A stretch of DNA of 64,000 nt from Rhodanobacter sp. C06. GTDB taxonomy: Bacteria > Pseudomonadota > Gammaproteobacteria > Xanthomonadales > Rhodanobacteraceae. Positions 1 to 64,000 of this stretch are shown here, one piece after another (the stretch's first letter is position 1; every line of letters begins with the position of its first letter). The position numbers were made by a program, and so were the translations under genes. The stretch covers positions 62,001-126,000 of the forward strand of contig NZ_MUNP01000043.1 in NCBI RefSeq assembly GCF_002001105.1, in the 5' to 3' direction. The notes beneath the pieces were generated by a model that saw only the letters and a program-made list of their open reading frames with translations, had not been told where the DNA came from and did no database searches.

Positions 1-106
1 GGAGAACTTCATGGTGCCGCAGCAGATCGTGATCTGCGCGGAACTGCCACGCACCGCGACCGGCAAGGTCAGCCGCAAGGCGCTGCTTGAAAATTCACCC
101 GTCTGA
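1..106 (+). CDS. AMP-forming acyl/aryl-CoA or -ACP ligase, C-terminal end (partial)
   Basis: Only the last 34 codons are in the window, read from base 2 to the TGA at 104-106. They contain the C-terminal signature of ANL-superfamily adenylating enzymes, P-R-T-A-T-G-K-V-S-R-K-A-L. The lysine of the TGK turn is the one that takes part in adenylation. The stop lies 9 bases before the next start, so this is the upstream member of the operon running to 3057. The substrate (fatty acid, aryl acid or amino acid; CoA or carrier protein) cannot be told from this piece. Confidence 0.7.
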   Translation, partial: ENFMVPQQIVICAELPRTATGKVSRKALLENSPV

Positions 107-115
107 AGGGCATCC

Positions 116-1003
116 ATGGACGCGTTCTACCGTTCGCTGCACGACCACCTTGCCGGCTCCCTGCAGACACTGCCGGACAAGCCGCGCGAAAATCCCGACA
201 ACGCCTTGCGGGCGCTCTGGTATGCCGCCGTCGGCCAGCCGCGTTCGGTGGTGACGGCCGGCGAGGGCGAGCTGCCGCCGCTGGACGACGACGTCGGTCG
301 GCGCCGGCTGCAGCAACTCATCGAACGGCGCCTCGCCGGCGAACCGCTGGCCCATCTCACCGGACGCGCCCATTTCATGGGACTGGACATGCTGAGCGGG
401 CCTGCGGCGCTGATCCCGCGCGTGGAAACCGAGCAACTCGCGCAAGCCGGCATCGAACTGCTGCTCGGGGAGCCGCGGCATCCCGCCGCCCGCGTGATCG
501 ACGTCTGCACCGGCTCGGGCAACCTCGCCTTTGCCATCGCCCACCATGTGCCCGACGCCGTGGTCTTCGCCGCCGACATCAGCGCGGAGGCGCTCGCCCT
601 GGCCGAATGCAACCGCCGGCACCTGGGGCTGGAACGGGTGGAGCTGCGCCGCGGCGATCTGCTGGAACCCTTCGGTAGCGAGTTCGACAGCACGATCGAC
701 CTCGTTGCCTGCGCGCCGCCCTACATACTCAGCGCCAAGGTGGAACAGATGGCGCCGGAGATCGCCGAGCACGAACCGCGGTTGGCCTTCGACGGCGGCC
801 CGCTGGGCGTGACCATCCTGCTGCGCCTGCTGGAGGAATCGCCGCGCCTGCTGCGCGGCGGCGGCTGGCTGGCGCTGGAAGTCGGGCTGGGCCAGGGACC
901 GGCGCTGGGACGACGACTGCTGCGCGACCCGCATTACGATGCGGTGCGCCAGTTGGCCGATGCACGCGGCGACGTGCGGGTGATCCTCGCCCGTCGCGCC
1001 TGA
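116..1003 (+). CDS. HemK/PrmC-like class I SAM-dependent methyltransferase
   Basis: A 295-residue protein with the architecture of the release-factor/ribosomal-protein glutamine methyltransferases: a helical N-terminal part, the family sequence around R-x-A-G-E-P-L-A-H-L-T-G (about residues 73-84), L-I-P-R-V-E-T-E (about 100-107) and a SAM-binding loop D-V-C-T-G-S-G-N (about 128-135). The catalytic NPPY motif reads C-A-P-P-Y (residues 199-203), so the asparagine that binds the target amide is replaced by alanine. Canonical glutamine methylation is therefore doubtful. It lies between an ANL ligase and a NadE-family gene in one tight operon, which suggests a role in making or modifying a small molecule. 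That role is inference. ATG 116 follows the upstream stop by 9 bases. Confidence 0.75.
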   Translation: MDAFYRSLHDHLAGSLQTLPDKPRENPDNALRALWYAAVGQPRSVVTAGEGELPPLDDDVGRRRLQQLIERRLAGEPLAHLTGRAHFMGLDMLSGPAALIPRVETEQLAQAGIELLLGEPRHPAARVIDVCTGSGNLAFAIAHHVPDAVVFAADISAEALALAECNRRHLGLERVELRRGDLLEPFGSEFDSTIDLVACAPPYILSAKVEQMAPEIAEHEPRLAFDGGPLGVTILLRLLEESPRLLRGGGWLALEVGLGQGPALGRRLLRDPHYDAVRQLADARGDVRVILARRA

Positions 1004-1027
1004 GCGTCAACGCGAAGGAGCACGCAC

Positions 1028-2005
1028 ATGGATGGACTGAACGCCAAGGTCTTCGAGCTGGACTGGGAGGCCGAAACCGCGCGCATCGCCGCGCGCCTGC
1101 GCGAGGCCACCGCCCGCGTGCTGCACAAGCGCGGCCTGGTGGTGGCGATCTCCGGCGGCGTGGACAGCGCCGTGTGCGCCGCGCTCGCAGTGCGCGCGCT
1201 GGGGCCGGACAAGGTGTTCACCCTGATCCTGCCCGAGCGCGACTCGGCCTCTTCCAGCGCGCGCAACGCGCGCGTGCTGGCCGCACACCTCGGCGTGCGC
1301 ACGGAGGTCGTCGACATCGCCCCGGCGCTGGCCGCGATCGGCTGCTACGCCGCGCGCGACGAGGCGGTGCGCCGGCTGCTGCCCGACTACACCGAGGCCT
1401 GGCGCATGAAGATCGCCATCGCCGGCGGCAGCGCGGGCGCCATCAATCACTTCATGCTGATCGCCGAGTCGCCCCAAGGCGTGCGCCGCGAATGCGCGCT
1501 GCCGCTGCCCGAATACCTGCAGATCGTCGCCGCCACCAGCTACAAGCAGCGCCTGCGCAAGACGCTGGAATACTTCCACGCCGACCGCCTCAACTACGCC
1601 GTGGTCGGCACGCCGAACCGGCTGGAATACGACCAGGGTTTCTTCGTGAAGAACGGCGACGGCTCGGCCGACGTGAAGCCGATCGCGCACCTGTACAAGA
1701 CCCAGGTCTACGGGTTGGCGCAGCATCTGGGCCTGCCCGACTGCGTGGCCACCGCCGCGCCCACCACCGACACCTACAGCCTCGCCCAGGGCCAGGACGA
1801 GTTCTACTTCGCGCTGCCCTGGGCGCAGATGGACCTCGCGCTGTGGGCGCTGGAACACCGACGTCCGGTCGGCGAACTGGCGACCGCGCTGGGCACCACC
1901 GAAGCCGCGGCGGCGGCGGTCTACACCGACATCGAGCGCAAGCGCAGCAGCACGCGCTACCTGCATCTGGCGCCGCTGCTGCTGGGGCCGGAGTCATCGA
2001 CGTGA
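1028..2005 (+). CDS. nadE: NAD+ synthase (NadE) family, ammonia-dependent type, 325 aa
   Basis: An ATP-pyrophosphatase of the NadE family, which adenylates a carboxylate and then amidates it (deamido-NAD+ to NAD+ in the canonical case). Residues 42-47 are the P-loop S-G-G-V-D-S. The NadE motifs G-F-F-V-K-N-G-D-G-S-A-D-V-K-P and L-Y-K-T-Q-V-Y follow. The late motif that is normally K-P-T-A-D-L reads A-A-P-T-T-D-T, so the usual lysine is missing. No glutaminase (nitrilase) domain is present. A good ribosome site (GAAGGAG at about 1014-1020) precedes ATG 1028, and the stop overlaps the next start in GTGA. The altered motif and the operon partners make an amidation role on another substrate possible. 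Confidence 0.75.
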   Translation: MDGLNAKVFELDWEAETARIAARLREATARVLHKRGLVVAISGGVDSAVCAALAVRALGPDKVFTLILPERDSASSSARNARVLAAHLGVRTEVVDIAPALAAIGCYAARDEAVRRLLPDYTEAWRMKIAIAGGSAGAINHFMLIAESPQGVRRECALPLPEYLQIVAATSYKQRLRKTLEYFHADRLNYAVVGTPNRLEYDQGFFVKNGDGSADVKPIAHLYKTQVYGLAQHLGLPDCVATAAPTTDTYSLAQGQDEFYFALPWAQMDLALWALEHRRPVGELATALGTTEAAAAAVYTDIERKRSSTRYLHLAPLLLGPESST

Positions 2006-3057
2006 CGGACGGCGATCAAGCCACCACCTACCGGACCGCGCTGGCCGAGCTGCCGCGCGATCGTGCGGAGGTGCTGGCGTTCTGGCGCGACAATCTCGGC
2101 GATCCCGCGCGGCACGCGGGCAAGTACGACGGGTTCTACCTCGGCGGCCCGTTCGGGCCGGCCCTGCTGCAGCTGCTCCGCCACGGCGATGCCGTGGTCG
2201 GCACCTGCGGCGTGGGCGCGCGGCGCATGCTGTGGCAGGGACGCGAGATCCGCGCGGGCCTGCTCGCGGACATGGCGGTGGACGCGCGCCATCGCACGCT
2301 GGGTCCGGCGTTGATGCTGCAGGAGGCGCTGGTCGCCGCGGCGGCGGGGCGCTACGACCTGCTCTACGGCTTCCCCAACCGCAAGTCGTTGCCGGTGGTC
2401 AGGCGGCTGGACTATGCGGTGCTCGGCGAGCTGTCGCGCCATGCGCGGGTGCTGCGGCATGCCCACTACCTGCGGCGGCGCCTACCGCACTGGCTGGCCG
2501 CGTTGCTGGGAAGCGTGCTCGATGCGAAGCAGGCTTTGCTGGATGGCTTGCGCGCGCCGCCAGGCCGGGGCGTGACCGCGACCTGGACGGAGCGGGCCGA
2601 CCCCCGCATCGATGCGCTGTGGCAGGCCTCGCCGCATGGCGATGGTCTGCTCGGCGTGCACGACGCGGCGCTGGCGCGCTGGCGTTTCGACCAGTCGCCG
2701 CTGACCAGCGTGCGTTACCTGCTCCTCGGCGACCGGCGCGACGGCGCGCTGCGGGCATGGTTCGCCTGCGAGCGCAGGGATCGCGTGCTGCAGGTGCGCG
2801 ACTACTGGTCGGAGCGCGGCGTCGAAGGCATCGACCACCGACTGGTGCTGGCGCTGGTGCGCGCGGCACGACGCGAGGGCTGCGCCTCGGTCACGCTGGA
2901 ATGCGCGGCTCCGGCGGCGCGGATGGCGGGCTGGCGTCGTGCCGGTTTCGTCCTGCGCGAAGGCCAGCCGGTGGTCGGCAAGTGGCTGGGCGATGGCCCG
3001 GCCCCGGCCGGGCTGGCGCGGGACTGGCACCTGACCGAGGCCGACGCGGACGAGTGA
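2002..3057 (+). CDS. GNAT-type acetyltransferase-like protein with two GNAT-like halves
   Basis: A 351-residue protein. I chose the GTG at 2002 because it overlaps the nadE stop (GTGA, 2002-2005), a typical translational-coupling junction; the frame stays open far upstream but only as the shadow of nadE. Residues about 40-130 look like a GNAT fold, with G-L-L-A-D-M-A-V-D-A-R-H-R-T-L-G-P as the acyl-CoA-binding strand and loop. A second, weaker half (about 190-335) ends in a strand and helix typical of GNAT C-termini. Being last in a ligase, methyltransferase, NadE, GNAT operon, it probably acylates the pathway product. The substrate is unknown. Confidence 0.65.
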   Translation: MTDGDQATTYRTALAELPRDRAEVLAFWRDNLGDPARHAGKYDGFYLGGPFGPALLQLLRHGDAVVGTCGVGARRMLWQGREIRAGLLADMAVDARHRTLGPALMLQEALVAAAAGRYDLLYGFPNRKSLPVVRRLDYAVLGELSRHARVLRHAHYLRRRLPHWLAALLGSVLDAKQALLDGLRAPPGRGVTATWTERADPRIDALWQASPHGDGLLGVHDAALARWRFDQSPLTSVRYLLLGDRRDGALRAWFACERRDRVLQVRDYWSERGVEGIDHRLVLALVRAARREGCASVTLECAAPAARMAGWRRAGFVLREGQPVVGKWLGDGPAPAGLARDWHLTEADADE

Positions 3058-3061
3058 ACAC

Positions 3062-3091
3062 GACGAGGACGGCCAACCGGCCGTCCCCGTC
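3062..3091. terminator. GC-rich stem-loop between convergent genes
   Basis: GGACGGCC and GGCCGTCC pair across an AACC loop, and GACG/CGTC extend the stem. The hairpin sits 5 bases after the GNAT stop and before the end of the leftward nitroreductase gene, so it can serve both. There is no U-tract on either strand, so intrinsic termination is only probable. Confidence 0.5.
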
Positions 3092-3113
3092 GCATGCCGT
3101 CGCGTGTGCCGAC

Positions 3114-3713
3114 TCAGCCCGCGACGATGAAGCGCTGGCTGTCGTCCATGAAGGCCTTCTCGCCGAAGCCGCCTTCGTGCGAGCCGAACGGCATCTGCGC
3201 GCGCAGCTTCCACGACGCCGGCACGTTCCAGCTTGCGCGGGCGGCCTCGTCCACCAGCGGGTTGTAGTGCTGCAGGCTGGCGCCGATGCCGGCATCGGTC
3301 AGCGCCATCCATACCGCGAACTGCGCCATGCCGCCCGACTGCTCGGACCACACCGGGAAATTGTCCGCGTACAGCGCGAACTTCTCCTGCAGGCCCTTCA
3401 CCACGTCCTGGTCTTCGTAGAACAGCACGGTGCCTGCGCCTGCGGCGAAGCTGTCCAGCTTGGCGGCGGTCTGCGCAAAGGCCTCGGCCGGCACGACCTT
3501 GGCGAGTGCCTCCTTGGCCAGCGCCCAGAACTTCACGCTCTGCTCGCCGAACAGGATCACGGCGCGCGAGCTCTGCGAATTGAACGACGACGGCGTGTGC
3601 TTGATGGCCTGCTGGATGAGGCTGTTCAGGGCGTCCTTGTCCATGCCCACGTCGCGGCCCAGCGCATACTGGGTGCGGCGCTTCTTGAGGCGTTCGATCA
3701 CGGGGTAGCTCAT
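3114..3713 (-). CDS. Nitroreductase family protein (Frm2/CinD-like), 199 aa
   Basis: A small FMN-dependent NAD(P)H oxidoreductase. The N-terminal run I-E-R-L-K-K-R-R-T-Q-Y-A-L and then H-T-P-S-S-F-N-S-Q-S-S-R are typical of the short nitroreductases related to yeast Frm2/Hbn1 and lactococcal CinD, which reduce nitro compounds and quinones and are linked to oxidative or metal stress. The length is normal for that family. ATG 3713 is supported by GGAGGAA about 7 bases upstream; an open frame continues upstream without support. It is transcribed alone, convergent with the GNAT gene. The cytoplasmic location is inferred from the absence of a signal peptide. Confidence 0.85.
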   Translation of the reverse strand: MSYPVIERLKKRRTQYALGRDVGMDKDALNSLIQQAIKHTPSSFNSQSSRAVILFGEQSVKFWALAKEALAKVVPAEAFAQTAAKLDSFAAGAGTVLFYEDQDVVKGLQEKFALYADNFPVWSEQSGGMAQFAVWMALTDAGIGASLQHYNPLVDEAARASWNVPASWKLRAQMPFGSHEGGFGEKAFMDDSQRFIVAG

Positions 3714-3844
3714 GGATGTTCCTCCAGAAAGAAAAGCCGAACCCGCGGAACGACGGGGCGTTCCAGTCTTTTGCATGTGTTCGGTATGGCGCCCATCTTG
3801 AGCGCGCCGTGTTGCCACGAGTAGCCGGCAATCCGTGGTTACAC

Positions 3845-3862
3845 CGTTTCCATCAGGAAACG
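3845..3862 (-). terminator. Hairpin just after mutM
   Basis: CGTTTCC and GGAAACG pair across a 4-base loop, 8 bases downstream of the mutM stop on the minus strand. There is no clear U-tract, so it may be a 3'-end stabiliser rather than a full terminator of the ABC transporter-mutM operon. Confidence 0.35.
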
Positions 3863-3870
3863 CTGGCTGT

Positions 3871-4698
3871 TCAGCGTTGGCAGTGCGGGCACCAGAACGT
3901 CGACCGCTGCCCCAGCACCGCCTGCCGGATCGGCGTGCCGCAGGCCTTGCACGGCTCGCCCGCGCGGCCATAGACCATCAGCTCGCGGAAGAAATAGCCG
4001 GGCGCGCCGTCGGGGGCGAGGAAGTCGCGCAGCGTGGTGCCGCCGCGTTCGATCGCCCAGGCGAGGATGCGCTTCACTTCGGCGGCGAGCCGCGCGTAGC
4101 GGGCGCGCGACACGCTGCCGGCTTCGCGGCGCGGGGCTATGCCGGCGGCGAACAGCGCCTCGCTGGCGTAGATGTTGCCCACGCCGACCACGATGGCGTT
4201 GTCCATCAGGAACAGCTTCACGGCGGCGGTGCGGCCGCGCGACGTGCGCCACAGCAGGTCGCCGTCGAAGGCGTCGGTGAGCGGCTCCGGCCCGAGTTTC
4301 GCCAGCAACTCGTGGGTGGTGCCGGGCGGCTGCCACAGCAGGCAGCCGAAGCGGCGCGGGTCGGTGAAGCGCAGCACGCGCGCGCCTTCGTGCGCGTCGC
4401 GCGCCAGCGCGATGTCCACGTGGTCGTGCGGGCCGAGCGGCGCATCGGGCGGCAGCACGCGCAGCATGCCGCTCATGCCCAGGTGCAGCAGCGCGCTGCC
4501 GACCTCGGTGTGCAGCAGCAGGTATTTCGCGCGGCGCTCCACCGCCGCGATGCGCTGGCCGGGCAGCAGTTCGGCAAGCTCGTGCGGAATCGGCCAGCGC
4601 AGGTCCGGCCGGCGCAGCGTCACAGCAGTCACGTGCCGGCCGACCACGTGCGGTTCGATGCCGCGGCGGGTGGTTTCGACTTCGGGCAGCTCGGGCAT
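3871..4698 (-). CDS. mutM: Formamidopyrimidine-DNA glycosylase (Fpg)
   Basis: A 275-residue base-excision repair enzyme that removes 8-oxoguanine and formamidopyrimidines and then cleaves the abasic strand. It begins [10 protein letters not shown], giving the catalytic Pro2 and Glu3. Lys58 in R-R-A-K-Y-L-L-L matches the essential lysine. The C-terminus is a zinc finger, C-K-A-C then C-P-H-C. Its ATG shares one base with the stop of the preceding membrane protein (TGATG), so it is the last gene of the ABC-type operon and probably translationally coupled to it. That linkage looks positional rather than functional. Confidence 0.97.
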
Positions 4699-5192
4699 CA
4701 GTGCGTCCCGGACAGCTCGATGTGTTCGGCCTTGGGCGCCTGCGGCATGTAGCGCAGCGAGACCAGCGCCACGCGCGCGCCGACCTGCACGTAGCACTGC
4801 GGGCCGGTGGCCGACATCGCGCCGAAGGCGAGGCGCTGGCCGTCGAGGCTAAGCACCGCCTGCGGCGGCGCGAGGCCGATCTTGGCGGCGTCGAAGTCGC
4901 CGGTGGCCCGCCATTGCAGCACGGGGGCGGCGGCGGCAGCGGCCAGGCCATCAAGGTAATGATCGTCGACGCGCTGGCCGTCGGCGCGCCACCAGTGGCC
5001 GTCGCGTTTCGCGTAATGCACGACGGGCGCGTCGCCGAGTTGCAGCGTCACTACGGTGATCGCCGCGGGATCGAACGCGAGCAAGGTGCCCGGCGCGGTG
5101 CGTTCGTCGCGCTGCCATTGCCACAGTGCCAGCGCGATCAGCACGGCGACGCCGAGCAGCATCAGGAAACGCGAGCGCGTGGCCCGTTTCAT
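4698..5192 (-). CDS. Small membrane-anchored protein of the GldG-type ABC operon (DUF4340-like)
   Basis: 164 residues with one N-terminal hydrophobic segment (about 9-25: [15 protein letters not shown]) followed by a hydrophilic beta-rich region. Its place after a GldG-like gene, and its content (repeated short strands, then D-H-Y-L-D-G-L), suggest it belongs with the DUF4340 proteins that accompany such transporters, though it is shorter than most. ATG 5192 overlaps the upstream stop in ATGA, and its own stop overlaps the mutM start. It is probably an inner-membrane protein facing the periplasm. The function is unknown. Confidence 0.6.
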
Positions 5193-6544
5193 GCGCGGCG
5201 CCGGCGCCACACGATCAGGCCGCCGAGGATGAGCAGCAGCAGCGGCAGCACCAGCATGAAGCCGATGCTGGCGAGGTTGAGCTCGGCCTGGTCGATGCGC
5301 AGCACGCGGTCGGGCACGCCCTGGCGGGGCAGGTCGACCAAGGCGTCGTCGCCCAGCAGCCAATTGAAGATGCGTTCGCCCAGCGCGCGGTTGCCGCCGG
5401 TGCCGAGGTAGGCGTTGGAGAGGAAATCGCCGTCGCCGACCACCACCGCGCGCTGCTCGCGCTTGTCGGGGCTGGGCGAGAGCCGCTCCAGCGAGAGGCC
5501 GAAATCCAGCGGGCCCTTGAACTCGCCGGCAGCGGCGTCGTAGCGGATCTCGGAGGGATGCGCGCTGTCGATGGCGTGGAACTCGGTCCAGCTCTGCGCG
5601 CTGGAGCGCAGCAGCGGCGTGGCCGTCCAGCCACCCGCGCCGGTGCGTGCCAGCGCGGCCACCTGCGGGAAGCGCGTGGCGAGCTGGAAGCCGCGGGTGA
5701 TCGGGTTGGGCGGGTACTGCGCGACTGCCAGCAGGCGCGGATCGTCAAGGCCGAGCGCCGCGCCGCTGCCGTCCACCAGCACGCCGGGCAGCACCTGGAC
5801 GCCCAGCGCCTTGGCCAGTGGATCGAGGCCGAGGTCGCCGTCCGCCGGGTCGCGCAGCCACAGCAGGTTGCCGCCGTCCTGCACGTAGGCGACCAGCGCC
5901 TGCACCGCGCCCGCGGGCAGCGCCACGGTGGGGCTGGCCAGCACCACGAGGTCGGTACCCTGCGGCACGGTGGCCGCCTGCGCGAAGCTCAGCGGCACCG
6001 CGCGCAGGCCGCTCTGCGCGAGCTGACCCATCAGCGTGCCCATGTCGGGCTTGCCTTGGCCGCCGGGCAGGCGTTCGCCGTCGCCGGTGACGAAGGCGAC
6101 GATGCGGTCGTTGCCGCGGATCAGCCGCTCCAGCGCGTTCGTCACGCTGGCTTCGGAAAGTTCGGTCAGCCGCTGCTCGTGACCGCGGTAGTGCAGGATC
6201 AGCTCGCCGTCCACGGCGATGCCCAGCTCGCGCATCCGGGCTGGATCCTGCTGCGGATCGACGAAGCGCAGCGCGAGGTCGGGCCTGGCCTGCCGATAGC
6301 GCTGCAGGAAGCCGGCGACTTGTGCGCGCAGATCGTCCTGCGGGCTCGCGTAGCTGACGATTTCCACCGGGCCGTCCAGCTTCGCCAGCACCGCGCGGCT
6401 CTGCGGCGACAGGCTCACGCGTCCGTTCGCGGTCCAGTCGGCCACATGGGCGTAGCGCGTGCCGAGGTAGCCGATCGCGCCGGCACCGACGAACAGCAAC
6501 AGGGTGAACAGCCAGCCGTCCAGATGCTTCCACAAGCGACGCAT
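5189..6544 (-). CDS. GldG-like ABC transporter auxiliary protein (DUF7088/ABC_transp_aux), 451 aa
   Basis: One transmembrane helix near the N-terminus (about residues 10-30), a large extracytoplasmic region and one C-terminal helix (about 422-442, followed by W-R-R-R-R-A) give the architecture of GldG, the auxiliary subunit of the gliding-type GldAFG ABC system. The soluble part begins like GldG (L-S-P-Q-S-R-A-V-L-A-K-L-D-G-P-V-E-I) and carries the L-V-V-L-A-S-P-T-V-A-L-P type strand. It is flanked by an ABC-2 permease upstream and a small DUF4340-like gene downstream. The ATG shares a base with the permease stop (TGATG). The substrate is unknown; related bacterial systems occur outside gliding organisms. 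Confidence 0.8.
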   Translation of the reverse strand: MRRLWKHLDGWLFTLLLFVGAGAIGYLGTRYAHVADWTANGRVSLSPQSRAVLAKLDGPVEIVSYASPQDDLRAQVAGFLQRYRQARPDLALRFVDPQQDPARMRELGIAVDGELILHYRGHEQRLTELSEASVTNALERLIRGNDRIVAFVTGDGERLPGGQGKPDMGTLMGQLAQSGLRAVPLSFAQAATVPQGTDLVVLASPTVALPAGAVQALVAYVQDGGNLLWLRDPADGDLGLDPLAKALGVQVLPGVLVDGSGAALGLDDPRLLAVAQYPPNPITRGFQLATRFPQVAALARTGAGGWTATPLLRSSAQSWTEFHAIDSAHPSEIRYDAAAGEFKGPLDFGLSLERLSPSPDKREQRAVVVGDGDFLSNAYLGTGGNRALGERIFNWLLGDDALVDLPRQGVPDRVLRIDQAELNLASIGFMLVLPLLLLILGGLIVWRRRRA

Positions 6545-7299
6545 CAGCCACGCTCCTTGTCGGCCGCGAGGCGGCGCGTGGCCAGCGCGAGGCAGACCAC
6601 GATCAGCAGCACGAACCACAGGATGTCGGCGGTGGAGACCAGTCCGCGCAGCAGGTTCTGCTCGTGCGTGCTCATCGCCAGCCAGTTGATCGCGCCGTCG
6701 TCGATGCCGGCCATCTGCGCGCCGAGGTTCACCGTCCACAACGCCAGGCCGAGCAGTAGCGCCACCGCAGCGGCGATCGCCGGATGCGCGGTGAAGGTGG
6801 AAGCGGCCACGGCCAGCGCGGCCAGCGCGGCCAGCATCAGGGCGATGCCCAGCGTGGCGGCGGCGAGCTTGCCCCAGTCCGGCGTGGTGGCGTGCGCCAG
6901 CGACAACGGCATCGCCAGGGTCAGCAGCAGCCATGCCAGCAGCCACAGCAGCAGCACGGCGTACTTGCCCAGCACGATGCGCGAAGCAGGCAGGCCCGCG
7001 GCGAACAGCAGCGGCAGCGTGCCGTTGCGGCGTTCGCCGGCCAGCGTGGACATGGCGAGCAGCGGCACCACCAGGAAGGCGAGCTGCGCGAGCTGGCCCA
7101 GCAGCGGCACGGCCACCAGGTCCACGTAGCCGGGACCGTCCGGCAGCGCGGCGCGCTGGATCTCGCCGGCGAGGAAGTCGCCCAGCAGGCGGGTGAAGCA
7201 CCAGCCCAGCCAGGCCAGGCTCAGCGCCAGCAGCACCCAGGCCAGCGGCTGCACGCGCAGGCGGCGCAGTTCGAGACGGAACATGGCGAGGAAACTCAT
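6544..7299 (-). CDS. ABC-2 type transporter permease
   Basis: A 251-residue, very hydrophobic protein with about six membrane-spanning segments and the ABC-2 landmark A-G-E-R-R-N-G-T-L-P-L-L after the second helix, which also occurs in GldF and NosY-type permeases. It forms the channel partner of the ATPase encoded just upstream. The two genes overlap by four bases (ATGA, 7296-7299), which indicates coupled translation and a stoichiometric complex. Inner membrane. The transported substrate cannot be read from the sequence. Confidence 0.9.
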   Translation of the reverse strand: MSFLAMFRLELRRLRVQPLAWVLLALSLAWLGWCFTRLLGDFLAGEIQRAALPDGPGYVDLVAVPLLGQLAQLAFLVVPLLAMSTLAGERRNGTLPLLFAAGLPASRIVLGKYAVLLLWLLAWLLLTLAMPLSLAHATTPDWGKLAAATLGIALMLAALAALAVAASTFTAHPAIAAAVALLLGLALWTVNLGAQMAGIDDGAINWLAMSTHEQNLLRGLVSTADILWFVLLIVVCLALATRRLAADKERG

Positions 7300-8057
7300 G
7301 CGGCGTGCGCCGCCAGGGTGGCGCCCTGCATGGCGATCTCGAAGAAGCGGCGCTCCAGCGCGGCGTGGTCGTCGGCGCGCACCGGGCCGTCGTGGCGCAG
7401 GCGACCTTCGTGCAGGATCGCCACGCGGTCGCACACCGCGGTGACCTCGACCAGCACGTGGGTGGACAGGATCACCGCGGTGCCCGCGGCGGCCTGTTCG
7501 CGGATCAGCGCACGCAGCACGGTGACCTGCACCGGATCGAGCGCGTTGGCCGGTTCGTCCAGCACCAGCAGGGCGGGGCGGTGCAGCAGCGCGCAGGCCA
7601 GGCCCAGGCGCTGGCGTTGGCCCTGCGACAACGTGCCCGCCAGTCGCCGCGCCAGCGGCTGCAGTTCCAGCCGCGCCAGCGTCGCGTCACGCGCCGCGCG
7701 CAACGCCGTGCCGGCAAGGCCGCGCAGGCGACCGTGGGCGTCCAGATGTTCGGTCACGGTGAGCTCCGGCCACACCGGCGCCCGCTCGGGCAGCCAGCCG
7801 ATCAGGCGACGCGCCAACTCGGGGCGTTCCAGGAAATCCTCGCCCTTCAGGTGGATCGCGCCGCTGTCCGGCCGCAGGGCGCCGGCGATCATGGCCAGCG
7901 TGGTGGATTTGCCCGCACCGTTGACGCCCAGCAGGCCCAGCACTTGGCCGGGCGGCAGCGCCAGGCTCAGATCCTGAACGGCCGTGCGCCCGGCGCGGCG
8001 GCGGGCGAGGCGATCGAGCTGCAATACGGGTGGCGCGGAGGCATTGACGGAGGTCAT
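7296..8057 (-). CDS. ABC transporter ATP-binding protein
   Basis: A 253-residue ATPase with Walker A G-V-N-G-A-G-K-S-T, signature L-S-Q-G-Q-R-Q-R and Walker B L-L-V-L-D-E-P, followed by the switch H in L-S-T-H. It is most like the GldA/CcmA group that works with ABC-2 permeases. It is first in the leftward operon ATPase, permease, GldG-like, small membrane protein, mutM. ATG 8057 is the furthest start giving a normal N-terminus. The 175 bases between it and the divergent desaturase gene must hold both promoters. Confidence 0.93.
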   Translation of the reverse strand: MTSVNASAPPVLQLDRLARRRAGRTAVQDLSLALPPGQVLGLLGVNGAGKSTTLAMIAGALRPDSGAIHLKGEDFLERPELARRLIGWLPERAPVWPELTVTEHLDAHGRLRGLAGTALRAARDATLARLELQPLARRLAGTLSQGQRQRLGLACALLHRPALLVLDEPANALDPVQVTVLRALIREQAAAGTAVILSTHVLVEVTAVCDRVAILHEGRLRHDGPVRADDHAALERRFFEIAMQGATLAAHAA

Positions 8058-8232
8058 TGCGCGATTGTCGATGCGGCCCCATCTTCACACAACCATCGGC
8101 GTTCACGCTTGGCGCTTAACGAAAGCGCAAGTGCCTACGCCTTACGATGGCCGAATCGCCTGTCAACATGCTGGCGAGTACGGCAAACCCTCACCTAGAC
8201 TGCAACACGAACCCGTTCCGAGTCCCGATCCG

Positions 8233-9423
8233 ATGCTCGATACCGTGCTGAATTTCCTGTCCAACGGCCTCGCCCACGCCGGCTGGGTGGCCATGCTGGT
8301 CTACTTGCTGGTGGTGACCCAGCTCACCATCTTCACGGTGACGCTGTACCTGCACCGCAGCCAGACCCATCGTGGCGTGGACTTCCATCCGGCGCTGGCG
8401 CACTTCTTCCGCTTCTGGGGCTGGATCAGCACCGGCATGGTCACCCGCGAGTGGGTGGCGGTGCACCGCAAGCACCACGCCAAGGTGGAGACCGAGGAAG
8501 ATCCGCACAGCCCGGTGATCTACGGCATCAAGAAGGTGTTCTGGGACGGCGTGTCGCTGTACCGCGACGCCTGCCATTCCAAGGAAGACATGCAGCAGTA
8601 CGGTCGCGGCACGCCGGACGACTGGGTCGAGCACAAGCTCTACGGCGCGCACCCGTACTGGGGCCCGTCGCTGATGCTGCTGATCAACCTCGCGCTGTTC
8701 GGCGTGATCGGCGCGGCGATCTGGGCCGTGCAGATGATCTGGATCCCGTTCTGGGCCGCCGGCTTCGTCAACGGGGTTGGCCACTGGGCCGGCTACCGCA
8801 ACTTCGAGAGCGCCGACACCTCGCGCAACCTGCTGCCGTGGGGCTTCTGGATCGGCGGCGAGGAGCTGCACAACAACCATCATGCTTTCCCCAGCTCGGC
8901 GAAGTTCGCGCTGCGCAAGTGGGAGTTCGACATCGGCTGGGCGGCGATCTGCGCCTTCCGCGCCGTGGGCCTGGCCAAGGTGCTGCGCGTGGCGCCCACG
9001 CTGGACGTGCGCCCCAACGTGCCGCTGCCCGACGCCGATACGCTCAAGGCCGTGCTCACCCATCGCTTCCAGGCGATGACCGACTACTACCGCAACGTGA
9101 TCGTGCCCACCCTGCGCGACGAAGCGGCCCATGCCGGCGAGAGCCTCAAGTCGGTGCCGCGTCGCATGCGTCTCGCGTTGGCCGACGGCGGCCGCTGGCT
9201 GGACAGCGACGGCAGCAGCAAGCTGCAGGCCGTGCTGGCCAAGCGCCCGACCCTGAAGACCGTGTGCGATTTCCGCACCCGCCTGGCGGCGTTGATGGAG
9301 CAGCGCGGTGCCGAGCAGGCGCTCAAAGGTCTGCAGCAGTGGATCGTCGAGGCCGAGCAGAGCGGCATCCGCGCGCTGCAGGACTTCGCGGCCCGGCTCA
9401 AGGGTTATGCCGTCGCGGCCTGA
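8233..9423 (+). CDS. Membrane fatty acid desaturase (acyl-lipid/acyl-CoA delta-9 type)
   Basis: 396 residues with the three histidine boxes of the diiron membrane desaturases: H-R-S-Q-T-H (41-46), H-R-K-H-H (78-82) and H-N-N-H-H (213-217). Hydrophobic segments flank them. It introduces a double bond into saturated acyl chains and so tunes membrane fluidity in the inner membrane. The last about 130 residues are a charged helical extension beyond the usual catalytic core. I chose ATG 8233, just before the first hydrophobic helix; the frame is open further upstream without a good ribosome site. It is a single gene with its own terminator. Confidence 0.92.
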   Translation: MLDTVLNFLSNGLAHAGWVAMLVYLLVVTQLTIFTVTLYLHRSQTHRGVDFHPALAHFFRFWGWISTGMVTREWVAVHRKHHAKVETEEDPHSPVIYGIKKVFWDGVSLYRDACHSKEDMQQYGRGTPDDWVEHKLYGAHPYWGPSLMLLINLALFGVIGAAIWAVQMIWIPFWAAGFVNGVGHWAGYRNFESADTSRNLLPWGFWIGGEELHNNHHAFPSSAKFALRKWEFDIGWAAICAFRAVGLAKVLRVAPTLDVRPNVPLPDADTLKAVLTHRFQAMTDYYRNVIVPTLRDEAAHAGESLKSVPRRMRLALADGGRWLDSDGSSKLQAVLAKRPTLKTVCDFRTRLAALMEQRGAEQALKGLQQWIVEAEQSGIRALQDFAARLKGYAVAA

Positions 9424-9446
9424 TCCGCGTCACCGTGCCGCAAATG

Positions 9447-9473
9447 AAAGGCCCGCCTCGATGGCGGGCCTTT
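9447..9473 (+). terminator. Intrinsic terminator after the desaturase gene
   Basis: AAAGGCCCGCC and GGCGGGCCTTT form an 11-bp stem with a 5-base loop, followed by TCTGTTTG. It lies 23 bases after the desaturase stop. The A-run before the stem lets it work for the convergent DUF3016 gene too. Confidence 0.85.
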
Positions 9474-9493
9474 CTGTTTGAGCGTCGTTCGGG

Positions 9494-10027
9494 CTAGAGC
9501 TGATCCGGCCCCTTGCGCAGCCAGCGGTCGATCAGCGCCTTTTCGTAGCGCAGGCTGTCGTTGCTCGAGGCGCTGGTGCTGCCGGACATGAAGCCCGGAT
9601 CGCGCAGCTTACGCGTGCCTTCGCGGATCGTCTTGCCATCGGCGTCGAGCAGGCGAAAGCGCAGATCGATGCGCGGCGGGTAGATATCTTTGATGATGCG
9701 CACCTCGCGCAGCGTGCCGCGGCGCCAAGGTTCGAAGTTGCCGGCGCGGTCGATGTCGGTCACCACGATGTCCAGGCGTTCGCCCGGCGGCAGCATCTTG
9801 CCGGCGCGATTCTCCATGTAAGCCTTCAGCACCTTCAGGTAGTCGTTGTCGGCAAGCTGGGGCGCCAAAGAACGCACCTTGCGGGTCTCGGTGAACTGCT
9901 CGGGGTGGTCGTAGGTGACGGTGACGTTGGTGGGCGCGGTGGCCGCGGCAGTCGCTGGCGTTCCGGCCAGTGCCGGGACGGCGAACAGGGCGGCGAGCAG
10001 GACAAATGGGGCAATCCGGCGGTTCAT
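9494..10027 (-). CDS. DUF3016 family secreted protein
   Basis: A 177-residue protein with a clear signal peptide (M-N-R-R then a hydrophobic core ending A-L-A-G). The mature part starts V-T-V-T-Y-D-H-P-E-Q-F-T-E and contains L-P-P-G-E-R-L-D-I-V-V-T-D-I-D-R-A-G and R-I-I-K-D-I-Y-P-P-R-I-D-L-R-F, the pattern of the DUF3016 family of periplasmic proteins. The function is unknown. It is monocistronic, convergent with the desaturase. GGAGGAAA lies about 6 bases before ATG 10027. Confidence 0.75.
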   Translation of the reverse strand: MNRRIAPFVLLAALFAVPALAGTPATAAATAPTNVTVTYDHPEQFTETRKVRSLAPQLADNDYLKVLKAYMENRAGKMLPPGERLDIVVTDIDRAGNFEPWRRGTLREVRIIKDIYPPRIDLRFRLLDADGKTIREGTRKLRDPGFMSGSTSASSNDSLRYEKALIDRWLRKGPDQL

Positions 10028-10120
10028 GGCGGTTTCCTCCGGCGAGGACGATGTCGCCCGGATACCAACGATAACGCTGCTGCGTCGTTGGGGTGTACGG
10101 GGGGCTGGCCGTGGGCAAGA

Positions 10121-10146
10121 AAAAACCCGCCTTGCGGCGGGTTTTT
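10121..10146 (-). terminator. Intrinsic terminator of the rpmB-rpmG operon
   Basis: AAAAACCCGCC, loop TTGC, GGCGGGTTTTT. Read on the minus strand it is a strong GC stem followed by six T's, about 75 bases after the rpmG stop. The A/T runs on both sides make it potentially bidirectional. Confidence 0.85.
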
Positions 10147-10160
10147 GAGTACTTCACTGG

Positions 10161-10180
10161 ACCCCGGCCTGCGCCGGGGT
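10161..10180. repeat. Short palindrome of a dispersed-repeat type
   Basis: ACCCCGGC-CTGC-GCCGGGGT is a perfect 8-bp stem with a 4-base loop, preceded by CTGG and followed by GAG. This sequence style is common as a short dispersed intergenic repeat in proteobacterial genomes (general knowledge; copy number not checked). It lies in the 3' region of rpmG. Confidence 0.5.
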
Positions 10181-10222
10181 GAGCAACGATGATCCAAGCG
10201 TCAGGCGCTTGGATCGTTGCTC
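10181..10222. repeat. Long imperfect inverted repeat at the rpmG stop
   Basis: GAGCAACGATgATCCAAGCG pairs with CGCTTGGATCGTTGCTC with a 5-base loop and bulged bases. The right arm includes the first two bases of the rpmG stop. In the rpmBG transcript it would form a 17-bp stem directly after the coding sequence, upstream of the palindrome at 10161 and the terminator at 10121. Confidence 0.6.
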
Positions 10223-10388
10223 ACTTGATCTTGCCTTCCTTGTAGATCACGTGCTTGCGCACGACCGGATCGTACTTCTTGAACTCGAACTTTTCCGGCG
10301 TGTTCTTCTTGTTCTTCTGCGTGGTGTAGAAGTGGCCGGTACCGGCCGAGGAAATCAGGCGGATCTTGTCTTGCTTGCTGTTGGCCAT
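10221..10388 (-). CDS. rpmG: 50S ribosomal protein L33
   Basis: A 55-residue basic protein: [21 protein letters not shown], then [13 protein letters not shown]. It has no cysteine, so this is the zinc-free form of L33. It follows rpmB by 10 bases in the usual rpmB-rpmG order. ATG 10388 has GGAGAC about 5 bases upstream. Confidence 0.97.
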
Positions 10389-10398
10389 GATTGTCTCC

Positions 10399-10635
10399 TC
10401 AGACCTTGTCGCCGCGGGCACGCAGCTCGGCGATCACGGCCTCGATGCCCTTCTTGTCGATGGTACGCAGCGCGTGGTTGGAAACGCGCAGCTTGACCCA
10501 GCGGTTCTCGCTGGCGACCCAGAAGCGGCGCTCGTGCAGGTTCGGCAACCAGCGGCGACGGGTCTTGTTGTTGGCGTGCGAGACGTTGTTGCCGGTCTGC
10601 ACACCCTTTCCGGTGACTTGGCAAATGCGGGCCAT
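10399..10635 (-). CDS. rpmB: 50S ribosomal protein L28
   Basis: 78 residues beginning [20 protein letters not shown] and continuing [10 protein letters not shown], as in bacterial L28. It is first in the rpmB-rpmG operon. The 290 bases between it and the divergent secB gene hold no further gene that I can support and must carry both promoters. Confidence 0.97.
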
Positions 10636-10925
10636 GATAGCTCCGTGATGTTCTGTTGACCGCCCGTTGGCCAGGGCGATGGCGGCCCAGCGGCGCTGCG
10701 CGCCACGCGATGCTGGAGGTGTTGCGCTGGTCTTGCCGCGAGGCCCGCATCGCATGGCGGGCGCCCCGAACGGGTCGGGTCGGCAGTGACGAGCCGCGCA
10801 TTATCCTGCAGAAACAGGCCTGTGCGCAATCCCGCCGGCCGGCTTGCGCCCGGTCGCGTATGCACGGGGCCGGCAGGTATGAAACAATCCACCTCTTTTG
10901 ACGCCAGACCGATAGAGGGATTCCC

Positions 10926-11438
10926 ATGGCAGAAGTCATCGCCAACGGCCAGGCCAGCGCGCAGGGCAACCCGCCGCAGCTGGTGCTGCAGAAGATCTAT
11001 GTGAAGGACGTGTCCTTCGAGGTGCCGGGCGCGCCGCAGATCTTCCAGGAGTTCTCCGGCGAGAGCGATCAGACCGCGCCACAGGTGCAGCTGAACCTGG
11101 GCCACAAGGCCATGGACCTGGGCAATGACCTGTACGAGGTGGTGCTCAGCGTCACCCTCACCTGCACGCTGGGCGAGCGCACCGCCTACCTCGCCGAGGT
11201 GGAGCAGGCCGGCCTGTTCGGCATCTCCGGCTTCGCCGACGAGGACCGCGCCGGGGTGATCGGCAGCTACTGCCCGAACCTGCTGTTCCCGTACGCGCGC
11301 CAAGTGATCTCCTCGATGGTGCTCGAAGGCGGCTTCCCGCCGTTCCTGCTGCAGCCGATCAACTTCGACGCCCTGTACGCCGAGCAGATGCGCCGCACGA
11401 CCGGCGGCGGGGACGCACCGGTCCAGCTCAACAGCTGA
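10926..11438 (+). CDS. secB: Protein-export chaperone SecB
   Basis: 170 residues, the normal SecB length plus a short C-terminal tail. SecB forms a cytosolic tetramer that keeps preproteins unfolded and hands them to SecA. Characteristic segments are [34 protein letters not shown] and L-L-F-P-Y-A-R. SecB is confined mostly to proteobacteria. gpsA follows 8 bases later, the common secB-gpsA operon. AGAGGGA lies about 7 bases before ATG 10926. Confidence 0.97.
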
Positions 11439-11446
11439 GCCCGTCC

Positions 11447-12472
11447 ATGACGCAGCATCCGACCCTGGCGGTACTCGGTGCCGGTTCCTGGGGTACCGCG
11501 CTGGCCGCCCTGACCGCGCGCAACGGCGTGCCGACCCGGCTGTGGGGCCGCGATCCGGCCACGCTGAAGGCGATGGCCACAGTGCGCTGCAACCAGCGTT
11601 ATCTGCCGGGCATCGAGTTGCCGGCAGCACTGGTCTACGAGCCGGACCTGGCGGCCGCCGTGCGCGGCGCCGGCGTCGTGCTGCTGGTGGTGCCCAGCCA
11701 CGCCTTCGCGGCGATGCTGGAGGACGTCGCGCCGCTGCTCGCCGACGGCGCCACGCTGGCCTGGGCCACCAAGGGCTTCGAGCCGGGCACCGGCCGCTTC
11801 CTGCATGAACTGGTGGGGCGACGCCTGCCGCACAGCCCGGCGGCCGTGATCACCGGGCCCTCGTTCGCCAAGGAAGTGGCGGCCGGCCTGCCCAGTGCGG
11901 TCACCGTGCATTCGGAAGACGCCGCCTGCGCGCAGCGCGTCGCCCACCTGCTGCACGCGCCCAACCTGCGTGCCTACACCGGTGGCGACATGCTGGGCGC
12001 CGAACTCGGTGGCGCGATGAAGAACGTGCTGGCGGTGGCCACCGGCATCGCCGATGGCATGGACCTGGGCCTCAACGCCCGTGCCGGCCTGATCACCCGC
12101 GGCATGAACGAGATGCTGCGCCTCGGCGTGGCGCTGGGCGCACGCCCGGAGACGCTGATCGGCCTGTCCGGCCTTGGCGACCTGGTGCTCACCTGCACCG
12201 GCGACCTCTCACGCAACCGCCGACTCGGCCTTGCACTGGGCAAGGGCGTGGCGATCGACGAGGCGGTACGCCAGATCGGCCAGGTGGTGGAAAGCGTGCT
12301 CGCCGCCGACGAGGTGGCGCGGCTGGCCGACCAGCATGCGCTGGATCTGCCGATCAGTGCCGGCGTGCGCGCCGTGCTGCACGGCGAAGTCACCCCGGCC
12401 GAAGGGCTGAAGGCGTTGATGGCGCGCGAGCAGAAGCCGGAATACCCGCACGGCTTGTTCGGCAACGCCTGA
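11447..12472 (+). CDS. gpsA: Glycerol-3-phosphate dehydrogenase [NAD(P)+]
   Basis: 341 residues. Makes sn-glycerol 3-phosphate from dihydroxyacetone phosphate for phospholipid synthesis; cytosolic. The N-terminal nucleotide fold is [11 protein letters not shown] (about 9-19). Other marks are [14 protein letters not shown], the catalytic lysine region [13 protein letters not shown] and [12 protein letters not shown]. Translated downstream of secB with an 8-base gap. A REP palindrome follows 14 bases after the stop. Confidence 0.97.
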
Positions 12473-12486
12473 GCGATAACCGCCGC

Positions 12487-12540
12487 AGGAGCGGCTTCAG
12501 CCGCGATCAGGTGTTGCAGGTCGCGGCTGAAGCCGCTCCT
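12487..12540. repeat. REP-like palindrome, family A
   Basis: Two 20-base arms, AGGAGCGGCTTCAGCCGCGA and its exact complement, separated by 14 bases, between gpsA and the SNF2 gene. Each arm also contains a smaller palindrome. This is a paired (BIME-like) repetitive extragenic palindrome; another single arm lies inside putA at 56179-56198. It could act as a gpsA 3' stabiliser or terminator. Confidence 0.8.
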
Positions 12541-12593
12541 ACACGCACGATCTGCCTGCTAAGCTCGACGTTTTGGTCGTCGCCACGGGGCGC

Positions 12594-15500
12594 ATGCGCA
12601 TGCAGCAACCGGACGGGAAACAGCACGTCACGCCACCCGGCGGCCGCGACGAACGCCTGCCGCCCACTTGGCAGCGCCTGCTGGACTTGCCCAGGGCGTC
12701 GGGCGGCGACGAGTCGGTGGTGCTGGGCTTCTTCCTGGAAGTGATGCCGGAGGAGGGCGCCGCTTGGGCGCACCTCGAAGTGGCGCCGGTGCTGCTTGCC
12801 GTGGCCGAACACGGCCGCTATGCGCGGCCGGCGCCGCTGGACAGCCGGCAGCTGATCCAGGCACCGCTGCCGCCGCACGAGCAGCGCCTCGCCGCCGCCG
12901 TGCTCGGCCTGCCACAGACCCAGCGCAAGGGGCGCAGCTACGCGCGGCTGGGCGGCCACGTCGGTGACAGCCTGCTGGTCGAATTGCTGGACACGGCGCC
13001 ATGTTTCCTCGGCGGCCTCGCCGGCCTACGCCTGTCGCGCGGCAAGGCGCACCCGCTCAACTGGCACTGGCAACTGGAGACGGACGGCAGCCAGCGCTTG
13101 CTGCCGAATCTGCCGCACAGCCAGCGTCTGCTGCGCATCGACGGCCTGTGGTACCTCGACGCCGAGCACGCCACGCTCGGCCATCTGGAGGCCGCGCCCG
13201 AGGAAACGGCATGGATGGACCTGCCGGCGCTGAAGCACGAATACGGGCGCCGCCTCGCCGAGATGCTGCCCGCCAGCCGGTTGGCCGCGCGCATCCCGCC
13301 GCCGCAGGTGTTCGACGAACTGCAGCGCGCCGAGCTGACGCCTAAGCCGGTGCTGACCATGCACGCGTTGACCCGCCACGCGCGCCTCGCCGCCGGCACG
13401 TCGCCGCTGGCCTGGGCGCGGCTGTCCTTCGATTACGCGGGCGAACGCTTGCCCGGCCGCGGCGGCGAGCCGCTGGTGCGCCGCGTGCGCAACGGCCAAT
13501 TGATGGAGATTGTGCGACGCCGCGCGGAAGAGCTTGCCACCATGGAGCAGCTCGAACGCACCGGCCTCACGCCCGCGGTGGACACCGAGGGCTTGCCCTG
13601 GGACATGGCCGACACCATGCCCGACGATGCCTGGCTGTTCCCCGGCACCGGCCACGCCGGTGCGCTGGAAGTGAATACGCCGGCGCGCTGGATGGCGCTG
13701 CGACCGAAGCTGGAAGCGGAAGGTTTCGTGTTGGAGTACGCGCCCAGCTTCCCGTTCGAGGTGCTGGAAGGCCCGGTGCGCTGGTACGGCCAGGCCGCCG
13801 AGGATGCGGACGACCACGCCTTCGATCTGGAGATCGGCATCGAGTTGGAAGGCAAGCGCCACAACCTGTTGCCCGCGGTGGCGCAGGCGCTGGCCGAGCA
13901 CCAGTTGAACCTCAGCCCTGCGCCGAACGAGCCGGAGGACGCGGTGTGGTACGCGCCGGTGGACGAGCGCCGCCGCGTGCCGGTGCGGCTCAAGGTGCTG
14001 CGTGCCCTGCTGGCGCCGCTGGCCGAATACCTGGAGAAGCCGCGCACGAAGCTCCACCTGCCGCGCGTGCAGGCGGGGCGGCTGGAGGAACTGGTCGAGG
14101 CGCTGCCCAGCGACGGCGCGCTGGAGGCGCCCGAGGTGCTGCGCGGCTTCACCGCGCGCCTGCGCGACGCCGCCGAGCGTGCCAGCGACGCGGTGCCCGC
14201 CGGACTCACGGTGGAACTGCGTCCCTACCAGCGCGAAGGCCTGCGCTGGCTGAATGCGCTGGCCGAGGCCGGCGTGGGCGGCGTGCTCGCCGACGACATG
14301 GGCTTGGGCAAGACCCTGCAGCTGATCACCCACCTGCTCGCGCTGAAGGAACGCGGCGCGCTCAACCAGCCTGCGCTGGTGGTGGTGCCCACCAGCCTGA
14401 TCCCGAACTGGCAGGCCGAGATCGCCCGCTTCGCGCCCGCGCTCAAGGTGCTCACCCTGCACGGCCCGCAGCGCGCCGACGCCCACGCCCAACTGGGTGC
14501 GCAGGACATCGTGCTGACCAGCTATGCGCTGCTGCCGCGCGACGTGGTGCCGCTGCGCAAGCAGCCGTTCGCGCTCGCCGTGCTCGACGAGGCGCAGCAG
14601 GTGAAGAATCCGCGCACCCAGGCGCGCCGCGCCCTGCTCAGCCTGCGCACACGCCGGCACGTCTGCCTCACCGGCACGCCGCTGGAAAACCATCTCGGCG
14701 AACTGTGGTCGCAGGTGGACCTCGCCGTGCCCGGCCTGCTCGGCGACGAGAGCGCGTTCCGCCGCTACTACCGCGTGCCGATCGAGAAGCAGCGCGACGA
14801 GGAATGCCTGGCCCGACTCAATCGCCGGCTCGCACCCTTCATCCTCCGCCGCACCAAGGCGCAGGTCGCGTCGGAACTGCCGCCGAAGACCGAGATCACC
14901 CGCCGCGTGGTGCTGGAGGGCCGCCAGCGCGAGCTGTACGAAGGCTTGCGCCTGTCGCTGGCCGAGGAGCTGCGCGAGGTGATCGCCCAGCGCGGCATCC
15001 AGCACTCCGGCATCGTGGTGCTGGACGCGCTGCTCAAGCTGCGCCAGGTCTGCTGCGATCCGCGCCTGGTGAAGCTGGAGGCCGCGCGCGGCGTGCACGG
15101 CTCGGCCAAGTTCGAGCTGCTGATGGACATGCTGGTGCCGCTGCTCGACGAGGGTCGCAAGGTGCTGCTGTTCTCGCAGTTCACTGGCATGCTCAAGCTG
15201 ATCGCGCACGAACTGGATCGCCGCCGCATCCCCTACGTCACCCTCACCGGCGAAACGCGTGACCGCGCCACCCCGGTGCAGCAGTTCCAGCAGGGCGACG
15301 TGCCGCTGTTCCTGCTCTCGCTGAAGGCCGGCGGCGTGGGCCTCAACCTCACCGCCGCCGACACCGTGATCCACTACGACCCGTGGTGGAACCCCGCCGC
15401 CGAGGCGCAGGCCAGCGACCGCGCCCACCGCATCGGCCAGGACAAGCCGGTGTTCGTGTTCCGCCTGATCACCGCCGGCACGGTGGAGGAACGCATCGAG

Positions 15501-15614
15501 GAGCTGAAGGCGCGCAAGGCCGAGCTCGCCGAAGCCGTGCTCGAAGGCGGCGGCAGCCGCGAGAAGCTCAGCTTCGACCAGGACGACCTGGACGCGCTGC
15601 TGGCGCCTGGTTAG
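12594..15614 (+). CDS. SNF2/DEAD-box family ATP-dependent helicase
   Basis: A Swi2/Snf2 double-RecA ATPase of 1006 residues from ATG 12594. Alternatives are ATG 12600 or TTG 12573; an in-frame stop at 12528 lies within the REP palindrome. Residues about 1-520 are a poorly conserved N-terminal region. Walker A is D-D-M-G-L-G-K-T (567-574), the DEAQ box is at 665, and the second lobe has S-Q-F-T-G-M, L-S-L-K-A-G-G-V-G-L-N-L and the arginine-finger region Q-A-S-D-R-A-H-R-I-G-Q. Many bacterial relatives carry an N-terminal SWIM zinc finger; none is visible. Likely acts on DNA- or RNA polymerase-bound complexes. The role is not established. Confidence 0.9.
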   Translation: MRMQQPDGKQHVTPPGGRDERLPPTWQRLLDLPRASGGDESVVLGFFLEVMPEEGAAWAHLEVAPVLLAVAEHGRYARPAPLDSRQLIQAPLPPHEQRLAAAVLGLPQTQRKGRSYARLGGHVGDSLLVELLDTAPCFLGGLAGLRLSRGKAHPLNWHWQLETDGSQRLLPNLPHSQRLLRIDGLWYLDAEHATLGHLEAAPEETAWMDLPALKHEYGRRLAEMLPASRLAARIPPPQVFDELQRAELTPKPVLTMHALTRHARLAAGTSPLAWARLSFDYAGERLPGRGGEPLVRRVRNGQLMEIVRRRAEELATMEQLERTGLTPAVDTEGLPWDMADTMPDDAWLFPGTGHAGALEVNTPARWMALRPKLEAEGFVLEYAPSFPFEVLEGPVRWYGQAAEDADDHAFDLEIGIELEGKRHNLLPAVAQALAEHQLNLSPAPNEPEDAVWYAPVDERRRVPVRLKVLRALLAPLAEYLEKPRTKLHLPRVQAGRLEELVEALPSDGALEAPEVLRGFTARLRDAAERASDAVPAGLTVELRPYQREGLRWLNALAEAGVGGVLADDMGLGKTLQLITHLLALKERGALNQPALVVVPTSLIPNWQAEIARFAPALKVLTLHGPQRADAHAQLGAQDIVLTSYALLPRDVVPLRKQPFALAVLDEAQQVKNPRTQARRALLSLRTRRHVCLTGTPLENHLGELWSQVDLAVPGLLGDESAFRRYYRVPIEKQRDEECLARLNRRLAPFILRRTKAQVASELPPKTEITRRVVLEGRQRELYEGLRLSLAEELREVIAQRGIQHSGIVVLDALLKLRQVCCDPRLVKLEAARGVHGSAKFELLMDMLVPLLDEGRKVLLFSQFTGMLKLIAHELDRRRIPYVTLTGETRDRATPVQQFQQGDVPLFLLSLKAGGVGLNLTAADTVIHYDPWWNPAAEAQASDRAHRIGQDKPVFVFRLITAGTVEERIEELKARKAELAEAVLEGGGSREKLSFDQDDLDALLAPG

Positions 15615-15675
15615 CTGACCCGGTGCCAGCAAGCCGACCTGGTGTTCCGCACGAACCGTTAGACGATGTGCTGGA

Positions 15676-16410
15676 TCAATGGGTCACGATGGGCGTGGAC
15701 GAAGCCGGCGTGTCACCTAGCGATTGCAAGGCGCCCACGGTCACGTTGCCCTGCAGTCCGTCGAAATCCTTGCTGGCGCGCTGGTACAACGCCTGCACCA
15801 CGTGCATCGCCGGCTCCGGGTAATCGGTGAAATCCGAGACGTACTGGATGCCGCCCTCGTGGGCTGCCACCTCGAACGGCCACATCTCCCGGTTGAAACG
15901 GTGGACGGCGCGGGCACCGGCTACCTGGTCGCCGTATTCCGCGCGCAACTGCTTGTAGAGCCGCTCCGCTGCTGCGATTTCCGGTGGCGAACTGCGCAAA
16001 TAAGCCTGCTTGTAGGCCTGCTGGTAGGGCGGCTGATTCTTTCGTTCGATCGACAGTGCCAGCCAAGCCAAGCCCAACGAGCGGTTCTGCGGAACGCCGG
16101 GCACATCGCCGTTGAAATAGAGCAGGCCAAGCGTGTACTGCGCGTTCTTGTTGGCCCAGTGAGCGGACTCTTCGAGATCCACGAGCCCCAGGCGGTAGTG
16201 GCCACGCTGGAAGTAGTACTTCGCCCGGCAGGCGTAGTAATCGCCCGGCATGAACTGCTCGAGGCCTTCATGGCAGTAATAGATCTTTTTTCCCATCGGC
16301 GGAGCCGCCGCCGGTGGCGAGGCGGCGATGGCTGGCGATGCGGTGAGCAGACAGGTGGCCATCGCGATGGTGTACGGGATAGTGCGCAGACGAATCCTAC
16401 GCTGCTTCAT
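15676..16410 (-). CDS. Secreted Sel1-repeat-like protein
   Basis: 244 residues with a signal peptide (to about A-I-A-A at 29). One Sel1-like repeat is recognisable: A-Q-Y-T-L-G-L-L-Y-F-N-G then S-L-G-L-A-W-L-A-L-S (about 90-130). Such repeats fold like TPRs and mediate protein contacts. Two cysteines flank the first helices (Y-Y-C-H-E and Y-A-C-R-A). ATG 16410 is supported by AAGGAGGAG about 6 bases upstream. Probably periplasmic; the function is unknown. Monocistronic and convergent with the SNF2 gene. Confidence 0.7.
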   Translation of the reverse strand: MKQRRIRLRTIPYTIAMATCLLTASPAIAASPPAAAPPMGKKIYYCHEGLEQFMPGDYYACRAKYYFQRGHYRLGLVDLEESAHWANKNAQYTLGLLYFNGDVPGVPQNRSLGLAWLALSIERKNQPPYQQAYKQAYLRSSPPEIAAAERLYKQLRAEYGDQVAGARAVHRFNREMWPFEVAAHEGGIQYVSDFTDYPEPAMHVVQALYQRASKDFDGLQGNVTVGALQSLGDTPASSTPIVTH

Positions 16411-16533
16411 GGCAACTCCTCCTTGCATGCAGGTGCATATGCGGCGGCTGGATCTGGGTCGGCGAGCCAGCCGCTGTATCACGCATGTCGTTGAGCGGCC
16501 TTCCTAGGTTTGTCCAAGGATCTTAGCGCCGAC

Positions 16534-16746
16534 TTAGGCGCGCGCCGCCACCCCGTCGATGCGTTTCAGCATGTCGGCCGAGCCCCGGGACACGCGGAGC
16601 GCGCCGGCGCAGGCGCGTTCGCTCTCGCCACCATCGCCGGAAAGCAGGCCGATACCGAGTGCGCGGGCACGCCGGGCGGCGAGCATGCCCCACACGCTGT
16701 CGCCGACTACCGCGGCGTGGGTGCGATTCATCCGCCTCGCCAAGGC
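16534..16746 (-). pseudogene. 3' fragment of a HAD-family phosphatase gene
   Basis: Translates to the C-terminal about 60-70 residues of a HAD hydrolase, including motif III/IV V-V-G-D-S-V-W-G-M-L-A-A and L-K-R-I-D-G-V-A-A-R-A at the end. By eye, 45 of the last 60 residues match the intact HAD gene at 26587-27288. The nucleophile motif D-x-D and the whole cap domain are missing, so it cannot be an active enzyme. It sits downstream of the halogenase gene in the same orientation as the intact copy. Confidence 0.75.
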
Positions 16747-16830
16747 CGCCGTGGGGCCGTGTTCTCCACGCATCCGGAGCGCGCTTGCCGTCCACGGCCT
16801 CGCCCCTTTCCCTTCGCGAATCCGCGCGGT

Positions 16831-18420
16831 TCAGGCGGTGGCCGCATGCGCGACAGGCGCGTGCGGGCGCCTGCGGTATTCCTCGCACAGGTGCGTGACC
16901 AGGGCGCGGTGGTCCGGCAGGTCGTCGAGGGCCTGCGTGGCCGCCTGCCGGATCATGGCGAATTCGCGGCTGGCTTCGACGCCACGCGGATAAGCGCCGC
17001 GCACAAGCTCGAGGTCGGTTTCGAACTCCATGCCGTAGAGCATGTATTGCCAGCTGGACACCGGGAACATTTCCAGGTCGCCGACGAAATCGAGGCGGTG
17101 CGGCGGGCGGTGCCGCCACTGCGCCAGCTTGTCCTGCAGGCTCTGCGGGATGCCGGCCGGATCGGCGTTGTCGACCCAGAAGGCCGAGTCGCGCCGCCGG
17201 CTCAGGCAGTAGTGCAGCTTGATGAAATCGACGATGCGCTCGTAGCGCGCGGACATCATCGCGTTGAAGTGGCGCGCCGCACGGCCCATGTCGTCGCGGT
17301 CGCCGGGTAGCAGGTGCGTGACCAGGTAGGCGGCCAGCTCGACCAGTGCGATGCCGGTGGATTCCAGCGGTTCCATGAAGCCTCCGGACAGCCCCACCGC
17401 CACGCAGTTGCCGCGCCACGCTTCCGGGCGGTAGCCGTTGTCGAAGCGGATGTGCGTGGCGTCCTGGCCCTCGGCTGCGCTGCCCAGGTAGCGGCGGAAG
17501 GTTTCCTCGGCGCGCGTCGCGTCGGTGTGCCGCGAGGAATACACGTAGCCGACGCCGCGCCGCTGCTGCAGGCCGATGTCCCAGACCCAGCCCGATTCCT
17601 GCGCGGTGCACAGGGTGAACGAGGGGATGGGCGCATCGGGACGCGGGTAGGGCGCTTGCATGGCGACCGCGCGGTCGGTGAACAGCATATCGCCGCAGCT
17701 GCGGTACGGAGAATGCAGCGCTTCGCCGATCAGGCTGGCGCGCATGCCGGTGCAGTCCACGTAGAGGTCGGCCTCCAGTTCGCCGAGTTCGGCGGTGACC
17801 AGTCTGGCGATGCCGCCGTGGTCGTCCGGCACAGCGCGCTCCACGGTCGCCACGTGCCGCCGGATGCCCAGCGCCTGCTGGCCGTGCTCGGCCAGCAGCA
17901 TGGCGAAGCGGCCGGCGTCGAACTGGTAGGCGTGGTTCATCGGCCCCTGGTAATCGGGATCGCGTGCGCGCTTGGGCGCGCGCGAGCGGTCGACCAGCAG
18001 GCTTTGCATGGTCACCGCATCGGCGAAACCCAGGCCGGCGGGTGCTGCACCCAGCAGCCAGTACGGCAGCAACTCGGGGCCGCCGGGGCGCTGGCTGGGC
18101 ACGCTGAAGGGGTGGAAGAAATGTTCCTTGCCGGGCGTGCCGGGTGGCCGCACCCAATGGCGGAAGCGGATGCCCTGCTTGTAGGCGGCGGAGGTCTCCG
18201 CCAGGAAGCGCCGCTCGTCGAGCCCGATCGCCGACAGCGTGCCGCGGATCGACGGAAAGGTGGATTCGCCGAAGCCGATCAGGCCGATCCGGTCGGATTC
18301 CACCAGGTGCACCTGCACGCTGGCCGGGTCGGCGGCATTCACCGCCTTGGCCAGGTAGCAGGCGGTCAGCCAGCCGGCGGTACCGCCGCCCACCACGAGT
18401 ACCTTGCGCAAGCGCTGCAT
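16831..18420 (-). CDS. Flavin-dependent (tryptophan-type) halogenase
   Basis: 529 residues of the Trp_halogenase family, FADH2-dependent enzymes that make HOCl or HOBr and use a lysine to direct it to the substrate. FAD motif G-G-G-T-A-G-W (11-17); G-F-G-E-S-T (49-54). Lys81 (A-A-Y-K-Q-G-I-R-F) matches the catalytic lysine of PrnA/RebH. M-E-P-L-E-S-T-G-I holds the conserved glutamate. The usual W-x-W-x-I-P reads W-V-W-D-I-G, so the proline is changed. No flavin reductase is encoded nearby. Downstream of a TonB receptor (154-base gap) in a beta-glucoside locus; similar pairings are known in related bacteria but the substrate is not. ATG 18420 has AAAGGAGCGACC upstream. Confidence 0.85.
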   Translation of the reverse strand: MQRLRKVLVVGGGTAGWLTACYLAKAVNAADPASVQVHLVESDRIGLIGFGESTFPSIRGTLSAIGLDERRFLAETSAAYKQGIRFRHWVRPPGTPGKEHFFHPFSVPSQRPGGPELLPYWLLGAAPAGLGFADAVTMQSLLVDRSRAPKRARDPDYQGPMNHAYQFDAGRFAMLLAEHGQQALGIRRHVATVERAVPDDHGGIARLVTAELGELEADLYVDCTGMRASLIGEALHSPYRSCGDMLFTDRAVAMQAPYPRPDAPIPSFTLCTAQESGWVWDIGLQQRRGVGYVYSSRHTDATRAEETFRRYLGSAAEGQDATHIRFDNGYRPEAWRGNCVAVGLSGGFMEPLESTGIALVELAAYLVTHLLPGDRDDMGRAARHFNAMMSARYERIVDFIKLHYCLSRRRDSAFWVDNADPAGIPQSLQDKLAQWRHRPPHRLDFVGDLEMFPVSSWQYMLYGMEFETDLELVRGAYPRGVEASREFAMIRQAATQALDDLPDHRALVTHLCEEYRRRPHAPVAHAATA

Positions 18421-18440
18421 GGTCGCTCCTTTGAAGAAGA

Positions 18441-18560
18441 AACGCCGGGCCCCGTCCGGAGCCCGGCAATGCCATCCCGGGGAGGGAGGGCGGCGCCAGC
18501 CCGCTCGGCTGGCGGCGCCACAGAATGGCAAACAGTCAGCGGCGCCGGTCGAACGGCGCC
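18441..18560 (-). promoter_or_regulatory. Stem-loop cluster between TonB receptor and halogenase
   Basis: Three GC-rich hairpins fill the gap: GCCGGGC/GCCCGGC (18444-18467), GCCAGCC/GGCTGGC (about 18495-18513) and GGCGCCG/CGGCGCC (18541-18560). None has a U-tract. They could lower read-through from the receptor gene into the halogenase gene, or protect the receptor mRNA 3' end. Confidence 0.45.
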
Positions 18561-18574
18561 GCCCATTCCTGGTG

Positions 18575-21007
18575 TCAGAACGAAGTGCCGAACTGGATGC
18601 CGTAGGTGCGCGGCGCGAGGTACTCGGACACGTACTCGAAACTGCCGTCGGGCATCTGGAAGCGCCCGGCGTTGGTGCGCACCTTCACGTCGGTGACGTT
18701 CTGCGAATACACGCTGATCCACCAGCGGTCCTGCGGCTCCGTGTAGCGCAGCGACAGGTCGCCGCGGAAGTATGCTTTCTGCTGGTCGCCGCTGCCAAGG
18801 TTGAACGGGCTCAGCCACTGCATGCTCTGGTACTGGCCACTGAAGCGCGGGGTGAGGCGGCCACCGCTGGGCAGCACGAAGTCGTGCTCGTAGATGGCGG
18901 ACAGCGAAACCGTTGGCGCGTGCGCCAGGTCGTTGCCGGTGATGTCCATGCAACTGGCGATGCCCGACTGCGGCGCGCATGCCGGCAAGCCCTGGTAGTC
19001 GTTGCTGCCGGCGTACACCAGCGTGCCCAAGGTCTTCTTGGGAATGTACGAGAGCACCAGGTTCGCGCGGTCGTTCGGCTGCTGGTACGCCAGCTCCGAT
19101 TCGAAGCCGGCCACCTTGGTGCTGCCGCCGACGTTCGAGAAGCCCAGGCCGCGGTTGCCGTTCGGGTAGGTGATCGGCGCGGAAAGCTGGAAGTCCTTGA
19201 AGTTTTCGTAGTAGGCCGCGCTGTTCCAGGTCAGGTGGCCGTCGAGGAAGGTGAACTTGGCGCCGATCTCGTAGTTGGTCAGCGTCTCCGGCTTGTACAG
19301 CGTGCCGGCGTCCTGCGTGCCGCCCGATTTGTAGCCGGTGGACACGCTGGCATACAGCATGCCGTGCTCGCCGATGTCGGTGTCGATCCGGCCCAGCCAC
19401 GTCCACTGACCCTTGCTGTACTTGGCGTCGTTGTAGGTGGATACCGCGAAACCGGTCGCCGGGCCAGGGATGGTGCTCGGCGCGATCGGCAGTGGCAGCA
19501 CGTTGGGGTCGTTGTCCCAGCCCCAGCCGCGGCCGTCGATGTTGCGCTTCTCGTCGTTCGACCAGCGCAGGCCGCCGGTCAGGTGCCAACGGTCGGACAG
19601 GTTCCAGGTGGCCTGCCCGAACAGGGCGGTGGAATTCACCAGCTCCTTGGGCTGTATGAACGAGCCCTGCCATGACACCGAGCCGTACTGCGTGCCATTC
19701 ATGATCGGGATGTCGAAGCGGATGTTGTTGTCTTCGTGACCGTAATAGGCGCCGACGATCCAGTCGACCGTCTGCTGTCCGCGCGACTTCAGGTCGAGCT
19801 CGTGGCTGTAATTGCTGTAGTTGGAGGAGTTGGTGCGGTCGGCCTGGTAGGACGCGCCCGTGGTGAAGCTGGTGGGCACCTGTACGCCGACGTCCTGGTC
19901 GAAGTTGCCCTCGCCGGAGAAGCGGTTGACGCCGGCTATGTAGCTCAGCTCCATGCTGTCGTTGATGTCCCAGTCCATGCGGCTGCGCAGCGTGCCCGAG
20001 TTGCGGTGCAGGTAGGGCGGCGTGTCGATCAGCGCCGACCAGAACGACTGGCCGCGGCGCGGCGTCTGCATCAGGCTGAGATCGGGCGTGCCGCGGTCGA
20101 TGAAGTACTCGTAGGAGAGGTCCCAGGTGAACGAGTCGCTGGGTTGCCAGCGCGCGCTCACGCGGGCGGCGGACTGGTCCTGCGAGTTGTACTTCGCGCC
20201 GTTCTGTTCGTACTGGTTCGGATCGATCGCGCGGAAGTTGGCGAGGGTGCCCCCCGAGGCGAGATAGGACGCCTGCTGCTGCGCCACGCTGGGCAGTTCG
20301 GTGGCCGGGTTCTGATAGTCGACGTAGCCGTCGTGCTGCTCGTGTACCACCGCGACGCGCATCGCGAAGGTGCTGCTGATCGGCAGGTTCACCGCCGCGC
20401 GGACGCCCGACTGGTTGTAATTGCCGGCTTCGATCTGGGCATAGCCCGAAGCATCGCCGCCGATGTCCGGCTTGGCGGTCTGGAAGCTCATCGCGCCGGC
20501 GGTGGAGTTGCGTCCCCACAGGGTTCCCTGCGGGCCGCGCAGCACTTCCACGCCGTCCATGTCCAGCAGCAGGCCGGCCGCGGCCTCGGCCCGTGCCGTA
20601 TAGACGCCATCGACGAAGATGGCGACTTCGGGGTCGGCATATTCGGTCTTGGCACTGTCGTTGCCGATGCCGCGCATGGTCAGGGTGACCACGCCGTGGT
20701 CACCTTCGGAGGTGGCCTGCAGGCCCGGAACCAGCGGGGTCAGGTCCTGCACCGTCATCACGCGCTGCTTGTCGAGCGTGTCAGCGGTGATCGCGCTGAC
20801 GGCGACCGGGGTCTTCTCCAGCGGCGTTTGGCGCTTGGTCGCGCTGACTTCGACGGTGGCGAGCTGCTGGATCTTCTTGTTCGTCTTCACCGGTGCGGCT
20901 TGGGCGGTGGAATCCTGCGGCGCTGCGCCTTGCTCCGCGGCCTGGGCCAGGCATGGGGCGAGGGCGAGCGACAGGGCGATGTGCAACGCTGAGTAGCGCA
21001 ACTTCAT
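18575..21007 (-). CDS. TonB-dependent receptor of the glucoside locus
   Basis: 810 residues: signal peptide (A-L-S-L-A-L-A-P-C-L-A-Q-A), N-terminal plug domain starting near T-V-E-V-S-A-T-K and containing V-E-V-L-R-G-P-Q-G-T-L-W-G-R-N-S-T-A-G-A, and a 22-strand outer-membrane barrel ending R-T-Y-G-I-Q-F-G-T-S-F with terminal Phe. It should import an oligosaccharide across the outer membrane using TonB energy. I chose ATG 21007 (GAGGGG about 8 bases upstream); an open frame continues upstream across the operators. Two LacI-type palindromes lie 82-119 bases upstream. It heads the receptor-halogenase transcription unit. Confidence 0.93.
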   Translation of the reverse strand: MKLRYSALHIALSLALAPCLAQAAEQGAAPQDSTAQAAPVKTNKKIQQLATVEVSATKRQTPLEKTPVAVSAITADTLDKQRVMTVQDLTPLVPGLQATSEGDHGVVTLTMRGIGNDSAKTEYADPEVAIFVDGVYTARAEAAAGLLLDMDGVEVLRGPQGTLWGRNSTAGAMSFQTAKPDIGGDASGYAQIEAGNYNQSGVRAAVNLPISSTFAMRVAVVHEQHDGYVDYQNPATELPSVAQQQASYLASGGTLANFRAIDPNQYEQNGAKYNSQDQSAARVSARWQPSDSFTWDLSYEYFIDRGTPDLSLMQTPRRGQSFWSALIDTPPYLHRNSGTLRSRMDWDINDSMELSYIAGVNRFSGEGNFDQDVGVQVPTSFTTGASYQADRTNSSNYSNYSHELDLKSRGQQTVDWIVGAYYGHEDNNIRFDIPIMNGTQYGSVSWQGSFIQPKELVNSTALFGQATWNLSDRWHLTGGLRWSNDEKRNIDGRGWGWDNDPNVLPLPIAPSTIPGPATGFAVSTYNDAKYSKGQWTWLGRIDTDIGEHGMLYASVSTGYKSGGTQDAGTLYKPETLTNYEIGAKFTFLDGHLTWNSAAYYENFKDFQLSAPITYPNGNRGLGFSNVGGSTKVAGFESELAYQQPNDRANLVLSYIPKKTLGTLVYAGSNDYQGLPACAPQSGIASCMDITGNDLAHAPTVSLSAIYEHDFVLPSGGRLTPRFSGQYQSMQWLSPFNLGSGDQQKAYFRGDLSLRYTEPQDRWWISVYSQNVTDVKVRTNAGRFQMPDGSFEYVSEYLAPRTYGIQFGTSF

Positions 21008-21088
21008 TTCGTATCCCCTCGAGCTTTGTTCTTGACTGACGTGTGTGCCATCGGCATGGCCGTGGCGGCTTGTTTCTGCTCCCCTGAA

Positions 21089-21102
21089 TGACAGCGCTGT
21101 CC
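21089..21102. promoter_or_regulatory. LacI-family operator, copy 1 (TonB receptor promoter)
   Basis: TGACAGCGCTGTCC, one base different from the perfect 14-bp palindrome found at 21113 and 25244. The central CG pair is typical of LacI/GalR-family sites. Its centre is 24 bases from that of copy 2, so two dimers may bind on similar DNA faces. Confidence 0.75.
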
Positions 21103-21112
21103 TTGCAAGAAA

Positions 21113-21126
21113 TGACAGCGCTGTCA
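21113..21126. promoter_or_regulatory. LacI-family operator, copy 2 (TonB receptor promoter)
   Basis: The perfect palindrome TGACAGCGCTGTCA, with the flanks AAA before and AATT after. The whole 21-base stretch is identical to that at 25241-25261. On the minus strand it includes TTGACA, so it may cover the -35 element. Predicted to be bound by the LacI protein encoded at 25380-26396. Confidence 0.82.
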
Positions 21127-21258
21127 AATTCATGATAACGCCGATTTGCAGGCAAATCATGTTGCAATGCGAAACATGCTTATTGCCTGTTTTCATCAGC
21201 CGGTTTCCCGCTTGCATATGAAGCAGTCGGACGGTTCCCGCGTTTCGGTACGGCGGAT

Positions 21259-22650
21259 TCATCGGCCCAGCATGCGCAGGGGCCGCCCGGACATCAGCTG
21301 CCGTTCGATCTGCTCCAGCGTCACGCCGCGCGTCTCCGGAACCCAGGCGCGGGTGAAGGCGACGAAGACGAGGTTGAGCGCCGCATACAGCCAGAACGTC
21401 CGCGCCGTGCCGATGCCGTCGAGCAGGCTGAGAAAGCTGGCGCCCACCGCCATGTTGATCACCCAGTTGGCGAACGTCGAACAGGCGATGCCGAAGTCAC
21501 GCCCCCGGAGCGGTTGCACCTCCGAACAAAGCGTCCAGACCATCGGGCCGGCGGACATCGCGAAGCCGGCGATGAATACGAGCAGCGCGGCGACCCCCGC
21601 GATCTGCAGACCGTGCGTCGGCGTGCCCGTCCGCATCAGCGCGCCCACCGTGCCGAGGCTGGCCGCCATGACGGCGAAACCAAGGTAGAGGATGGGCCTG
21701 CGGCCCCAGCGGTCCACCAGGCCGATCGCGGCGAAGGTTGCCAGCATGTTGACGAGGCCGACGATGGCGGTGGCCCACATCTGCGCGCTGCCGCCGAAGC
21801 CCATGCCTGCGAAGATGCGCGGCGCGTAATACATGACCACGTTGATCCCGGTGAGCTGCTGCATGACCTGCAGCAGCACGCCCAGTCCCACCGAGCGCCG
21901 GAAGTTTGCATTGCGCAGAAACAGTTGCCAGCCGTGCTGCGGCGATTGCAGCTGCCGCGCGATGTCGTCTGCCTCGCGGCGGGCCTCTTCCGTGTCCTCG
22001 CGCAACCTGCCCAGTACCGCGATGGCCTCGTCGCGCCGCCCGCGCAGCAGCAGCCAGCGCGGGCTTTCCGGCAGGCCCAGCACGCCCAGCAGGAACAGGG
22101 CCCCGGGCAGCGCGACGATCCCGAGCATCCAGCGCCACGCGCCGCTGTAGCTCAGCGCCGTGTCGGACAGGAAGGCCATGAAGATGCCGATGGTGATCAT
22201 CAGCTGGTAAGTGGAAATCATCGCGCCGCGGATACGCCCGGGCGCCACTTCGGCAAGGTAAAGCGGTGCGGTGAAGGTCGCCGTGCCGATCGCCAGCCCG
22301 AGCACAAGGCGCGCACCGGCGAGCATCCACGGCGACCATGCGAGACCACACAGCAGCGACCCGCCCACGAACAGCACGGCGCCGAAGACCAGCGAACGCT
22401 TGCGGCCCAGCGTCGCCGACAACCAGCCGGCCGCGGCGGCGCCGATCGCCGCACCCAGCATCATCGAACTGACGATCCACTCGATGGCGCGGTTGGACAC
22501 CTCGAATTCGGCTTGGATGAACCGGGTGGCGCCCGCGATCACGCCGATGTCCAGCCCGAACATCAGGCCGGCGAGGGCAGCCAGCACGCAGGTGAGGATG
22601 GCCGCGAAACCGCTGCGTGTGCGTGCCTTCATGGCGATGGCGTCGGTCAT
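21259..22650 (-). CDS. Sugar porter family MFS transporter (sugar/H+ symporter)
   Basis: 463 residues, twelve transmembrane segments, inner membrane. Sugar-porter signatures: G-L-D-I-G-V-I-A-G-A in helix 1, G-R-K-R-S after helix 2, P-E-S-P-R-W-L-L before the central loop, Q-Q-L-T-G-I-N in helix 7, D-R-W-G-R-R-P after helix 8 and P-E-T-R-G-V-T-L-E-Q-I-E at the end. Closest in style to GalP/XylE-type proton symporters. It follows the beta-glucosidase gene by 33 bases, so it probably takes up the glucose released in the periplasm. ATG 22650 has AGGGGAA 4 bases upstream. Confidence 0.93.
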   Translation of the reverse strand: MTDAIAMKARTRSGFAAILTCVLAALAGLMFGLDIGVIAGATRFIQAEFEVSNRAIEWIVSSMMLGAAIGAAAAGWLSATLGRKRSLVFGAVLFVGGSLLCGLAWSPWMLAGARLVLGLAIGTATFTAPLYLAEVAPGRIRGAMISTYQLMITIGIFMAFLSDTALSYSGAWRWMLGIVALPGALFLLGVLGLPESPRWLLLRGRRDEAIAVLGRLREDTEEARREADDIARQLQSPQHGWQLFLRNANFRRSVGLGVLLQVMQQLTGINVVMYYAPRIFAGMGFGGSAQMWATAIVGLVNMLATFAAIGLVDRWGRRPILYLGFAVMAASLGTVGALMRTGTPTHGLQIAGVAALLVFIAGFAMSAGPMVWTLCSEVQPLRGRDFGIACSTFANWVINMAVGASFLSLLDGIGTARTFWLYAALNLVFVAFTRAWVPETRGVTLEQIERQLMSGRPLRMLGR

Positions 22651-22683
22651 GGATTCCCCTTCAGGCAGATGCGGTGGACCGGA

Positions 22684-25188
22684 TTAGCGCGCGCAATCGA
22701 GCGCGCGGTCGGCGTTGGTGCCCAGGGCCGCGCTGGTGATCGACAACCGCTCCCCCTTGCCGGCCTCGAGCACGAAGGGCTCCGTGACGTGGCGCATGTT
22801 GGCGCCGGCGGCGCGCAGGCATTTCAGCGGTACGCCGATACGCTGCCAGCGTCCCTGCGCGAGTACGGCATCCAGCTTGACGCGTCCGCGGCAGTCATGG
22901 CCGCAACCCATGCCGATCCACACCGGCTGGGTGCCTTGCGCGTCCATGCGCAGCGTGACGATCAGCATCATGTCGCCGTTGGCCTGGCGACTGAGGTCGA
23001 GCGGCTTGACGGAGGCGAGCGCGAGGGAAGCCGGGCCGTCGATCCACTCGAGCTGGCGCGCATCCTCCTGTGCCTTGTAGTCAAGCGCCGTCACGCGCAG
23101 GCCGCCATCCGCGGTGGCAGTCGGCGTCGCGGTCACCACGACGGCCTTGTGGTCCGCGCCGACAAGCGAAAGCGTGTAGCCGCCGACGGCCTTGCCTTTC
23201 TCCAGGTAGTCGTCCACGCGCACGGTGTCGCCGCTGATGCCGGATTGCTCCGGCAGCTTCGGCAACACGACTCGGTCTGCATAGGTGAGGCCGTAACCCA
23301 GCGGAAACTGCGGCTTGCCGCGGCCGGGCGCGGCGCTGCCGGGCCAGGCGAACGCCAGTTTGCCGCGAAAGTCGAAGTCGACCTGGCCGTCGCGCTTGCG
23401 CAGCAGCACGTCGGCCACGCCGCCGCCTTCGCTGCCGGGCAGCCAGGCGGCGACGAAGGCGTTGGCCGCATTGATCTCGCGGTTCAACCACAGCGGCCTG
23501 CCGCCCAGATACACCGCGACCACCGGGATGCCCTGCGCTCGCAGGTGGCGGATCAGCTCAAGGTCGTGATCGTCGCCCGGATGGAACAGCAGGTTGGCGA
23601 TGTCGCCCTGGAACTCCGCGTAGGGCGACTCGCCGAACACCACCACCGCCACGTCGGGCTTGTGCGTGTAGCGGCCATCCGGCGCGATCTCCGCCTCACC
23701 GCTGGCGGCCTTCACCTGCTCGGCGATGCCGGTGCCGATCGATTGCGCGCCTGGAAAATCGGCGTTGCTGAGTCCAGTACCCTGCCAAGTCAGCGTCCAG
23801 CCGCCGCTTTGCTGCGAGATACTGTCGGCGCCTTCGCCCGCGACCAGGATGCGCTGGTGCGGATTCAGCGGCAGCAGGTTGCCGTCGTTCTTCAGCAGGA
23901 CCAGCGATTCGCGCACGGCGCGGCGCGCCAGTGCGCGATGTGCTGCGTTGCCGACGATGCGGTCGGAGTCGCGCGCCAGCGGTTGCGTGGACGGCGCGCC
24001 GGCGGTGAACAGCCCCATGCGAAATTTCACGCGAAGAATGCGCGCCACCGCGTCGTCGACGCGCGCCATCGGGATCGCGCCGGACTCCACCTCGGCCAGC
24101 GTGTGCTTGTACAGGCCCAGCCAGCTGTCCGGCGCCATCAGCATGTCGGCGCCGTTGTTGAACGCGGCGGGGCAATCCTCGTTGCTGCAGCCGGGAACCT
24201 GGCCGTGCGCGTTCCAGTCGCCGACCACGAAGCCCTGGAAATCCATGCGCCGCTTCAGCACGTCGGTGAGCAGGCCCTTGTTGCCCAGCATCTTCACGCC
24301 GTTCCAGCTGGAGAACGAGGCCATCACGGTCTGCACGCCGGCATCGATCGCGGGCGGGTAGCCGGCGGCGTGCACGGCGATCAGCGTGTGCTCGTCGATC
24401 TCGGCATCGCCCTGATCCTTGCCGTCCTTGGTGCCGCCGTCGGCGAGGAAGTGCTTGGCGCTGGCGATGGTGTGGGCGTCGTCGAGGAAGTCGCGCGTGC
24501 CGGGCGTGCCCTGCAGGCCTTCCACGATCGCGCCGGCATAGCTGGCCACCACGCGCGGATCCTGCGAATAGCCTTCGTAGGCGCGACCCCAGCGCAGATC
24601 CTGCGGCACCGCCAGCGTGGGCGCGAAGCTCCAGTTGAAGCCGGTGGCGCGCACCTCGGCCGCGGTGGCGGCGCCGATCTCGCGTATCAGTCCGGGATCG
24701 CGGGCGTTGCCCAGCGCCGAGTTCTGCGGGAACAGCGTGGCGCCGAGGGTGCCGTTGTTGCCGTGCACGGCATCGATGCCGAACAGCGGCGGGATCGCCG
24801 CGTGGCCGCCCGCGGTGTCCATCGCCGCGCGGTAGAACGCGTCGGCCAGCGCCTTCCACTGCGCCACGGTGGCGAAGCGTCCGCCGCCCGGCTTGGAGTT
24901 GCCGCCGGCGAGGATGGAGCCGAGGTGGTATTCGCGCATCTGCTCCGGCGTGATGCTGGCGATGTCGGCCTGGATCAGCTGTCCCACCTTGTCCCGCACC
25001 GACATCTTCGCCATCAGCGCGTGTACGCGCTGCTCCAGCGCGGCATCCGGCGGCAGCGGCCAATGGGCCTTGGGCCACAGGGCGGGATGCACGGTCGCGG
25101 CGCCATCGCCCAGCGCGATGCCGATGGGTGCGAGAGCCAGCAGCGCGGCGAGCAGGGTGCGGGGCAGTGGCGGGTGTCGGACGATCAT
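22684..25188 (-). CDS. Glycoside hydrolase family 3 beta-glucosidase (ExoP/periplasmic type)
   Basis: 834 residues from ATG 25188 (GAGGAG 8 bases upstream), with a signal peptide ending near G-I-A-L-G. GH3 N-terminal barrel: K-V-G-Q-L-I-Q-A-D, F-G-I-D-A-V-H-G-N-N and K-H-F-L-A-D-G-G-T. The nucleophile is Asp324 in G-F-V-V-G-D-W-N-A-H-G. The C-terminal GH3 domain follows (L-L-K-N-D-G-N-L-L-P-L), then an ExoP-like beta-sandwich (about 670-834). The family hydrolyses beta-1,3/1,4-glucosides from the non-reducing end. Probably periplasmic or outer-membrane associated. First gene of a bgl-transporter operon with a LacI site 56 bases before the start. Confidence 0.92.
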   Translation of the reverse strand: MIVRHPPLPRTLLAALLALAPIGIALGDGAATVHPALWPKAHWPLPPDAALEQRVHALMAKMSVRDKVGQLIQADIASITPEQMREYHLGSILAGGNSKPGGGRFATVAQWKALADAFYRAAMDTAGGHAAIPPLFGIDAVHGNNGTLGATLFPQNSALGNARDPGLIREIGAATAAEVRATGFNWSFAPTLAVPQDLRWGRAYEGYSQDPRVVASYAGAIVEGLQGTPGTRDFLDDAHTIASAKHFLADGGTKDGKDQGDAEIDEHTLIAVHAAGYPPAIDAGVQTVMASFSSWNGVKMLGNKGLLTDVLKRRMDFQGFVVGDWNAHGQVPGCSNEDCPAAFNNGADMLMAPDSWLGLYKHTLAEVESGAIPMARVDDAVARILRVKFRMGLFTAGAPSTQPLARDSDRIVGNAAHRALARRAVRESLVLLKNDGNLLPLNPHQRILVAGEGADSISQQSGGWTLTWQGTGLSNADFPGAQSIGTGIAEQVKAASGEAEIAPDGRYTHKPDVAVVVFGESPYAEFQGDIANLLFHPGDDHDLELIRHLRAQGIPVVAVYLGGRPLWLNREINAANAFVAAWLPGSEGGGVADVLLRKRDGQVDFDFRGKLAFAWPGSAAPGRGKPQFPLGYGLTYADRVVLPKLPEQSGISGDTVRVDDYLEKGKAVGGYTLSLVGADHKAVVVTATPTATADGGLRVTALDYKAQEDARQLEWIDGPASLALASVKPLDLSRQANGDMMLIVTLRMDAQGTQPVWIGMGCGHDCRGRVKLDAVLAQGRWQRIGVPLKCLRAAGANMRHVTEPFVLEAGKGERLSITSAALGTNADRALDCAR

Positions 25189-25243
25189 TCGCGCGCTCCT
25201 CGGCGGCATGGGCCGCTGGCGAGGCGGTAATGTCCAGCAAAAA

Positions 25244-25257
25244 TGACAGCGCTGTCA
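25244..25257. promoter_or_regulatory. LacI-family operator, copy 3 (beta-glucosidase promoter)
   Basis: The perfect palindrome TGACAGCGCTGTCA, between the lacI-type gene and the GH3 gene, with 21 bases identical to the site at 21110-21130. On the minus strand it contains TTGACA, which may be the -35 element of the GH3 promoter, so binding would block RNA polymerase. Confidence 0.82.
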
Positions 25258-25379
25258 AATTTCGATGCGAAAGGTCTGTTCGAACACCCGTCCGGGCCGG
25301 TCCATGCGAAGGGACATGGCGGGGGTTCCGCCGGCGCAAGCCCGGGAAGGTGGGCGGATGCGCGTTGCGCGCCGCGCGG

Positions 25380-26396
25380 TCAGTCCGGCACGGCGGCCGT
25401 CGATGCGCGCAGCTGCAGCTCGTAGGGAATCTGCACCAGCCGTGCGTCGCCGCGTCCGCGCAACTGCAACAGCAGCTGTTGCGCGGCGAGCCTGCCCATC
25501 TCGCGGCTGGGCTGCCGCACGGTGGTCAGCGACGGCCACAACTGGGTCGCCATCGGAGTGTCGTCGAAACCGCATACGGAGAGATCGCGCGGCACCTTGA
25601 GGCCGATTTCGTTGGCCGTCCACATGACGCCGGCGGCCATGTCGTCGTTTGCCGCGAAGATCGCGGTCGGCCGGCGCTTCAGGGTGAACAGCTGGCGCGC
25701 CGCGACGACGCCCGAGCCGAAGGTGAATCCGCCTTGCACGATGTACTGGGGATCGATGGCGAGGCCGGCCGCGGTCAGGGCGGCCTTGTACCCGGCCTGG
25801 CGCCAACGGCTGGCCCCGTGGTCGGCGATGCCCACGACGTGTGCGATGCATCGATGGCCGAGGCCGACCAGGTGGGTGACCAGGTCGCTGGCCGCCTTCT
25901 GCTCGTCCATGAAGACGCCGACGACGTCCTTGTGGCGCACGGGCGAAATGCAGGCGTACGCCACGCCGTGTTCCTGCAGCCGCGCCAGCAGCTTGCGGTT
26001 GTCGGTGAGTGGCGGGGTCAACACGACGCCGTCGATGTGATGGTCGGTCACCAGGGCGTCGACGCGCCGGACGAAATCCTTCCCGCGCATGCGCAGCGGA
26101 CAGACCATCATGCTGTAGCGGTGCGCCTCGCAGGAATCGAGCACGCCATCCTGGATTTCGGCCAGATAAGTCGATGCGGGATTGTCGTTGTTGTCGTACA
26201 GCATCGCGACCAGGAACGAACGACTGCCGGCCAGGCCACGCGCGGCGGGACTTGGGCGATAGTTCATCGACTCCATCGCCGCCAGCACCTTCTGGCGCGT
26301 TGCCTCCTTGACCGACGGCTCCTCGTTCAGGACGCGGGAAACCGTTTTCGGCGAGACGCCTGTTGCGCGCGCCACATCTTCCAGTCGCACTCGCAT
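25380..26396 (-). CDS. LacI-family transcriptional regulator of the glucoside locus
   Basis: 338 residues: an N-terminal helix-turn-helix (L-E-D-V-A-R-A-T-G-V-S-P-K-T-V-S-R-V-L-N, about 5-24), hinge helix R-P-S-P-A-A-R-G-L-A and a periplasmic-binding-protein-like sensor domain (about 62-330, with I-F-A-A-N-D-D-M-A-A-G-V). Predicted to repress the GH3-transporter and receptor-halogenase units through TGACAGCGCTGTCA and to release on binding a glucoside or its product. ATG 26396 has AGGAG 13 bases upstream. No operator copy is seen at its own promoter. Confidence 0.93.
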   Translation of the reverse strand: MRVRLEDVARATGVSPKTVSRVLNEEPSVKEATRQKVLAAMESMNYRPSPAARGLAGSRSFLVAMLYDNNDNPASTYLAEIQDGVLDSCEAHRYSMMVCPLRMRGKDFVRRVDALVTDHHIDGVVLTPPLTDNRKLLARLQEHGVAYACISPVRHKDVVGVFMDEQKAASDLVTHLVGLGHRCIAHVVGIADHGASRWRQAGYKAALTAAGLAIDPQYIVQGGFTFGSGVVAARQLFTLKRRPTAIFAANDDMAAGVMWTANEIGLKVPRDLSVCGFDDTPMATQLWPSLTTVRQPSREMGRLAAQQLLLQLRGRGDARLVQIPYELQLRASTAAVPD

Positions 26397-26586
26397 GGTG
26401 TTTCGAATCTCCTGCCGCTGCCCGGTGGCGTGCGATGGCCCGGATATTAGAGCTTGTCCGGCGAGTGTCTCCAACTGGCCCGCGCCGCCGGGCCGCAACC
26501 GCCGGGCGGCAGCCAGCCTTCGTTCTTCCCCGGCTCGTGCGCAAACGGCTCCCGGTGCGGATCGCACGGAGACCGTGGACAGGCCT

Positions 26587-27288
26587 TCAGGCCCGCGCCG
26601 CCACCTCGTCAATGCGCTTCAGCATGTCCGCCGGATCCTCGTACACGCGGAACGCGCCGGAGCGGGCGAGTTCTTCTTCGCCGTAGCCGCCGGAGAGCAG
26701 GCCGATGCCCAGCGCGCGGGCGCGCTGCGCGGCGAGCATGTCCCACACGCTGTCGCCCACCACCATGGCGCGGGTGATGTCCACGCCCAGCCGTTCGGCG
26801 GCGGCGAGGAACAGGTCGGGGTCGGGCTTGGCGTGGCGCACCTGGTCGCGGGTCACTACTGGCACCTTCGCGGGATCGACGCCGAGTGCTTCGAGGTTGT
26901 GGCGAGCGGTGCGCAGCTGGCCGCTGGTGGCGATCGCCCAGGGGATTTCCGCGGCGCTGAGGTAGGCCAGCAGTTCGCGCGCGCCGGGCAGCGGCTTGAC
27001 CGCGCCCTGCGCATGCTGGCGGTTGAACGCGGCGGCGTGGGCGTCATACAGGCGGGTGCGGCGTTCCTCGCTGATTTCCTGCCCGGTCTCGCGCAGCAGC
27101 ATGCGGGTGAACAGGCCGCCACTCATGCCGATGCGGCGGTGGATGCGCCATACCGAGAGGTCGATGCCTTCGCTGTCCAGCGCTTCCTTCCACGCCAGCA
27201 CATGCTGGTAGACGCTGTCGACGAGGGTGCCGTCGAGGTCGAACAGGAAGGCGCTGTCGCGGCGTGGCATGGCGGGTCCGTGGCTCAT
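26587..27288 (-). CDS. HAD-superfamily phosphatase (beta-PGM/phosphoglycolate phosphatase-like)
   Basis: 233 residues from ATG 27288; ATG 27270 is an equally possible start. Motif I is F-L-F-D-L-D-G-T-L-V-D-S (Asp17 nucleophile, Asp19 acid/base), followed by a helical cap (about 30-90), motif II A-T-S-G, the motif III lysine in H-A-K-P-D-P-D-L-F and motif IV V-V-G-D-S-V-W-D-M. Related to phosphoglycolate phosphatase and beta-phosphoglucomutase. It lies between glk and lacI, which suggests sugar-phosphate turnover; the substrate is not known. A 3' fragment of a homologous gene lies at 16534. Confidence 0.88.
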   Translation of the reverse strand: MSHGPAMPRRDSAFLFDLDGTLVDSVYQHVLAWKEALDSEGIDLSVWRIHRRIGMSGGLFTRMLLRETGQEISEERRTRLYDAHAAAFNRQHAQGAVKPLPGARELLAYLSAAEIPWAIATSGQLRTARHNLEALGVDPAKVPVVTRDQVRHAKPDPDLFLAAAERLGVDITRAMVVGDSVWDMLAAQRARALGIGLLSGGYGEEELARSGAFRVYEDPADMLKRIDEVAARA

Positions 27289-27418
27289 TTGAAAAGTGCG
27301 GCCGAGGATGGCCGCCCGTTTGATCTTCGCAATCAGGGACGATTGCAGGAACATTGAAAAGTGCGGCCACGCATCGCCGCCGGCTTGATTTTGCGACCAC
27401 CATCCATGGCGGTGGTCT
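27289..27418. repeat. Imperfect tandem duplication between HAD gene and glk
   Basis: Two copies about 65 bases apart begin TTGAAAAGTGCGGCC (27289-27303) or ATTGAAAAGTGCGGCC (27353-27368), continue with GCCGCC and CTTGATTT-type sequence, and then diverge. Read on the minus strand both could encode K-I-K-x-A-A-x-x-G-R-T-F-Q, but no gene uses this. The second copy runs into a small palindrome ACCACC/GGTGGT (27401-27421). Probably a dispersed intergenic repeat. Confidence 0.5.
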
Positions 27419-27446
27419 CCCTGCGGGCCATCGCCGCCCCGACGTC

Positions 27447-27468
27447 AAAAATCGCTCGGGGCGATTTT
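27447..27468 (-). terminator. Intrinsic terminator after glk
   Basis: On the minus strand AAAATCGC, a short CCCGA loop and GCGATTTTT form an 8-bp stem ending in T's, 8 bases after the glk stop. A good fit to a rho-independent terminator. Confidence 0.7.
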
Positions 27469-27475
27469 CTCGCGA

Positions 27476-28495
27476 TCAGGCACGATCGCAACGAACAAGG
27501 CTGTGGCCCGCGGCACGCAGCGCGATCGCCGCGGCGCCCAGCAGGCCGGGTTCCGGATGCACGATGGCCAGCGTGGGCACCCGTTCCATCGTCTCGCGGA
27601 AGCGACCCTTGGCTTCGAAGCGTTCGCGGAAGCCGCCGCGATGCAGCCACGGCAGCAGGAACGGCAACACGCCGCCGGTGAGGTAGACGCCGTCCCAGCC
27701 GCCCAGGCTCAGCACCAGGTCGCCGGCCACGCTGCCGAAGATGCCGGCCAGCGTCTCCACCGTGCGCACGCACAGCGGGTCGCTGCCGTCCTCGGCGTGC
27801 GCGGTGATGTCCTCGGGCGTGTATTCCTCGGCCGGCTGGCCGGCGATGTCGGCCAGCGCGAGATAGAGGTTCACCAGGCCGTTGCCGCAGATCATGCGCT
27901 CGTTGGAGACGCGGCCGAAGCGCGCGTTGAGCCGGTGCAGGATCTCCACATCCTCGGCGGTGTGCGCGGCGAAGCCGGCGTGGCCACCCTCGCTTTCCAG
28001 CACGATCCACTGTTCGTCGCGCCACAGCAGGCCGGCCACGCCGAGGCCGGTGCCCGGCCCCATCACCACGAAGGTCTGCGGCTGCGGCAGGCCCAGCGTT
28101 GGCGCGCCCAGCGGACCCACCGGCGCCAGCGCGTCGGTGGCCAGCAGCGGCACCGCCATGCTCTGCGCGGCGAAATCGTTGACCAGCCGCACCGATTGCA
28201 TGCCCAGTTCGGCCTGCAGCGCATGCGCGGCGATCGCCCAGGGATTGTTGGTGACCTTCACCGTCTCGCCGCCGGCGATGCGCCCCGCCGCGGCGATCAC
28301 CGCCTGCGCGGGGTGGCAGCCGGTGTCGGCGAAGTACTGCCGCGCGGCGGCGGCGAGCGAGGCGAAATCCTTGACCCGGTAGCGGCGCACGCTGTCCATG
28401 ACCAGCGGCGTGGCGGTGTCGTCGCCGGCCAGCGCGAAGCGCACGTTGGTGCCGCCCAGGTCGGCAAGCAGGGTGGAGGGGGTTGCGTGGGGCAT
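27476..28495 (-). CDS. glk: Glucokinase
   Basis: 339 residues of the proteobacterial glucokinase (ROK-unrelated) family. It phosphorylates cytosolic glucose with ATP to glucose 6-phosphate. N-terminal phosphate-binding motif L-L-A-D-L-G-G-T-N-V-R-F-A-L, V-N-D-F-A-A-Q-S (catalytic Asp), V-V-M-G-P-G-T-G-L-G-V-A and L-E-S-E-G-G-H-A-G-F. Start ATG 28495; a longer frame exists upstream without support. It completes the locus: periplasmic beta-glucosidase, glucose symporter, glucokinase. It has its own terminator, so it is probably a separate unit or followed by a weakly coupled HAD gene. Confidence 0.93.
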   Translation of the reverse strand: MPHATPSTLLADLGGTNVRFALAGDDTATPLVMDSVRRYRVKDFASLAAAARQYFADTGCHPAQAVIAAAGRIAGGETVKVTNNPWAIAAHALQAELGMQSVRLVNDFAAQSMAVPLLATDALAPVGPLGAPTLGLPQPQTFVVMGPGTGLGVAGLLWRDEQWIVLESEGGHAGFAAHTAEDVEILHRLNARFGRVSNERMICGNGLVNLYLALADIAGQPAEEYTPEDITAHAEDGSDPLCVRTVETLAGIFGSVAGDLVLSLGGWDGVYLTGGVLPFLLPWLHRGGFRERFEAKGRFRETMERVPTLAIVHPEPGLLGAAAIALRAAGHSLVRCDRA

Positions 28496-28663
28496 CGGGG
28501 GACAGCCTGCGGCGGTGCACAAAGGACAAGCCTGCCTTGTCAGGCCGGTGCGCGTCTACTGTGTGCATACGTATGGTGCGCAAACGGGGCTTGGAACCCG
28601 TCCAGATCCCCCCCGTGGCCCGCGTCAGGACAACGCAGGCCACGGGAGGCTCGTAACCCACGC

Positions 28664-30262
28664 TCAGGCATGCTTGTGCTTGTGGTGGTGCTTGCCCGAT
28701 CCGGCGGGCGGCGCACCTGCGGCGGGTGGATTCTGCGCCGCCAGCGCGGCGAGCAATGCCTGGCCGTTCGGACTGCCCAGCCCGGTACAGGCGTCCCAGC
28801 CCGGCCCGGCCGCGTAGCTGCCGTTGTTGCCCTGGGTGATGTCGTTGAAGGCCGACTCGCCGATCTGGTAGAGCGCGGCGTGCACGTCGCCCGCGGCACG
28901 GCCCAGCGACTGGTTGCAGCGCGCCAGCAGCGCGGCCCACAGCGGCGCCACCGCGCTGGTGCCGCCGATCACTTCGACCTGGCCGTCCACGCTCACCTGG
29001 TAGCCGGTGAGCGGGTCGGCGTCGCCCGCCACGTCGGGTACGCCGCGGCCGGCGAAGCCGTTCGGCGCCTGCGGCACGCCGGCGCCCTGCTGCCATGCGG
29101 GCAGCGCATAGTCCACGCTGACGCCGCCGCCGGTGGCGCCTTCATTGCCGGCAGTCTCGTTCCACACCGTTTCGCCGGTGATCGCGCTGGCGCTGGCGGT
29201 GAGCGTGGTGCCGCCGCAGGCCAGCGCATACGGGCTGGAGGCGGGGAAGTCCACGTGCGGCTGGCCGTCGCTCTCGCCATCGCCGGAACCGCCGTCGCCC
29301 GCGGCGGCGGTCACCGTGACGCCGAGCGCGGCGGCGTCCTCCAGCGCGCTCTGCATCGCGGCGAGCGAGGGCGCGCTCCAGCTGTCCTCAGGGCCGCCCC
29401 AGCTGATCGAGATCACCGAGGGCTTGCGCGTGGCGTCGTGCGCCGCCTGCGAGATCGCCTCGTAGAAACCCTGGTCGGTGTTCGGCGCGAAGTACACCGC
29501 GATCGTCGCGCCCGGCGCCAGCGCACCCACCATTTCGATGTCCAGCATCACCTCGGCGTCGGCCGCGCCGCCGGGGCGGTTCTTGCCGCCGGCCACGGAT
29601 ACCGCCGTCACCGTGGGCGTGGCGATGCCCAGTGCGGCGAAATAGGTGGTGAGGTCGGTCTTGCGGAAGCCGCCGCCCAGCTCGATCAGCGCCACGCACT
29701 GGCCGCTGCCGTCGGTGTTCGCGGGGAAGTTGTAGAGCTGTCCCATCTGGGGCGGCGTGTAGGTCTGGTTCGGCGTCGCCAGCGCCTTGCGGAAGTGCGG
29801 CTTCGCCACCGGGCGGCGGTCCAGGCCCAGCACGGCGATCACCGAGGGAGCCAGTCCGGGCGGCAACACGGGCGCCTGCGTGTGGCCGACGACATAGCGC
29901 CGCGCGCCGGGCGTCCGGTAGCGCCCCAGTTGCACGCCGAACGCGTGTTGCAGCGCGTCCACCGAGCCCTTGAAGTGCAGCACGCGCCGGTGCGAATCGC
30001 AGCCGGTTTCCACGAGGCCGTGCGTGCGGGCGTGGGCGCGCACGCGCTCAATGTCGGCCGGATCAGCACCGCAGTGCGCGCCAAACTCGCCGCGCGGCCA
30101 GCGTGGTGATTGCGGCCACGCGGCGGGAGCCGGCGCCCGCCCCATGCGCCGCAACACCACGGTGACCCCGAGCGGCGTGTGGCTGCGGTGCGGGCCGAGG
30201 TAACGCGTCCCGGCGGGAAAGGGGTGGCCGGCATGGGCAACGCGGTGCGCGGAAGTGTTCAT
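28664..30262 (-). CDS. Peptidase S53 (sedolisin/kumamolisin-like) with pro-domain
   Basis: 532 residues. A pro-kumamolisin activation domain (about 28-155) precedes the catalytic domain, which begins near P-P-Q-M-G-Q-L-Y-N-F. The S53 triad is visible: Glu237 and Asp241 in A-E-V-M-L-D-I-E, Asp323 in A-A-G-D-G-G, and Ser436 in G-G-T-S-A-V-A-P. Calcium-site residues lie near the end (G-W-D-A-C-T-G-L-G-S-P-N-G). These are acid serine-carboxyl endopeptidases. No signal peptide is obvious, and the C-terminus is a histidine/lysine-rich tail, G-K-H-H-H-K-H-K-H-A. GGGAGG precedes ATG 30262. Confidence 0.92.
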   Translation of the reverse strand: MNTSAHRVAHAGHPFPAGTRYLGPHRSHTPLGVTVVLRRMGRAPAPAAWPQSPRWPRGEFGAHCGADPADIERVRAHARTHGLVETGCDSHRRVLHFKGSVDALQHAFGVQLGRYRTPGARRYVVGHTQAPVLPPGLAPSVIAVLGLDRRPVAKPHFRKALATPNQTYTPPQMGQLYNFPANTDGSGQCVALIELGGGFRKTDLTTYFAALGIATPTVTAVSVAGGKNRPGGAADAEVMLDIEMVGALAPGATIAVYFAPNTDQGFYEAISQAAHDATRKPSVISISWGGPEDSWSAPSLAAMQSALEDAAALGVTVTAAAGDGGSGDGESDGQPHVDFPASSPYALACGGTTLTASASAITGETVWNETAGNEGATGGGVSVDYALPAWQQGAGVPQAPNGFAGRGVPDVAGDADPLTGYQVSVDGQVEVIGGTSAVAPLWAALLARCNQSLGRAAGDVHAALYQIGESAFNDITQGNNGSYAAGPGWDACTGLGSPNGQALLAALAAQNPPAAGAPPAGSGKHHHKHKHA

Positions 30263-30397
30263 GAGGGTGCCTCCCGTGATGGTCGAGGCGAGCCTGCGCC
30301 GAACCGTGTATGCAGGGCGTGGGCCAGATGTTGGCGCTTCGTGCGGCGCGGCTGCGGCAAAGCGTCCGCGGCGGTCGTGGCTGCGTGGCGCGGCGCT

Positions 30398-31422
<1,025 letters not shown>

Positions 31423-31561
31423 TCGAATCGCTTGCCCGAAAAAAAACACGGCAGCGACCGCGGCGAGTCCGGCGCACAGCGCAGGATGGTGCCGAGGAGT
31501 TCCACCTGATTTCCCATCTTGATCGTGCAGCCTTGGCCAAGCGCCGGGGCGAGGGAGTGCC

Positions 31562-32500
31562 ATGAAGCCGTGGATCGTGTCGCTGACGTTGTTGCTTGCA
31601 TGCGCGAGCCTGCAGGCGAAAGCCGAGGTGTGGCAGCCGGCTGCCGGGCACGTGCAGATACCGCTGTGGCCGGGCACGCCGCCCGACATGATGGCCATGC
31701 CGGGGCCGGAGTACGCGAAAACCGGCACCACGCTGCTCGCCGGCAAGACCGTGACCGCGGTGAGCAACGTGTCGCGGCCCACCATGACGGTCTATGCCCC
31801 GCAAGGAAACAACACCGGCGCCGCGGTGGTGGTGATCCCCGGTGGCGGCTTCGAGATACTGGCCATCGATCTGGAAGGCACCGAGATCTGCGACTGGCTT
31901 ACCGCGCGCGGCATCACCTGCGTGCTGCTGAAATACCGCGTTCCGGGCGCGCCCTACGACTGGCACTGCGATTGTCGGCCGCACAATTACCAGGTGCCGA
32001 CGATGGCGCTGGAGGACGTGCAGCGCACGATGGGTCTGGTGCGCCTGCATGCGAAGGCATGGCACATCGATCCCCACAAGGTCGGCGTGGTCGGTTTCTC
32101 CGCCGGCGGTTTCCTGGTGGCGGAAATCAGCACGCACTTCAACAAGCGTTTGTACAAGCCGGTGGATACGGCCGACAAGGAAAGTGCGCGCCCGGATTTC
32201 GCGATGGCGATCTACCCCGGACACCTCGCGCATGACGATGGCAGTTTGAACAGGAACGTGCCCGTTACCCGCGACACGCCGCCCACCTTCATCGTGCAGG
32301 CCGAGAACGACGACGTGGATGGCGTGCAGCAGGCGCTGACTTATTTCGCCGCGCTGAAAGCCGCCGACGTGCCGACGGAGGTGCATCTGTACGCGCAAGG
32401 CGGCCATGCCTTCGGCGTGCGGCGCACGAACCTGCCGATCACCCACTGGACCGATCTGGCGGATGCGTGGATGCGCACGATAGGCGTGCTTCCACCCTGA
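31562..32500 (+). CDS. Secreted alpha/beta hydrolase (esterase/acetyl-xylan-esterase-like)
   Basis: 312 residues with a signal peptide (cleavage near L-Q-A-K-A-E). Alpha/beta-hydrolase fold: oxyanion motif I-P-G-G-G-F (about 92-97), nucleophile Ser180 in G-F-S-A-G-G, acid in E-N-D-D-V-D and base in G-G-H-A-F-G. It opens with L-W-P-G-T-P-P, typical of bacterial secreted esterases in carbohydrate loci. Probably a periplasmic carbohydrate esterase; the substrate is uncertain. AGGGAG lies 5 bases before ATG 31562. Confidence 0.85.
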   Translation: MKPWIVSLTLLLACASLQAKAEVWQPAAGHVQIPLWPGTPPDMMAMPGPEYAKTGTTLLAGKTVTAVSNVSRPTMTVYAPQGNNTGAAVVVIPGGGFEILAIDLEGTEICDWLTARGITCVLLKYRVPGAPYDWHCDCRPHNYQVPTMALEDVQRTMGLVRLHAKAWHIDPHKVGVVGFSAGGFLVAEISTHFNKRLYKPVDTADKESARPDFAMAIYPGHLAHDDGSLNRNVPVTRDTPPTFIVQAENDDVDGVQQALTYFAALKAADVPTEVHLYAQGGHAFGVRRTNLPITHWTDLADAWMRTIGVLPP

Positions 32501-32506
32501 GGCTGT

Positions 32507-32887
32507 TCACGCATACTGCGCGATGCCCTTGCCGAACGACCAGTTCTCTTTGGCTGTCTCCAGCAGGTTGATGAAGACGTCCTCGGGGCGCAGGCCGGGA
32601 TCGGCGGCGAGCTTCTCGGCCACGCTGCGGTAGAACGCCTGCTTCTGCGCCACCGTGCGCGTGTTGTTGCAGGCGATCTGCACGATCACCAGATCGTCGC
32701 TGCGCGCGATGCCGAGGTAGTGCGGGTCGTAGTCGAACTCATCGGCCTCATGCTGGTGGATCAGGATGAAACGATCATCCTCGGGCACGTTGAAGGTCTC
32801 GCGCATGGCTTCGTAGATGCCGTTGCGCAGTGCGGCGAGCTGGGCGGCGGACTTGCCGCGGCGCAGGGAGATGCGGACGAGAGGCAT
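32507..32887 (-). CDS. Tautomerase-family protein (4-oxalocrotonate tautomerase superfamily)
   Basis: 126 residues starting M-P-L-V-R-I-S-L-R-R-G, so Pro2 becomes the N-terminal catalytic proline after Met removal, as in the tautomerase superfamily. The length and the late motif N-L-L-E-T-A-K-E-N-W-S-F-G match the longer bacterial tautomerases. ATG 32887 is fixed by this proline. Last gene of the operon under the divergent LysR regulator. The substrate is unknown. Confidence 0.88.
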   Translation of the reverse strand: MPLVRISLRRGKSAAQLAALRNGIYEAMRETFNVPEDDRFILIHQHEADEFDYDPHYLGIARSDDLVIVQIACNNTRTVAQKQAFYRSVAEKLAADPGLRPEDVFINLLETAKENWSFGKGIAQYA

Positions 32888-32910
32888 GGGTAGCTCCGTG
32901 GGTGTGGGGT

Positions 32911-33474
32911 TCAGTGCGGTTGCGAGACATGGCCTACGCGGTAGAGCTGGCGATCCGCGTGGGCAAGATCGGGGCGCAGCGTCGGCCACAGGCGCAGGCG
33001 CAGCAGGGTCCAGCCGGCCGGGTCGCAGGCGCTGATCGCGGCCAGCGCGCCGGCGGCGCGGTCCTGCCGCGCCGCGGCGATCTCCGCAGCACGCAGTTCA
33101 GCAAGGTCGGCATGCGCGGGAATCACGACGAGCTCACGCGTGGCGCAAACGGCGTCGTGCAGGTCGGCGGCCAGTTCCGCCCGCCACGGTATCCACGTGC
33201 GCACCGCGGGGCGGCCGAAGTCGCGCGCCAGCGTGGCGAAGCCGGCGCCGCCGAGGAAGGCGTTCATGCCCTCGCTGTCGTGCCACAGGTAGAACGGCGC
33301 GTAGAGATTGTCGCGGCTAGGCAGCGCATCGTCGTTGCGCGAGGCGTGCAACCAGGCCTTGAACGCGAGACCGGGGAAGTCGTCGAGCAGATGACCCTTG
33401 TCCGCGATGCGGCGGCGGATGATCGCCATGTCGTAATCGGCAGGCAGCGTGATGGCGTACTGCATCGCGATCAT
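32911..33474 (-). CDS. DUF4865 family protein
   Basis: 187 residues starting M-I-A-M-Q-Y-A-I-T-L-P-A-D-Y-D-M, with F-K-A-W-L, Y-A-P-F-Y-L-W and W-I-P-W in the order seen in DUF4865 proteins. I chose ATG 33474 because it overlaps the upstream stop in ATGA; ATG 33465 is the alternative. DUF4865 genes commonly sit with LysR regulators, carboxymuconolactone decarboxylase-like and tautomerase genes, as here. No function has been assigned. Confidence 0.75.
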   Translation of the reverse strand: MIAMQYAITLPADYDMAIIRRRIADKGHLLDDFPGLAFKAWLHASRNDDALPSRDNLYAPFYLWHDSEGMNAFLGGAGFATLARDFGRPAVRTWIPWRAELAADLHDAVCATRELVVIPAHADLAELRAAEIAAARQDRAAGALAAISACDPAGWTLLRLRLWPTLRPDLAHADRQLYRVGHVSQPH

Positions 33475-33788
33475 GGCGCCAGTTCCTTGCGCAGCACGCC
33501 GATCGCCGAGAACGCACAGGGCCAGCCCGCGTAGAACGCGAGGTGGGTGATCAGCTCGACCAGTTCCGCCTCGATCAGGCCGTTGTCGCGGGCGCGAGCG
33601 AAGTGGAACGGCAACTGCTCCGTGCGGTTGAGCGCGACCAGCGCCGCCAGCGTGGCGATGCTGCGCTCGCGAGGAGCGAGTCCGCTGCGCGCCCAGATGT
33701 CGGCGAACAGCACCTCGTCGGTGAGTTCGGCCAGCTTCGGCGCGAAGTCGCCGATGCTCTTGCGGGCGTAATGCGGATCGTGGGCCAT
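33471..33788 (-). CDS. Carboxymuconolactone decarboxylase family protein
   Basis: 105 residues of the CMD/AhpD-like helical fold: F-A-P-K-L-A-E-L-T-D-E-V-L-F, R-S-I-A-T-L-A-A-L-V-A-L, E-L-V-E-L-I-T-H-L-A-F-Y-A-G-W-P. The CxxC of AhpD is absent, so it belongs with the decarboxylase-like, non-peroxidase group. First gene of the three-gene operon divergent from lysR, with GGAG 9 bases before ATG 33788. Confidence 0.87.
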   Translation of the reverse strand: MAHDPHYARKSIGDFAPKLAELTDEVLFADIWARSGLAPRERSIATLAALVALNRTEQLPFHFARARDNGLIEAELVELITHLAFYAGWPCAFSAIGVLRKELAP

Positions 33789-33850
33789 CTCGGCAGTCTC
33801 CGGGGGATTTGACGGCAGCCACCATAGCGCTCCATGATGATCCTGAAAAT

Positions 33851-33876
33851 CGGGAAATTTGGAATTTATTGTCCCG
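33851..33876. promoter_or_regulatory. Candidate LysR-type binding site between divergent genes
   Basis: CGGGA and TCCCG, 16 bases apart, enclose AATTT-GG-AATTT in an AT-rich island within GC-rich DNA, 19 bases before the LysR start and about 63 bases before the decarboxylase gene. The position and dyad fit a LysR autoregulatory/activation site. No strict T-N11-A dyad is claimed. Confidence 0.45.
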
Positions 33877-33894
33877 GAAAACAGGATTGTTACC

Positions 33895-34773
33895 ATGCCT
33901 CGCGTCAACTTCGACATCGATAATCTGCGCAGCTTCGCCACCGGCATCGAGCTGGGCAGCTTTGCGCAGGCGGCGGAACGGCTGAGCCGCTCCACCTCGG
34001 CGGTGAGCGCGCAGCTGAAGAAGCTGGAGCAGCAGGCCGGCACGCCGCTGCTGCGCAAGGTCGGCCGCGGCATGGCGCTCACCGAGGCGGGCGAGGTGAT
34101 GCTGGGTTACGCGCGGCGCCTGCTGGAATTGAACGACGAGGCCGCCGCGGCGATCCGCGGCGCGGAACTGGAAGGCCGCGTGCGACTGGGCCTGCAAGAG
34201 GACTTCGGCGAAAGCCTGCTGCCGGCGGTGCTGGGCCGCTTCGCGCGGGCGCACCCGCGGCTGCGCATCGAGGCGCGCATCGCGCGCAACGCAGAGCTGC
34301 TCGATGGCGTGAATCGCGGCCGGCTGGATCTCGCGCTGGCTTGGGAAGCCGGCACGGACAGCCCGCACGCCGAGCGCGTGGGGCGCTGGCCGATGCGCTG
34401 GATAGCTGCGGCCGGTGCGCCGGCCGCGAAACTGCGTCGACGCGGCGAACCGCTGCCGCTGGCGGTGCTGGAATCGCCTTGCCTGCTCCGCAACGCGGCG
34501 ATCGAGGCGCTGGACCGCGCGGGTATCGCGTGGCGCGTCGCCTTCAGCAGCGCCAGCCTCGCCGGCACATGGGCCGCGGTGAGCGCGGGGCTGGGCGTGA
34601 GCGTGCGCACGCCGTTGGGCCTGCCGGCCAACGTGCGGGCGCTCACCGCCAAGGAGGCCGGACTGCCCGCACTGCCGATGCTGGGGCTGGCGCTGCATCG
34701 CGCCGACGCGGAACCGGCGCCAGCGGTGGCCCAGTTGGCCGGCATCATCCAGCGCACGCTGGCGGCAGGGTGA
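33895..34773 (+). CDS. LysR-family transcriptional regulator
   Basis: 292 residues. N-terminal winged helix-turn-helix (I-D-N-L-R-S-F-A-T-G-I-E-L-G-S-F-A-Q-A-A-E-R-L, then S-T-S-A-V-S-A-Q-L-K-K-L-E), followed by a substrate-binding regulatory domain (about 90-288). ATG 33895 has AGGA 11 bases upstream; a TTG at 33859 is less likely. Divergent from the decarboxylase/DUF4865/tautomerase operon, which it presumably controls. The inducer is unknown. Confidence 0.92.
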   Translation: MPRVNFDIDNLRSFATGIELGSFAQAAERLSRSTSAVSAQLKKLEQQAGTPLLRKVGRGMALTEAGEVMLGYARRLLELNDEAAAAIRGAELEGRVRLGLQEDFGESLLPAVLGRFARAHPRLRIEARIARNAELLDGVNRGRLDLALAWEAGTDSPHAERVGRWPMRWIAAAGAPAAKLRRRGEPLPLAVLESPCLLRNAAIEALDRAGIAWRVAFSSASLAGTWAAVSAGLGVSVRTPLGLPANVRALTAKEAGLPALPMLGLALHRADAEPAPAVAQLAGIIQRTLAAG

Positions 34774-34792
34774 TTGCGCTACTACGGCGTTT

Positions 34793-35581
34793 TCAATGCC
34801 CGCGCTTCGGCGCGGTCAGCCTGATCTCGTACAGCTTCGGCCAGCACTTGCCGGTGACGAACAGGCGGTCGTGCTGCGCGTCGTAGGCGATGCCGTTCAG
34901 TACGTCGTTGACGGGATCGGCCAGCGTGCCGGCCGGCGGCACCAGACCAGCCAGTTCGATCCAGCCCACCACCTTGCCGCTCTTCGGGTCGATGCGTGCG
35001 ATGCGCGTGGTCAGCCACACGTTGGCGTAGATCTGGCCCTTCACCCATTCCAGTTCGTTGATGTTCTGCAGCGGATGGCCGTCGGCGGTGACCTGGATGC
35101 TGCCCACCTGCTTGAGCGTGTCGGGATCGAGGATGCGGATGGTAGGCGTGCCGTCGCTCATGTACAGGCGCTTGCCATCGCTGGTCAGCGCCCAGCCTTC
35201 GCCCGGATAGTCGAAACGCGCCTGCGGCTTCAGCGTGGCGAGGTCGTAGACGAAACCCTCGTGGCTCTGCCAGGTGAGCTGGATCAGCTTGTCCTTCCAC
35301 ACCGCGATGCCTTCGCCATAGTCCGGCCATGGCGTGGGCGACTGCTGCAGCACCTTGCCGGTCGCCAGTTCCACCTTGCGCACGCCGGAGCTGCCCACCT
35401 GGCCGGTGCTCTCGTAGAGATGGCCGTCCAGATACAGCAAGCCCTCGGTATAGGCCTGCGGATCGTGCGGGTAGCCGTGCACCACGCGGTAGCCGTAGAC
35501 GGGAATGTTGTCGTGCGCGCGCGCCGGGGCGATGCAAGTCAGGGCGAATGCTGCGGCGGCGATGGCGGCGAGGATTTTCAT
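34793..35581 (-). CDS. Glutaminyl-peptide cyclotransferase (plant/bacterial beta-propeller type)
   Basis: 262 residues with a signal peptide (to A-P-A-R-A, residue 22). The family forms N-terminal pyroglutamate from glutamine on secreted proteins and has a five-bladed beta-propeller unrelated to animal QC. Recognisable parts: H-D-P-Q-A-Y-T-E-G-L-L-Y-L-D-G, L-Y-E-S-T-G-Q-V-G-S-S, G-E-G-I-A, Y-P-G-E-G-W-A-L-T, N-E-L-E-W-V-K-G and V-L-N-G-I-A-Y-D. ATG 35581 puts the signal peptide at the start; ATG 35599 is possible. Confidence 0.9.
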   Translation of the reverse strand: MKILAAIAAAAFALTCIAPARAHDNIPVYGYRVVHGYPHDPQAYTEGLLYLDGHLYESTGQVGSSGVRKVELATGKVLQQSPTPWPDYGEGIAVWKDKLIQLTWQSHEGFVYDLATLKPQARFDYPGEGWALTSDGKRLYMSDGTPTIRILDPDTLKQVGSIQVTADGHPLQNINELEWVKGQIYANVWLTTRIARIDPKSGKVVGWIELAGLVPPAGTLADPVNDVLNGIAYDAQHDRLFVTGKCWPKLYEIRLTAPKRGH

Positions 35582-35679
35582 GGTCTTGGATGATCCCATG
35601 CTGCGGCCTTGCGTGGCAGCACAGCCGGTGAATGCGGGCGCGTGGAATAATCGGGACCCGCGAACGGAACGGAGTGCAC

Positions 35680-37518
35680 GTGGACAGCCATCATTTCCTG
35701 CAGGTTGCCGTGGTGTTCCTGCTGGCCACGGTGATCGCGGTGCCGCTGACCAAGCGCTTCCGGCTGGGCTCGGTGCTGGGCTATCTGCTGGCAGGCATGG
35801 CGATAGGGCCGCAGGCGCTGGGCCTGGTGGGCGACACCGAGGGCGTCGCCGCGATTTCCGAGTTCGGCGTGGTGCTGATGCTGTTCGTGATCGGCCTGGA
35901 GCTGTCGCCGCAACGGTTGTGGGTGATGCGCCGCTCGGTCTTCGGCACCGGCCTGCTGCAGGTGCTGGCCACCAGCACGGTGATCGGCGTGATCGCCTGG
36001 CGCCTGCTCGGCCTCACGCCGGGGGCGGCGTTCATCGTGGGCGGCAGCCTGGCGCTGTCCTCCACCGCGTTCGGCCTGCAGATCCTCGGCGAGCGCAAGG
36101 AGGCCGGCACCTCCTACGGCCGGCAGGCGTTCGCGATCCTGCTGTTCCAGGATCTCGCGGCGATCCCGCTGATCGCGGCAGTGCCGCTGTTGGCCAGCAG
36201 CACGACCAGCCACGGCTTCGATCTCGCGGGCACGCTGCGCACGGTGGGCGTGATCGTGGCGGTGGTGGTGGGGGGCCGCTACCTGCTGCGGCCGGTGTTC
36301 CGCTTCGTGGCGAAGGCGGACGCGGTGGAGGTGTCCACCGCCACCGCGCTGCTGGTGGTGATGGGCGTGGCGCTGCTGATGGAGGTGGCTGGCGTGTCGG
36401 TGACGCTGGGCGCCTTCCTCGCCGGCGTGCTGCTGGCCGATTCGGAATACCGCCACGAGCTGGAATCCAACATCGAGCCATTCAAGGGCCTGCTGTTGGG
36501 GTTGTTCTTCATCAGCGTGGGCATGTCGATGGACATCTCGCTGCTGCTGCGCGCGCCGGTGCTGGTGCTGGGCCTGGTCGCCGCGCTGCTGCTGCTGAAG
36601 GGCGCGCTGCTGTGGCCGCTGGGGCGCATCGTGGGCGGCCTGGAGCGCGGCGATGCGCTGCGCCTCGCGGTGCTGCTGGCTTGCGGCGGCGAGTTCGCCT
36701 TCGTGGTGCTGAAGCTGGCCGGCGAGCAGGGCCTGATCAGCGCGCGCCAGCACAACCTGCTGGTGCTGGCGATCACGCTGTCGATGGCGTTGACGCCGCT
36801 GCTGGTGACGGGCCTGGCGAAGCTGCTGGGTGCGCACAAGGTGCGCAAGCCGGCACGCGATTTCGACACCATCGTGGCGCACTCGCCGCGCGTGATCATC
36901 GCCGGCTATGGCCGCATGGGGCAGATCGTGTCGCGCGTGCTGCGTGCGGAGGGGATCCCGTTCGTGGCGCTGGACCACTCGGTCGAGCAGGTGGACCTGA
37001 TCCGCCGCTTCGGTCGCGGCAGCGACATCTTCTATGGCGATCCCGCGCGCCCCGAGTTGCTGCGCGCCGCGCAGGCGGACAAGGCCGAGGTGTTCGTGCT
37101 GGCCAGCGACAATCCCGAATCCAGCCTGCATGTGGCACGCGTGGTGCGGCGCATGTATCCGCACCTGAAGATCGTGGCGCGCGCGCGCAACCGCCAGCAC
37201 GTGTGGCGGTTGATGGATCTCGGCATCGACGAACCGATCCGCGAGACGCTCTATTCCAGCCTCAAGATGACCAAGCAGACGCTGATCGCGCTGGGCCTGA
37301 CGCCCGAACGCGCGATGGATCGCGTGGAACGTTTCCGCCGCCAGGACGCCGAGTTGATCAAGACGCAGTACCTCGTCTACGACGACGAGGCCAAGCTGGT
37401 GCAGACCACGAAAGAGGCGCTGGCCGAACTCGACAAGCTGTTCGAGGCCGACGACGAGCCGCAGGCGCGCCAGGCGCGCGAGCGCAATCCGGACACGCCG
37501 TTGACCAGTCCGGACTGA
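35680..37518 (+). CDS. Kef-type CPA2 monovalent cation:proton antiporter with RCK domain
   Basis: 612 residues. An N-terminal membrane domain with about twelve helices (to about 390), including A-L-S-S-T-A-F-G-L-Q, F-Q-D-L-A-A-I-P and G-A-F-L-A-G-V-L-L-A. Then an RCK/TrkA-N nucleotide-binding domain beginning V-I-I-A-G-Y-G-R-M-G-Q (about 405) and a C-terminal tail. This is the KefB/KefC layout: potassium efflux coupled to proton entry, gated by glutathione adducts or nucleotides. GTG 35680 is chosen because GGAACGGAG lies 6 bases upstream; GTG 35674 overlaps that site. No kefF/kefG partner is adjacent. Confidence 0.92.
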   Translation: MDSHHFLQVAVVFLLATVIAVPLTKRFRLGSVLGYLLAGMAIGPQALGLVGDTEGVAAISEFGVVLMLFVIGLELSPQRLWVMRRSVFGTGLLQVLATSTVIGVIAWRLLGLTPGAAFIVGGSLALSSTAFGLQILGERKEAGTSYGRQAFAILLFQDLAAIPLIAAVPLLASSTTSHGFDLAGTLRTVGVIVAVVVGGRYLLRPVFRFVAKADAVEVSTATALLVVMGVALLMEVAGVSVTLGAFLAGVLLADSEYRHELESNIEPFKGLLLGLFFISVGMSMDISLLLRAPVLVLGLVAALLLLKGALLWPLGRIVGGLERGDALRLAVLLACGGEFAFVVLKLAGEQGLISARQHNLLVLAITLSMALTPLLVTGLAKLLGAHKVRKPARDFDTIVAHSPRVIIAGYGRMGQIVSRVLRAEGIPFVALDHSVEQVDLIRRFGRGSDIFYGDPARPELLRAAQADKAEVFVLASDNPESSLHVARVVRRMYPHLKIVARARNRQHVWRLMDLGIDEPIRETLYSSLKMTKQTLIALGLTPERAMDRVERFRRQDAELIKTQYLVYDDEAKLVQTTKEALAELDKLFEADDEPQARQARERNPDTPLTSPD

Positions 37519-37622
37519 GCCGTTCGCAAGATGTTTTCGCCTTATTTTGCGGTGTCTTACGGGTTCCTGCGTACGCAAAAACCTGCCGTCAACGCGGCTC
37601 GTCAAGCAGCGTTTCGACGGGC

Positions 37623-38696
37623 ATGCCCAAGCCCGCGCATCCGCTCGTCATCCGCTTCGGTCGCCTCGGCGACACCGTGTTGCTGCAGCCGCTGCTGCAC
37701 AAGCTGCAGCAGCGCTACGGCCAGCCCTGTGACCTGCTCGCGATCGGTGCTTGGCCGGCCGAGCTGTACGCGAGCCAGCCCGAGGTGGCCGAGGTGCTCG
37801 CCTTGCGCGCGCCACGCCGGCCGCTGCTGCTCAGCCGCGAACGCTGGCGCGCGATAGCCTGGCTGCACGAGCGGCGCGAGGCACCGGTCTACGTGTGCGA
37901 GCCGCAGCCGCGGGCGCTGCTGCGGATCCAGCGCATGCTCCGGCTGGCGGGCGTGCCGGCGGCGCATCGCGCGTATCTGATCGATCTGCCGCTGCGCGAA
38001 CGCGAGCACTGGGTCGATCACCTGCTGCGTTTCGGCGACGGCACGCCGACGGCGTTCCAGGGCCGCTGCGATGCGCTGGCGGTCGACCCCGGCGCCGCCC
38101 CGCAACTGCAGGTCGACGCGTCGGCCCGGATCGATTGCGAACGCTGGCTGCGCGCCCGCGGCCTGCACGGCCATCCGCTGGTGCTGTTGCAGCCGGCCAA
38201 CAAGCGCACCCTGCGCTGGAACGGCGTGCGCGCGATTGCGGACGACGACAAGGCGTGGCCGGTGCAGCACTGGGCGGCGCTGGCCTGGACGATCCTGGAG
38301 ACGCTGCCCTCGGCCCGGGTGCTGCTGTGCGGCAGCCCGCAGGAGGCCGATTACCTGGAAGGTATCCGCGCCATCGCGGCCAGCGAGGCGGTGATCTCGA
38401 CGGCGGACGAGTTGCCGCTGACGCGGCTGAAAGCCTTGCTGGGTTGCGCGCACAGCATGGTGTCGGTGGATACGGGACCGGCACACCTCGCCGCTGCGCT
38501 GGGAAGTCCGCTGGTGGTGATGTTCGGCGCCGCCGCGCCCACGCACTGGGCGCCGCGCGCCGCGCCGGGCAGCACGGTGACGGTGCTGGGCGGGGCGTCA
38601 TGCCACGCGCGGGTGGATGCCCTCACGGTGGCGCAGGTCGCCGATGCCTGGCGCGGCCTGCCGCCGCGTCAGGTGCGTTGGCGTGCGGTGGCCTGA
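37623..38696 (+). CDS. Glycosyltransferase family 9 (heptosyltransferase-like)
   Basis: 357 residues with the GT9 N-terminal motif V-I-R-F-G-R-L-G-D-T-V-L-L-Q-P-L-L and the C-terminal A-H-S-M-V-S-V-D-T-G-P-A-H-L-A-A-A-L-G-S-P-L-V-V-M-F-G nucleotide-sugar site. GT9 enzymes add heptose to the lipopolysaccharide inner core from ADP-heptose at the inner membrane. The exact acceptor is uncertain, and no other LPS genes are nearby. The ribosome site is weak (GACGGGC). 104 bases after the antiporter, so it may be co-transcribed. Confidence 0.87.
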   Translation: MPKPAHPLVIRFGRLGDTVLLQPLLHKLQQRYGQPCDLLAIGAWPAELYASQPEVAEVLALRAPRRPLLLSRERWRAIAWLHERREAPVYVCEPQPRALLRIQRMLRLAGVPAAHRAYLIDLPLREREHWVDHLLRFGDGTPTAFQGRCDALAVDPGAAPQLQVDASARIDCERWLRARGLHGHPLVLLQPANKRTLRWNGVRAIADDDKAWPVQHWAALAWTILETLPSARVLLCGSPQEADYLEGIRAIAASEAVISTADELPLTRLKALLGCAHSMVSVDTGPAHLAAALGSPLVVMFGAAAPTHWAPRAAPGSTVTVLGGASCHARVDALTVAQVADAWRGLPPRQVRWRAVA

Positions 38697-38738
38697 GGAT
38701 GCGCCGGCGCTGACCGACGCGTTCCTGTTCGATCCCGC

Positions 38739-41700
38739 TCACTCCGCCGGCTGGGCCGGCTGGCGCAGGGTCTGGCGCACGCTGGGGATCGCGCTGCTGC
38801 GCACCGCCAGTTCGTGGGCGATGTCCACGTAGCCGAGCTGGCGCGCCACGTCGGCGGCGGTGCGGCCGAACGCGTCGGCGGCGGCGCGTTCGGCGCCGCG
38901 CGACAGCAGCACGCGGGCGGGTGGCAGCAGCGCGTGCATCGCGCAGGCGTGCAGCGCGGTGACGCCGCGCTGGTCGGCATGCGCCACGTCGGCGCCGGCT
39001 TCCAGCAGCACCGGCACCAGTGCGCCGAGATGGGTGGCGTCGCAGTCGCTGCCGGGGCGCAGCTGGGCGCCGAGCAGCAGCAGCAGCGCGGTCTTGCCTT
39101 CGCCGTCGGCGTGGTTGATGCCGGCGCCGTGCTTGAGCAGCACGTCGAGCAGGCGCCGCGCGCGCAGGCTGTCGTTGTGCTCGAAACCGTATTGCGCGGC
39201 GGCGTGCAGCGCGCTGTGGCCGCGCGCGTCGACGGCGTTGACGTCGGCACCGGCGGCAAGCAGGGCTTCGGCCAGTTCGGCGCGGCCCATCGCGGCGGCC
39301 ACCATCAGTGCGGTGCTCTGGTTCGGCAGGCGCTGGTCGACCTCGGCCTTGCGTTCCAGCAGTAGCGCCACGGTGCTCTCGCGGCCACCGGCCACGGCGG
39401 CGGCCAGCGGGGTGATGCCGTTCGCCGTGGCCAGCGCGGGATCGGCGCCGGCGTAGAGCAGGCAGGCGGCGAGTTCGCGATGGCCGGCGCCGCAGGCGTG
39501 CAGCAGCGCGCTGGCGCCGTGCGCGTCGACGGTGTCGACCGCGAAGCCCAGTTCCAGCAGGCGTTGCACCGCGACCAGCGCGCCGGCCTGCGCCGCGGCA
39601 GGCAGGTCGTCGGCGCGCAGCGGGCGGCGCGGCCGCGCCCAGCCGCCCCAGTCCAGCCAGCGTTCGATCGCCGGATGTTCCAGCGCGAGACCCAGCGGTG
39701 TCTCGCCGTTGGCGTCGGCAGCCTCGGCGTCGGCGCCGTGGGCGATCAGCGCGCGCACCAGCGGCAATGCGGCTTCGCCATGTTCCAGCGCGGCGAACAG
39801 CGGCGTGCGGCCGTCGCGGTCGCGGCTGTTCGGATTGCTGCCGCGCACGAGCAGGTCCTGCAGCAGTTCGCTCTGGCCGTTCGCTGCGGCCAGTTGCAGC
39901 GGCGTGCGCTCGCGCGCATCGGGGCCGAACGGATCGGCGCCGCGTTCGAGCAAGGCAAGCGGCAGCGCCGCGCCCTGTGCCGAGCCGCCGAGCCGCTGCA
40001 GTGCCTGGGCGAGCAGGCCGGCACCGGCCGGAGTGGCGCCGGCCTGCAGCAGGTCATCGATGGCTTCGGTCGAAGCGGGCAGTTGCAGCAGCAGGGCGTC
40101 GAACAGGCGGCGCCCGAGCGGCGGCAGCGCGGTGCGCTCATCGTTGGCGACGATGGCTTCGTCGCCGTGCTCATCATCCGGCTGCTGCGCGGCGAGGCGC
40201 GCCTCGGCGGCCAGGCCGTGGTCCAGCAGCCAGCGCCGGGCCTGACTCTGGCCGGGTTGGGCGAGGTCGAGATAGAGCTGAGCCAGCTGCGCCTGCGGCC
40301 AGTCGCGCACGCGCGTGGCGAAGCCGGAGACGATCGCCCAGTGGCCGAAGCGCAGCGCGTCGAGCAGGTGCGCCGGGGTGTCGGCGCCGGAGGAGAGCGC
40401 CGCGTCGCCGAGATTGGCCGGCAGCGGGGTTTCCGGATCGAGCAGGGCGACCAGATCCCAGCGGCCGGTGGCGGCGGCGTGGTCGAGCGCGCTGCGGCCG
40501 TCGCTGCCCGGCGTCTTCGGCTCGGCGCCCAGCGCGAGCAGCGCACGCACGGTGTCCGCATGGGCGCGCGGCGACTGGCAGGCGAGCGTGAGTGCGTCGC
40601 GGCCATGGCTGTCGCGCGCGCGGGCGTCGGGCTGCGCTTCGGCCAGCCGCTGCACGATGCCCACCGCACCGGCGCGTGCGGCTTCCATCAGTGCGGTGCT
40701 GCCGTGGCGATCAGCCAGTGCAACGTCGGCACCGGCGGCGCACAGCGCGCGGGCGATCTGCTCGTGGCCCTCGGCGGCGGCGGCGACCAGCGCGCTGCGG
40801 CGGCGCGCGTCCACCGCGTTCACCGCGGCGCGGTGCTTGAGCAGCAGCTTCACGCCGGCGGGATCGTCGTCGGCGATGCCGGCGGCGGCGACCAGGGCGG
40901 GCTCGCCGTTCGCCGGTGCGGGCTTCGCACCGCGTTCGAGGAGGAATTTCGCCAGCGGCCAGTTCGCGGCGCGGCAGGCCACCGCGAGCGGGCTGGCACC
41001 GGCCTGGTCCAGCGCATTGATCGGCGCGCCGGCGTCCAGCAGCATCGCCGCCACCATCGGTTCCTCGCTGAGCACCGCGCCGTGCAGGGCGGTGCGGCCC
41101 TCGGTGTCGGCGGCGAGCGGATCGGCACCGTTCGCGAGCAGGGTCATCACCGCCTCGGAACGGCCGTGCCAGCTGTCGCGGGTAGCGGCGAGCAGCGGGG
41201 TGAGCCCGCCGCTGGCGCGGTTGACGTCGGCGCCCTTGGCGATCAGCGCGCGCAGCAGCCGGGTGTCGGGCAGCAGCGCGGCGAGCATCAGCACCGGGCG
41301 CTGGTCGCGGTCCGCGGTCAGTGGCGCGGTGGCCGGATCGGCGCCGGCCCCGACCAGGGCCAGCGCGCGCTCGATGTCGCCGTCGCGGGTGGCGGCGAGC
41401 AGGGCGGCGGCCTGTTCCGGCGTGCCGGCGGTGCGCTCCTGTTCGCTCAGTGGCGGCACCGGGACTGGTGCCGCGAGCTTGGTGCCTGCCGGCGCGTCGG
41501 CGCTGGCGGCGCGCCGGCGATGGCGATCATGCTGGACGCACAGCAGGGTACGCAGCGTGCGGTTGGCCACGACCAGGCAGCCCAGCGGCAGCAGCAGCAC
41601 GCCGTACAGCGCCAGCGCGGCGATACGGATTTCCGAAGGCAGCATGCCGTACAGGCCGCTCAGCGCGATCGCGCCCCAGGTCAGCACCAGCAAGGCCAGC

Positions 41701-42221
41701 GCCGCTGGCAGGAAGTGGCTGAAGAAACGTTCCTCGCGCGCCAGATGGCGGCCGAACATCAGGCTGCGCAAGGTGGCGGTGAAGATCCACGAGCCTTCGT
41801 GCCGCGCGGGGTAGGCGTCGTCCCATACGAACACCAGGCCGAACGCGGGCCACGGCCGCCACAGCACGGCCAGCGCCAACACCAGGGTGGCGACCAGCGC
41901 CAGCGTGGCGGACAAGCTGTGCGATTGCGACAGCGACAGCATCGGCCAAGCCACCAGCGCGAACACGATCATCGCATAGCCGGTGAACATCACCAGGTGC
42001 GCCGCACCTCGGCGCAGCACGGTGCGCATGAAGCTGGGCTCGGGTTCGAAACCGACCGCATGGCAGACCGCGGCCATGGTCAGCGCGTTCGCCAGCAGCA
42101 GCGGGATCAGGGTCAGCGGGTGGGCGACCAGGCCGGCCAGCGCCACGGCGAGCAGTCCGGGAACGAACCAGGCGAGGGCCTGCAGGAACGGAGGGCGGCG
42201 GCGCGATTTGGTCTGGGTCAT
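38739..42221 (-). CDS. Large membrane-anchored ankyrin-repeat protein
   Basis: 1160 residues. The N-terminal about 230 residues hold five or six hydrophobic segments (for example L-A-W-F-V-P-G-L-L-A-V-A-L-A-G-L-V-A near 20-37). The rest is an array of over 20 ankyrin repeats with the usual G-x-T-A-L-x-x-A and L-L-x-x-G-A-D motifs, interrupted near 620-740 by a non-ankyrin helical stretch. By topology the repeats should face the cytoplasm and act as a protein-binding scaffold. Start ATG 42221; GTG 42227 is possible, and neither has a clear ribosome site. The function is unknown. Confidence 0.85.
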   Translation of the reverse strand: MTQTKSRRRPPFLQALAWFVPGLLAVALAGLVAHPLTLIPLLLANALTMAAVCHAVGFEPEPSFMRTVLRRGAAHLVMFTGYAMIVFALVAWPMLSLSQSHSLSATLALVATLVLALAVLWRPWPAFGLVFVWDDAYPARHEGSWIFTATLRSLMFGRHLAREERFFSHFLPAALALLVLTWGAIALSGLYGMLPSEIRIAALALYGVLLLPLGCLVVANRTLRTLLCVQHDRHRRRAASADAPAGTKLAAPVPVPPLSEQERTAGTPEQAAALLAATRDGDIERALALVGAGADPATAPLTADRDQRPVLMLAALLPDTRLLRALIAKGADVNRASGGLTPLLAATRDSWHGRSEAVMTLLANGADPLAADTEGRTALHGAVLSEEPMVAAMLLDAGAPINALDQAGASPLAVACRAANWPLAKFLLERGAKPAPANGEPALVAAAGIADDDPAGVKLLLKHRAAVNAVDARRRSALVAAAAEGHEQIARALCAAGADVALADRHGSTALMEAARAGAVGIVQRLAEAQPDARARDSHGRDALTLACQSPRAHADTVRALLALGAEPKTPGSDGRSALDHAAATGRWDLVALLDPETPLPANLGDAALSSGADTPAHLLDALRFGHWAIVSGFATRVRDWPQAQLAQLYLDLAQPGQSQARRWLLDHGLAAEARLAAQQPDDEHGDEAIVANDERTALPPLGRRLFDALLLQLPASTEAIDDLLQAGATPAGAGLLAQALQRLGGSAQGAALPLALLERGADPFGPDARERTPLQLAAANGQSELLQDLLVRGSNPNSRDRDGRTPLFAALEHGEAALPLVRALIAHGADAEAADANGETPLGLALEHPAIERWLDWGGWARPRRPLRADDLPAAAQAGALVAVQRLLELGFAVDTVDAHGASALLHACGAGHRELAACLLYAGADPALATANGITPLAAAVAGGRESTVALLLERKAEVDQRLPNQSTALMVAAAMGRAELAEALLAAGADVNAVDARGHSALHAAAQYGFEHNDSLRARRLLDVLLKHGAGINHADGEGKTALLLLLGAQLRPGSDCDATHLGALVPVLLEAGADVAHADQRGVTALHACAMHALLPPARVLLSRGAERAAADAFGRTAADVARQLGYVDIAHELAVRSSAIPSVRQTLRQPAQPAE

Positions 42222-42309
42222 CGTCACAGTATAGGAACCGTGATGGACACAGACGGTAACCTCGCGTTAACGCGGCGACCGACGCGCGGCACCAACGCGG
42301 TACAGCCGC

Positions 42310-42603
42310 TCAGTCCCGCTTCGCGTCGTGCAGCGTGGCGCCGTAAGCGGGATGGTTGACGCCGGTCAACGCGCTCTCCGGCGGCAATTGCAGATGCCAG
42401 CCGCGTTCGCGCAGATGCGCCAGCACCTGCCGGGCATCCTCGCGCGGCAGTCGACGGGTTTCGTCCAGCTGCAGCTCCAGCGCGAAGCGCAGTACGCCCA
42501 GCATGTCGCGCAGCGGTTCGGGCAGACCGCCGAAGCCGTCGCGCTCGGCCAGCCACAGGTAGGTATCGGGTTTGCGGCGGCTGGCGTAGACGAAACACTG
42601 CAT
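42310..42603 (-). CDS. YcgL domain-containing protein
   Basis: 97 residues beginning M-Q-C-F-V-Y-A-S-R-R-K-P-D-T-Y-L-W-L, the signature of the small gammaproteobacterial YcgL family, followed by L-P-E-P-L-R-D-M-L-G and L-Q-L-P. Cytosolic; the function is not established. ATG 42603 matches the family start; the frame runs on upstream without family similarity. Confidence 0.88.
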   Translation of the reverse strand: MQCFVYASRRKPDTYLWLAERDGFGGLPEPLRDMLGVLRFALELQLDETRRLPREDARQVLAHLRERGWHLQLPPESALTGVNHPAYGATLHDAKRD

Positions 42604-42793
42604 GGGCTTGCCCTCGATGCACGGGTGCAGGAACCGGACATTATCGCGGTGATGCGTCGATTGTTGCGCCAGCACTTGCAACACCCGGTGTGAGCGGGCA
42701 CAGTGCCGCGAACGAATGTTAAACGCCCGTATGAATTCCGTGTGGATATCGTCGGGCGCGTAAGCCATCCATCCCGATCCGCAGGAGCACGCG

Positions 42794-44338
42794 ATGCACA
42801 AGTCCTTCCGTCCCCTCTCGAATGCCACCCGTCCGCTGGCGCTTGCCGCGCTGAGCGTGGCCGTCGCGGGCGCCCTGGTCGCGCCGGGCATGGCACATGC
42901 CAGCGCCTTCCAGCTGAAGGAAAACAGCGCCAAGGCCATGGGTCGCGCCTACGCGGGCTCGGCCACGGCCGGCGGCGATGTGTCGGTGGTGGCGAACAAC
43001 CCGGCCGCGATGAGCGACCTCGACGGCACCTACGTGCAGGCCGACATCACCGCGATCAATTTCAGCGCGAAGTTCAATGGCAGCGCGCACGACGCATTGG
43101 GCAACCCGATCAGCGGCGGTAACGGCGGTGACGCCGGCACGACGCTGCCGGTGCCCGCGCTGGCGATCTCCACCAAGGTCAGCGACCGGGTCAACCTCGG
43201 CCTCGCGCTCGACGTGCCGTTCGGCTTCCAGACCGAATACGACCGCAATTGGATGGGCCGCTACGACGCAATCAAGACCAAGCTGCAGTCGTTCGACAGC
43301 ACGCTGTCGGCCTCGTTCAAGATCAACGACCAGTGGAGCGTGGGCGCCAGCGCGATCGCCGAGCGCACCAACGTCGACCTGACCAACGCGATCAACTTCA
43401 ACGGCGTGGGCAACGGCATCATCAACGGCATCAATGGCCAGCTCGCTGCCGGCGCCGCCCAGGCGGCGGCTGGGATCGCGCAGATCCAGGCCGGCATGGC
43501 GGCCGGGCAGATCCCGCCGGCCCAGGGCGCGGCGATGATCCAGCAGATCTTGCAGCAAGCCCAGCAGGGTGCGGCCACTGCCGCTGCCGCGAAGGCTGGT
43601 GTGTCTGCCGCCACCCCGCCGGGTTCTGACGGTTATGCCCAGGTCAAGGGCAACAGCTGGGCTTGGGGCTGGCAGGTCGGCGCGTACTGGAAGCCCACCG
43701 CGAACGATCGCGTGGCGCTGGACTACCGTTCGCGCATCAGCCACAACTTCGATGGCACCGCGAACTTCACCACCACGCCGGGCTACGACCTGCTGCTGGC
43801 CAACCCGGCTCTGGCCTCCAGCATCCCGCCATTCCAGCGCACCGAAGGCAAGGCCCGCCTGACCAATCCGGCCGTCGCCACCCTGAGCTACTGGCACCAG
43901 GAAGAGAAGTTCGGCTTGGGCTTCGACCTGGCCTGGACGCAGTGGAGCGTGATGCGCCAGCTCACGCTGAACTACGCGAACCCGCAGCAGCCGACCACGG
44001 TGCTGCCGTTCAACTGGCGCAACACCTGGTATGCCTCGGTGGGCGGCGACTACTACGTCACCGACAAGCTGACCTTGCGCGCTGGCGTGGCGATCGACCA
44101 GGCGCCGATGAGCGCTTCCAACCGCGACCCGCGCGTGCCTGACGCGGCGCGCCGGATGGCCACCTTCGGCATCGGCTACAAGGCCAGCGAGCACTTCGAG
44201 ATCAACGCCTCGTACGCGCACATCTTCGTGAGCCATGCGGGCGTGAACGGCGCCACCAGCGCCACCGGCGACGTGCTCACCGGCAGCTTCGACGACTACG
44301 GCAACCTGCTGAGCGTGTCGGCGCAGTACAAATTCTGA
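42794..44338 (+). CDS. FadL-family outer membrane porin for hydrophobic substrates
   Basis: 514 residues with a signal peptide (to M-A-H-A, about 36). The mature protein starts S-A-F-Q-L-K-E-N-S-A-K-A-M-G-R-A-Y-A-G-S-A, the FadL/TodX hatch signature, then N-N-P-A-A-M. Barrel strands run to the terminal Y-K-F. FadL proteins pass long-chain fatty acids or aromatic hydrocarbons by lateral diffusion. An Ala/Gln-rich low-complexity insert (about residues 216-275) interrupts the barrel sequence. AGGAGCACGCG precedes ATG 42794. Two hairpins follow the stop. Confidence 0.93.
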   Translation: MHKSFRPLSNATRPLALAALSVAVAGALVAPGMAHASAFQLKENSAKAMGRAYAGSATAGGDVSVVANNPAAMSDLDGTYVQADITAINFSAKFNGSAHDALGNPISGGNGGDAGTTLPVPALAISTKVSDRVNLGLALDVPFGFQTEYDRNWMGRYDAIKTKLQSFDSTLSASFKINDQWSVGASAIAERTNVDLTNAINFNGVGNGIINGINGQLAAGAAQAAAGIAQIQAGMAAGQIPPAQGAAMIQQILQQAQQGAATAAAAKAGVSAATPPGSDGYAQVKGNSWAWGWQVGAYWKPTANDRVALDYRSRISHNFDGTANFTTTPGYDLLLANPALASSIPPFQRTEGKARLTNPAVATLSYWHQEEKFGLGFDLAWTQWSVMRQLTLNYANPQQPTTVLPFNWRNTWYASVGGDYYVTDKLTLRAGVAIDQAPMSASNRDPRVPDAARRMATFGIGYKASEHFEINASYAHIFVSHAGVNGATSATGDVLTGSFDDYGNLLSVSAQYKF

Positions 44339-44340
44339 TT

Positions 44341-44372
44341 GCTTTCAGGCCGGCGGAAGACGGCCTGAAAGC
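44341..44372 (+). terminator. Stem-loop after the fadL-type gene
   Basis: GCTTTCAGGCCG and CGGCCTGAAAGC form a 12-bp perfect stem with an 8-base loop, 2 bases after the stop. A second palindrome, GCGATCCAT-GG-ATGGATCGC, follows at 44373-44392. No U-tract is present, so it may mainly protect the mRNA 3' end. Confidence 0.6.
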
Positions 44373-44520
44373 GCGATCCATGGATGGATCGCTCGCGGGC
44401 CGATCGCGTCAGTGATCGACTCGCGGAGCCAGGGCCGGGCGCAGTCCGGACTTGGCGAGTCGGGAAAGCGCACCACAGCACTTTCCCGGCATCAGTCAAG
44501 CGCTTGGACATCAGATCTGG

Positions 44521-44552
44521 AAAGGCCTCCCCGTTCGCGGGGAGGCCTTTTT
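44521..44552. terminator. Bidirectional intrinsic terminator
   Basis: AAAGGCCTCCCC, loop GTTCGC, GGGGAGGCCTTTTT. T-run on the plus strand after fadL and A-run before it that ends the leftward aldehyde dehydrogenase operon, whose stop is 17 bases away. The 148 bases between this and the fadL hairpins hold no gene that I can see. Confidence 0.9.
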
Positions 44553-44568
44553 CACAGGTCCGCAGGCT

Positions 44569-45984
44569 TCAGCCGCGCTTGAGCAACACGTCCAGCATGC
44601 GCCGGAAACGCGCTCCGTAGGGCGGGTTGAGCAGGCCGGCGCCGTTCCAGCGCGCCTGGCGGAACACCGGCTTCAGGTGCGAGAAGGTGCGGAAGCCCGC
44701 CTCGCCGTGGTAGCCGCCCATGCCGGAGGCACCCACGCCGCCGAACGGCAGCCCGTGCTGGGCGATGTGGTACAGCGTGTCGTTGACGCTGACGCCGCCG
44801 GCGTGCGTGTGCGCCAGCACGCGCTCGATCAGCGCGGAGTCGGTCTCGAACAGGTACAGCGCCAGCGGATGCGCGCGGGCGGCGACGTAGGCGATCGCCT
44901 CGTCCAGCGTGTCGTAGGGCACGACCGGCAGCAGCGGGCCGAAGATTTCCTCGCGCATCACCGCCATGTCATCGTGCACGTTCGTCAGCAGCACAGGCGG
45001 CAGCAGGCGGCGGGTGGGATCGGGCGCGGCGTCACTGAGCGCTTCGACCGTGGCGCCGGCTGCATGCGCCTCGTCGCGCAGCACCGACAGTCGCGCGTAG
45101 TGGCGGTCGGTGGCGATGCTGGCGTATTGCGGGTTGCGCGCGAGGTCGGGATACAGCCGCGCCGTCGCCGCACGCGCCGCGTCGATGAATTCGCCCATGC
45201 GCGCGCGCGGCAGCAGCACGTAGTCGGGGGCGATGCAGGTCTGCCCCGCGTTGACCAGCTTGCCGAACATGATGCGTTCGGCCGCGTGTTCCAGCCGCGC
45301 GCCGGGGCCGACGATGGCGGGCGACTTGCCGCCCAGCTCCAGCGTGACCGGGGTGAGGTTGGCCGCGGCCGCACGCATCACGTGGTGGCCTACCGCGGTG
45401 GAGCCGGTGAACAGCAGGTGGTCGAACGGCAGTGCGGCGAAGGCTTGGCCCACGGCGGCGTCGCCGTTCGCCACCACCACTTCCTCCGGCTCGAAGTGCC
45501 TGGCGACCAGTGCGGCGAACAGTGTGGAGAAGTGCGGCGTGTACTCGCTCATCTTCAGCATCACGCGGTTGCCGGCGGCGAGCGCGTCGACCAGCGGCCC
45601 CACCGCGAGGTAGAGCGGGTAGTTCCACGGCACGATGATGCCGACCACGCCCAGCGGCTGCGGGCGCAGTTCCGTGCGCGCGGGCAGGAACAGCAGGTCG
45701 GCGCGGCGCCGCTTCGGCCGCATCCAGCGCCGGCCGTGGCGCAAGGCGTGGCGCACCGCCGACAGGCTGGGAAAGATCTCCAGCAGCTCGGTTTCCTCGG
45801 TGGGGCGGTTGCCGAAGTCCGCGTGGATCGCCGCGGCGATCTCCACGCGGTGCGCCTGCAGCAGCTGTCCCAGCGCGTGCAGGCGGGTCGCGCGGACGGC
45901 CCAGTCCGGCAGCGGATCGCGCGCATGGGCGTCGCGCATCCGTTGCAGGCCGGTGGGGAGGCTCGTGGCGGCGGGGGTATCCAT
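44569..45984 (-). CDS. Coniferyl-aldehyde-type NAD(P)-dependent aldehyde dehydrogenase
   Basis: 471 residues, the short ALDH class that lacks the N-terminal extension, as in coniferyl aldehyde dehydrogenase. V-P-W-N-Y-P-L (Asn121 oxyanion), Glu216 in L-E-L-G-G-K-S-P and catalytic Cys250 in A-G-Q-T-C-I-A-P-D are present. It ends with a helical, basic C-terminus (F-R-R-M-L-D-V-L-L-K-R-G). It oxidises aromatic or fatty aldehydes to acids. It follows the TonB receptor gene by 3 bases, so it is the last gene of that operon. The real substrate is inferred only. Confidence 0.9.
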   Translation of the reverse strand: MDTPAATSLPTGLQRMRDAHARDPLPDWAVRATRLHALGQLLQAHRVEIAAAIHADFGNRPTEETELLEIFPSLSAVRHALRHGRRWMRPKRRRADLLFLPARTELRPQPLGVVGIIVPWNYPLYLAVGPLVDALAAGNRVMLKMSEYTPHFSTLFAALVARHFEPEEVVVANGDAAVGQAFAALPFDHLLFTGSTAVGHHVMRAAAANLTPVTLELGGKSPAIVGPGARLEHAAERIMFGKLVNAGQTCIAPDYVLLPRARMGEFIDAARAATARLYPDLARNPQYASIATDRHYARLSVLRDEAHAAGATVEALSDAAPDPTRRLLPPVLLTNVHDDMAVMREEIFGPLLPVVPYDTLDEAIAYVAARAHPLALYLFETDSALIERVLAHTHAGGVSVNDTLYHIAQHGLPFGGVGASGMGGYHGEAGFRTFSHLKPVFRQARWNGAGLLNPPYGARFRRMLDVLLKRG

Positions 45985-45987
45985 CGG

Positions 45988-48456
45988 TCAGAACTTTGCG
46001 TGCAGTTCCACGCCCCAGGTGCGCGGCGGCAGGATGTTGGCGTAGGGCGTGCCGAACACCTGCCCGGCGGTATTGTCCACGCCGGACACGTAGCGATGGT
46101 TGAACAGGTTGCTGGCGAACACCGCCACGCCCCAGCGGTCATGCGCCGCGTCCCAGCCCAGCCGCACGTCGGTACGGTTCTGCGCGGTTCCCAAGGAGAA
46201 GTTGGGGCTCATCTGGCAGGTGCCCTGCGATTGCGACCCGGCGTTGCAGCGCGTCTTCGAGCGGTAGCCGTAGGTCCAGTTGAAGCTCACGTCGCCGTTG
46301 GCCACGTCGTGCCAAGTATAGCTGGCGTGGGCGGCGAAGGAATATTTCGGCACGCCGGTGGGCTGGCCGCTGACGTCGATGCCGTTCTGCACGGTGTTGA
46401 GATAGGTCTGGTCGATGTAGGCGGCGTTGAAACCGATCTGCAGTGCATCGATCGGTTGCCATTGCAGTTCCAGCTCCGCGCCGGTGGCCTGCTCGTTGCT
46501 GCTGCTGATGCCGTAGTGCGGGATGGTGGTGTCGGTCAGCAGGATCAGGCTCTGCTGGTTGAGATACCGGTAGTGGTAGACCGAGCCGTTGAGCAGCAGG
46601 TTCGCTTCCGGGAACAGCGTCTTCACCCCCGCCTCGTAGTTCCACACCGTTTCGGGCGCATAGGTCGAATTGAACTGCTGGAAGCCGAAGCCGCCGGCCT
46701 GGTAGCCCTTGGCCACGGAGACATAGCCCATGATGTTGGGCGTGAACTTGTAGTCGATCACCGCGCGCGGGCTGACGTCGGTCCAGCTGCGATCGGCGTT
46801 CACCAGCACGCCCACCGGCGAGCCGCTGCCCTGGGTGAAGATGACGTTCTGGCCGAACATGGCCAGCGCGTATTGCGCCTGGGGCGGCAGCATCGCGGTA
46901 ATGCCGGCGTTGTTCAGCGCCAGCACGGTGTCGTCGAACTGCGGCGCCTCGCGCGGCGGGTTGTACCAGCTGAAACTCTTCTGGTCGTGGGTGAAGCGCA
47001 CGCCGGTGGTGAGGTTGAGGCGGTCGGTGAGGTGCCAGATCACGTCGCCGTACACTGCCCACGACTTGTAGTTCTCGACGTTCAGGATGTGCTCGCGCCA
47101 CATGTCGCCGAGCAAGGTGTAGGGCACGCCCATCGCGGCAAGCCCGTTGCTGATGTCGGTGAGCGGGGTGCCGGCGCCCAGCACGTTTTGCGCCAGGGTG
47201 TCGAGGCTGTCGGTAGTGACGCCGGCCTCGCTGGTCTGGCGCCCCTGCTCGCTGTACCAGCTGGTGCCGGCCACCCAGTCGATCAGGCTGGTGTTGCCGC
47301 TCAGCTTGAACTCCTGGTACCAGCTGTTGTTGTGCTCGTAATTGCCGGTTTCGAGGTAGTCGACGACGTGGTTGGTGCCGTCATAGTCGCCCAGGTTCGT
47401 CGTGTCGAAGTTGCGCCACGCGGTGGTGGAGGTGAGGCTGCCCCAGCCGAAGCTGTGGTCGATGGTGAGCGTGCTGCCGTCGAAACGCCGCTTCTCGATG
47501 GCGTTCACCGTATCGTTGTACAGCGGCGCATGCAGCGGATTCAGGTACGTGGCCGGATCGGCCGGAAAGGGTGCGCGCTGGTTGGTGTCGCTGGTCAGCG
47601 GAATCAGGCCGAACGCGGGATGCGGCGGCTGCTTGAGCTGCTCGTGGTCCCAGGACAGCAGCACGCGGGTGTCCGGCGTGAGGTTCCAGCGGTAGACCAC
47701 GCGCGTGCCCCAGTCGTCGTTGACGCCGTAGTGCTTGCCGGTGGCGGCGTCCTTCACCCAGCCGTCGCTCTGGTTGTCCATCACGCTGACGCGCACCGCC
47801 GCGTCCTGGCTGAGCGGGATGTTGACCAGCGCGTTGCCGTAGCGCTCGCCGTAGTTGCCGAAGCGCAGCTTGCCCTTGGCCTCGAAATGGTCGCTGGGCT
47901 CGTTGGTGACAACGGAAATGGCGCCACCCGCCGCGTTGCGGCCGAACAAAGTGCCCTGCGGGCCCTTCAGCACTTCGATGCGCTTGATGTCGTTGAAGGC
48001 GAGCAGTGCGCCGCCGGTGCTTCCGGCGTAGACGCCGTCGATATATATGCCTACCGGTTGGTCCACGCCCATGCCGAAATTGCCGGAGGACTGCACGCCG
48101 CGCAATTCGAACGAGGGTTGGGTGGGCTGGGTGGAGCCCACCACCAGGCCGGGCACGAAGATGTCGATCTTGCTGATGTCGGTGGCGGCCAGCGTGTCGA
48201 CCTGCTTCGCCGAGACGATCTGCAGCGCGATCGGCACGTCCTGCACTTCCTGGGTGCGGCTCTGCGCGGTGACGGTGACGGCGCCGAGCTGCTTGGCCTT
48301 GGCCTCGTCGGTTTTCGCGACCGGCTTGGCCGGCGCGCTCGACGGCGTGGTGTCCTGCGCGGCCAGCGCGGGCAGCGGCGCGCACAGCAGCAGCAGGGCG
48401 CCGCCGTGCAGCACTTGGCGCAGGCAGGCGGACAGTGGTCGTTGGCGCATCGTCAT
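45988..48456 (-). CDS. TonB-dependent receptor of the beta-helix/cytochrome operon
   Basis: 822 residues: signal peptide (to L-P-A-L-A-A), TonB-box-like L-G-A-V-T-V-T-A, plug domain with I-E-V-L-K-G-P-Q-G-T-L-F-G-R-N-A-A-G-G-A, and an outer-membrane barrel ending T-W-G-V-E-L-H-A-K-F. The sequence is the FepA/sterol-like group of xanthomonad and sphingomonad receptors. AGGGGAGAACC lies 3 bases before ATG 48456. Lies 78 bases after the cytochrome gene and 3 bases before the aldehyde dehydrogenase, so all four genes are likely one transcript. Confidence 0.92.
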   Translation of the reverse strand: MTMRQRPLSACLRQVLHGGALLLLCAPLPALAAQDTTPSSAPAKPVAKTDEAKAKQLGAVTVTAQSRTQEVQDVPIALQIVSAKQVDTLAATDISKIDIFVPGLVVGSTQPTQPSFELRGVQSSGNFGMGVDQPVGIYIDGVYAGSTGGALLAFNDIKRIEVLKGPQGTLFGRNAAGGAISVVTNEPSDHFEAKGKLRFGNYGERYGNALVNIPLSQDAAVRVSVMDNQSDGWVKDAATGKHYGVNDDWGTRVVYRWNLTPDTRVLLSWDHEQLKQPPHPAFGLIPLTSDTNQRAPFPADPATYLNPLHAPLYNDTVNAIEKRRFDGSTLTIDHSFGWGSLTSTTAWRNFDTTNLGDYDGTNHVVDYLETGNYEHNNSWYQEFKLSGNTSLIDWVAGTSWYSEQGRQTSEAGVTTDSLDTLAQNVLGAGTPLTDISNGLAAMGVPYTLLGDMWREHILNVENYKSWAVYGDVIWHLTDRLNLTTGVRFTHDQKSFSWYNPPREAPQFDDTVLALNNAGITAMLPPQAQYALAMFGQNVIFTQGSGSPVGVLVNADRSWTDVSPRAVIDYKFTPNIMGYVSVAKGYQAGGFGFQQFNSTYAPETVWNYEAGVKTLFPEANLLLNGSVYHYRYLNQQSLILLTDTTIPHYGISSSNEQATGAELELQWQPIDALQIGFNAAYIDQTYLNTVQNGIDVSGQPTGVPKYSFAAHASYTWHDVANGDVSFNWTYGYRSKTRCNAGSQSQGTCQMSPNFSLGTAQNRTDVRLGWDAAHDRWGVAVFASNLFNHRYVSGVDNTAGQVFGTPYANILPPRTWGVELHAKF

Positions 48457-48534
48457 CCCGGTTCTCCCCTTGCATCGTCACGCGTGGCGCGCAGCCGCGC
48501 CGGAGTCAACATTCGTGTCGTGGTGTGGCGGTGT

Positions 48535-49680
48535 TCAATGCACGATGTCGCAGTTGCCCTTCAGCGAAAGGATCCAGGCGCGGATCAGCGCCTCGCCCTC
48601 GCGGTCCACCGTGCTGCGACCGATCTCCGGCATCATCACGCCGGGCCGGGTGGAGGCCATGCGGTACATCAGGATCGATTCGTCGGGCTTGCCGGGCACG
48701 ATGTCGAACAGGCGGCCGCCGGTGGCGGGGCCGGCCGCCTCGGGCGACTTGCACAGGCCGAGGCGGTGGTCTTCCGGCGTATCGGGGCCGAGCGAGAAAC
48801 CGGTGACGCTGGCCACGCCGTTCGGGTTGTGGCACATCGCGCAGTTGATATCGAGGTAAGCCCGTGCGCGCGCGTCGAGCGAGGCGGAAGGGTCGCGCCA
48901 ATTGGCGTCGCGTGGCACGTCCTTCAGTGCGGGCAGGCCCATCAGGTAGCCCATCGCGACCAAGTGCTCAAGCTGGTTCTGCCGGCCGCTGCCGTAGTCG
49001 TAGTCGCGGTTGAGGTGGCGCGCCTTCGGGCCGATCGGCTGGATGTGCCGGCTGAGCATGTCGGCCTCGTGGCAGGTGACGCACTGGCCCTCGTCCGGCA
49101 CCACGTAGTTGAAGTCCTCGCGTCCGCCCTGGGCGTCGACCAGGGTCAGCGCCTGCACGTCGCCGGTGCGCGCCAGGCTGGCTTCGGTCTGCGCCTCGTT
49201 CCACACGTAGGTGAACGGCGTCCAGCCTTCCTTGCGGCGCACCAGCAGGCGCGTCTCGACCATGTGCACGCTGGCAAGGTCCAGGCCCTGGCCGGCGAAG
49301 TCGCCGGCGTAGTCCAGCGTGCGCGCCACGTCGCTGAACTTGCCGTCGGCAGCGCGCGGGTAATAGAAGGTCTTGCTGATGATGGTGCCGACCGGGAAAT
49401 CGAGCGGTCCTTTCGCCGTGTATTTCGCCGATTCGCCTTTCGGCATCCAGATCGTGCGCAGCTTGTGCACGTAGTCGGTGAACAGGTGCGAGTTGAGGCT
49501 GTACGGCACCACGCCGGCGTTGAGCTCGAGCTTGCCGTCGCGCGCCTCGACCACGTGCCAGTCGCTGAGCATGGCCGGGCGGCCGTCGGCGTGGAACGCC
49601 ACCGCCGGCATCGCGCGGTGGCAGCCGGCCAGCAGCAACAGCGCGGCCGGCAACAGGTAGCGGAAGAACTTCACCGGCAT
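48535..49680 (-). CDS. SO2930-family diheme c-type cytochrome lipoprotein (TIGR03806-like)
   Basis: 381 residues. Lipoprotein signal with lipobox L-A-G-C (Cys20). Two c-type heme sites: C-V-T-C-H (200-204) and C-A-M-C-H (280-284). The region before the first heme (S-D-W-H-V-V-E, V-P-Y-S-L-N-S-H-L-F-T-D-Y, D-F-P-V-G-T-I-I-S-K-T-F-Y-Y-P) is typical of the uncharacterised family that regularly pairs with a parallel beta-helix protein. Four bases separate it from that partner upstream. Probably membrane-anchored in the periplasm and passing electrons from an oxidation. The substrate is unknown. Confidence 0.87.
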   Translation of the reverse strand: MPVKFFRYLLPAALLLLAGCHRAMPAVAFHADGRPAMLSDWHVVEARDGKLELNAGVVPYSLNSHLFTDYVHKLRTIWMPKGESAKYTAKGPLDFPVGTIISKTFYYPRAADGKFSDVARTLDYAGDFAGQGLDLASVHMVETRLLVRRKEGWTPFTYVWNEAQTEASLARTGDVQALTLVDAQGGREDFNYVVPDEGQCVTCHEADMLSRHIQPIGPKARHLNRDYDYGSGRQNQLEHLVAMGYLMGLPALKDVPRDANWRDPSASLDARARAYLDINCAMCHNPNGVASVTGFSLGPDTPEDHRLGLCKSPEAAGPATGGRLFDIVPGKPDESILMYRMASTRPGVMMPEIGRSTVDREGEALIRAWILSLKGNCDIVH

Positions 49681-49684
49681 GCGC

Positions 49685-50920
49685 TCAGACCTTCGGCTCG
49701 GGGTTCAGCACCACCGCCGGCAACTTCGGCAGCGTGCACTGGAACGGCTTCATGTCGGTGTCGGGATGCTTGTAGCCGTTCGGGCCGTCGGCATTCACCA
49801 CGCCGCTGACGTCCTGGATGCAGATGCGGTCCTCCGGTGGCAGTTCCTTGCCCTTGAACTTGGGATCGCTGTAGCCGTCCCACAGCACGTCGGGAAAGTG
49901 GCCGGAGAGGCCGAACAGCGCGGTCTTCAGCGCCTTGAATTCCAGCCCGCTGGGCGAGTCGCCGCCGCCCTTCAAACGATTGCCGTAGACGAAGATGCCC
50001 TTCGGATACGGGTCGTAGTTGGGTGCCACGCCGGTCTTGCTGGCGTAGTTGGTGGAATAGAAGCTGGAGATGATGATGTTCGCCGTCTTGTTGTCGGCGA
50101 TGTCGTTGTCGAAGATCTCCACCTTCGGGTTGGAGTTCACCACGATGCCCGAGCCGGCCGGCACGCTGGCCACCGCCGAGCCGTTCGCCGCGAAGTTGTC
50201 GTGGTTGTTGGCGGTCACCGTGTTCTTGAACACGCGGGTGGAATGGCCGTCCATCAGCAGGTCGGGCATGTTGAAGATCAGGATGCCGCCGGAGTTGTCG
50301 GTGGCGGTGTTGCCGTAGACGTCGGCGTCCACCGTGTTCTCGATCTCGATGCCGGCCACGTTGCCGTGCACCTTGTTGTTGCGCACGATCACGTTGGTGG
50401 ACTGGCCGACGTAGATGCCGGAGTCGGAGGCGCCGATCGCCTCGGAATCCTCGATCAGCGTGTTCTGCGTCTTCACCGGGTAGATGCCGTAGGGGCCGTT
50501 GCTGGTCTTCGAACCGTCGGTCCACTGCGTGCGTACGCCGTGGATGGTGATGTTCTTGCCGTGGTTGATCTTCAGCGCATCGCCCTTGGTGTCCTCGATC
50601 GTGAGGTTCTCGATGGTGAAGTCGTTCGCGTTAACCAGCAGGCCCTCGGGGCCGACCACCTGGCCCTTGAACGAGAGCACGGTCTGGTCCATGCCGGCAC
50701 CCTTGATGGTGACGCCGTCGGTGCGCAGGCTGAGCCCGCGTCTGAGGTGATAGTGGCCGGCGGGAATCTCGATCACGCTGCCGGGCTTGGCGTCCAGCAA
50801 CTGTTCCTGCAGCTTCGCCTCGAAGCCAGCGTCGGTCTGGTTCTGCGGCGCGGGGGCCTGCTGGCTGTTGCAGCCGGCGAGCGCGGCGGCGAAGGCCACG
50901 GCAATGAGCGTCTTGCGCAT
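49685..50920 (-). CDS. Parallel beta-helix repeat lipoprotein (TIGR03805-like)
   Basis: 411 residues from ATG 50920 (GGGGAG 7 bases upstream). Lipobox L-A-G-C (Cys15) after a short signal. Residues about 45-330 are right-handed parallel beta-helix coils rich in N-x-I and G-I-x-V repeats (for example I-E-N-L-T-I-E-D, V-I-V-R-N-N-K-V-H-G, V-F-K-N-T-V-T-A-N-N), as in pectate-lyase-like folds. Known to occur in two-gene pairs with the diheme protein family encoded next; the function of the pair is undescribed. First gene of the operon, downstream of the AraC-type regulator. Confidence 0.87.
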   Translation of the reverse strand: MRKTLIAVAFAAALAGCNSQQAPAPQNQTDAGFEAKLQEQLLDAKPGSVIEIPAGHYHLRRGLSLRTDGVTIKGAGMDQTVLSFKGQVVGPEGLLVNANDFTIENLTIEDTKGDALKINHGKNITIHGVRTQWTDGSKTSNGPYGIYPVKTQNTLIEDSEAIGASDSGIYVGQSTNVIVRNNKVHGNVAGIEIENTVDADVYGNTATDNSGGILIFNMPDLLMDGHSTRVFKNTVTANNHDNFAANGSAVASVPAGSGIVVNSNPKVEIFDNDIADNKTANIIISSFYSTNYASKTGVAPNYDPYPKGIFVYGNRLKGGGDSPSGLEFKALKTALFGLSGHFPDVLWDGYSDPKFKGKELPPEDRICIQDVSGVVNADGPNGYKHPDTDMKPFQCTLPKLPAVVLNPEPKV

Positions 50921-51044
50921 GATCGTTGAACTCCCCATTCGAACGGCGGTGCGGATGGCACCACTGTCGCCCAAGGTGACGCCGCGGGGGAGGGCAAAAC
51001 GGTCAACTGGCGGGGGGCAAAGCGGCCAGTGTGCGAAGATTTCC

Positions 51045-51121
51045 GTAGGAGCGCACCCCGTGCGCGAATGCTTTTGCTTCGATCAAGGTACGAAGCATTC
51101 GCGCACAGGGTGCGCTCCTGC
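51045..51121. repeat. REP-like palindrome, family B
   Basis: Arms GTAGGAGCGCACCCCGTGCG... and the complement of GCAGGAGCGCACCCTGTGCG... pair over about 27 bases with one C/T difference, around a loop of about 20 bases. It differs from family A at 12487 after the shared GTAGGAGCG. It lies between the AraC stop and the beta-helix promoter, and so separates the two units. Confidence 0.75.
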
Positions 51122-51127
51122 GGCGCC

Positions 51128-52222
51128 TCAAGCTGCGGCGCGCCGCGCCTCCTGCGGCGCCATGCCGGTCCAGCGCTTGAACGCGCGGCGGAACTCGCGC
51201 GGGTCGCTGTAGCCGACCTCGCCACCGATCTCGGCCACGCTCAGCGCACCGGCCTGCAGCAGCTGCAGCGCGCGCTCGGCGCGCACGCGGTCGTGGATCT
51301 CGCGGAACACGCGGCCACTCTCGGTGAGTCGCCGGCGCAGCGAACGCTCGCTGAGGTTGAGCGTGCGTGCCACGTCGGTGAGCGTGGGTTGCTGGCGCAA
51401 CCGGCTGCGCAGCAGGCGTTCCACCGCGGCGACGATTTCCTGGTGCGGCTCGCCGCCGTCCGCGGTGCGCTGCTGCGCGCACAGCGCCAGCGCCTGCTGC
51501 GCGGTGAGCGGGTTGTAGCCTGGCAACGGATGGGCCAGCCAGCGCGTTTCGATCAGCAAGCGGCAACGCGGCGCGTCGAAGCGCAGCTCGCAGCCGAACA
51601 GTTGTGCATACTCGTCGGCATGCTGCGGACGCGGGTAGGCCAGTTCCACGCGCAGCGGGCGCAACCCGGCGCCAACCAGCTCGCGCGCGATCATTGTCGA
51701 GCTGGCGAACAACTCCTCGCAGAAGAACGGCAGCAGGCTGGCGTCGTCGAACAGCGGCAGCGCGACCATCGCCACGGCGTGCTCGTCGACCGCTTCGAAG
51801 GAGAGATCGAGCAGGCAGCCGCAGATCTTGTGGTGGGCGATGCCGGCCAGCATCGCCTCGCCGAAGGTGCGCGAGGTCATCATCGCCAGGCCCAGCAGGC
51901 CGAAGCCGCCGATGCTGCCTTCGCGGCCGATGCGCAGACCCGCGTCGCCAACACCTGCGGCCGCCAGCGCGACAAGCGCGCGATGCACGAACAGGCTGGC
52001 CTGACGATAGGAGACGCGCAGCGCGGGGTCGGCGATCTGCGCGCGGTTGAGTCCCAGCCCGGCAAACCACGACCGGCTGTCCACGCCGCAGCCATCCGCC
52101 AGCTGCACCAGGTAGAGCAGCTTGTTGGTGGGGAATTCCGCCGCGGTATAGCGCGGATCTTCCGTCGCCGGCGTGGCGTGTGCGTGGGAATGGAAGCCGA
52201 TCATGCCGGCAGGGCGTGCCAT
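51128..52222 (-). CDS. AraC-family transcriptional regulator (OruR/AlkR-like N-terminal domain)
   Basis: 364 residues. The N-terminal part (about 30-230) resembles the arabinose-binding-like domain of the OruR/ArgR-type AraC regulators, with S-Y-R-Q-A-S-L-F-V and F-G-L-L-G-L-A-M-M-T-S. The C-terminal double helix-turn-helix includes T-L-T-D-V-A-R-T-L-N-L-S-E-R-S-L-R-R-R-L and S-V-A-E-I-G-G-E-V-G-Y-S-D-P-R-E-F-R-R-A-F-K-R-W-T-G. Relatives often control catabolism of hydrophobic or aromatic compounds. ATG 52222 chosen (CGGAG upstream); ATG 52204 possible. Likely regulator of the beta-helix/cytochrome/receptor operon. Confidence 0.88.
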   Translation of the reverse strand: MARPAGMIGFHSHAHATPATEDPRYTAAEFPTNKLLYLVQLADGCGVDSRSWFAGLGLNRAQIADPALRVSYRQASLFVHRALVALAAAGVGDAGLRIGREGSIGGFGLLGLAMMTSRTFGEAMLAGIAHHKICGCLLDLSFEAVDEHAVAMVALPLFDDASLLPFFCEELFASSTMIARELVGAGLRPLRVELAYPRPQHADEYAQLFGCELRFDAPRCRLLIETRWLAHPLPGYNPLTAQQALALCAQQRTADGGEPHQEIVAAVERLLRSRLRQQPTLTDVARTLNLSERSLRRRLTESGRVFREIHDRVRAERALQLLQAGALSVAEIGGEVGYSDPREFRRAFKRWTGMAPQEARRAAA

Positions 52223-52365
52223 GGTGCCGATGCTCCGACGCAGGCAGGCCGAAAGCGGCCTGCAGTCCGGACTTTCTAGCACGCCTGCGCCGCCGGCTGC
52301 TTGTGCATTGCGCAAGCAGCCGGCCGAAACGTCGCCTTCCGGTCAGTCACCAGTAGGCGCAGGGC

Positions 52366-53112
52366 TCAGCGCAAGCCGCCGCTGGCGTAGAGCTTCTCGC
52401 CGGTCAGCCAGCCGGCATCGTCGGAGGCCAGGAAGACGGCGATGGACGCGATGTCCTGCGGCTGGCCGATGCGGCCCAGCGGCGTCTCAGCCGCGGCATG
52501 GGTGTGGAAGTCGGAGCCGATGAAGCCGGCGCTGTGGGTGCCCTCCGTTTCCACCAGTCCCGGGTTCAGCGCGTTGACGCGGATGCCGCGCGGGCCCAGT
52601 TCGCGGGCGAGCGCGCCGGTGATGCCCTCCACCGCAGACTTGGTGGCGGTGTATACCGCCGAGGCCGGCGGCGTGATGCGGCTGACCAGCGAGCCGATGT
52701 TGATGATGCTGCCGCCTTGGCCGAGGTGCTTCGCCGCGGCCTGCGTGGTCAGCAGCAGGCCCAGCACGTTGACGTCGAACTGCTTGCGGTAATGCTCTTC
52801 GGTGATCGCCTCGATCGGCGCGAACTCGTAGACGCCCGAGTTGTTGACCAGGATGTCGAGGCCGCCGAAATGTTCGACCGTCCGGGCGACGATGGACTGC
52901 GCCTCGGCGGCGTCGGCGACGCTGCCCTGCACGGCGAACGCCTTGCCGCCGGCCTCGGTGATCTCGGCCACCACGGCGTCGGCGCCGGCCTTGCTGGACG
53001 CGTAGTTCACCGCGACGGCGGCGCCTTCGGCGGCGAGCGCCTTGGCGATGGCCGCGCCGATGCCCTTGGATGCGCCCGTGACGAGGGCGGTCTTGCCTTG
53101 CAGCTTGTTCAT
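52366..53112 (-). CDS. Short-chain dehydrogenase/reductase (SDR) family oxidoreductase
   Basis: 248 residues, classical SDR. NAD(P) motif T-G-A-S-K-G-I-G (12-19), N-N-S-G (90-93 region), catalytic Ser141, Tyr154 and Lys158 (Y-T-A-T-K), and P-G-L-V-E-T-E. It ends A-S-G-G-L-R, as in FabG-like glucose/3-oxoacyl reductases. Cytosolic; the substrate is unknown. Divergent from a small winged-helix regulator gene with a palindrome over its probable promoter. Confidence 0.92.
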   Translation of the reverse strand: MNKLQGKTALVTGASKGIGAAIAKALAAEGAAVAVNYASSKAGADAVVAEITEAGGKAFAVQGSVADAAEAQSIVARTVEHFGGLDILVNNSGVYEFAPIEAITEEHYRKQFDVNVLGLLLTTQAAAKHLGQGGSIINIGSLVSRITPPASAVYTATKSAVEGITGALARELGPRGIRVNALNPGLVETEGTHSAGFIGSDFHTHAAAETPLGRIGQPQDIASIAVFLASDDAGWLTGEKLYASGGLR

Positions 53113-53160
53113 GAGTGGATTCCTGCGGGTGCGGGGTGGGTGACGGGTTCGTTGATGCCG

Positions 53161-53196
53161 TAGTTCAAGATATACGAACTATGGAACAATCGTCAA
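53161..53196 (-). promoter_or_regulatory. SDR promoter with overlapping palindromic operator
   Basis: On the minus strand TTGACG (53191-53196) and TATATC (53169-53174) are 16 bases apart and suit a sigma-70 promoter for the SDR gene. The palindrome TAGTTC-N9-GAACTA (53161-53181) covers the -10 element, so a bound repressor would block it. The winged-helix protein encoded divergently is the obvious candidate. Confidence 0.55.
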
Positions 53197-53216
53197 GGGG
53201 CGACTAGAATGCCGTC

Positions 53217-53618
53217 ATGCGCCCACTGTTCCATCCCTCGATCGACGACGTCACCGTGGAGGGCATCCTCCACGCGCTGTCCGACCCCGTGCGTGCGTCC
53301 ATCTACGCCAGGCTGGCGGGGCTGGACTGCGCCGCGACCTGCACCGCGTTGCAGCAGGCCGGCGACCGCACCATTCCCAAATCCTCGTTGTCGCAGCACT
53401 TCCGCGTCCTGCGCGAGGCGGGCCTGGTCCGCAGCGAGCGTGCCGGCGTGGAAATGCACAACACCACGCGTTGCGCGGAGATCGAGCAGCGCTTCCCCGG
53501 CCTGATTCCCGCCATTCTCAACGCGCACCGCGTGCAGGCGGCGGATGCGCTGCCTTCCCGTACGCCGGGCCGCAGGACGGCGACGGCTGTCGTCAGGAAG
53601 AAGGCAAAAGGGCGCTGA
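53217..53618 (+). CDS. ArsR-type winged-helix transcriptional regulator
   Basis: 133 residues. ArsR-like fold: H-A-L-S-D-P-V-R-A-S-I-Y-A-R-L (about 19-33), recognition helix P-K-S-S-L-S-Q-H-F-R-V-L-R-E-A-G-L-V and a beta wing R-S-E-R-A-G-V-E-M-H-N. The C-terminal tail is basic (V-V-R-K-K-A-K-G-R). No metal-binding cysteine motif of ArsR/SmtB is apparent. Divergent from the SDR gene, which it probably represses. Confidence 0.85.
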   Translation: MRPLFHPSIDDVTVEGILHALSDPVRASIYARLAGLDCAATCTALQQAGDRTIPKSSLSQHFRVLREAGLVRSERAGVEMHNTTRCAEIEQRFPGLIPAILNAHRVQAADALPSRTPGRRTATAVVRKKAKGR

Positions 53619-53667
53619 AGCTCGGCTTCCAGTCCCCGCAGGCCATGCCGGGACGCGTAATCGAGTC

Positions 53668-54546
53668 TCAGCTCTCGCGACGGAAATCTTCGAAAAAGGC
53701 GTGGTCGATCTCGTAGACCGTCTTCGGTTTCAAGCCGATCAGCTTGTCCTGGAACAGCTCCGCCAATCGCTCGCCGTCGATCAGCTCGATCGGCACCACG
53801 CCATCGCGCGTGGCCTCGGCCTCGGCATCCGCAGTGAAGCGACCGGTGGTGATGAACACGCCCTTCTCGGCGCGGCCGAGCAGGGCATTGCGGAACTCGC
53901 CCACCGCGCTGCGCGCGACCACGTCCTTGTAGCGCTTGGCCTGGAACGCCACGCGCAGACTGACGAAGGGACTCAGTCGCAGCAGGCCGTAGCCGTCGAT
54001 GCCTCCGTCACGCGAGCGCTGGGTGACCTCGACTTCCTCGAACCCGTGTTCGCGAAGCAGGCGGCCGCAGATCAGTTCAAAGCCGTAGGGCGGCAGGGAT
54101 TTGAGTACATCGAGTAGGCCGAGATCCTGTGACTCCTCGGGTGGCTCGGTGTCGGTCAGTTCGGGCTCAACGCGAGGCTCCACGCTTGCGTGCTGCTTGC
54201 GTTCGGTCTGCTGAACCTTTACCCGGTCGAGGAAGATGATCCGTGAGGCGTCTTCGTCGAGGTGGGTCTTCCAACCCAGCGGACTCAGAGTCCAGATGCC
54301 GCGCCTGCTGTCGTCCAGCAAGCCTTGCCATACCAGGTACTGGCGCGCCCACTGCACCTGGTTGTGGAAGCGATTGGCGCCGGACTTGATGATGGCGTCG
54401 GTGATCTCGGGCGGGAGACGCAACTCGCGCGCGATCCAGCGGGAGACCTCCTGCGGCTTCGCCGAGCCGCCAAGTGCGCGCAGGCAATCAAGCAAGGGCC
54501 CCATCCAGCGGGTGAATTCAGCCTGCCCTTTTTTTTGTCTCGCCAT
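53668..54546 (-). CDS. Mrr-family type IV restriction endonuclease
   Basis: 292 residues. N-terminal winged-helix-like Mrr_N domain (about 12-90: P-L-L-D-C-L-R-A-L-G-G, W-A-R-Q-Y-L-V-W-Q-G-L-L, R-G-I-W-T-L-S). The C-terminal PD-(D/E)xK nuclease runs from G-F-E-L-I-C-G-R-L-L-R-E-H-G-F through the catalytic R-D-G-G-I-D-G-Y-G and Q-A-K-R-Y. Mrr enzymes cut methylated or otherwise modified foreign DNA. No methyltransferase is adjacent, in line with a type IV system. ATG 54546 with CGGAG 10 bases upstream. Confidence 0.92.
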   Translation of the reverse strand: MARQKKGQAEFTRWMGPLLDCLRALGGSAKPQEVSRWIARELRLPPEITDAIIKSGANRFHNQVQWARQYLVWQGLLDDSRRGIWTLSPLGWKTHLDEDASRIIFLDRVKVQQTERKQHASVEPRVEPELTDTEPPEESQDLGLLDVLKSLPPYGFELICGRLLREHGFEEVEVTQRSRDGGIDGYGLLRLSPFVSLRVAFQAKRYKDVVARSAVGEFRNALLGRAEKGVFITTGRFTADAEAEATRDGVVPIELIDGERLAELFQDKLIGLKPKTVYEIDHAFFEDFRRES

Positions 54547-54628
54547 GCCAACGCTCCGTGCAATGGCATGCAACGTACTCGCAGCATCCGTAGCGTGGCA
54601 ATGCCGAAGAGCTTCCCCCTCACCCCAA

Positions 54629-54661
54629 CCCTCTCCCCCAAGCGAAGCTTGGGGGAGAGGG
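54629..54661. repeat. 15-bp perfect hairpin repeat
   Basis: CCCTCTCCCCCAAGC, loop GAA, GCTTGGGGGAGAGGG, preceded by CCCCCTCACCCCAAC. This pyrimidine-rich palindrome style is a frequent intergenic repeat in proteobacteria (general knowledge, copies not counted). It sits directly upstream of the GAATCCC array and could act as a terminator for putA on the minus strand. Confidence 0.65.
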
Positions 54662-54682
54662 AGAAGGGTGCGAGGCTTTCCC

Positions 54683-54731
54683 GAATCCCGAATCCCGAAT
54701 CCCGAATCCCGAATCCCGAATCCCGAATCCC
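54683..54731. repeat. Heptanucleotide tandem repeat (GAATCCC)7
   Basis: Seven exact copies of GAATCCC, preceded by CCC and followed by GG, ending 5 bases before the putA stop codon. An exact short-unit array can change length by slippage; here it lies just outside the reading frame. Not CRISPR: there are no spacers. Confidence 0.9.
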
Positions 54732-54736
54732 GGTTC

Positions 54737-57700
54737 TTACTCGCCGATCGTCAGCAGCGACGCGTTGCCGCCGGCCGCGGTGGTGTTGATGGTGAGCGTG
54801 CGCTCGCCGGCGAAGCGCAGCAGGTAGTGCGGGCCGCCGGCCTTGGGGCCGGTGCCGGAGAGGCTCTCGCCGCCGAACGGCTGCACGCCGACCACGGCGC
54901 CGATCTGGTTGCGGTTGACGTAGCAGTTGCCGACGCGGGCGTGGCTGCGGATGTATTCCACGGTGTCGTCGATGCGGCTGTGCACGCCCAGCGTGAGGCC
55001 GTAGCCGGTGGCGTTGATCTGCTCGACCACCTGGGCCAGCTCGCTGCCCTTCCAGCGCAGCACGTGCAGCACCGGGCCGAACACTTCGCGGGTGAGCGTG
55101 GAGAGCGCGGGGATCTCGTAGGCGCGCGGCGCGAAGAAGGTGCCGTGGGCGGCCACGTCCGAGTCGAGCTTGGCCTCGGCAATCTTCTTGGCCTCCTTGT
55201 CCATGCGCGCGGCGTGGTCGACCAGGATCTGCTTCGCGTCCTCGTCGATCACCGGGCCCACGTCGGTGCTGAGCTGGCCGGGGTCGCCGACCTTCAGCTC
55301 GGCCATCGCGCCGGCGAGCATGCCGATCACCTTGTCGGCGATGTCCTCCTGCACGAACAGCACGCGCGCGGCGGAGCAGCGCTGGCCGGCGGACTGGAAG
55401 GCGGAGGCGATCACGTCCTTGACGATCTGCTCGGGCAGGGCGGAGGAGTCGGCGATCATCGCGTTCTGGCCGCCGGTCTCGGCGATCAGTGCGGCGATCG
55501 GCGCGTTGCGCGCGGCCAGCGCGCGGTTGATCGCCCAGGCGGTTTCGGTGGAGCCGGTGAAGGCCACGCCGGCGACGCGCGGATCGCGAGTGAGCGCGGC
55601 GCCGACGGTGGCGCCGTCGCCCGGCAGGTACTGCAGCACGGCCGCGGGCACGCCGGCTTCGTGCAGCAGCTTCACCGCGGCATGGCCGATCAGGCTGGTC
55701 TGCTCGGCGGGCTTGGCGATCACGCTGTTGCCGGCGGCGAGCGCGGCGCTGACCTGGCCGAGGAAGATCGCCAGCGGGAAGTTCCACGGACTGATGCAGA
55801 CGAACACGCCGCGGCCGTTGAGGAACAGCTGGTTGCTCTCGCCGGTGGGGCCGGGCAACTGCTCGGGCTGGCCGAACAGGCGACGCGCCATGGTGGCGTA
55901 GTAGCGCAGGAAGTCGGCCGCTTCGCGGACTTCCGCGATCGCGTCGGGCACGCTCTTGCCGGCCTCGCGCACGCACAGCGCGAGGAACTCGCCGCGGCGC
56001 GCTTCGAGCTGGTCGGCCGCATGTTCGAGGATCGCGGCGCGGCTGGCGGCGGGCAGGCGGTCCCAGTCGGGCTGGGCGGCCACGGCGTTGGCCAGCGCCT
56101 TGTCCACCAGCACGGCGTCGGCGCCGACGTAGCTGCCGACGACCTGGCGGCGGTCGGCGGGGTTGGTCACGGTGACGATCGCGGCTGAAGCCGCTCCTGC
56201 GGCGCCCGGCACCAGCGGCGCGGCCGTCCACGGGCCGGCCTTGGCGTTGACGGCTTCGGCGGCGGCCTTCAGTTCGTTGTCGTTGGAGAAGTTGATGCCC
56301 ATGGAATTCTTCCGCAGTTCGCCAAATAGATTCACCGGCAAGGGGATGCGCGGGTGGGGGATGGAGGCGAAGCGGCGCACCGTTTCGCAGGGGTCGGCCA
56401 CCAGTTCGCGCACCGGCAGGGTCTCGTCCACCACGCGGTTGACGAAGCTGGTGTTGGCGCCGTTTTCCAGCAGGCGACGCACCAGATAGGGCAGCAGGTC
56501 TTCGTGCGTGCCCACCGGCGCGTAGACGCGGCAGGGCACGTTCAACTTGTCCGCGCCGATCACTTCGGCGTACAGGTCGGTGCCCATGCCGTGCAGGCGC
56601 TGGAACTCGAACGGGCGGCCGCGCGCGATGTGATGCACGGCGGCGATCGAGTGCGCGTTGTGGGTGGCAAACTGCGGGTAGATCAGCTCGCTGCCGGCGT
56701 CGAACAGCTTGCGCGCGCAGGCGAGGTAGGACACGTCGGTGTTCGGCTTGCGCGTGTACAGCGGGTAGCCGGCCAGGCCCTGTTCCTGGGCGCGCTTGAT
56801 CTCGGCGTCCCAGTAGGCGCCCTTCACCAGGCGCACGTACCAGCGACGATTTGCCGCACGTGCGGTCTCGATCAGCCAGTCGATCACGAACGGGGTGCGC
56901 TTGGAGTAGGCCTGCACCACGATGCCGAGGCCGTTCCAGCCGGCCAGCGAGGGGTGGGCGAACACGTCGCCGATGATGTCCAGCGACAGTTCCAGGCGGT
57001 CGGCTTCCTCGGCGTCGACGGAGAGCGCGATGCCTTGCTTCATCGCCAGCTGGGAGAGCTCCAGCAGCTTGGCAGTGAGGTCGCGGCGGGCGATCTCGCG
57101 CTTGGCCACCTCGTAGCGCGGATGCAGCGCGGACAGCTTCACCGAGATCGAGGGTGCGTCGGTGTGGTTGGCGAACGGGCCGCGCGCGCCGATGCGGGCG
57201 ATCGCGCGGCGGTAGTCTTCCTGGTAGCGCTCGGCGGTCTCGGCGGTGAGCGCGGACTCGCCCAGCATGTCGTAGGAATAGCGGTACACCGCGTATTCCT
57301 TCTTCGCGCAGCGGTCCAGTGCCTCGTCGATGGTCTGCCCCATCACGAACTGGTGGCCCATGATGCGCATGGCCTGGCGCACGGCGAGGCGGATCGCCGG
57401 CTCGCCGGCGCGACCGGCCAGGCGCTTCAGCGCGCCGGTGAAGTCACGGCGGGTTTCCTCGGCCAGGTTCACCAGATGCCCGGTGAGCATCAGGCCCCAG
57501 GTCGAGGCATTGACGAACAGCGACTCGCTCTGGCCCAGGTGCTTCTTCCAGTCCGCATCGCCCAGCTTGTCGCGGATCAGCTTGTCGGCAGTGGCCTTGT
57601 CCGGGATGCGCAGCAGCGCTTCCGCCACGCACATCAGCAGCACGCCTTCCTCGGAGGAAAGGTCGTACTGGCGCATGAAGGATTCGACCGCGCTCTGGTC

Positions 57701-57898
57701 TTTCGCGCGCGCACGCACTCGAGTGACCAGGCCGGCGGCGACGTCGATCACCTGCTCGCGCTCGGCGGGCGGCAAGCTGGCCTGGGCAAGCAGGTCGTTG
57801 ACCGCTTCGGTCTCGTCGCGCAGCCACGCGGCGGTGATGCGCGCGCGGGCAGGCTCGGCGCCGGCGGGGAGTTCGGGGCTGAGGATGGCTTGGGTCAC
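54737..57898 (-). CDS. putA: Bifunctional proline dehydrogenase / L-glutamate gamma-semialdehyde dehydrogenase
   Basis: 1053 residues from GTG 57898. It oxidises proline to glutamate in two steps with FAD and NAD+, at the inner membrane face, feeding electrons to quinone. The PRODH barrel (about 130-470) includes Y-R-Y-S-Y-D-M-L-G-E-S-A and R-L-V-K-G-A-Y-W-D-A-E. The dehydrogenase half has I-S-P-W-N-F-P-L, Glu807 in A-E-T-G-G-Q-N and Cys841 in S-A-G-Q-R-C-S-A-A. No N-terminal ribbon-helix-helix domain is visible, so it is probably not a DNA-binding regulator. A REP arm lies in frame in the interdomain linker (about 567-574). The ribosome site is weak. Confidence 0.93.
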   Translation of the reverse strand: MTQAILSPELPAGAEPARARITAAWLRDETEAVNDLLAQASLPPAEREQVIDVAAGLVTRVRARAKDQSAVESFMRQYDLSSEEGVLLMCVAEALLRIPDKATADKLIRDKLGDADWKKHLGQSESLFVNASTWGLMLTGHLVNLAEETRRDFTGALKRLAGRAGEPAIRLAVRQAMRIMGHQFVMGQTIDEALDRCAKKEYAVYRYSYDMLGESALTAETAERYQEDYRRAIARIGARGPFANHTDAPSISVKLSALHPRYEVAKREIARRDLTAKLLELSQLAMKQGIALSVDAEEADRLELSLDIIGDVFAHPSLAGWNGLGIVVQAYSKRTPFVIDWLIETARAANRRWYVRLVKGAYWDAEIKRAQEQGLAGYPLYTRKPNTDVSYLACARKLFDAGSELIYPQFATHNAHSIAAVHHIARGRPFEFQRLHGMGTDLYAEVIGADKLNVPCRVYAPVGTHEDLLPYLVRRLLENGANTSFVNRVVDETLPVRELVADPCETVRRFASIPHPRIPLPVNLFGELRKNSMGINFSNDNELKAAAEAVNAKAGPWTAAPLVPGAAGAASAAIVTVTNPADRRQVVGSYVGADAVLVDKALANAVAAQPDWDRLPAASRAAILEHAADQLEARRGEFLALCVREAGKSVPDAIAEVREAADFLRYYATMARRLFGQPEQLPGPTGESNQLFLNGRGVFVCISPWNFPLAIFLGQVSAALAAGNSVIAKPAEQTSLIGHAAVKLLHEAGVPAAVLQYLPGDGATVGAALTRDPRVAGVAFTGSTETAWAINRALAARNAPIAALIAETGGQNAMIADSSALPEQIVKDVIASAFQSAGQRCSAARVLFVQEDIADKVIGMLAGAMAELKVGDPGQLSTDVGPVIDEDAKQILVDHAARMDKEAKKIAEAKLDSDVAAHGTFFAPRAYEIPALSTLTREVFGPVLHVLRWKGSELAQVVEQINATGYGLTLGVHSRIDDTVEYIRSHARVGNCYVNRNQIGAVVGVQPFGGESLSGTGPKAGGPHYLLRFAGERTLTINTTAAGGNASLLTIGE
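56179..56198. repeat. Single REP arm (family A) inside putA
   Basis: TCGCGGCTGAAGCCGCTCCT is identical over 20 bases to the right arm of the REP palindrome at 12521-12540. Here it lies within putA and is read on the minus strand as G-A-A-S-A-A in the linker between the two enzyme domains. Confidence 0.85.
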
Positions 57899-58108
57899 GG
57901 CGGGTCGATGTGATGGGGAGGGCAAACGGGAACGCGCGATTGTACGCCCAGCGCCGCCGCGCCGCCGCAACTTGCGGCCCTGGCGCAAGGTACGCGGAGG
58001 TATGTCGTGCATGCCCGGCAGAGTGACTCGGCTCAAGTCCCTGCGGCATTCTTGCCCCTTGCGCACTTGCGACCTATCATCGAAGCGCTCTTGGCACGCC
58101 GGATCTCC

Positions 58109-58597
58109 ATGATCGTGCTACGACCAGCCGCCGCCGGCTTGCCTCGCGTGACGATATGGCTCAGGCCGAATCGCACGCTCAGTCGGCGCGGCCTGCGTCG
58201 GCTCATCATGCTTCTGGTGGCGCTGGCGCTGACGACCGCCGTCCTGGGTGCGTGGCAGGGGAATGTGTTCGCTCCGCTGTTCGCCCTGGTCGAGTCGTCT
58301 GCCGTGGCTGTCGCCTTGTGCGTGGCCTGGCGGGCCGGCGACCGCAGCGAGCGCATCACCCTCGACGACACGTCGCTGGAGGTGCAATCGTTGCCGGGCC
58401 GACAACGCGTGCGTTTCCAGCTTTACTGGATGCGCGTGCGGATGGACGAGGGGGAAAGCGGATGTCGCCGCCTGCTGCTGTCTTCGCACGGGCGCGAGCT
58501 GGAAATCGGCGGGTTCCTGGCCGAACAGGAACGTGTCGAGCTGTTGCGGAAACTCAAGGTGCTGCTGGAAGAGGTCAACGACCAGTCGCGCGGATAG
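58109..58597 (+). CDS. DUF2244 domain membrane protein
   Basis: 162 residues from ATG 58109 (an open frame continues upstream without family similarity). It begins with L-P-R-V-T-I-W-L-R-P-N-R-T-L-S-R-R-G, then two hydrophobic segments (about 33-50 and 55-75) and a soluble beta-rich tail with L-E-V-Q. DUF2244 proteins often precede cytochrome oxidase genes in proteobacteria; the function is unknown, an assembly role being a guess. 20 bases before coxB. Confidence 0.78.
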   Translation: MIVLRPAAAGLPRVTIWLRPNRTLSRRGLRRLIMLLVALALTTAVLGAWQGNVFAPLFALVESSAVAVALCVAWRAGDRSERITLDDTSLEVQSLPGRQRVRFQLYWMRVRMDEGESGCRRLLLSSHGRELEIGGFLAEQERVELLRKLKVLLEEVNDQSRG

Positions 58598-58617
58598 GTT
58601 CAACAAAGGGCGAGAGC

Positions 58618-59631
58618 ATGACATCTGGCAGCATCAGGACTGACGGGACCGGGCCGGACGGACATCGAATCCGTGACGGCCGATCCAGCCGCGGCGGGAT
58701 GGCCGGCATCAGGCGCGCCGTGGTGGCGTCGACGGCCATCGTGCTGGCGCTGTGCGCCGGGCTCGCGCAGGCCGATCCCCATCCATGGCAGCTCAACATG
58801 GGGCGTGGCGCGACCACCTGGTCGGGCGAGCCGTATTTCCTCAACAACGTCGCGCTCGGTGTGTGCGTGGTGATCGGCGTGCTGGTGTTCGGCGCGATGT
58901 TCATCGCCATGTTCCGCTTCCGCAAGTCGCGCGGCGCGGTGGCCGAGAAGTGGTCGCACAACACCATGGTGGAGATCATCTGGACCACGATCCCGGTGAT
59001 CATCCTGATGACGCTGGCATGGCTGGCCACCGACGGCATGCGCACGTTCTACGACACCACCGGCTCGCAGATGACGGTGAAGGTCACCGGCTACCAGTGG
59101 AAGTGGCGCTACGACTACGTCGACTACCTCGGCAAGCCGGTCAGCAAGGTCGGCTACATGTCCAAGCTCGACGCGCTCTCCGACAAGACCCGCCAGCTGG
59201 ATTCGGGCTTGGATCCGTACGCGGTGAAGACCGGCGACGAGAACACCTACCTGCTGAACGTGGACAAGCCGTTGGTGCTGCCGATCCACACCAAGATCCG
59301 CTTCGTGATCACCAGCGAGGACGTGATCCACTCGTGGTGGATGCCGTCGTTCGGCTGGAAGATGGACGCGATTCCGGGAATCATCAATTCGGCGTGGACC
59401 AACATCAACGCGGCCGGCACCTACCGCGGGCAGTGCGCCGAACTGTGCGGCCAGGATCACGGCTTCATGCCGATCGTGGTGAAGGCCGTGTCGAAGGAGG
59501 ACTTCGCCAAGTGGCTGGCCGCGCAGGAGCAGGCGAATGCGCCGGCTCCCGCCGCACCGGCCGCGGCCGCCACTGCCGCCGCGCCGGCCACTGCGCAGGT
59601 TGTGGCCCCCGACGCCGGCGGGCACGGCTGA
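58618..59631 (+). CDS. coxB: Cytochrome c oxidase subunit II
   Basis: 337 residues: signal peptide (to A-Q-A-D), two transmembrane helices (about 78-100 and 118-140) and a periplasmic cupredoxin domain. CuA ligands are seen as His238 (V-I-H-S-W-W), Cys273 and Cys277 (C-A-E-L-C-G), His281 and Met284. W-K-W-R-Y is the electron-entry aromatic motif. The C-terminus is a long Ala/Pro-rich tail without a heme c domain. It accepts electrons from cytochrome c. First oxidase gene of the coxB-ctaD-small ORF-coxC operon. ATG 58618 gives a proper signal peptide with GGGCGAGAG just upstream. Confidence 0.95.
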   Translation: MTSGSIRTDGTGPDGHRIRDGRSSRGGMAGIRRAVVASTAIVLALCAGLAQADPHPWQLNMGRGATTWSGEPYFLNNVALGVCVVIGVLVFGAMFIAMFRFRKSRGAVAEKWSHNTMVEIIWTTIPVIILMTLAWLATDGMRTFYDTTGSQMTVKVTGYQWKWRYDYVDYLGKPVSKVGYMSKLDALSDKTRQLDSGLDPYAVKTGDENTYLLNVDKPLVLPIHTKIRFVITSEDVIHSWWMPSFGWKMDAIPGIINSAWTNINAAGTYRGQCAELCGQDHGFMPIVVKAVSKEDFAKWLAAQEQANAPAPAAPAAAATAAAPATAQVVAPDAGGHG

Positions 59632-59728
59632 CGCCACGCAGCGAGCGGGCCGCCACGGCCGCGAGGATCCGGATCGCAGCCGCCCGCGGCTGCGCCCACG
59701 ACAGAACATCAGGTAGAGGTGCAAGGCC

Positions 59729-61345
59729 ATGGCCCACGAAGCCACCCACGATCAGCACGACGACCACCACCACGCGCCGCAGGGTTTCTTCCAGCGCTGG
59801 GTGATGTCCACCAACCACAAGGACATCGGCACGCTGTACCTGATCTTCTCGCTGACGATGTTCTTCATCGGCGGCAGCTTCGCGATGGTGATCCGCGCCG
59901 AGCTGTTCAAGCCCGGCCTGCAGCTGGTGCAGCCGTACTTCTTCAACGAGATGACCACCATGCATGCGCTGGTGATGATCTTCGGCGCGATCATGCCGGC
60001 CTTCGTGGGCCTCGGTAACTGGATGATCCCGATGATGGTCGGCGCGCCGGACATGGCGCTGCCGCGCATGAACAACCTGTCGTTCTGGATCCTGCCGTTC
60101 GCGTTCGCGCTGCTGCTGTCCACGCTGTTCCTCCCCGGCGGCAGCCAGGCCGGCGGCTGGACGATGTATCCGCCGCTGTCGCTGCAGAGTTCGTCGCTGG
60201 CTTACACCGTGTTCGCGATCCATCTGATGGGCATCAGCTCGATCATGGGCGCGATCAACATCATCGCCACCATCCTCAACATGCGCGCGCCGGGCATGGA
60301 TCTCCTGAAAATGCCGGTGTTCGTGTGGAGCTGGCTGATCACCGCGTTCCTGCTGATCGCGGTAATGCCGGTGCTGGCCGGCGCGGTGACCATGCTGCTC
60401 ACCGACAAGTACTTCGGCACCAGCTTCTTCAACCCGCACGGCGGTGGCGATCCCGTCTTGTACCAGCACGTGTTCTGGTTCTTCGGGCATCCCGAGGTGT
60501 ACATCATGATCCTGCCGGCGTTCGGGATCATCTCGGAAGTGATCCCGACGTTCTCGCGCAAGCCGATCTTCGGTTACAAGGCGATGGTGTTCGCGATTGC
60601 CTCGATCGCCTTCCTGTCGTTCATCGTGTGGGCGCACCACATGTTCGCGGTCGGCCTGCCGATGGGGGCCGAGATCTTCTTCATGTACGCGACGATGCTG
60701 ATTGCGGTACCCACCGGCGTGAAGGTGTTCAACTGGGTGGCCACGATGTGGGGCGGCTCGTTGTCGTTCGAGACGCCGATGCTGTTCGCGATCGCGTTCG
60801 TGATCCTGTTCACCATCGGCGGCTTCTCCGGCCTGATGCTGGCGCTGGTGCCGGCCGACTTCCAGTACCACGACACCTACTTCGTGGTGGCGCACTTCCA
60901 TTACGTGCTGGTGACCGGCGCAGCGTTCGCGATCATGTCGGCCACTTACTACTGGATGCCGAAGTGGACCGGCCACATGTACAACGAGTTCTGGGGCAAG
61001 GTGCACTTCTGGTGCTCGGTGGTGTTCGTGAACGTGCTGTTCTTCCCGCAGCACTTCCTGGGACTGGCCGGCATGCCGCGCCGCATCCCCGACTACAACG
61101 TGGCGTTCGCCGACTTCAACATGATCAGCTCGATCGGCGGCTTCCTGTTCGGCGCCTCGCAGCTGATCTTCCTGGGCGTGATCGTGCACTGCGCGTTCTT
61201 CTCGAAGAAGAAGGCCACCGACCGCGTGTGGGAAGGTGCGCGCGGCCTGGAGTGGACGCTGTCCTCGCCGCCGCCGCACCACAGCTTCACGGTGCCGCCG
61301 GTGGTGCACGACGAGGAACTGGCGCACGGCCACGTGAACGACTGA
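59729..61345 (+). CDS. ctaD: Cytochrome c oxidase subunit I (aa3 type)
   Basis: 538 residues, twelve transmembrane helices, inner membrane. It starts with a His/Asp-rich N-terminus, then [14 protein letters not shown]. The active-site His-Tyr segment is [11 protein letters not shown], followed by W-A-H-H-M-F for CuB and H-F-H-Y-V-L for hemes a and a3. D-channel and K-channel residues appear in the usual places. Catalyses oxygen reduction and proton pumping. Confidence 0.97.
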
Positions 61346-61403
61346 CCATCATCCCGCCGCCGCGGCCGCAGGGCCGCGACGGCGCCAGCGGGGACAGCAG
61401 CGC

Positions 61404-61583
61404 ATGACATCGAGTCGCATGACATCAGGCCGCATGACATCCGGCATCGTCGACAACCGGTTCGGGAAGGACCGCTTCGAGCAGGGGCGTCGCCGCGGCG
61501 TGCGCCGCACCGTGACGGTGCTGGCGATCGTGGTCGGCGCGTTCTATCTGCTGTCGTTCGCGCAGATCCTGCTGATGAAATAG
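61404..61583 (+). CDS. Small single-helix protein between ctaD and coxC
   Basis: 59 residues, ending with one transmembrane helix (V-T-V-L-A-I-V-V-G-A-F-Y-L-L-S-F-A-Q-I-L-L-M-K) after a basic stretch (R-R-R-G-V-R-R). It resembles the small cytochrome oxidase assembly proteins found at this position in other proteobacteria. Three direct repeats starting CGCATGACATC give three in-frame ATGs (61404, 61419, 61434); 61404 has GGGGACAG upstream. No ctaG (Cox11) gene lies beside it, although that is the usual neighbour. Confidence 0.65.
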   Translation: MTSSRMTSGRMTSGIVDNRFGKDRFEQGRRRGVRRTVTVLAIVVGAFYLLSFAQILLMK

Positions 61584-61692
61584 GCGCAGCGCCATACCGG
61601 ATTCCACGGACGGCGAAGGCAGGTCGTCCGGCAGATATCCGGCCACGGCATCACCGGGCCGGGTCACCAGAGCAACGCCACGGGGTCAAACC

Positions 61693-62580
61693 ATGGGTCA
61701 GCAGCACGACATCTACTACGTACCGAGCAAGAGCCAGTGGCCGATCGTCGCCGCGGTGGTCATGTTCCTCACCGTGTTCGGCGCCGCGCACTGGCTGAAT
61801 GCGGAGCCCGGTGAGGCCGGCTTCGGCAAGACGGTGATCACGATCGGCGCGATCGGCGTCCTCGGCATGTTCTTCGGCTGGTTCCATTCGGTGATCAAGG
61901 AATCGCTGGCCGGCATGTACAACCCCCAGGTGGACACCTCGTTCCGCATGGGCATGATGTGGTTCATCTTCTCCGAGGTGATGTTCTTCGGCGCGTTCTT
62001 CGGCGCGCTGTTCTACATCCGCGCGTTCTCGGTGCCGTGGCTGGGCGGTCACGGCCACGGCGTGCTTACCCACCAGTTTCTCTACGACACCTACAGCGGT
62101 GCGTGGGGCGCGGCCGGCGGCAACGGCCCGCTGCACATCGGCGGCGCCTTCAGCACCGTGCCGCCGTGGGGGCTGCCGCTGCTGAACACCCTGATCCTGC
62201 TCACCTCCAGCGTCACCGTGACGATCGCGCACCATGCGCTGCGTGGCGGCCACCGCGGCCGGATCCTGCTGTTCCTCGGCCTTACCGTGCTGCTGGGCGC
62301 AAGCTTCCTGTTCTTCCAGGCGCACGAGTACATGGAGGCGTACAAGGAGCTGAACCTCACGCTGCACAGCGGCGTCTACGGTTCCACCTTCTTCATGCTC
62401 ACCGGCTTCCACGGCCTGCACGTGACCCTGGGCACGATCATGCTGGCGGTGATCTGGCTGCGCGTGCTGAAGGGGCACTTCAGCAAGGATCACCACTTCG
62501 GCTTCGAGGCGGTGGCGTGGTACTGGCACTTCGTCGACGTGGTCTGGCTGTGCCTGTTCCTGTTCGTCTACATCCTGTAA
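61693..62580 (+). CDS. coxC: Cytochrome c oxidase subunit III
   Basis: 295 residues, seven predicted helices. M-M-W-F-I-F-S-E-V-M-F-F-G-A-F-F is the conserved glutamate helix, H-H-A-L-R-G-G follows, and the end reads G-F-E-A-V-A-W-Y-W-H-F-V-D-V-V-W-L. Part of the aa3 oxidase, stabilising proton uptake and the active site. 109 bases after the small helix gene. The start ATG 61693 has ACGGGG upstream. Confidence 0.95.
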   Translation: MGQQHDIYYVPSKSQWPIVAAVVMFLTVFGAAHWLNAEPGEAGFGKTVITIGAIGVLGMFFGWFHSVIKESLAGMYNPQVDTSFRMGMMWFIFSEVMFFGAFFGALFYIRAFSVPWLGGHGHGVLTHQFLYDTYSGAWGAAGGNGPLHIGGAFSTVPPWGLPLLNTLILLTSSVTVTIAHHALRGGHRGRILLFLGLTVLLGASFLFFQAHEYMEAYKELNLTLHSGVYGSTFFMLTGFHGLHVTLGTIMLAVIWLRVLKGHFSKDHHFGFEAVAWYWHFVDVVWLCLFLFVYIL

Positions 62581-62670
62581 TCGCGAGAACGGCGGTTCTG
62601 ATTCCCACGAGTCAGCACGGCTGAACCTTGCGCCGGGTCAGGCGCGCTTGTCGACGGCATGGAGAGTGCG

Positions 62671-64000
62671 ATGGAAAGCCGTTCGTCGCGATGGATGTGG
62701 CTCGGCGCCTGCGCGTGGTTCGCCTGCGTCGGCGTGGTGCATGCCGACGGGTGCAAGCTGGCCAAGTACGGCACCTTGCCCGTGCAGATGGTCGGCGAAC
62801 GGGCCACCACGCAGGTCAAGGTGAACGGTGTCGACACGTCGTTCATTCTCGACACAGGCGCGTTCTTCAACTTCATGTCGCGCGCCGAAGCCGGGGCATT
62901 GAAGCTTCCGCTTTCACCCCCGCCCTACGACATGCGTATGCGCGGCATTGGCGGCTCGAGCGACGTGAAGGTCGCCCGGGTCAACGACTTCGGCATGCTC
63001 GACACGGTGTTCCACAACGTCCTGTTTCTGGCGGGTGGCTCGGATGCGGGACGCGGGGCGCTGGGCGCCAACATGCTCGACTCCGCGGACTTGGAGCTTG
63101 ATCTGGCGCATGGCAAGGTAACGCTGTTCCAGCCCGATGGTTGCCAAAAATCGGCGCTGGCCTACTGGTCGACGGGCCGCAATTACCAAGTCGCCGATCT
63201 GCATGCCGGCTACGGCAACGGGAGCGATCGGCGCAGTTTTGTCGACGTCACGATCAACGGCAGGAATTTCCGTGCCTTGCTGGACAGCGGCGCCACAGCC
63301 ACGTTGATCGACCGCCGCGCCGCTGAACGTGCGGGCATCGATCTCGACGAGTCCGGGGTCAAGGCGGGCCCCCGCATTCACGGCATCGGCGACAAGAGCG
63401 ATCAAACCTGGATCGTGCCGGTCGACAAGTTTTCGGTGGGAACCGAAACGATCCAGCACAGCCAGATGCTGGTGATGGACGGCAGGATCGGCGACGGCTC
63501 GACCGACATCCTGCTGGGCGTCGATTTCATGTTGGCCCATCACATCTACATCGCCAACAGTCAGAAGAAGATGTACTTCACCTACAACGGCGGCCGCGTG
63601 TTTTCGTTGGATACCGCGTCGATCGGAACCAACGAGCCGGCCGCCGCCGCGGCGAAGGACGCCGGCGACGAACCCAGGGCGGCGGCCGATTACGCGTTGC
63701 GCGGCCAGGCGCGCCTGGCGCGCGGCGAACTAGCCAATGCGCGCTCCGACCTGGATGCGGCCATCCGGCTCGACCCGAACAACGCCAACGATTACCTGAT
63801 CCGCGCCCGCGACCTGGCCGCGAGCAAGCAGCCCGATGCGGCCTTGGCCGACCTGGACAAGGCGATCCAGCTCGATCCGAAGAACTTCGACGCCTTGCTG
63901 ATGCGCGCCCGCATGCGGCATGCGAAAAAGGATTTGGCAGGCGCTGCGGCGGACGTCGCGGCGGCGCGTCCGCTCGCGCCGTCCGGTTCGATGCAGTCCT
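62671..64000 (+). CDS. Secreted double retropepsin-like aspartic protease with TPR region (partial)
   Basis: Open to the window end; 443 codons seen from ATG 62671 (GGAGAG just upstream; ATG 62659 possible). Signal peptide to V-H-A. Two retropepsin-like domains, with catalytic Asp61 in F-I-L-D-T-G and Asp205 in L-L-D-S-G-A-T-A-T-L-I-D, each followed by a second G-x-D-x-L strand (L-G-A-N-M-L, I-L-L-G-V-D-F). TPR-like helices follow from about residue 345 (A-I-R-L-D-P-N-N, A-I-Q-L-D-P-K-N). Probably periplasmic. The natural substrate and the full length are unknown. Confidence 0.82.
   Translation, partial: MESRSSRWMWLGACAWFACVGVVHADGCKLAKYGTLPVQMVGERATTQVKVNGVDTSFILDTGAFFNFMSRAEAGALKLPLSPPPYDMRMRGIGGSSDVKVARVNDFGMLDTVFHNVLFLAGGSDAGRGALGANMLDSADLELDLAHGKVTLFQPDGCQKSALAYWSTGRNYQVADLHAGYGNGSDRRSFVDVTINGRNFRALLDSGATATLIDRRAAERAGIDLDESGVKAGPRIHGIGDKSDQTWIVPVDKFSVGTETIQHSQMLVMDGRIGDGSTDILLGVDFMLAHHIYIANSQKKMYFTYNGGRVFSLDTASIGTNEPAAAAAKDAGDEPRAAADYALRGQARLARGELANARSDLDAAIRLDPNNANDYLIRARDLAASKQPDAALADLDKAIQLDPKNFDALLMRARMRHAKKDLAGAAADVAAARPLAPSGSMQS

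Follow-up and report, generated by a model that had tools for sequence, protein, structure and literature searches.

Within the 64,000-nucleotide stretch of DNA analysed here (the window), a carbohydrate cassette lies between a SNF2-type helicase gene on one side and genes for a HAD phosphatase and a glucokinase (Glk) on the other. The helicase gene (12573–15614, plus strand; Pfam SNF2-rel_dom, 8e-70) is 96.5% identical in nucleotides to that of the nearest relative, G010, is present in 15 of 15 same-genus genomes and serves as the conserved anchor bounding a variable site on its far side. It is followed on the minus strand by a Sel1-like repeat gene (15676–16482), whose Pfam Sel1 match is weak and under its cut-off and whose true start is probably at 16416, and by a 190-bp relic (16534–16723) made up of the last 62 codons and the stop of a former HAD gene. 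Beyond it lie the final codons of a convergent P450 gene (16724–16744, plus strand), aligned with positions 6760–6780 of locus L045 in G002, and the halogenase 3′ spacer (16745–16830, given no strand), in which the tail of a deleted ABC-transporter gene shows most clearly at 16758–16799.

The cassette is encoded on the minus strand. It comprises a tryptophan-halogenase-family flavoprotein (16831–18531; PF04820, 1.5e-122; best solved relative 2pyx, E 9e-120), a TonB-dependent receptor (TBDR; 18575–21262; Pfam Plug and barrel) whose true start is probably downstream of the ORF start, an MFS sugar porter (21259–22650; TIGR00879, above cut-off), a GH3 beta-glucanase/beta-glucosidase with an ExoP-type C-terminal domain (22684–25209; Pfam; matching, among solved structures, the exo-1,3/1,4-beta-glucanase 3usz at E 5e-210) and a LacI-family regulator (25380–26531; Pfam LacI and Peripla_BP_3). 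The intact HAD gene (26587–27288; Pfam Hydrolase/HAD_2) and the Glk gene (27476–28522; Pfam Glucokinase, 1.5e-97) complete the row, both on the minus strand; Glk is a conserved neighbour, and in 60 of the 80 loci examined it is found upstream of HAD at a distance of at most 2.5 kb. The initial annotation had placed a halogenase, a TonB receptor, a symporter (the sugar porter), GH3 and LacI between two HAD sequences, and each of these has Pfam support.

Carbohydrate utilisation loci of Xanthomonadales built around TonB receptors contain a TonB receptor, a glycoside hydrolase, an inner-membrane porter, a LacI regulator and a halogenase-family protein. The same gene set is found in the window, where Pfam and NCBIfam together identify receptor, hydrolase, porter and regulator, but, unlike those loci, the cassette is coupled to glk-HAD and is patchy at this site. 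A literature search for a halogenase together with a TonB receptor gave no match, which is not a claim of absence from print. The loci of the four other cassette-bearing genomes (G002, G013, G007 and G005) show no match to the sugar porter between GH3 and TBDR. The 140-bp stretch at 26447–26586, in the HAD–LacI interval, is unmatched in cassette-bearing relatives save for weak, scattered matches. Palindromes TGACAGCGCTGTCA stand ahead of the TBDR gene and of the GH3 gene, and only suggest that LacI might control both. The five cassette genes have GC3 values of 0.86–0.91, inside the range of the eight other genes computed (0.79–0.92), so nothing in their composition points to a foreign source, and foreign origin on that ground was rejected.

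The relic and the intact HAD gene, both on the minus strand, share 45 of their final 60 residues, exactly as first reported. Self-comparison of the window aligns 16536–16723 with 26589–26776 over 188 bp, ungapped, at 80.3% identity (E 4e-43), which supplies the nucleotide alignment originally proposed as a check. The fragment had been drawn as 16534–16746; it does hold a HAD 3′ end, but HAD homology starts at 16723 and 16724–16744 is homologous to the P450 3′ tip. Taken alone, the fragment ORF (79 residues) gives no hit to Pfam or NCBIfam models at E 0.001. The resemblance of the HAD pair is not due to chance, because the fragment, with a stop codon and spacer as in G010, runs on into sequence alignable with the HAD–Sel1 spacer of that genome; judged from these alignments, the relic is part of the Sel1–SNF2 flank and not of the cassette. 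Two full HAD genes, which the initial annotation had considered for relatives, were seen in none of the 15 same-genus genomes, each of which has one full gene, and at a threshold of E 1e-16 a second, partial match occurs only in the window genome.

Changes found only in the relic number 28, are shared with none of G010, G001 and the intact copy, and fall 6, 12 and 10 on the three codon positions; the codon-position ratios of a functional HAD are rejected for them at 6e-9. Since these private changes are spread evenly over codon positions, the relic is dead, and its low identity to the intact gene mainly reflects neutral decay of this remnant. That identity had been attributed to an old event or to a diverged incoming allele; the event does look old, but the figure is mainly due to decay of the relic and not to a diverged allele carried in with the cassette. 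No stop or frameshift was found in the relic, though a few might be expected, and in a tree of the HAD 3′ part its placement reaches a bootstrap of only 38–45, the sequence being too short.

Two natural versions of the HAD–SNF2 site are seen among the relatives. In G010, as in other genera, the order is Glk-HAD-Sel1-SNF2, so that glk-HAD free of the cassette, as was to be looked for in related strains, does exist; the window is colinear with this genome over 8602–16723 and 27470–31418, and both flanks match it at about 94%. Of 80 genome_contigs loci examined, 60 hold both HAD and SNF2, and 13 of these have Sel1 in between. The other version, as in G002, runs Glk-HAD-(LacI-GH3-TBDR-halogenase)-ABC tail-P450-TetR-SNF2. 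In G002, G013 and G005 the cassette stands directly behind HAD with LacI adjoining it (in G005 without the halogenase), and in G007 LacI likewise adjoins HAD, the cassette being split over two contigs. Of 11 genomes compared at position 26611 of the intact HAD, only G013, G002 and G007 share its T. Empty HAD/ABC sites are present in G001, G003, G004 and G014. In the cassette-free G008, alignment with the HAD–LacI spacer extends until 5 bases short of the LacI start; cassette losses therefore probably occur in the clade. Glk-HAD is common to both versions, with nucleotide identities between the window and G002, G013 and G010 of 87–96% for Glk and 89–94% for HAD.

The far end of the cassette carries the junction. 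After the halogenase comes a complete ABC gene and then P450 in G013, the tail of a deleted ABC gene and then a convergent P450 gene (P450 by Pfam) in G002, and the ABC tail, the P450 tip and the HAD relic in the window; the ABC deletion is common to the window and G002. The spacer at 16745–16830 matches ABC 3′ ends of G004, G014, G003, G001 and G013 (E 3e-9 to 5e-5), the tail being aligned with G004 and G014 and ABC identity given by Pfam in G013 and G001. The window carries the ABC tail as in G002 and the last P450 codons, and switches to HAD at the fusion point, 16717–16723 (minus strand). Here both parental types, which are present-day relatives standing in for the true parents, have CACCCGC (the P450 end of G002, the HAD of G010) and the window has CACCCAC. 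These 7 bp are the extent of what the parental types have in common at the junction, few bases and no long homology; at least 7 shared bases arose in 0.18% of 200,000 random joins of G002 P450-end and G010 HAD sequences.

Because the window passes from ABC tail and P450 codons into HAD, as in parts of G002 and of G010, the locus is best read as two natural versions of the HAD–SNF2 variable site fused at the junction described, for which a probability of about 0.72 is estimated; this figure covers the fusion and its junction, and direction and age are weighed below as variants. DNA of the G002-like version would have paired with a Glk-HAD-Sel1-SNF2 chromosome through the homologous Glk-HAD side, presumably in a RecA-dependent step, and its other end, lying in the P450 3′ tip, would have joined the resident HAD about 63 codons from its end at the 7-bp microhomology. 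Such homology-facilitated illegitimate recombination would leave HAD intact in front of the cassette, while 190 bp of the resident HAD would persist on the far side, with Sel1 still attached. Sliding identity and 4-fold counts reveal no clear mosaic breakpoint in HAD; we therefore infer the homologous crossover, which may be located in Glk or still farther upstream.

The fusion is probably old, preceding the split from G010. Against the 28 private relic changes about 9 would be expected since that split (P 5e-7), on a yardstick of 99 changes in 1018 intergenic positions that is small and uneven, varying from 0.035 to 0.375 between stretches. HAD and Sel1 are also further from G010 than SNF2 and Glk are, the window–G010 divergence being 0.145 for HAD (19/131, p 0.004) and 0.175 for Sel1 (18/103, p 0.0007) vs 0.066 for SNF2 (41/620). 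Both observations speak against a variant of this fusion in which the cassette was inserted once, later than the split, and G010 never lost it; this later date needs the smallest number of events and agrees with flanks about 94% identical to G010, and it is retained as an unlikely but serious variant. Dating before the split requires an extra event, cassette loss in G010, which would have come about by allelic replacement, as the raised HAD and Sel1 divergence suggests. The idea that G010 instead ejected the cassette when HAD recombined with the relic was rejected as unsupported, except possibly for the final 18 bp: in the HAD 3′ part no change turned up that only relic and G010 have.

The fusion may also have run in the opposite direction, with the cassette resident and Sel1 and the HAD 3′ end arriving from a Sel1-type strain. 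In that case homologous recombination at SNF2, together with microhomology at the P450 tip, would have exchanged TetR-P450 for the incoming DNA. Fourfold-site divergence of GH3 and TBDR from G002, G013 and G005 (0.199, 0.194 and 0.309; LacI excluded) is close to that of the core (0.189, 0.186 and 0.323), as under vertical descent; it also speaks for an old event, and it accords no better than GC3 with the arrival of foreign DNA that a composition check had been meant to reveal; the spacer remnant in G008, with the losses it makes probable, would suit a resident cassette too. However, Sel1 is present in the sister G010 and stands behind HAD in other genera, so it looks ancestral at the site, and the ABC deletion is shared with G002, yet G013, which the core tree groups with G002 apart from the window genome (bootstrap 100), keeps the gene. 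We consider this direction improbable, though by no means negligible, and prefer the cassette entering a Sel1-type chromosome. Descent is not settled by the cassette tree, which has a bootstrap of 48 on one of its two internal branches. Parts of the cassette have likely been exchanged between lineages, since the clocks conflict in part: at 4-fold sites the halogenase is only 0.110 diverged from that of G013, against 0.186 for the core, and between G002 and G013 the cassette (0.200) is more diverged than the core (0.148).

The initial annotation had the cassette either inserted at a HAD gene or duplicated together with it, and placement at HAD survives. Tandem duplication of HAD and cassette within one genome, followed by deletion, would account for the shared orientation of the HAD sequences, but is very improbable: the interval between relic and halogenase is ABC tail and P450 tip rather than a piece of Glk or cassette, the relic has the stop and spacer of the G010 Sel1 flank, unlike the intact gene, and the intact HAD–LacI arrangement is that of cassette-bearing relatives. 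Insertion of a transposon or integrative element with target duplication, suggested by the direct repeat that brackets the cassette, is scarcely credible, as the repeat is a 190-bp gene 3′ end, unlike a short target duplication, and belongs to the Sel1 flank, no second HAD place is seen in cassette-bearing relatives, cassette ends differ between genomes (G013 has the whole ABC gene, G002 its tail and P450) and a Pfam scan of the nine proteins of 15676–28522 found no integrase or transposase. An assembly chimera, conceivable in a draft of 82 contigs with 2.25% estimated contamination, can be set aside with similar assurance, given that the 28 relic changes are absent from G010, G001 and the intact copy, the flank fits the nearest relative and a misjoin would more likely give an intact HAD segment.

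The fusion of two versions resembles known processes. Homology-facilitated illegitimate recombination is reported for three naturally competent species and for E. coli conjugation (PMC3240628). Such recombination, too, joins one end by homology and the other illegitimately, but it is a laboratory construct that enters the chromosome, whereas the present case comes from genome comparison, looks old and involves versions of one site. In the orphan immunity-gene arrays of Vibrio cholerae type VI clusters, an incoming module uses a conserved upstream sequence as its point of entry, and the 3′ parts of the older genes are left standing behind it; a mechanism related to homology-facilitated illegitimate recombination is proposed in that study (PMC5361080). 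Entry at a conserved upstream sequence with an old 3′ part left behind is common to both; the remnants described there are immunity genes that accumulate, while here a single dead 190-bp stub lies behind a sugar cassette.

As a tentative extension, the HAD 3′ end may be a standing homology handle at which a beta-glucan uptake cassette has been repeatedly gained, lost and re-edged in the genus without a mobile element, leaving a readable scar each time (the HAD relic here, the HAD–LacI spacer in G008, the ABC tail in G002). The locus looks like a well-preserved mark left by ordinary recombination in bacteria, not like a novel type of mobile element, and a gene fragment bracketing a cassette need not signal such an element. 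Its layers, roughly datable, record one way in which ordinary recombination can carry an accessory sugar-uptake cassette from chromosome to chromosome: insertion, then loss of a neighbouring gene, then fusion with another allele, and living relatives provide examples of steps on this path.

The intact HAD gene (26587–27288) and the relic of a HAD 3′ end (16534–16723) both lie on the minus strand, which confirms the direct orientation described in the initial annotation, and its count of 45 identities over the last 60 residues of the pair likewise holds. At the DNA level the two align over 188 bp without gaps at 80.3% identity, with 16723 as the limit of the HAD homology of the fragment. A full HAD gene is present in 15 of 15 same-genus genomes, and at E 1e-16 a second, partial match to it occurs only in the genome of the window; the second match in relative G009 (32% identity) is a different HAD protein. 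Among 150 sequences compared, namely the window and 149 fetched loci including that of the window's own genome, the HAD 3′ end is matched in 130, in two separate places only in the window. The nearest PDB entry to the HAD protein is 3s6j (E 6e-80). Immediately upstream of the intact gene is a 39-bp direct repeat (27289–27327 and 27354–27392, 82%).

The nearest relative, G010, has the gene order gpsA-SNF2-Sel1-HAD-Glk-sedolisin-hemB, and thus provides the cassette-free glk-HAD arrangement that the initial annotation had proposed to look for. Window positions 9000–16723 align to it as a single block (94.5%), the next blocks being 26589–27347 (89.3%) and 27470–31418 (94.1%). Since this alignment continues across the relic stop codon and the spacer up to Sel1, the relic is the HAD end belonging to the Sel1 flank. 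Sel1 stands between HAD and SNF2 in 13 of the 60 genome_contigs loci having both (80 loci examined), Frateuria and Dyella records among them, so the HAD-Sel1-SNF2 order is widespread. The stretch 52329–54737 remains unmatched in the part of G010 syntenic with it.

The same site carries HAD-LacI-GH3-TonB-dependent receptor (TBDR)-halogenase in relatives G013 and G002 and the cassette without halogenase in G005. In G007 it is spread over two contigs, a short one with HAD-LacI and a second with GH3, TBDR and a partial halogenase. No cassette gene lies between HAD and SNF2 in the fetched stretches of G010, G014, G001, G003, G004 and G008. An ABC-transporter gene (identified by Pfam on the G013 and G001 proteins) follows HAD in G001, G003, G004 and G014; in G013 the cassette sits between the two. 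The cassette-free G008 can be aligned to the G013 HAD-LacI spacer (4633–4681 of its locus, L047) until 5 bases before the LacI start, probably a scar of cassette loss. The Glk-HAD tree places it next to G007 (bootstrap 100), which has the cassette. The sugar porter (21259–22650) lies inside the window's cassette and is absent from it in G002, G013, G007 and G005; GH3-porter pairs are also seen in G009 and G006, each on a different contig from glk-HAD. The 140-bp HAD-LacI gap (26447–26586) is unmatched in G002 and G013, with only weak, scattered matches in other loci.

In G002 the ABC gene is mostly lost, the halogenase being followed by a piece of the ABC tail and then a P450 gene. Behind its halogenase the window aligns to this ABC tail and then to the last P450 codons, down to 16719, and HAD homology begins at 16723. 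At the junction the P450 end of G002 has CACCCGC in common with the HAD of G010, and the window reads CACCCAC (16723–16717); when these two sequences were joined at random 200,000 times, at least 7 shared bases arose in 0.18% of cases.

The relic differs at 28 sites where G010, G001 and the intact HAD agree. Their split over codon positions 1, 2 and 3 (6, 12 and 10) fits no selection (p 0.37) and is incompatible with functional-gene ratios (p 6e-9). The second aspartate of GDSVWDM, a residue that matters for HAD catalysis, is lost; the relic is dead.

GH3 plus TBDR of the window have a four-fold divergence from their counterparts in G002, G013 and G005 (0.199, 0.194, 0.309) close to that of the core genes gpsA, SNF2 and hemB (0.189, 0.186, 0.323). 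These genes have therefore been here for roughly as long as the lineage itself has existed, or were derived from an equally distant relative. A simple clock is misfitted by the halogenase against G013, at only 0.110, and by G002 against G013, at 0.200 in GH3 plus TBDR and 0.148 in the core. By an intergenic yardstick (99/1018), which is uneven, from 0.035 to 0.375 between stretches, the relic should have gained 9 changes after the G010 split; it has 28. Divergence from G010 is higher in HAD (19/131) and Sel1 (18/103) than in SNF2 (41/620). An old fusion predating the split from G010, with later replacement of the G010 site by a cassette-free version, would cover these figures, with moderate confidence because of the uneven yardstick.

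The nearest PDB entries are 3usz, an exo-1,3/1,4-beta-glucanase, for GH3 (E 5e-210) and 2pyx for the halogenase-family protein (E 9e-120). Taken with the TonB receptor, the sugar porter, the LacI regulator and the glucokinase next door, the GH3 match makes it likely that this gene content serves uptake of beta-glucan fragments and their breakdown to glucose 6-phosphate. The palindrome TGACAGCGCTGTCA is perfect at 21113, before TBDR, and at 25244, before GH3, with a one-mismatch copy at 21089 (stretches 21089–21126 and 25244–25257); these copies may be operators for the LacI protein of the cassette, and with up to 3 mismatches allowed the 5 matches in total are at chance level.

Of homology-facilitated illegitimate recombination, the structure of the window displays both sequence features that lend themselves to a clear test; along the homologous arm, sliding identity and 4-fold counts gave no clear mosaic breakpoint. 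V. cholerae effector-immunity arrays gain new modules at a conserved sequence while the 3′ parts of old genes stay behind (PMC5361080), the nearest described case found. The locus is probably a fresh case of a known process, fusing two versions of the HAD-SNF2 site, and a well resolved one because several intermediates are represented among its relatives.
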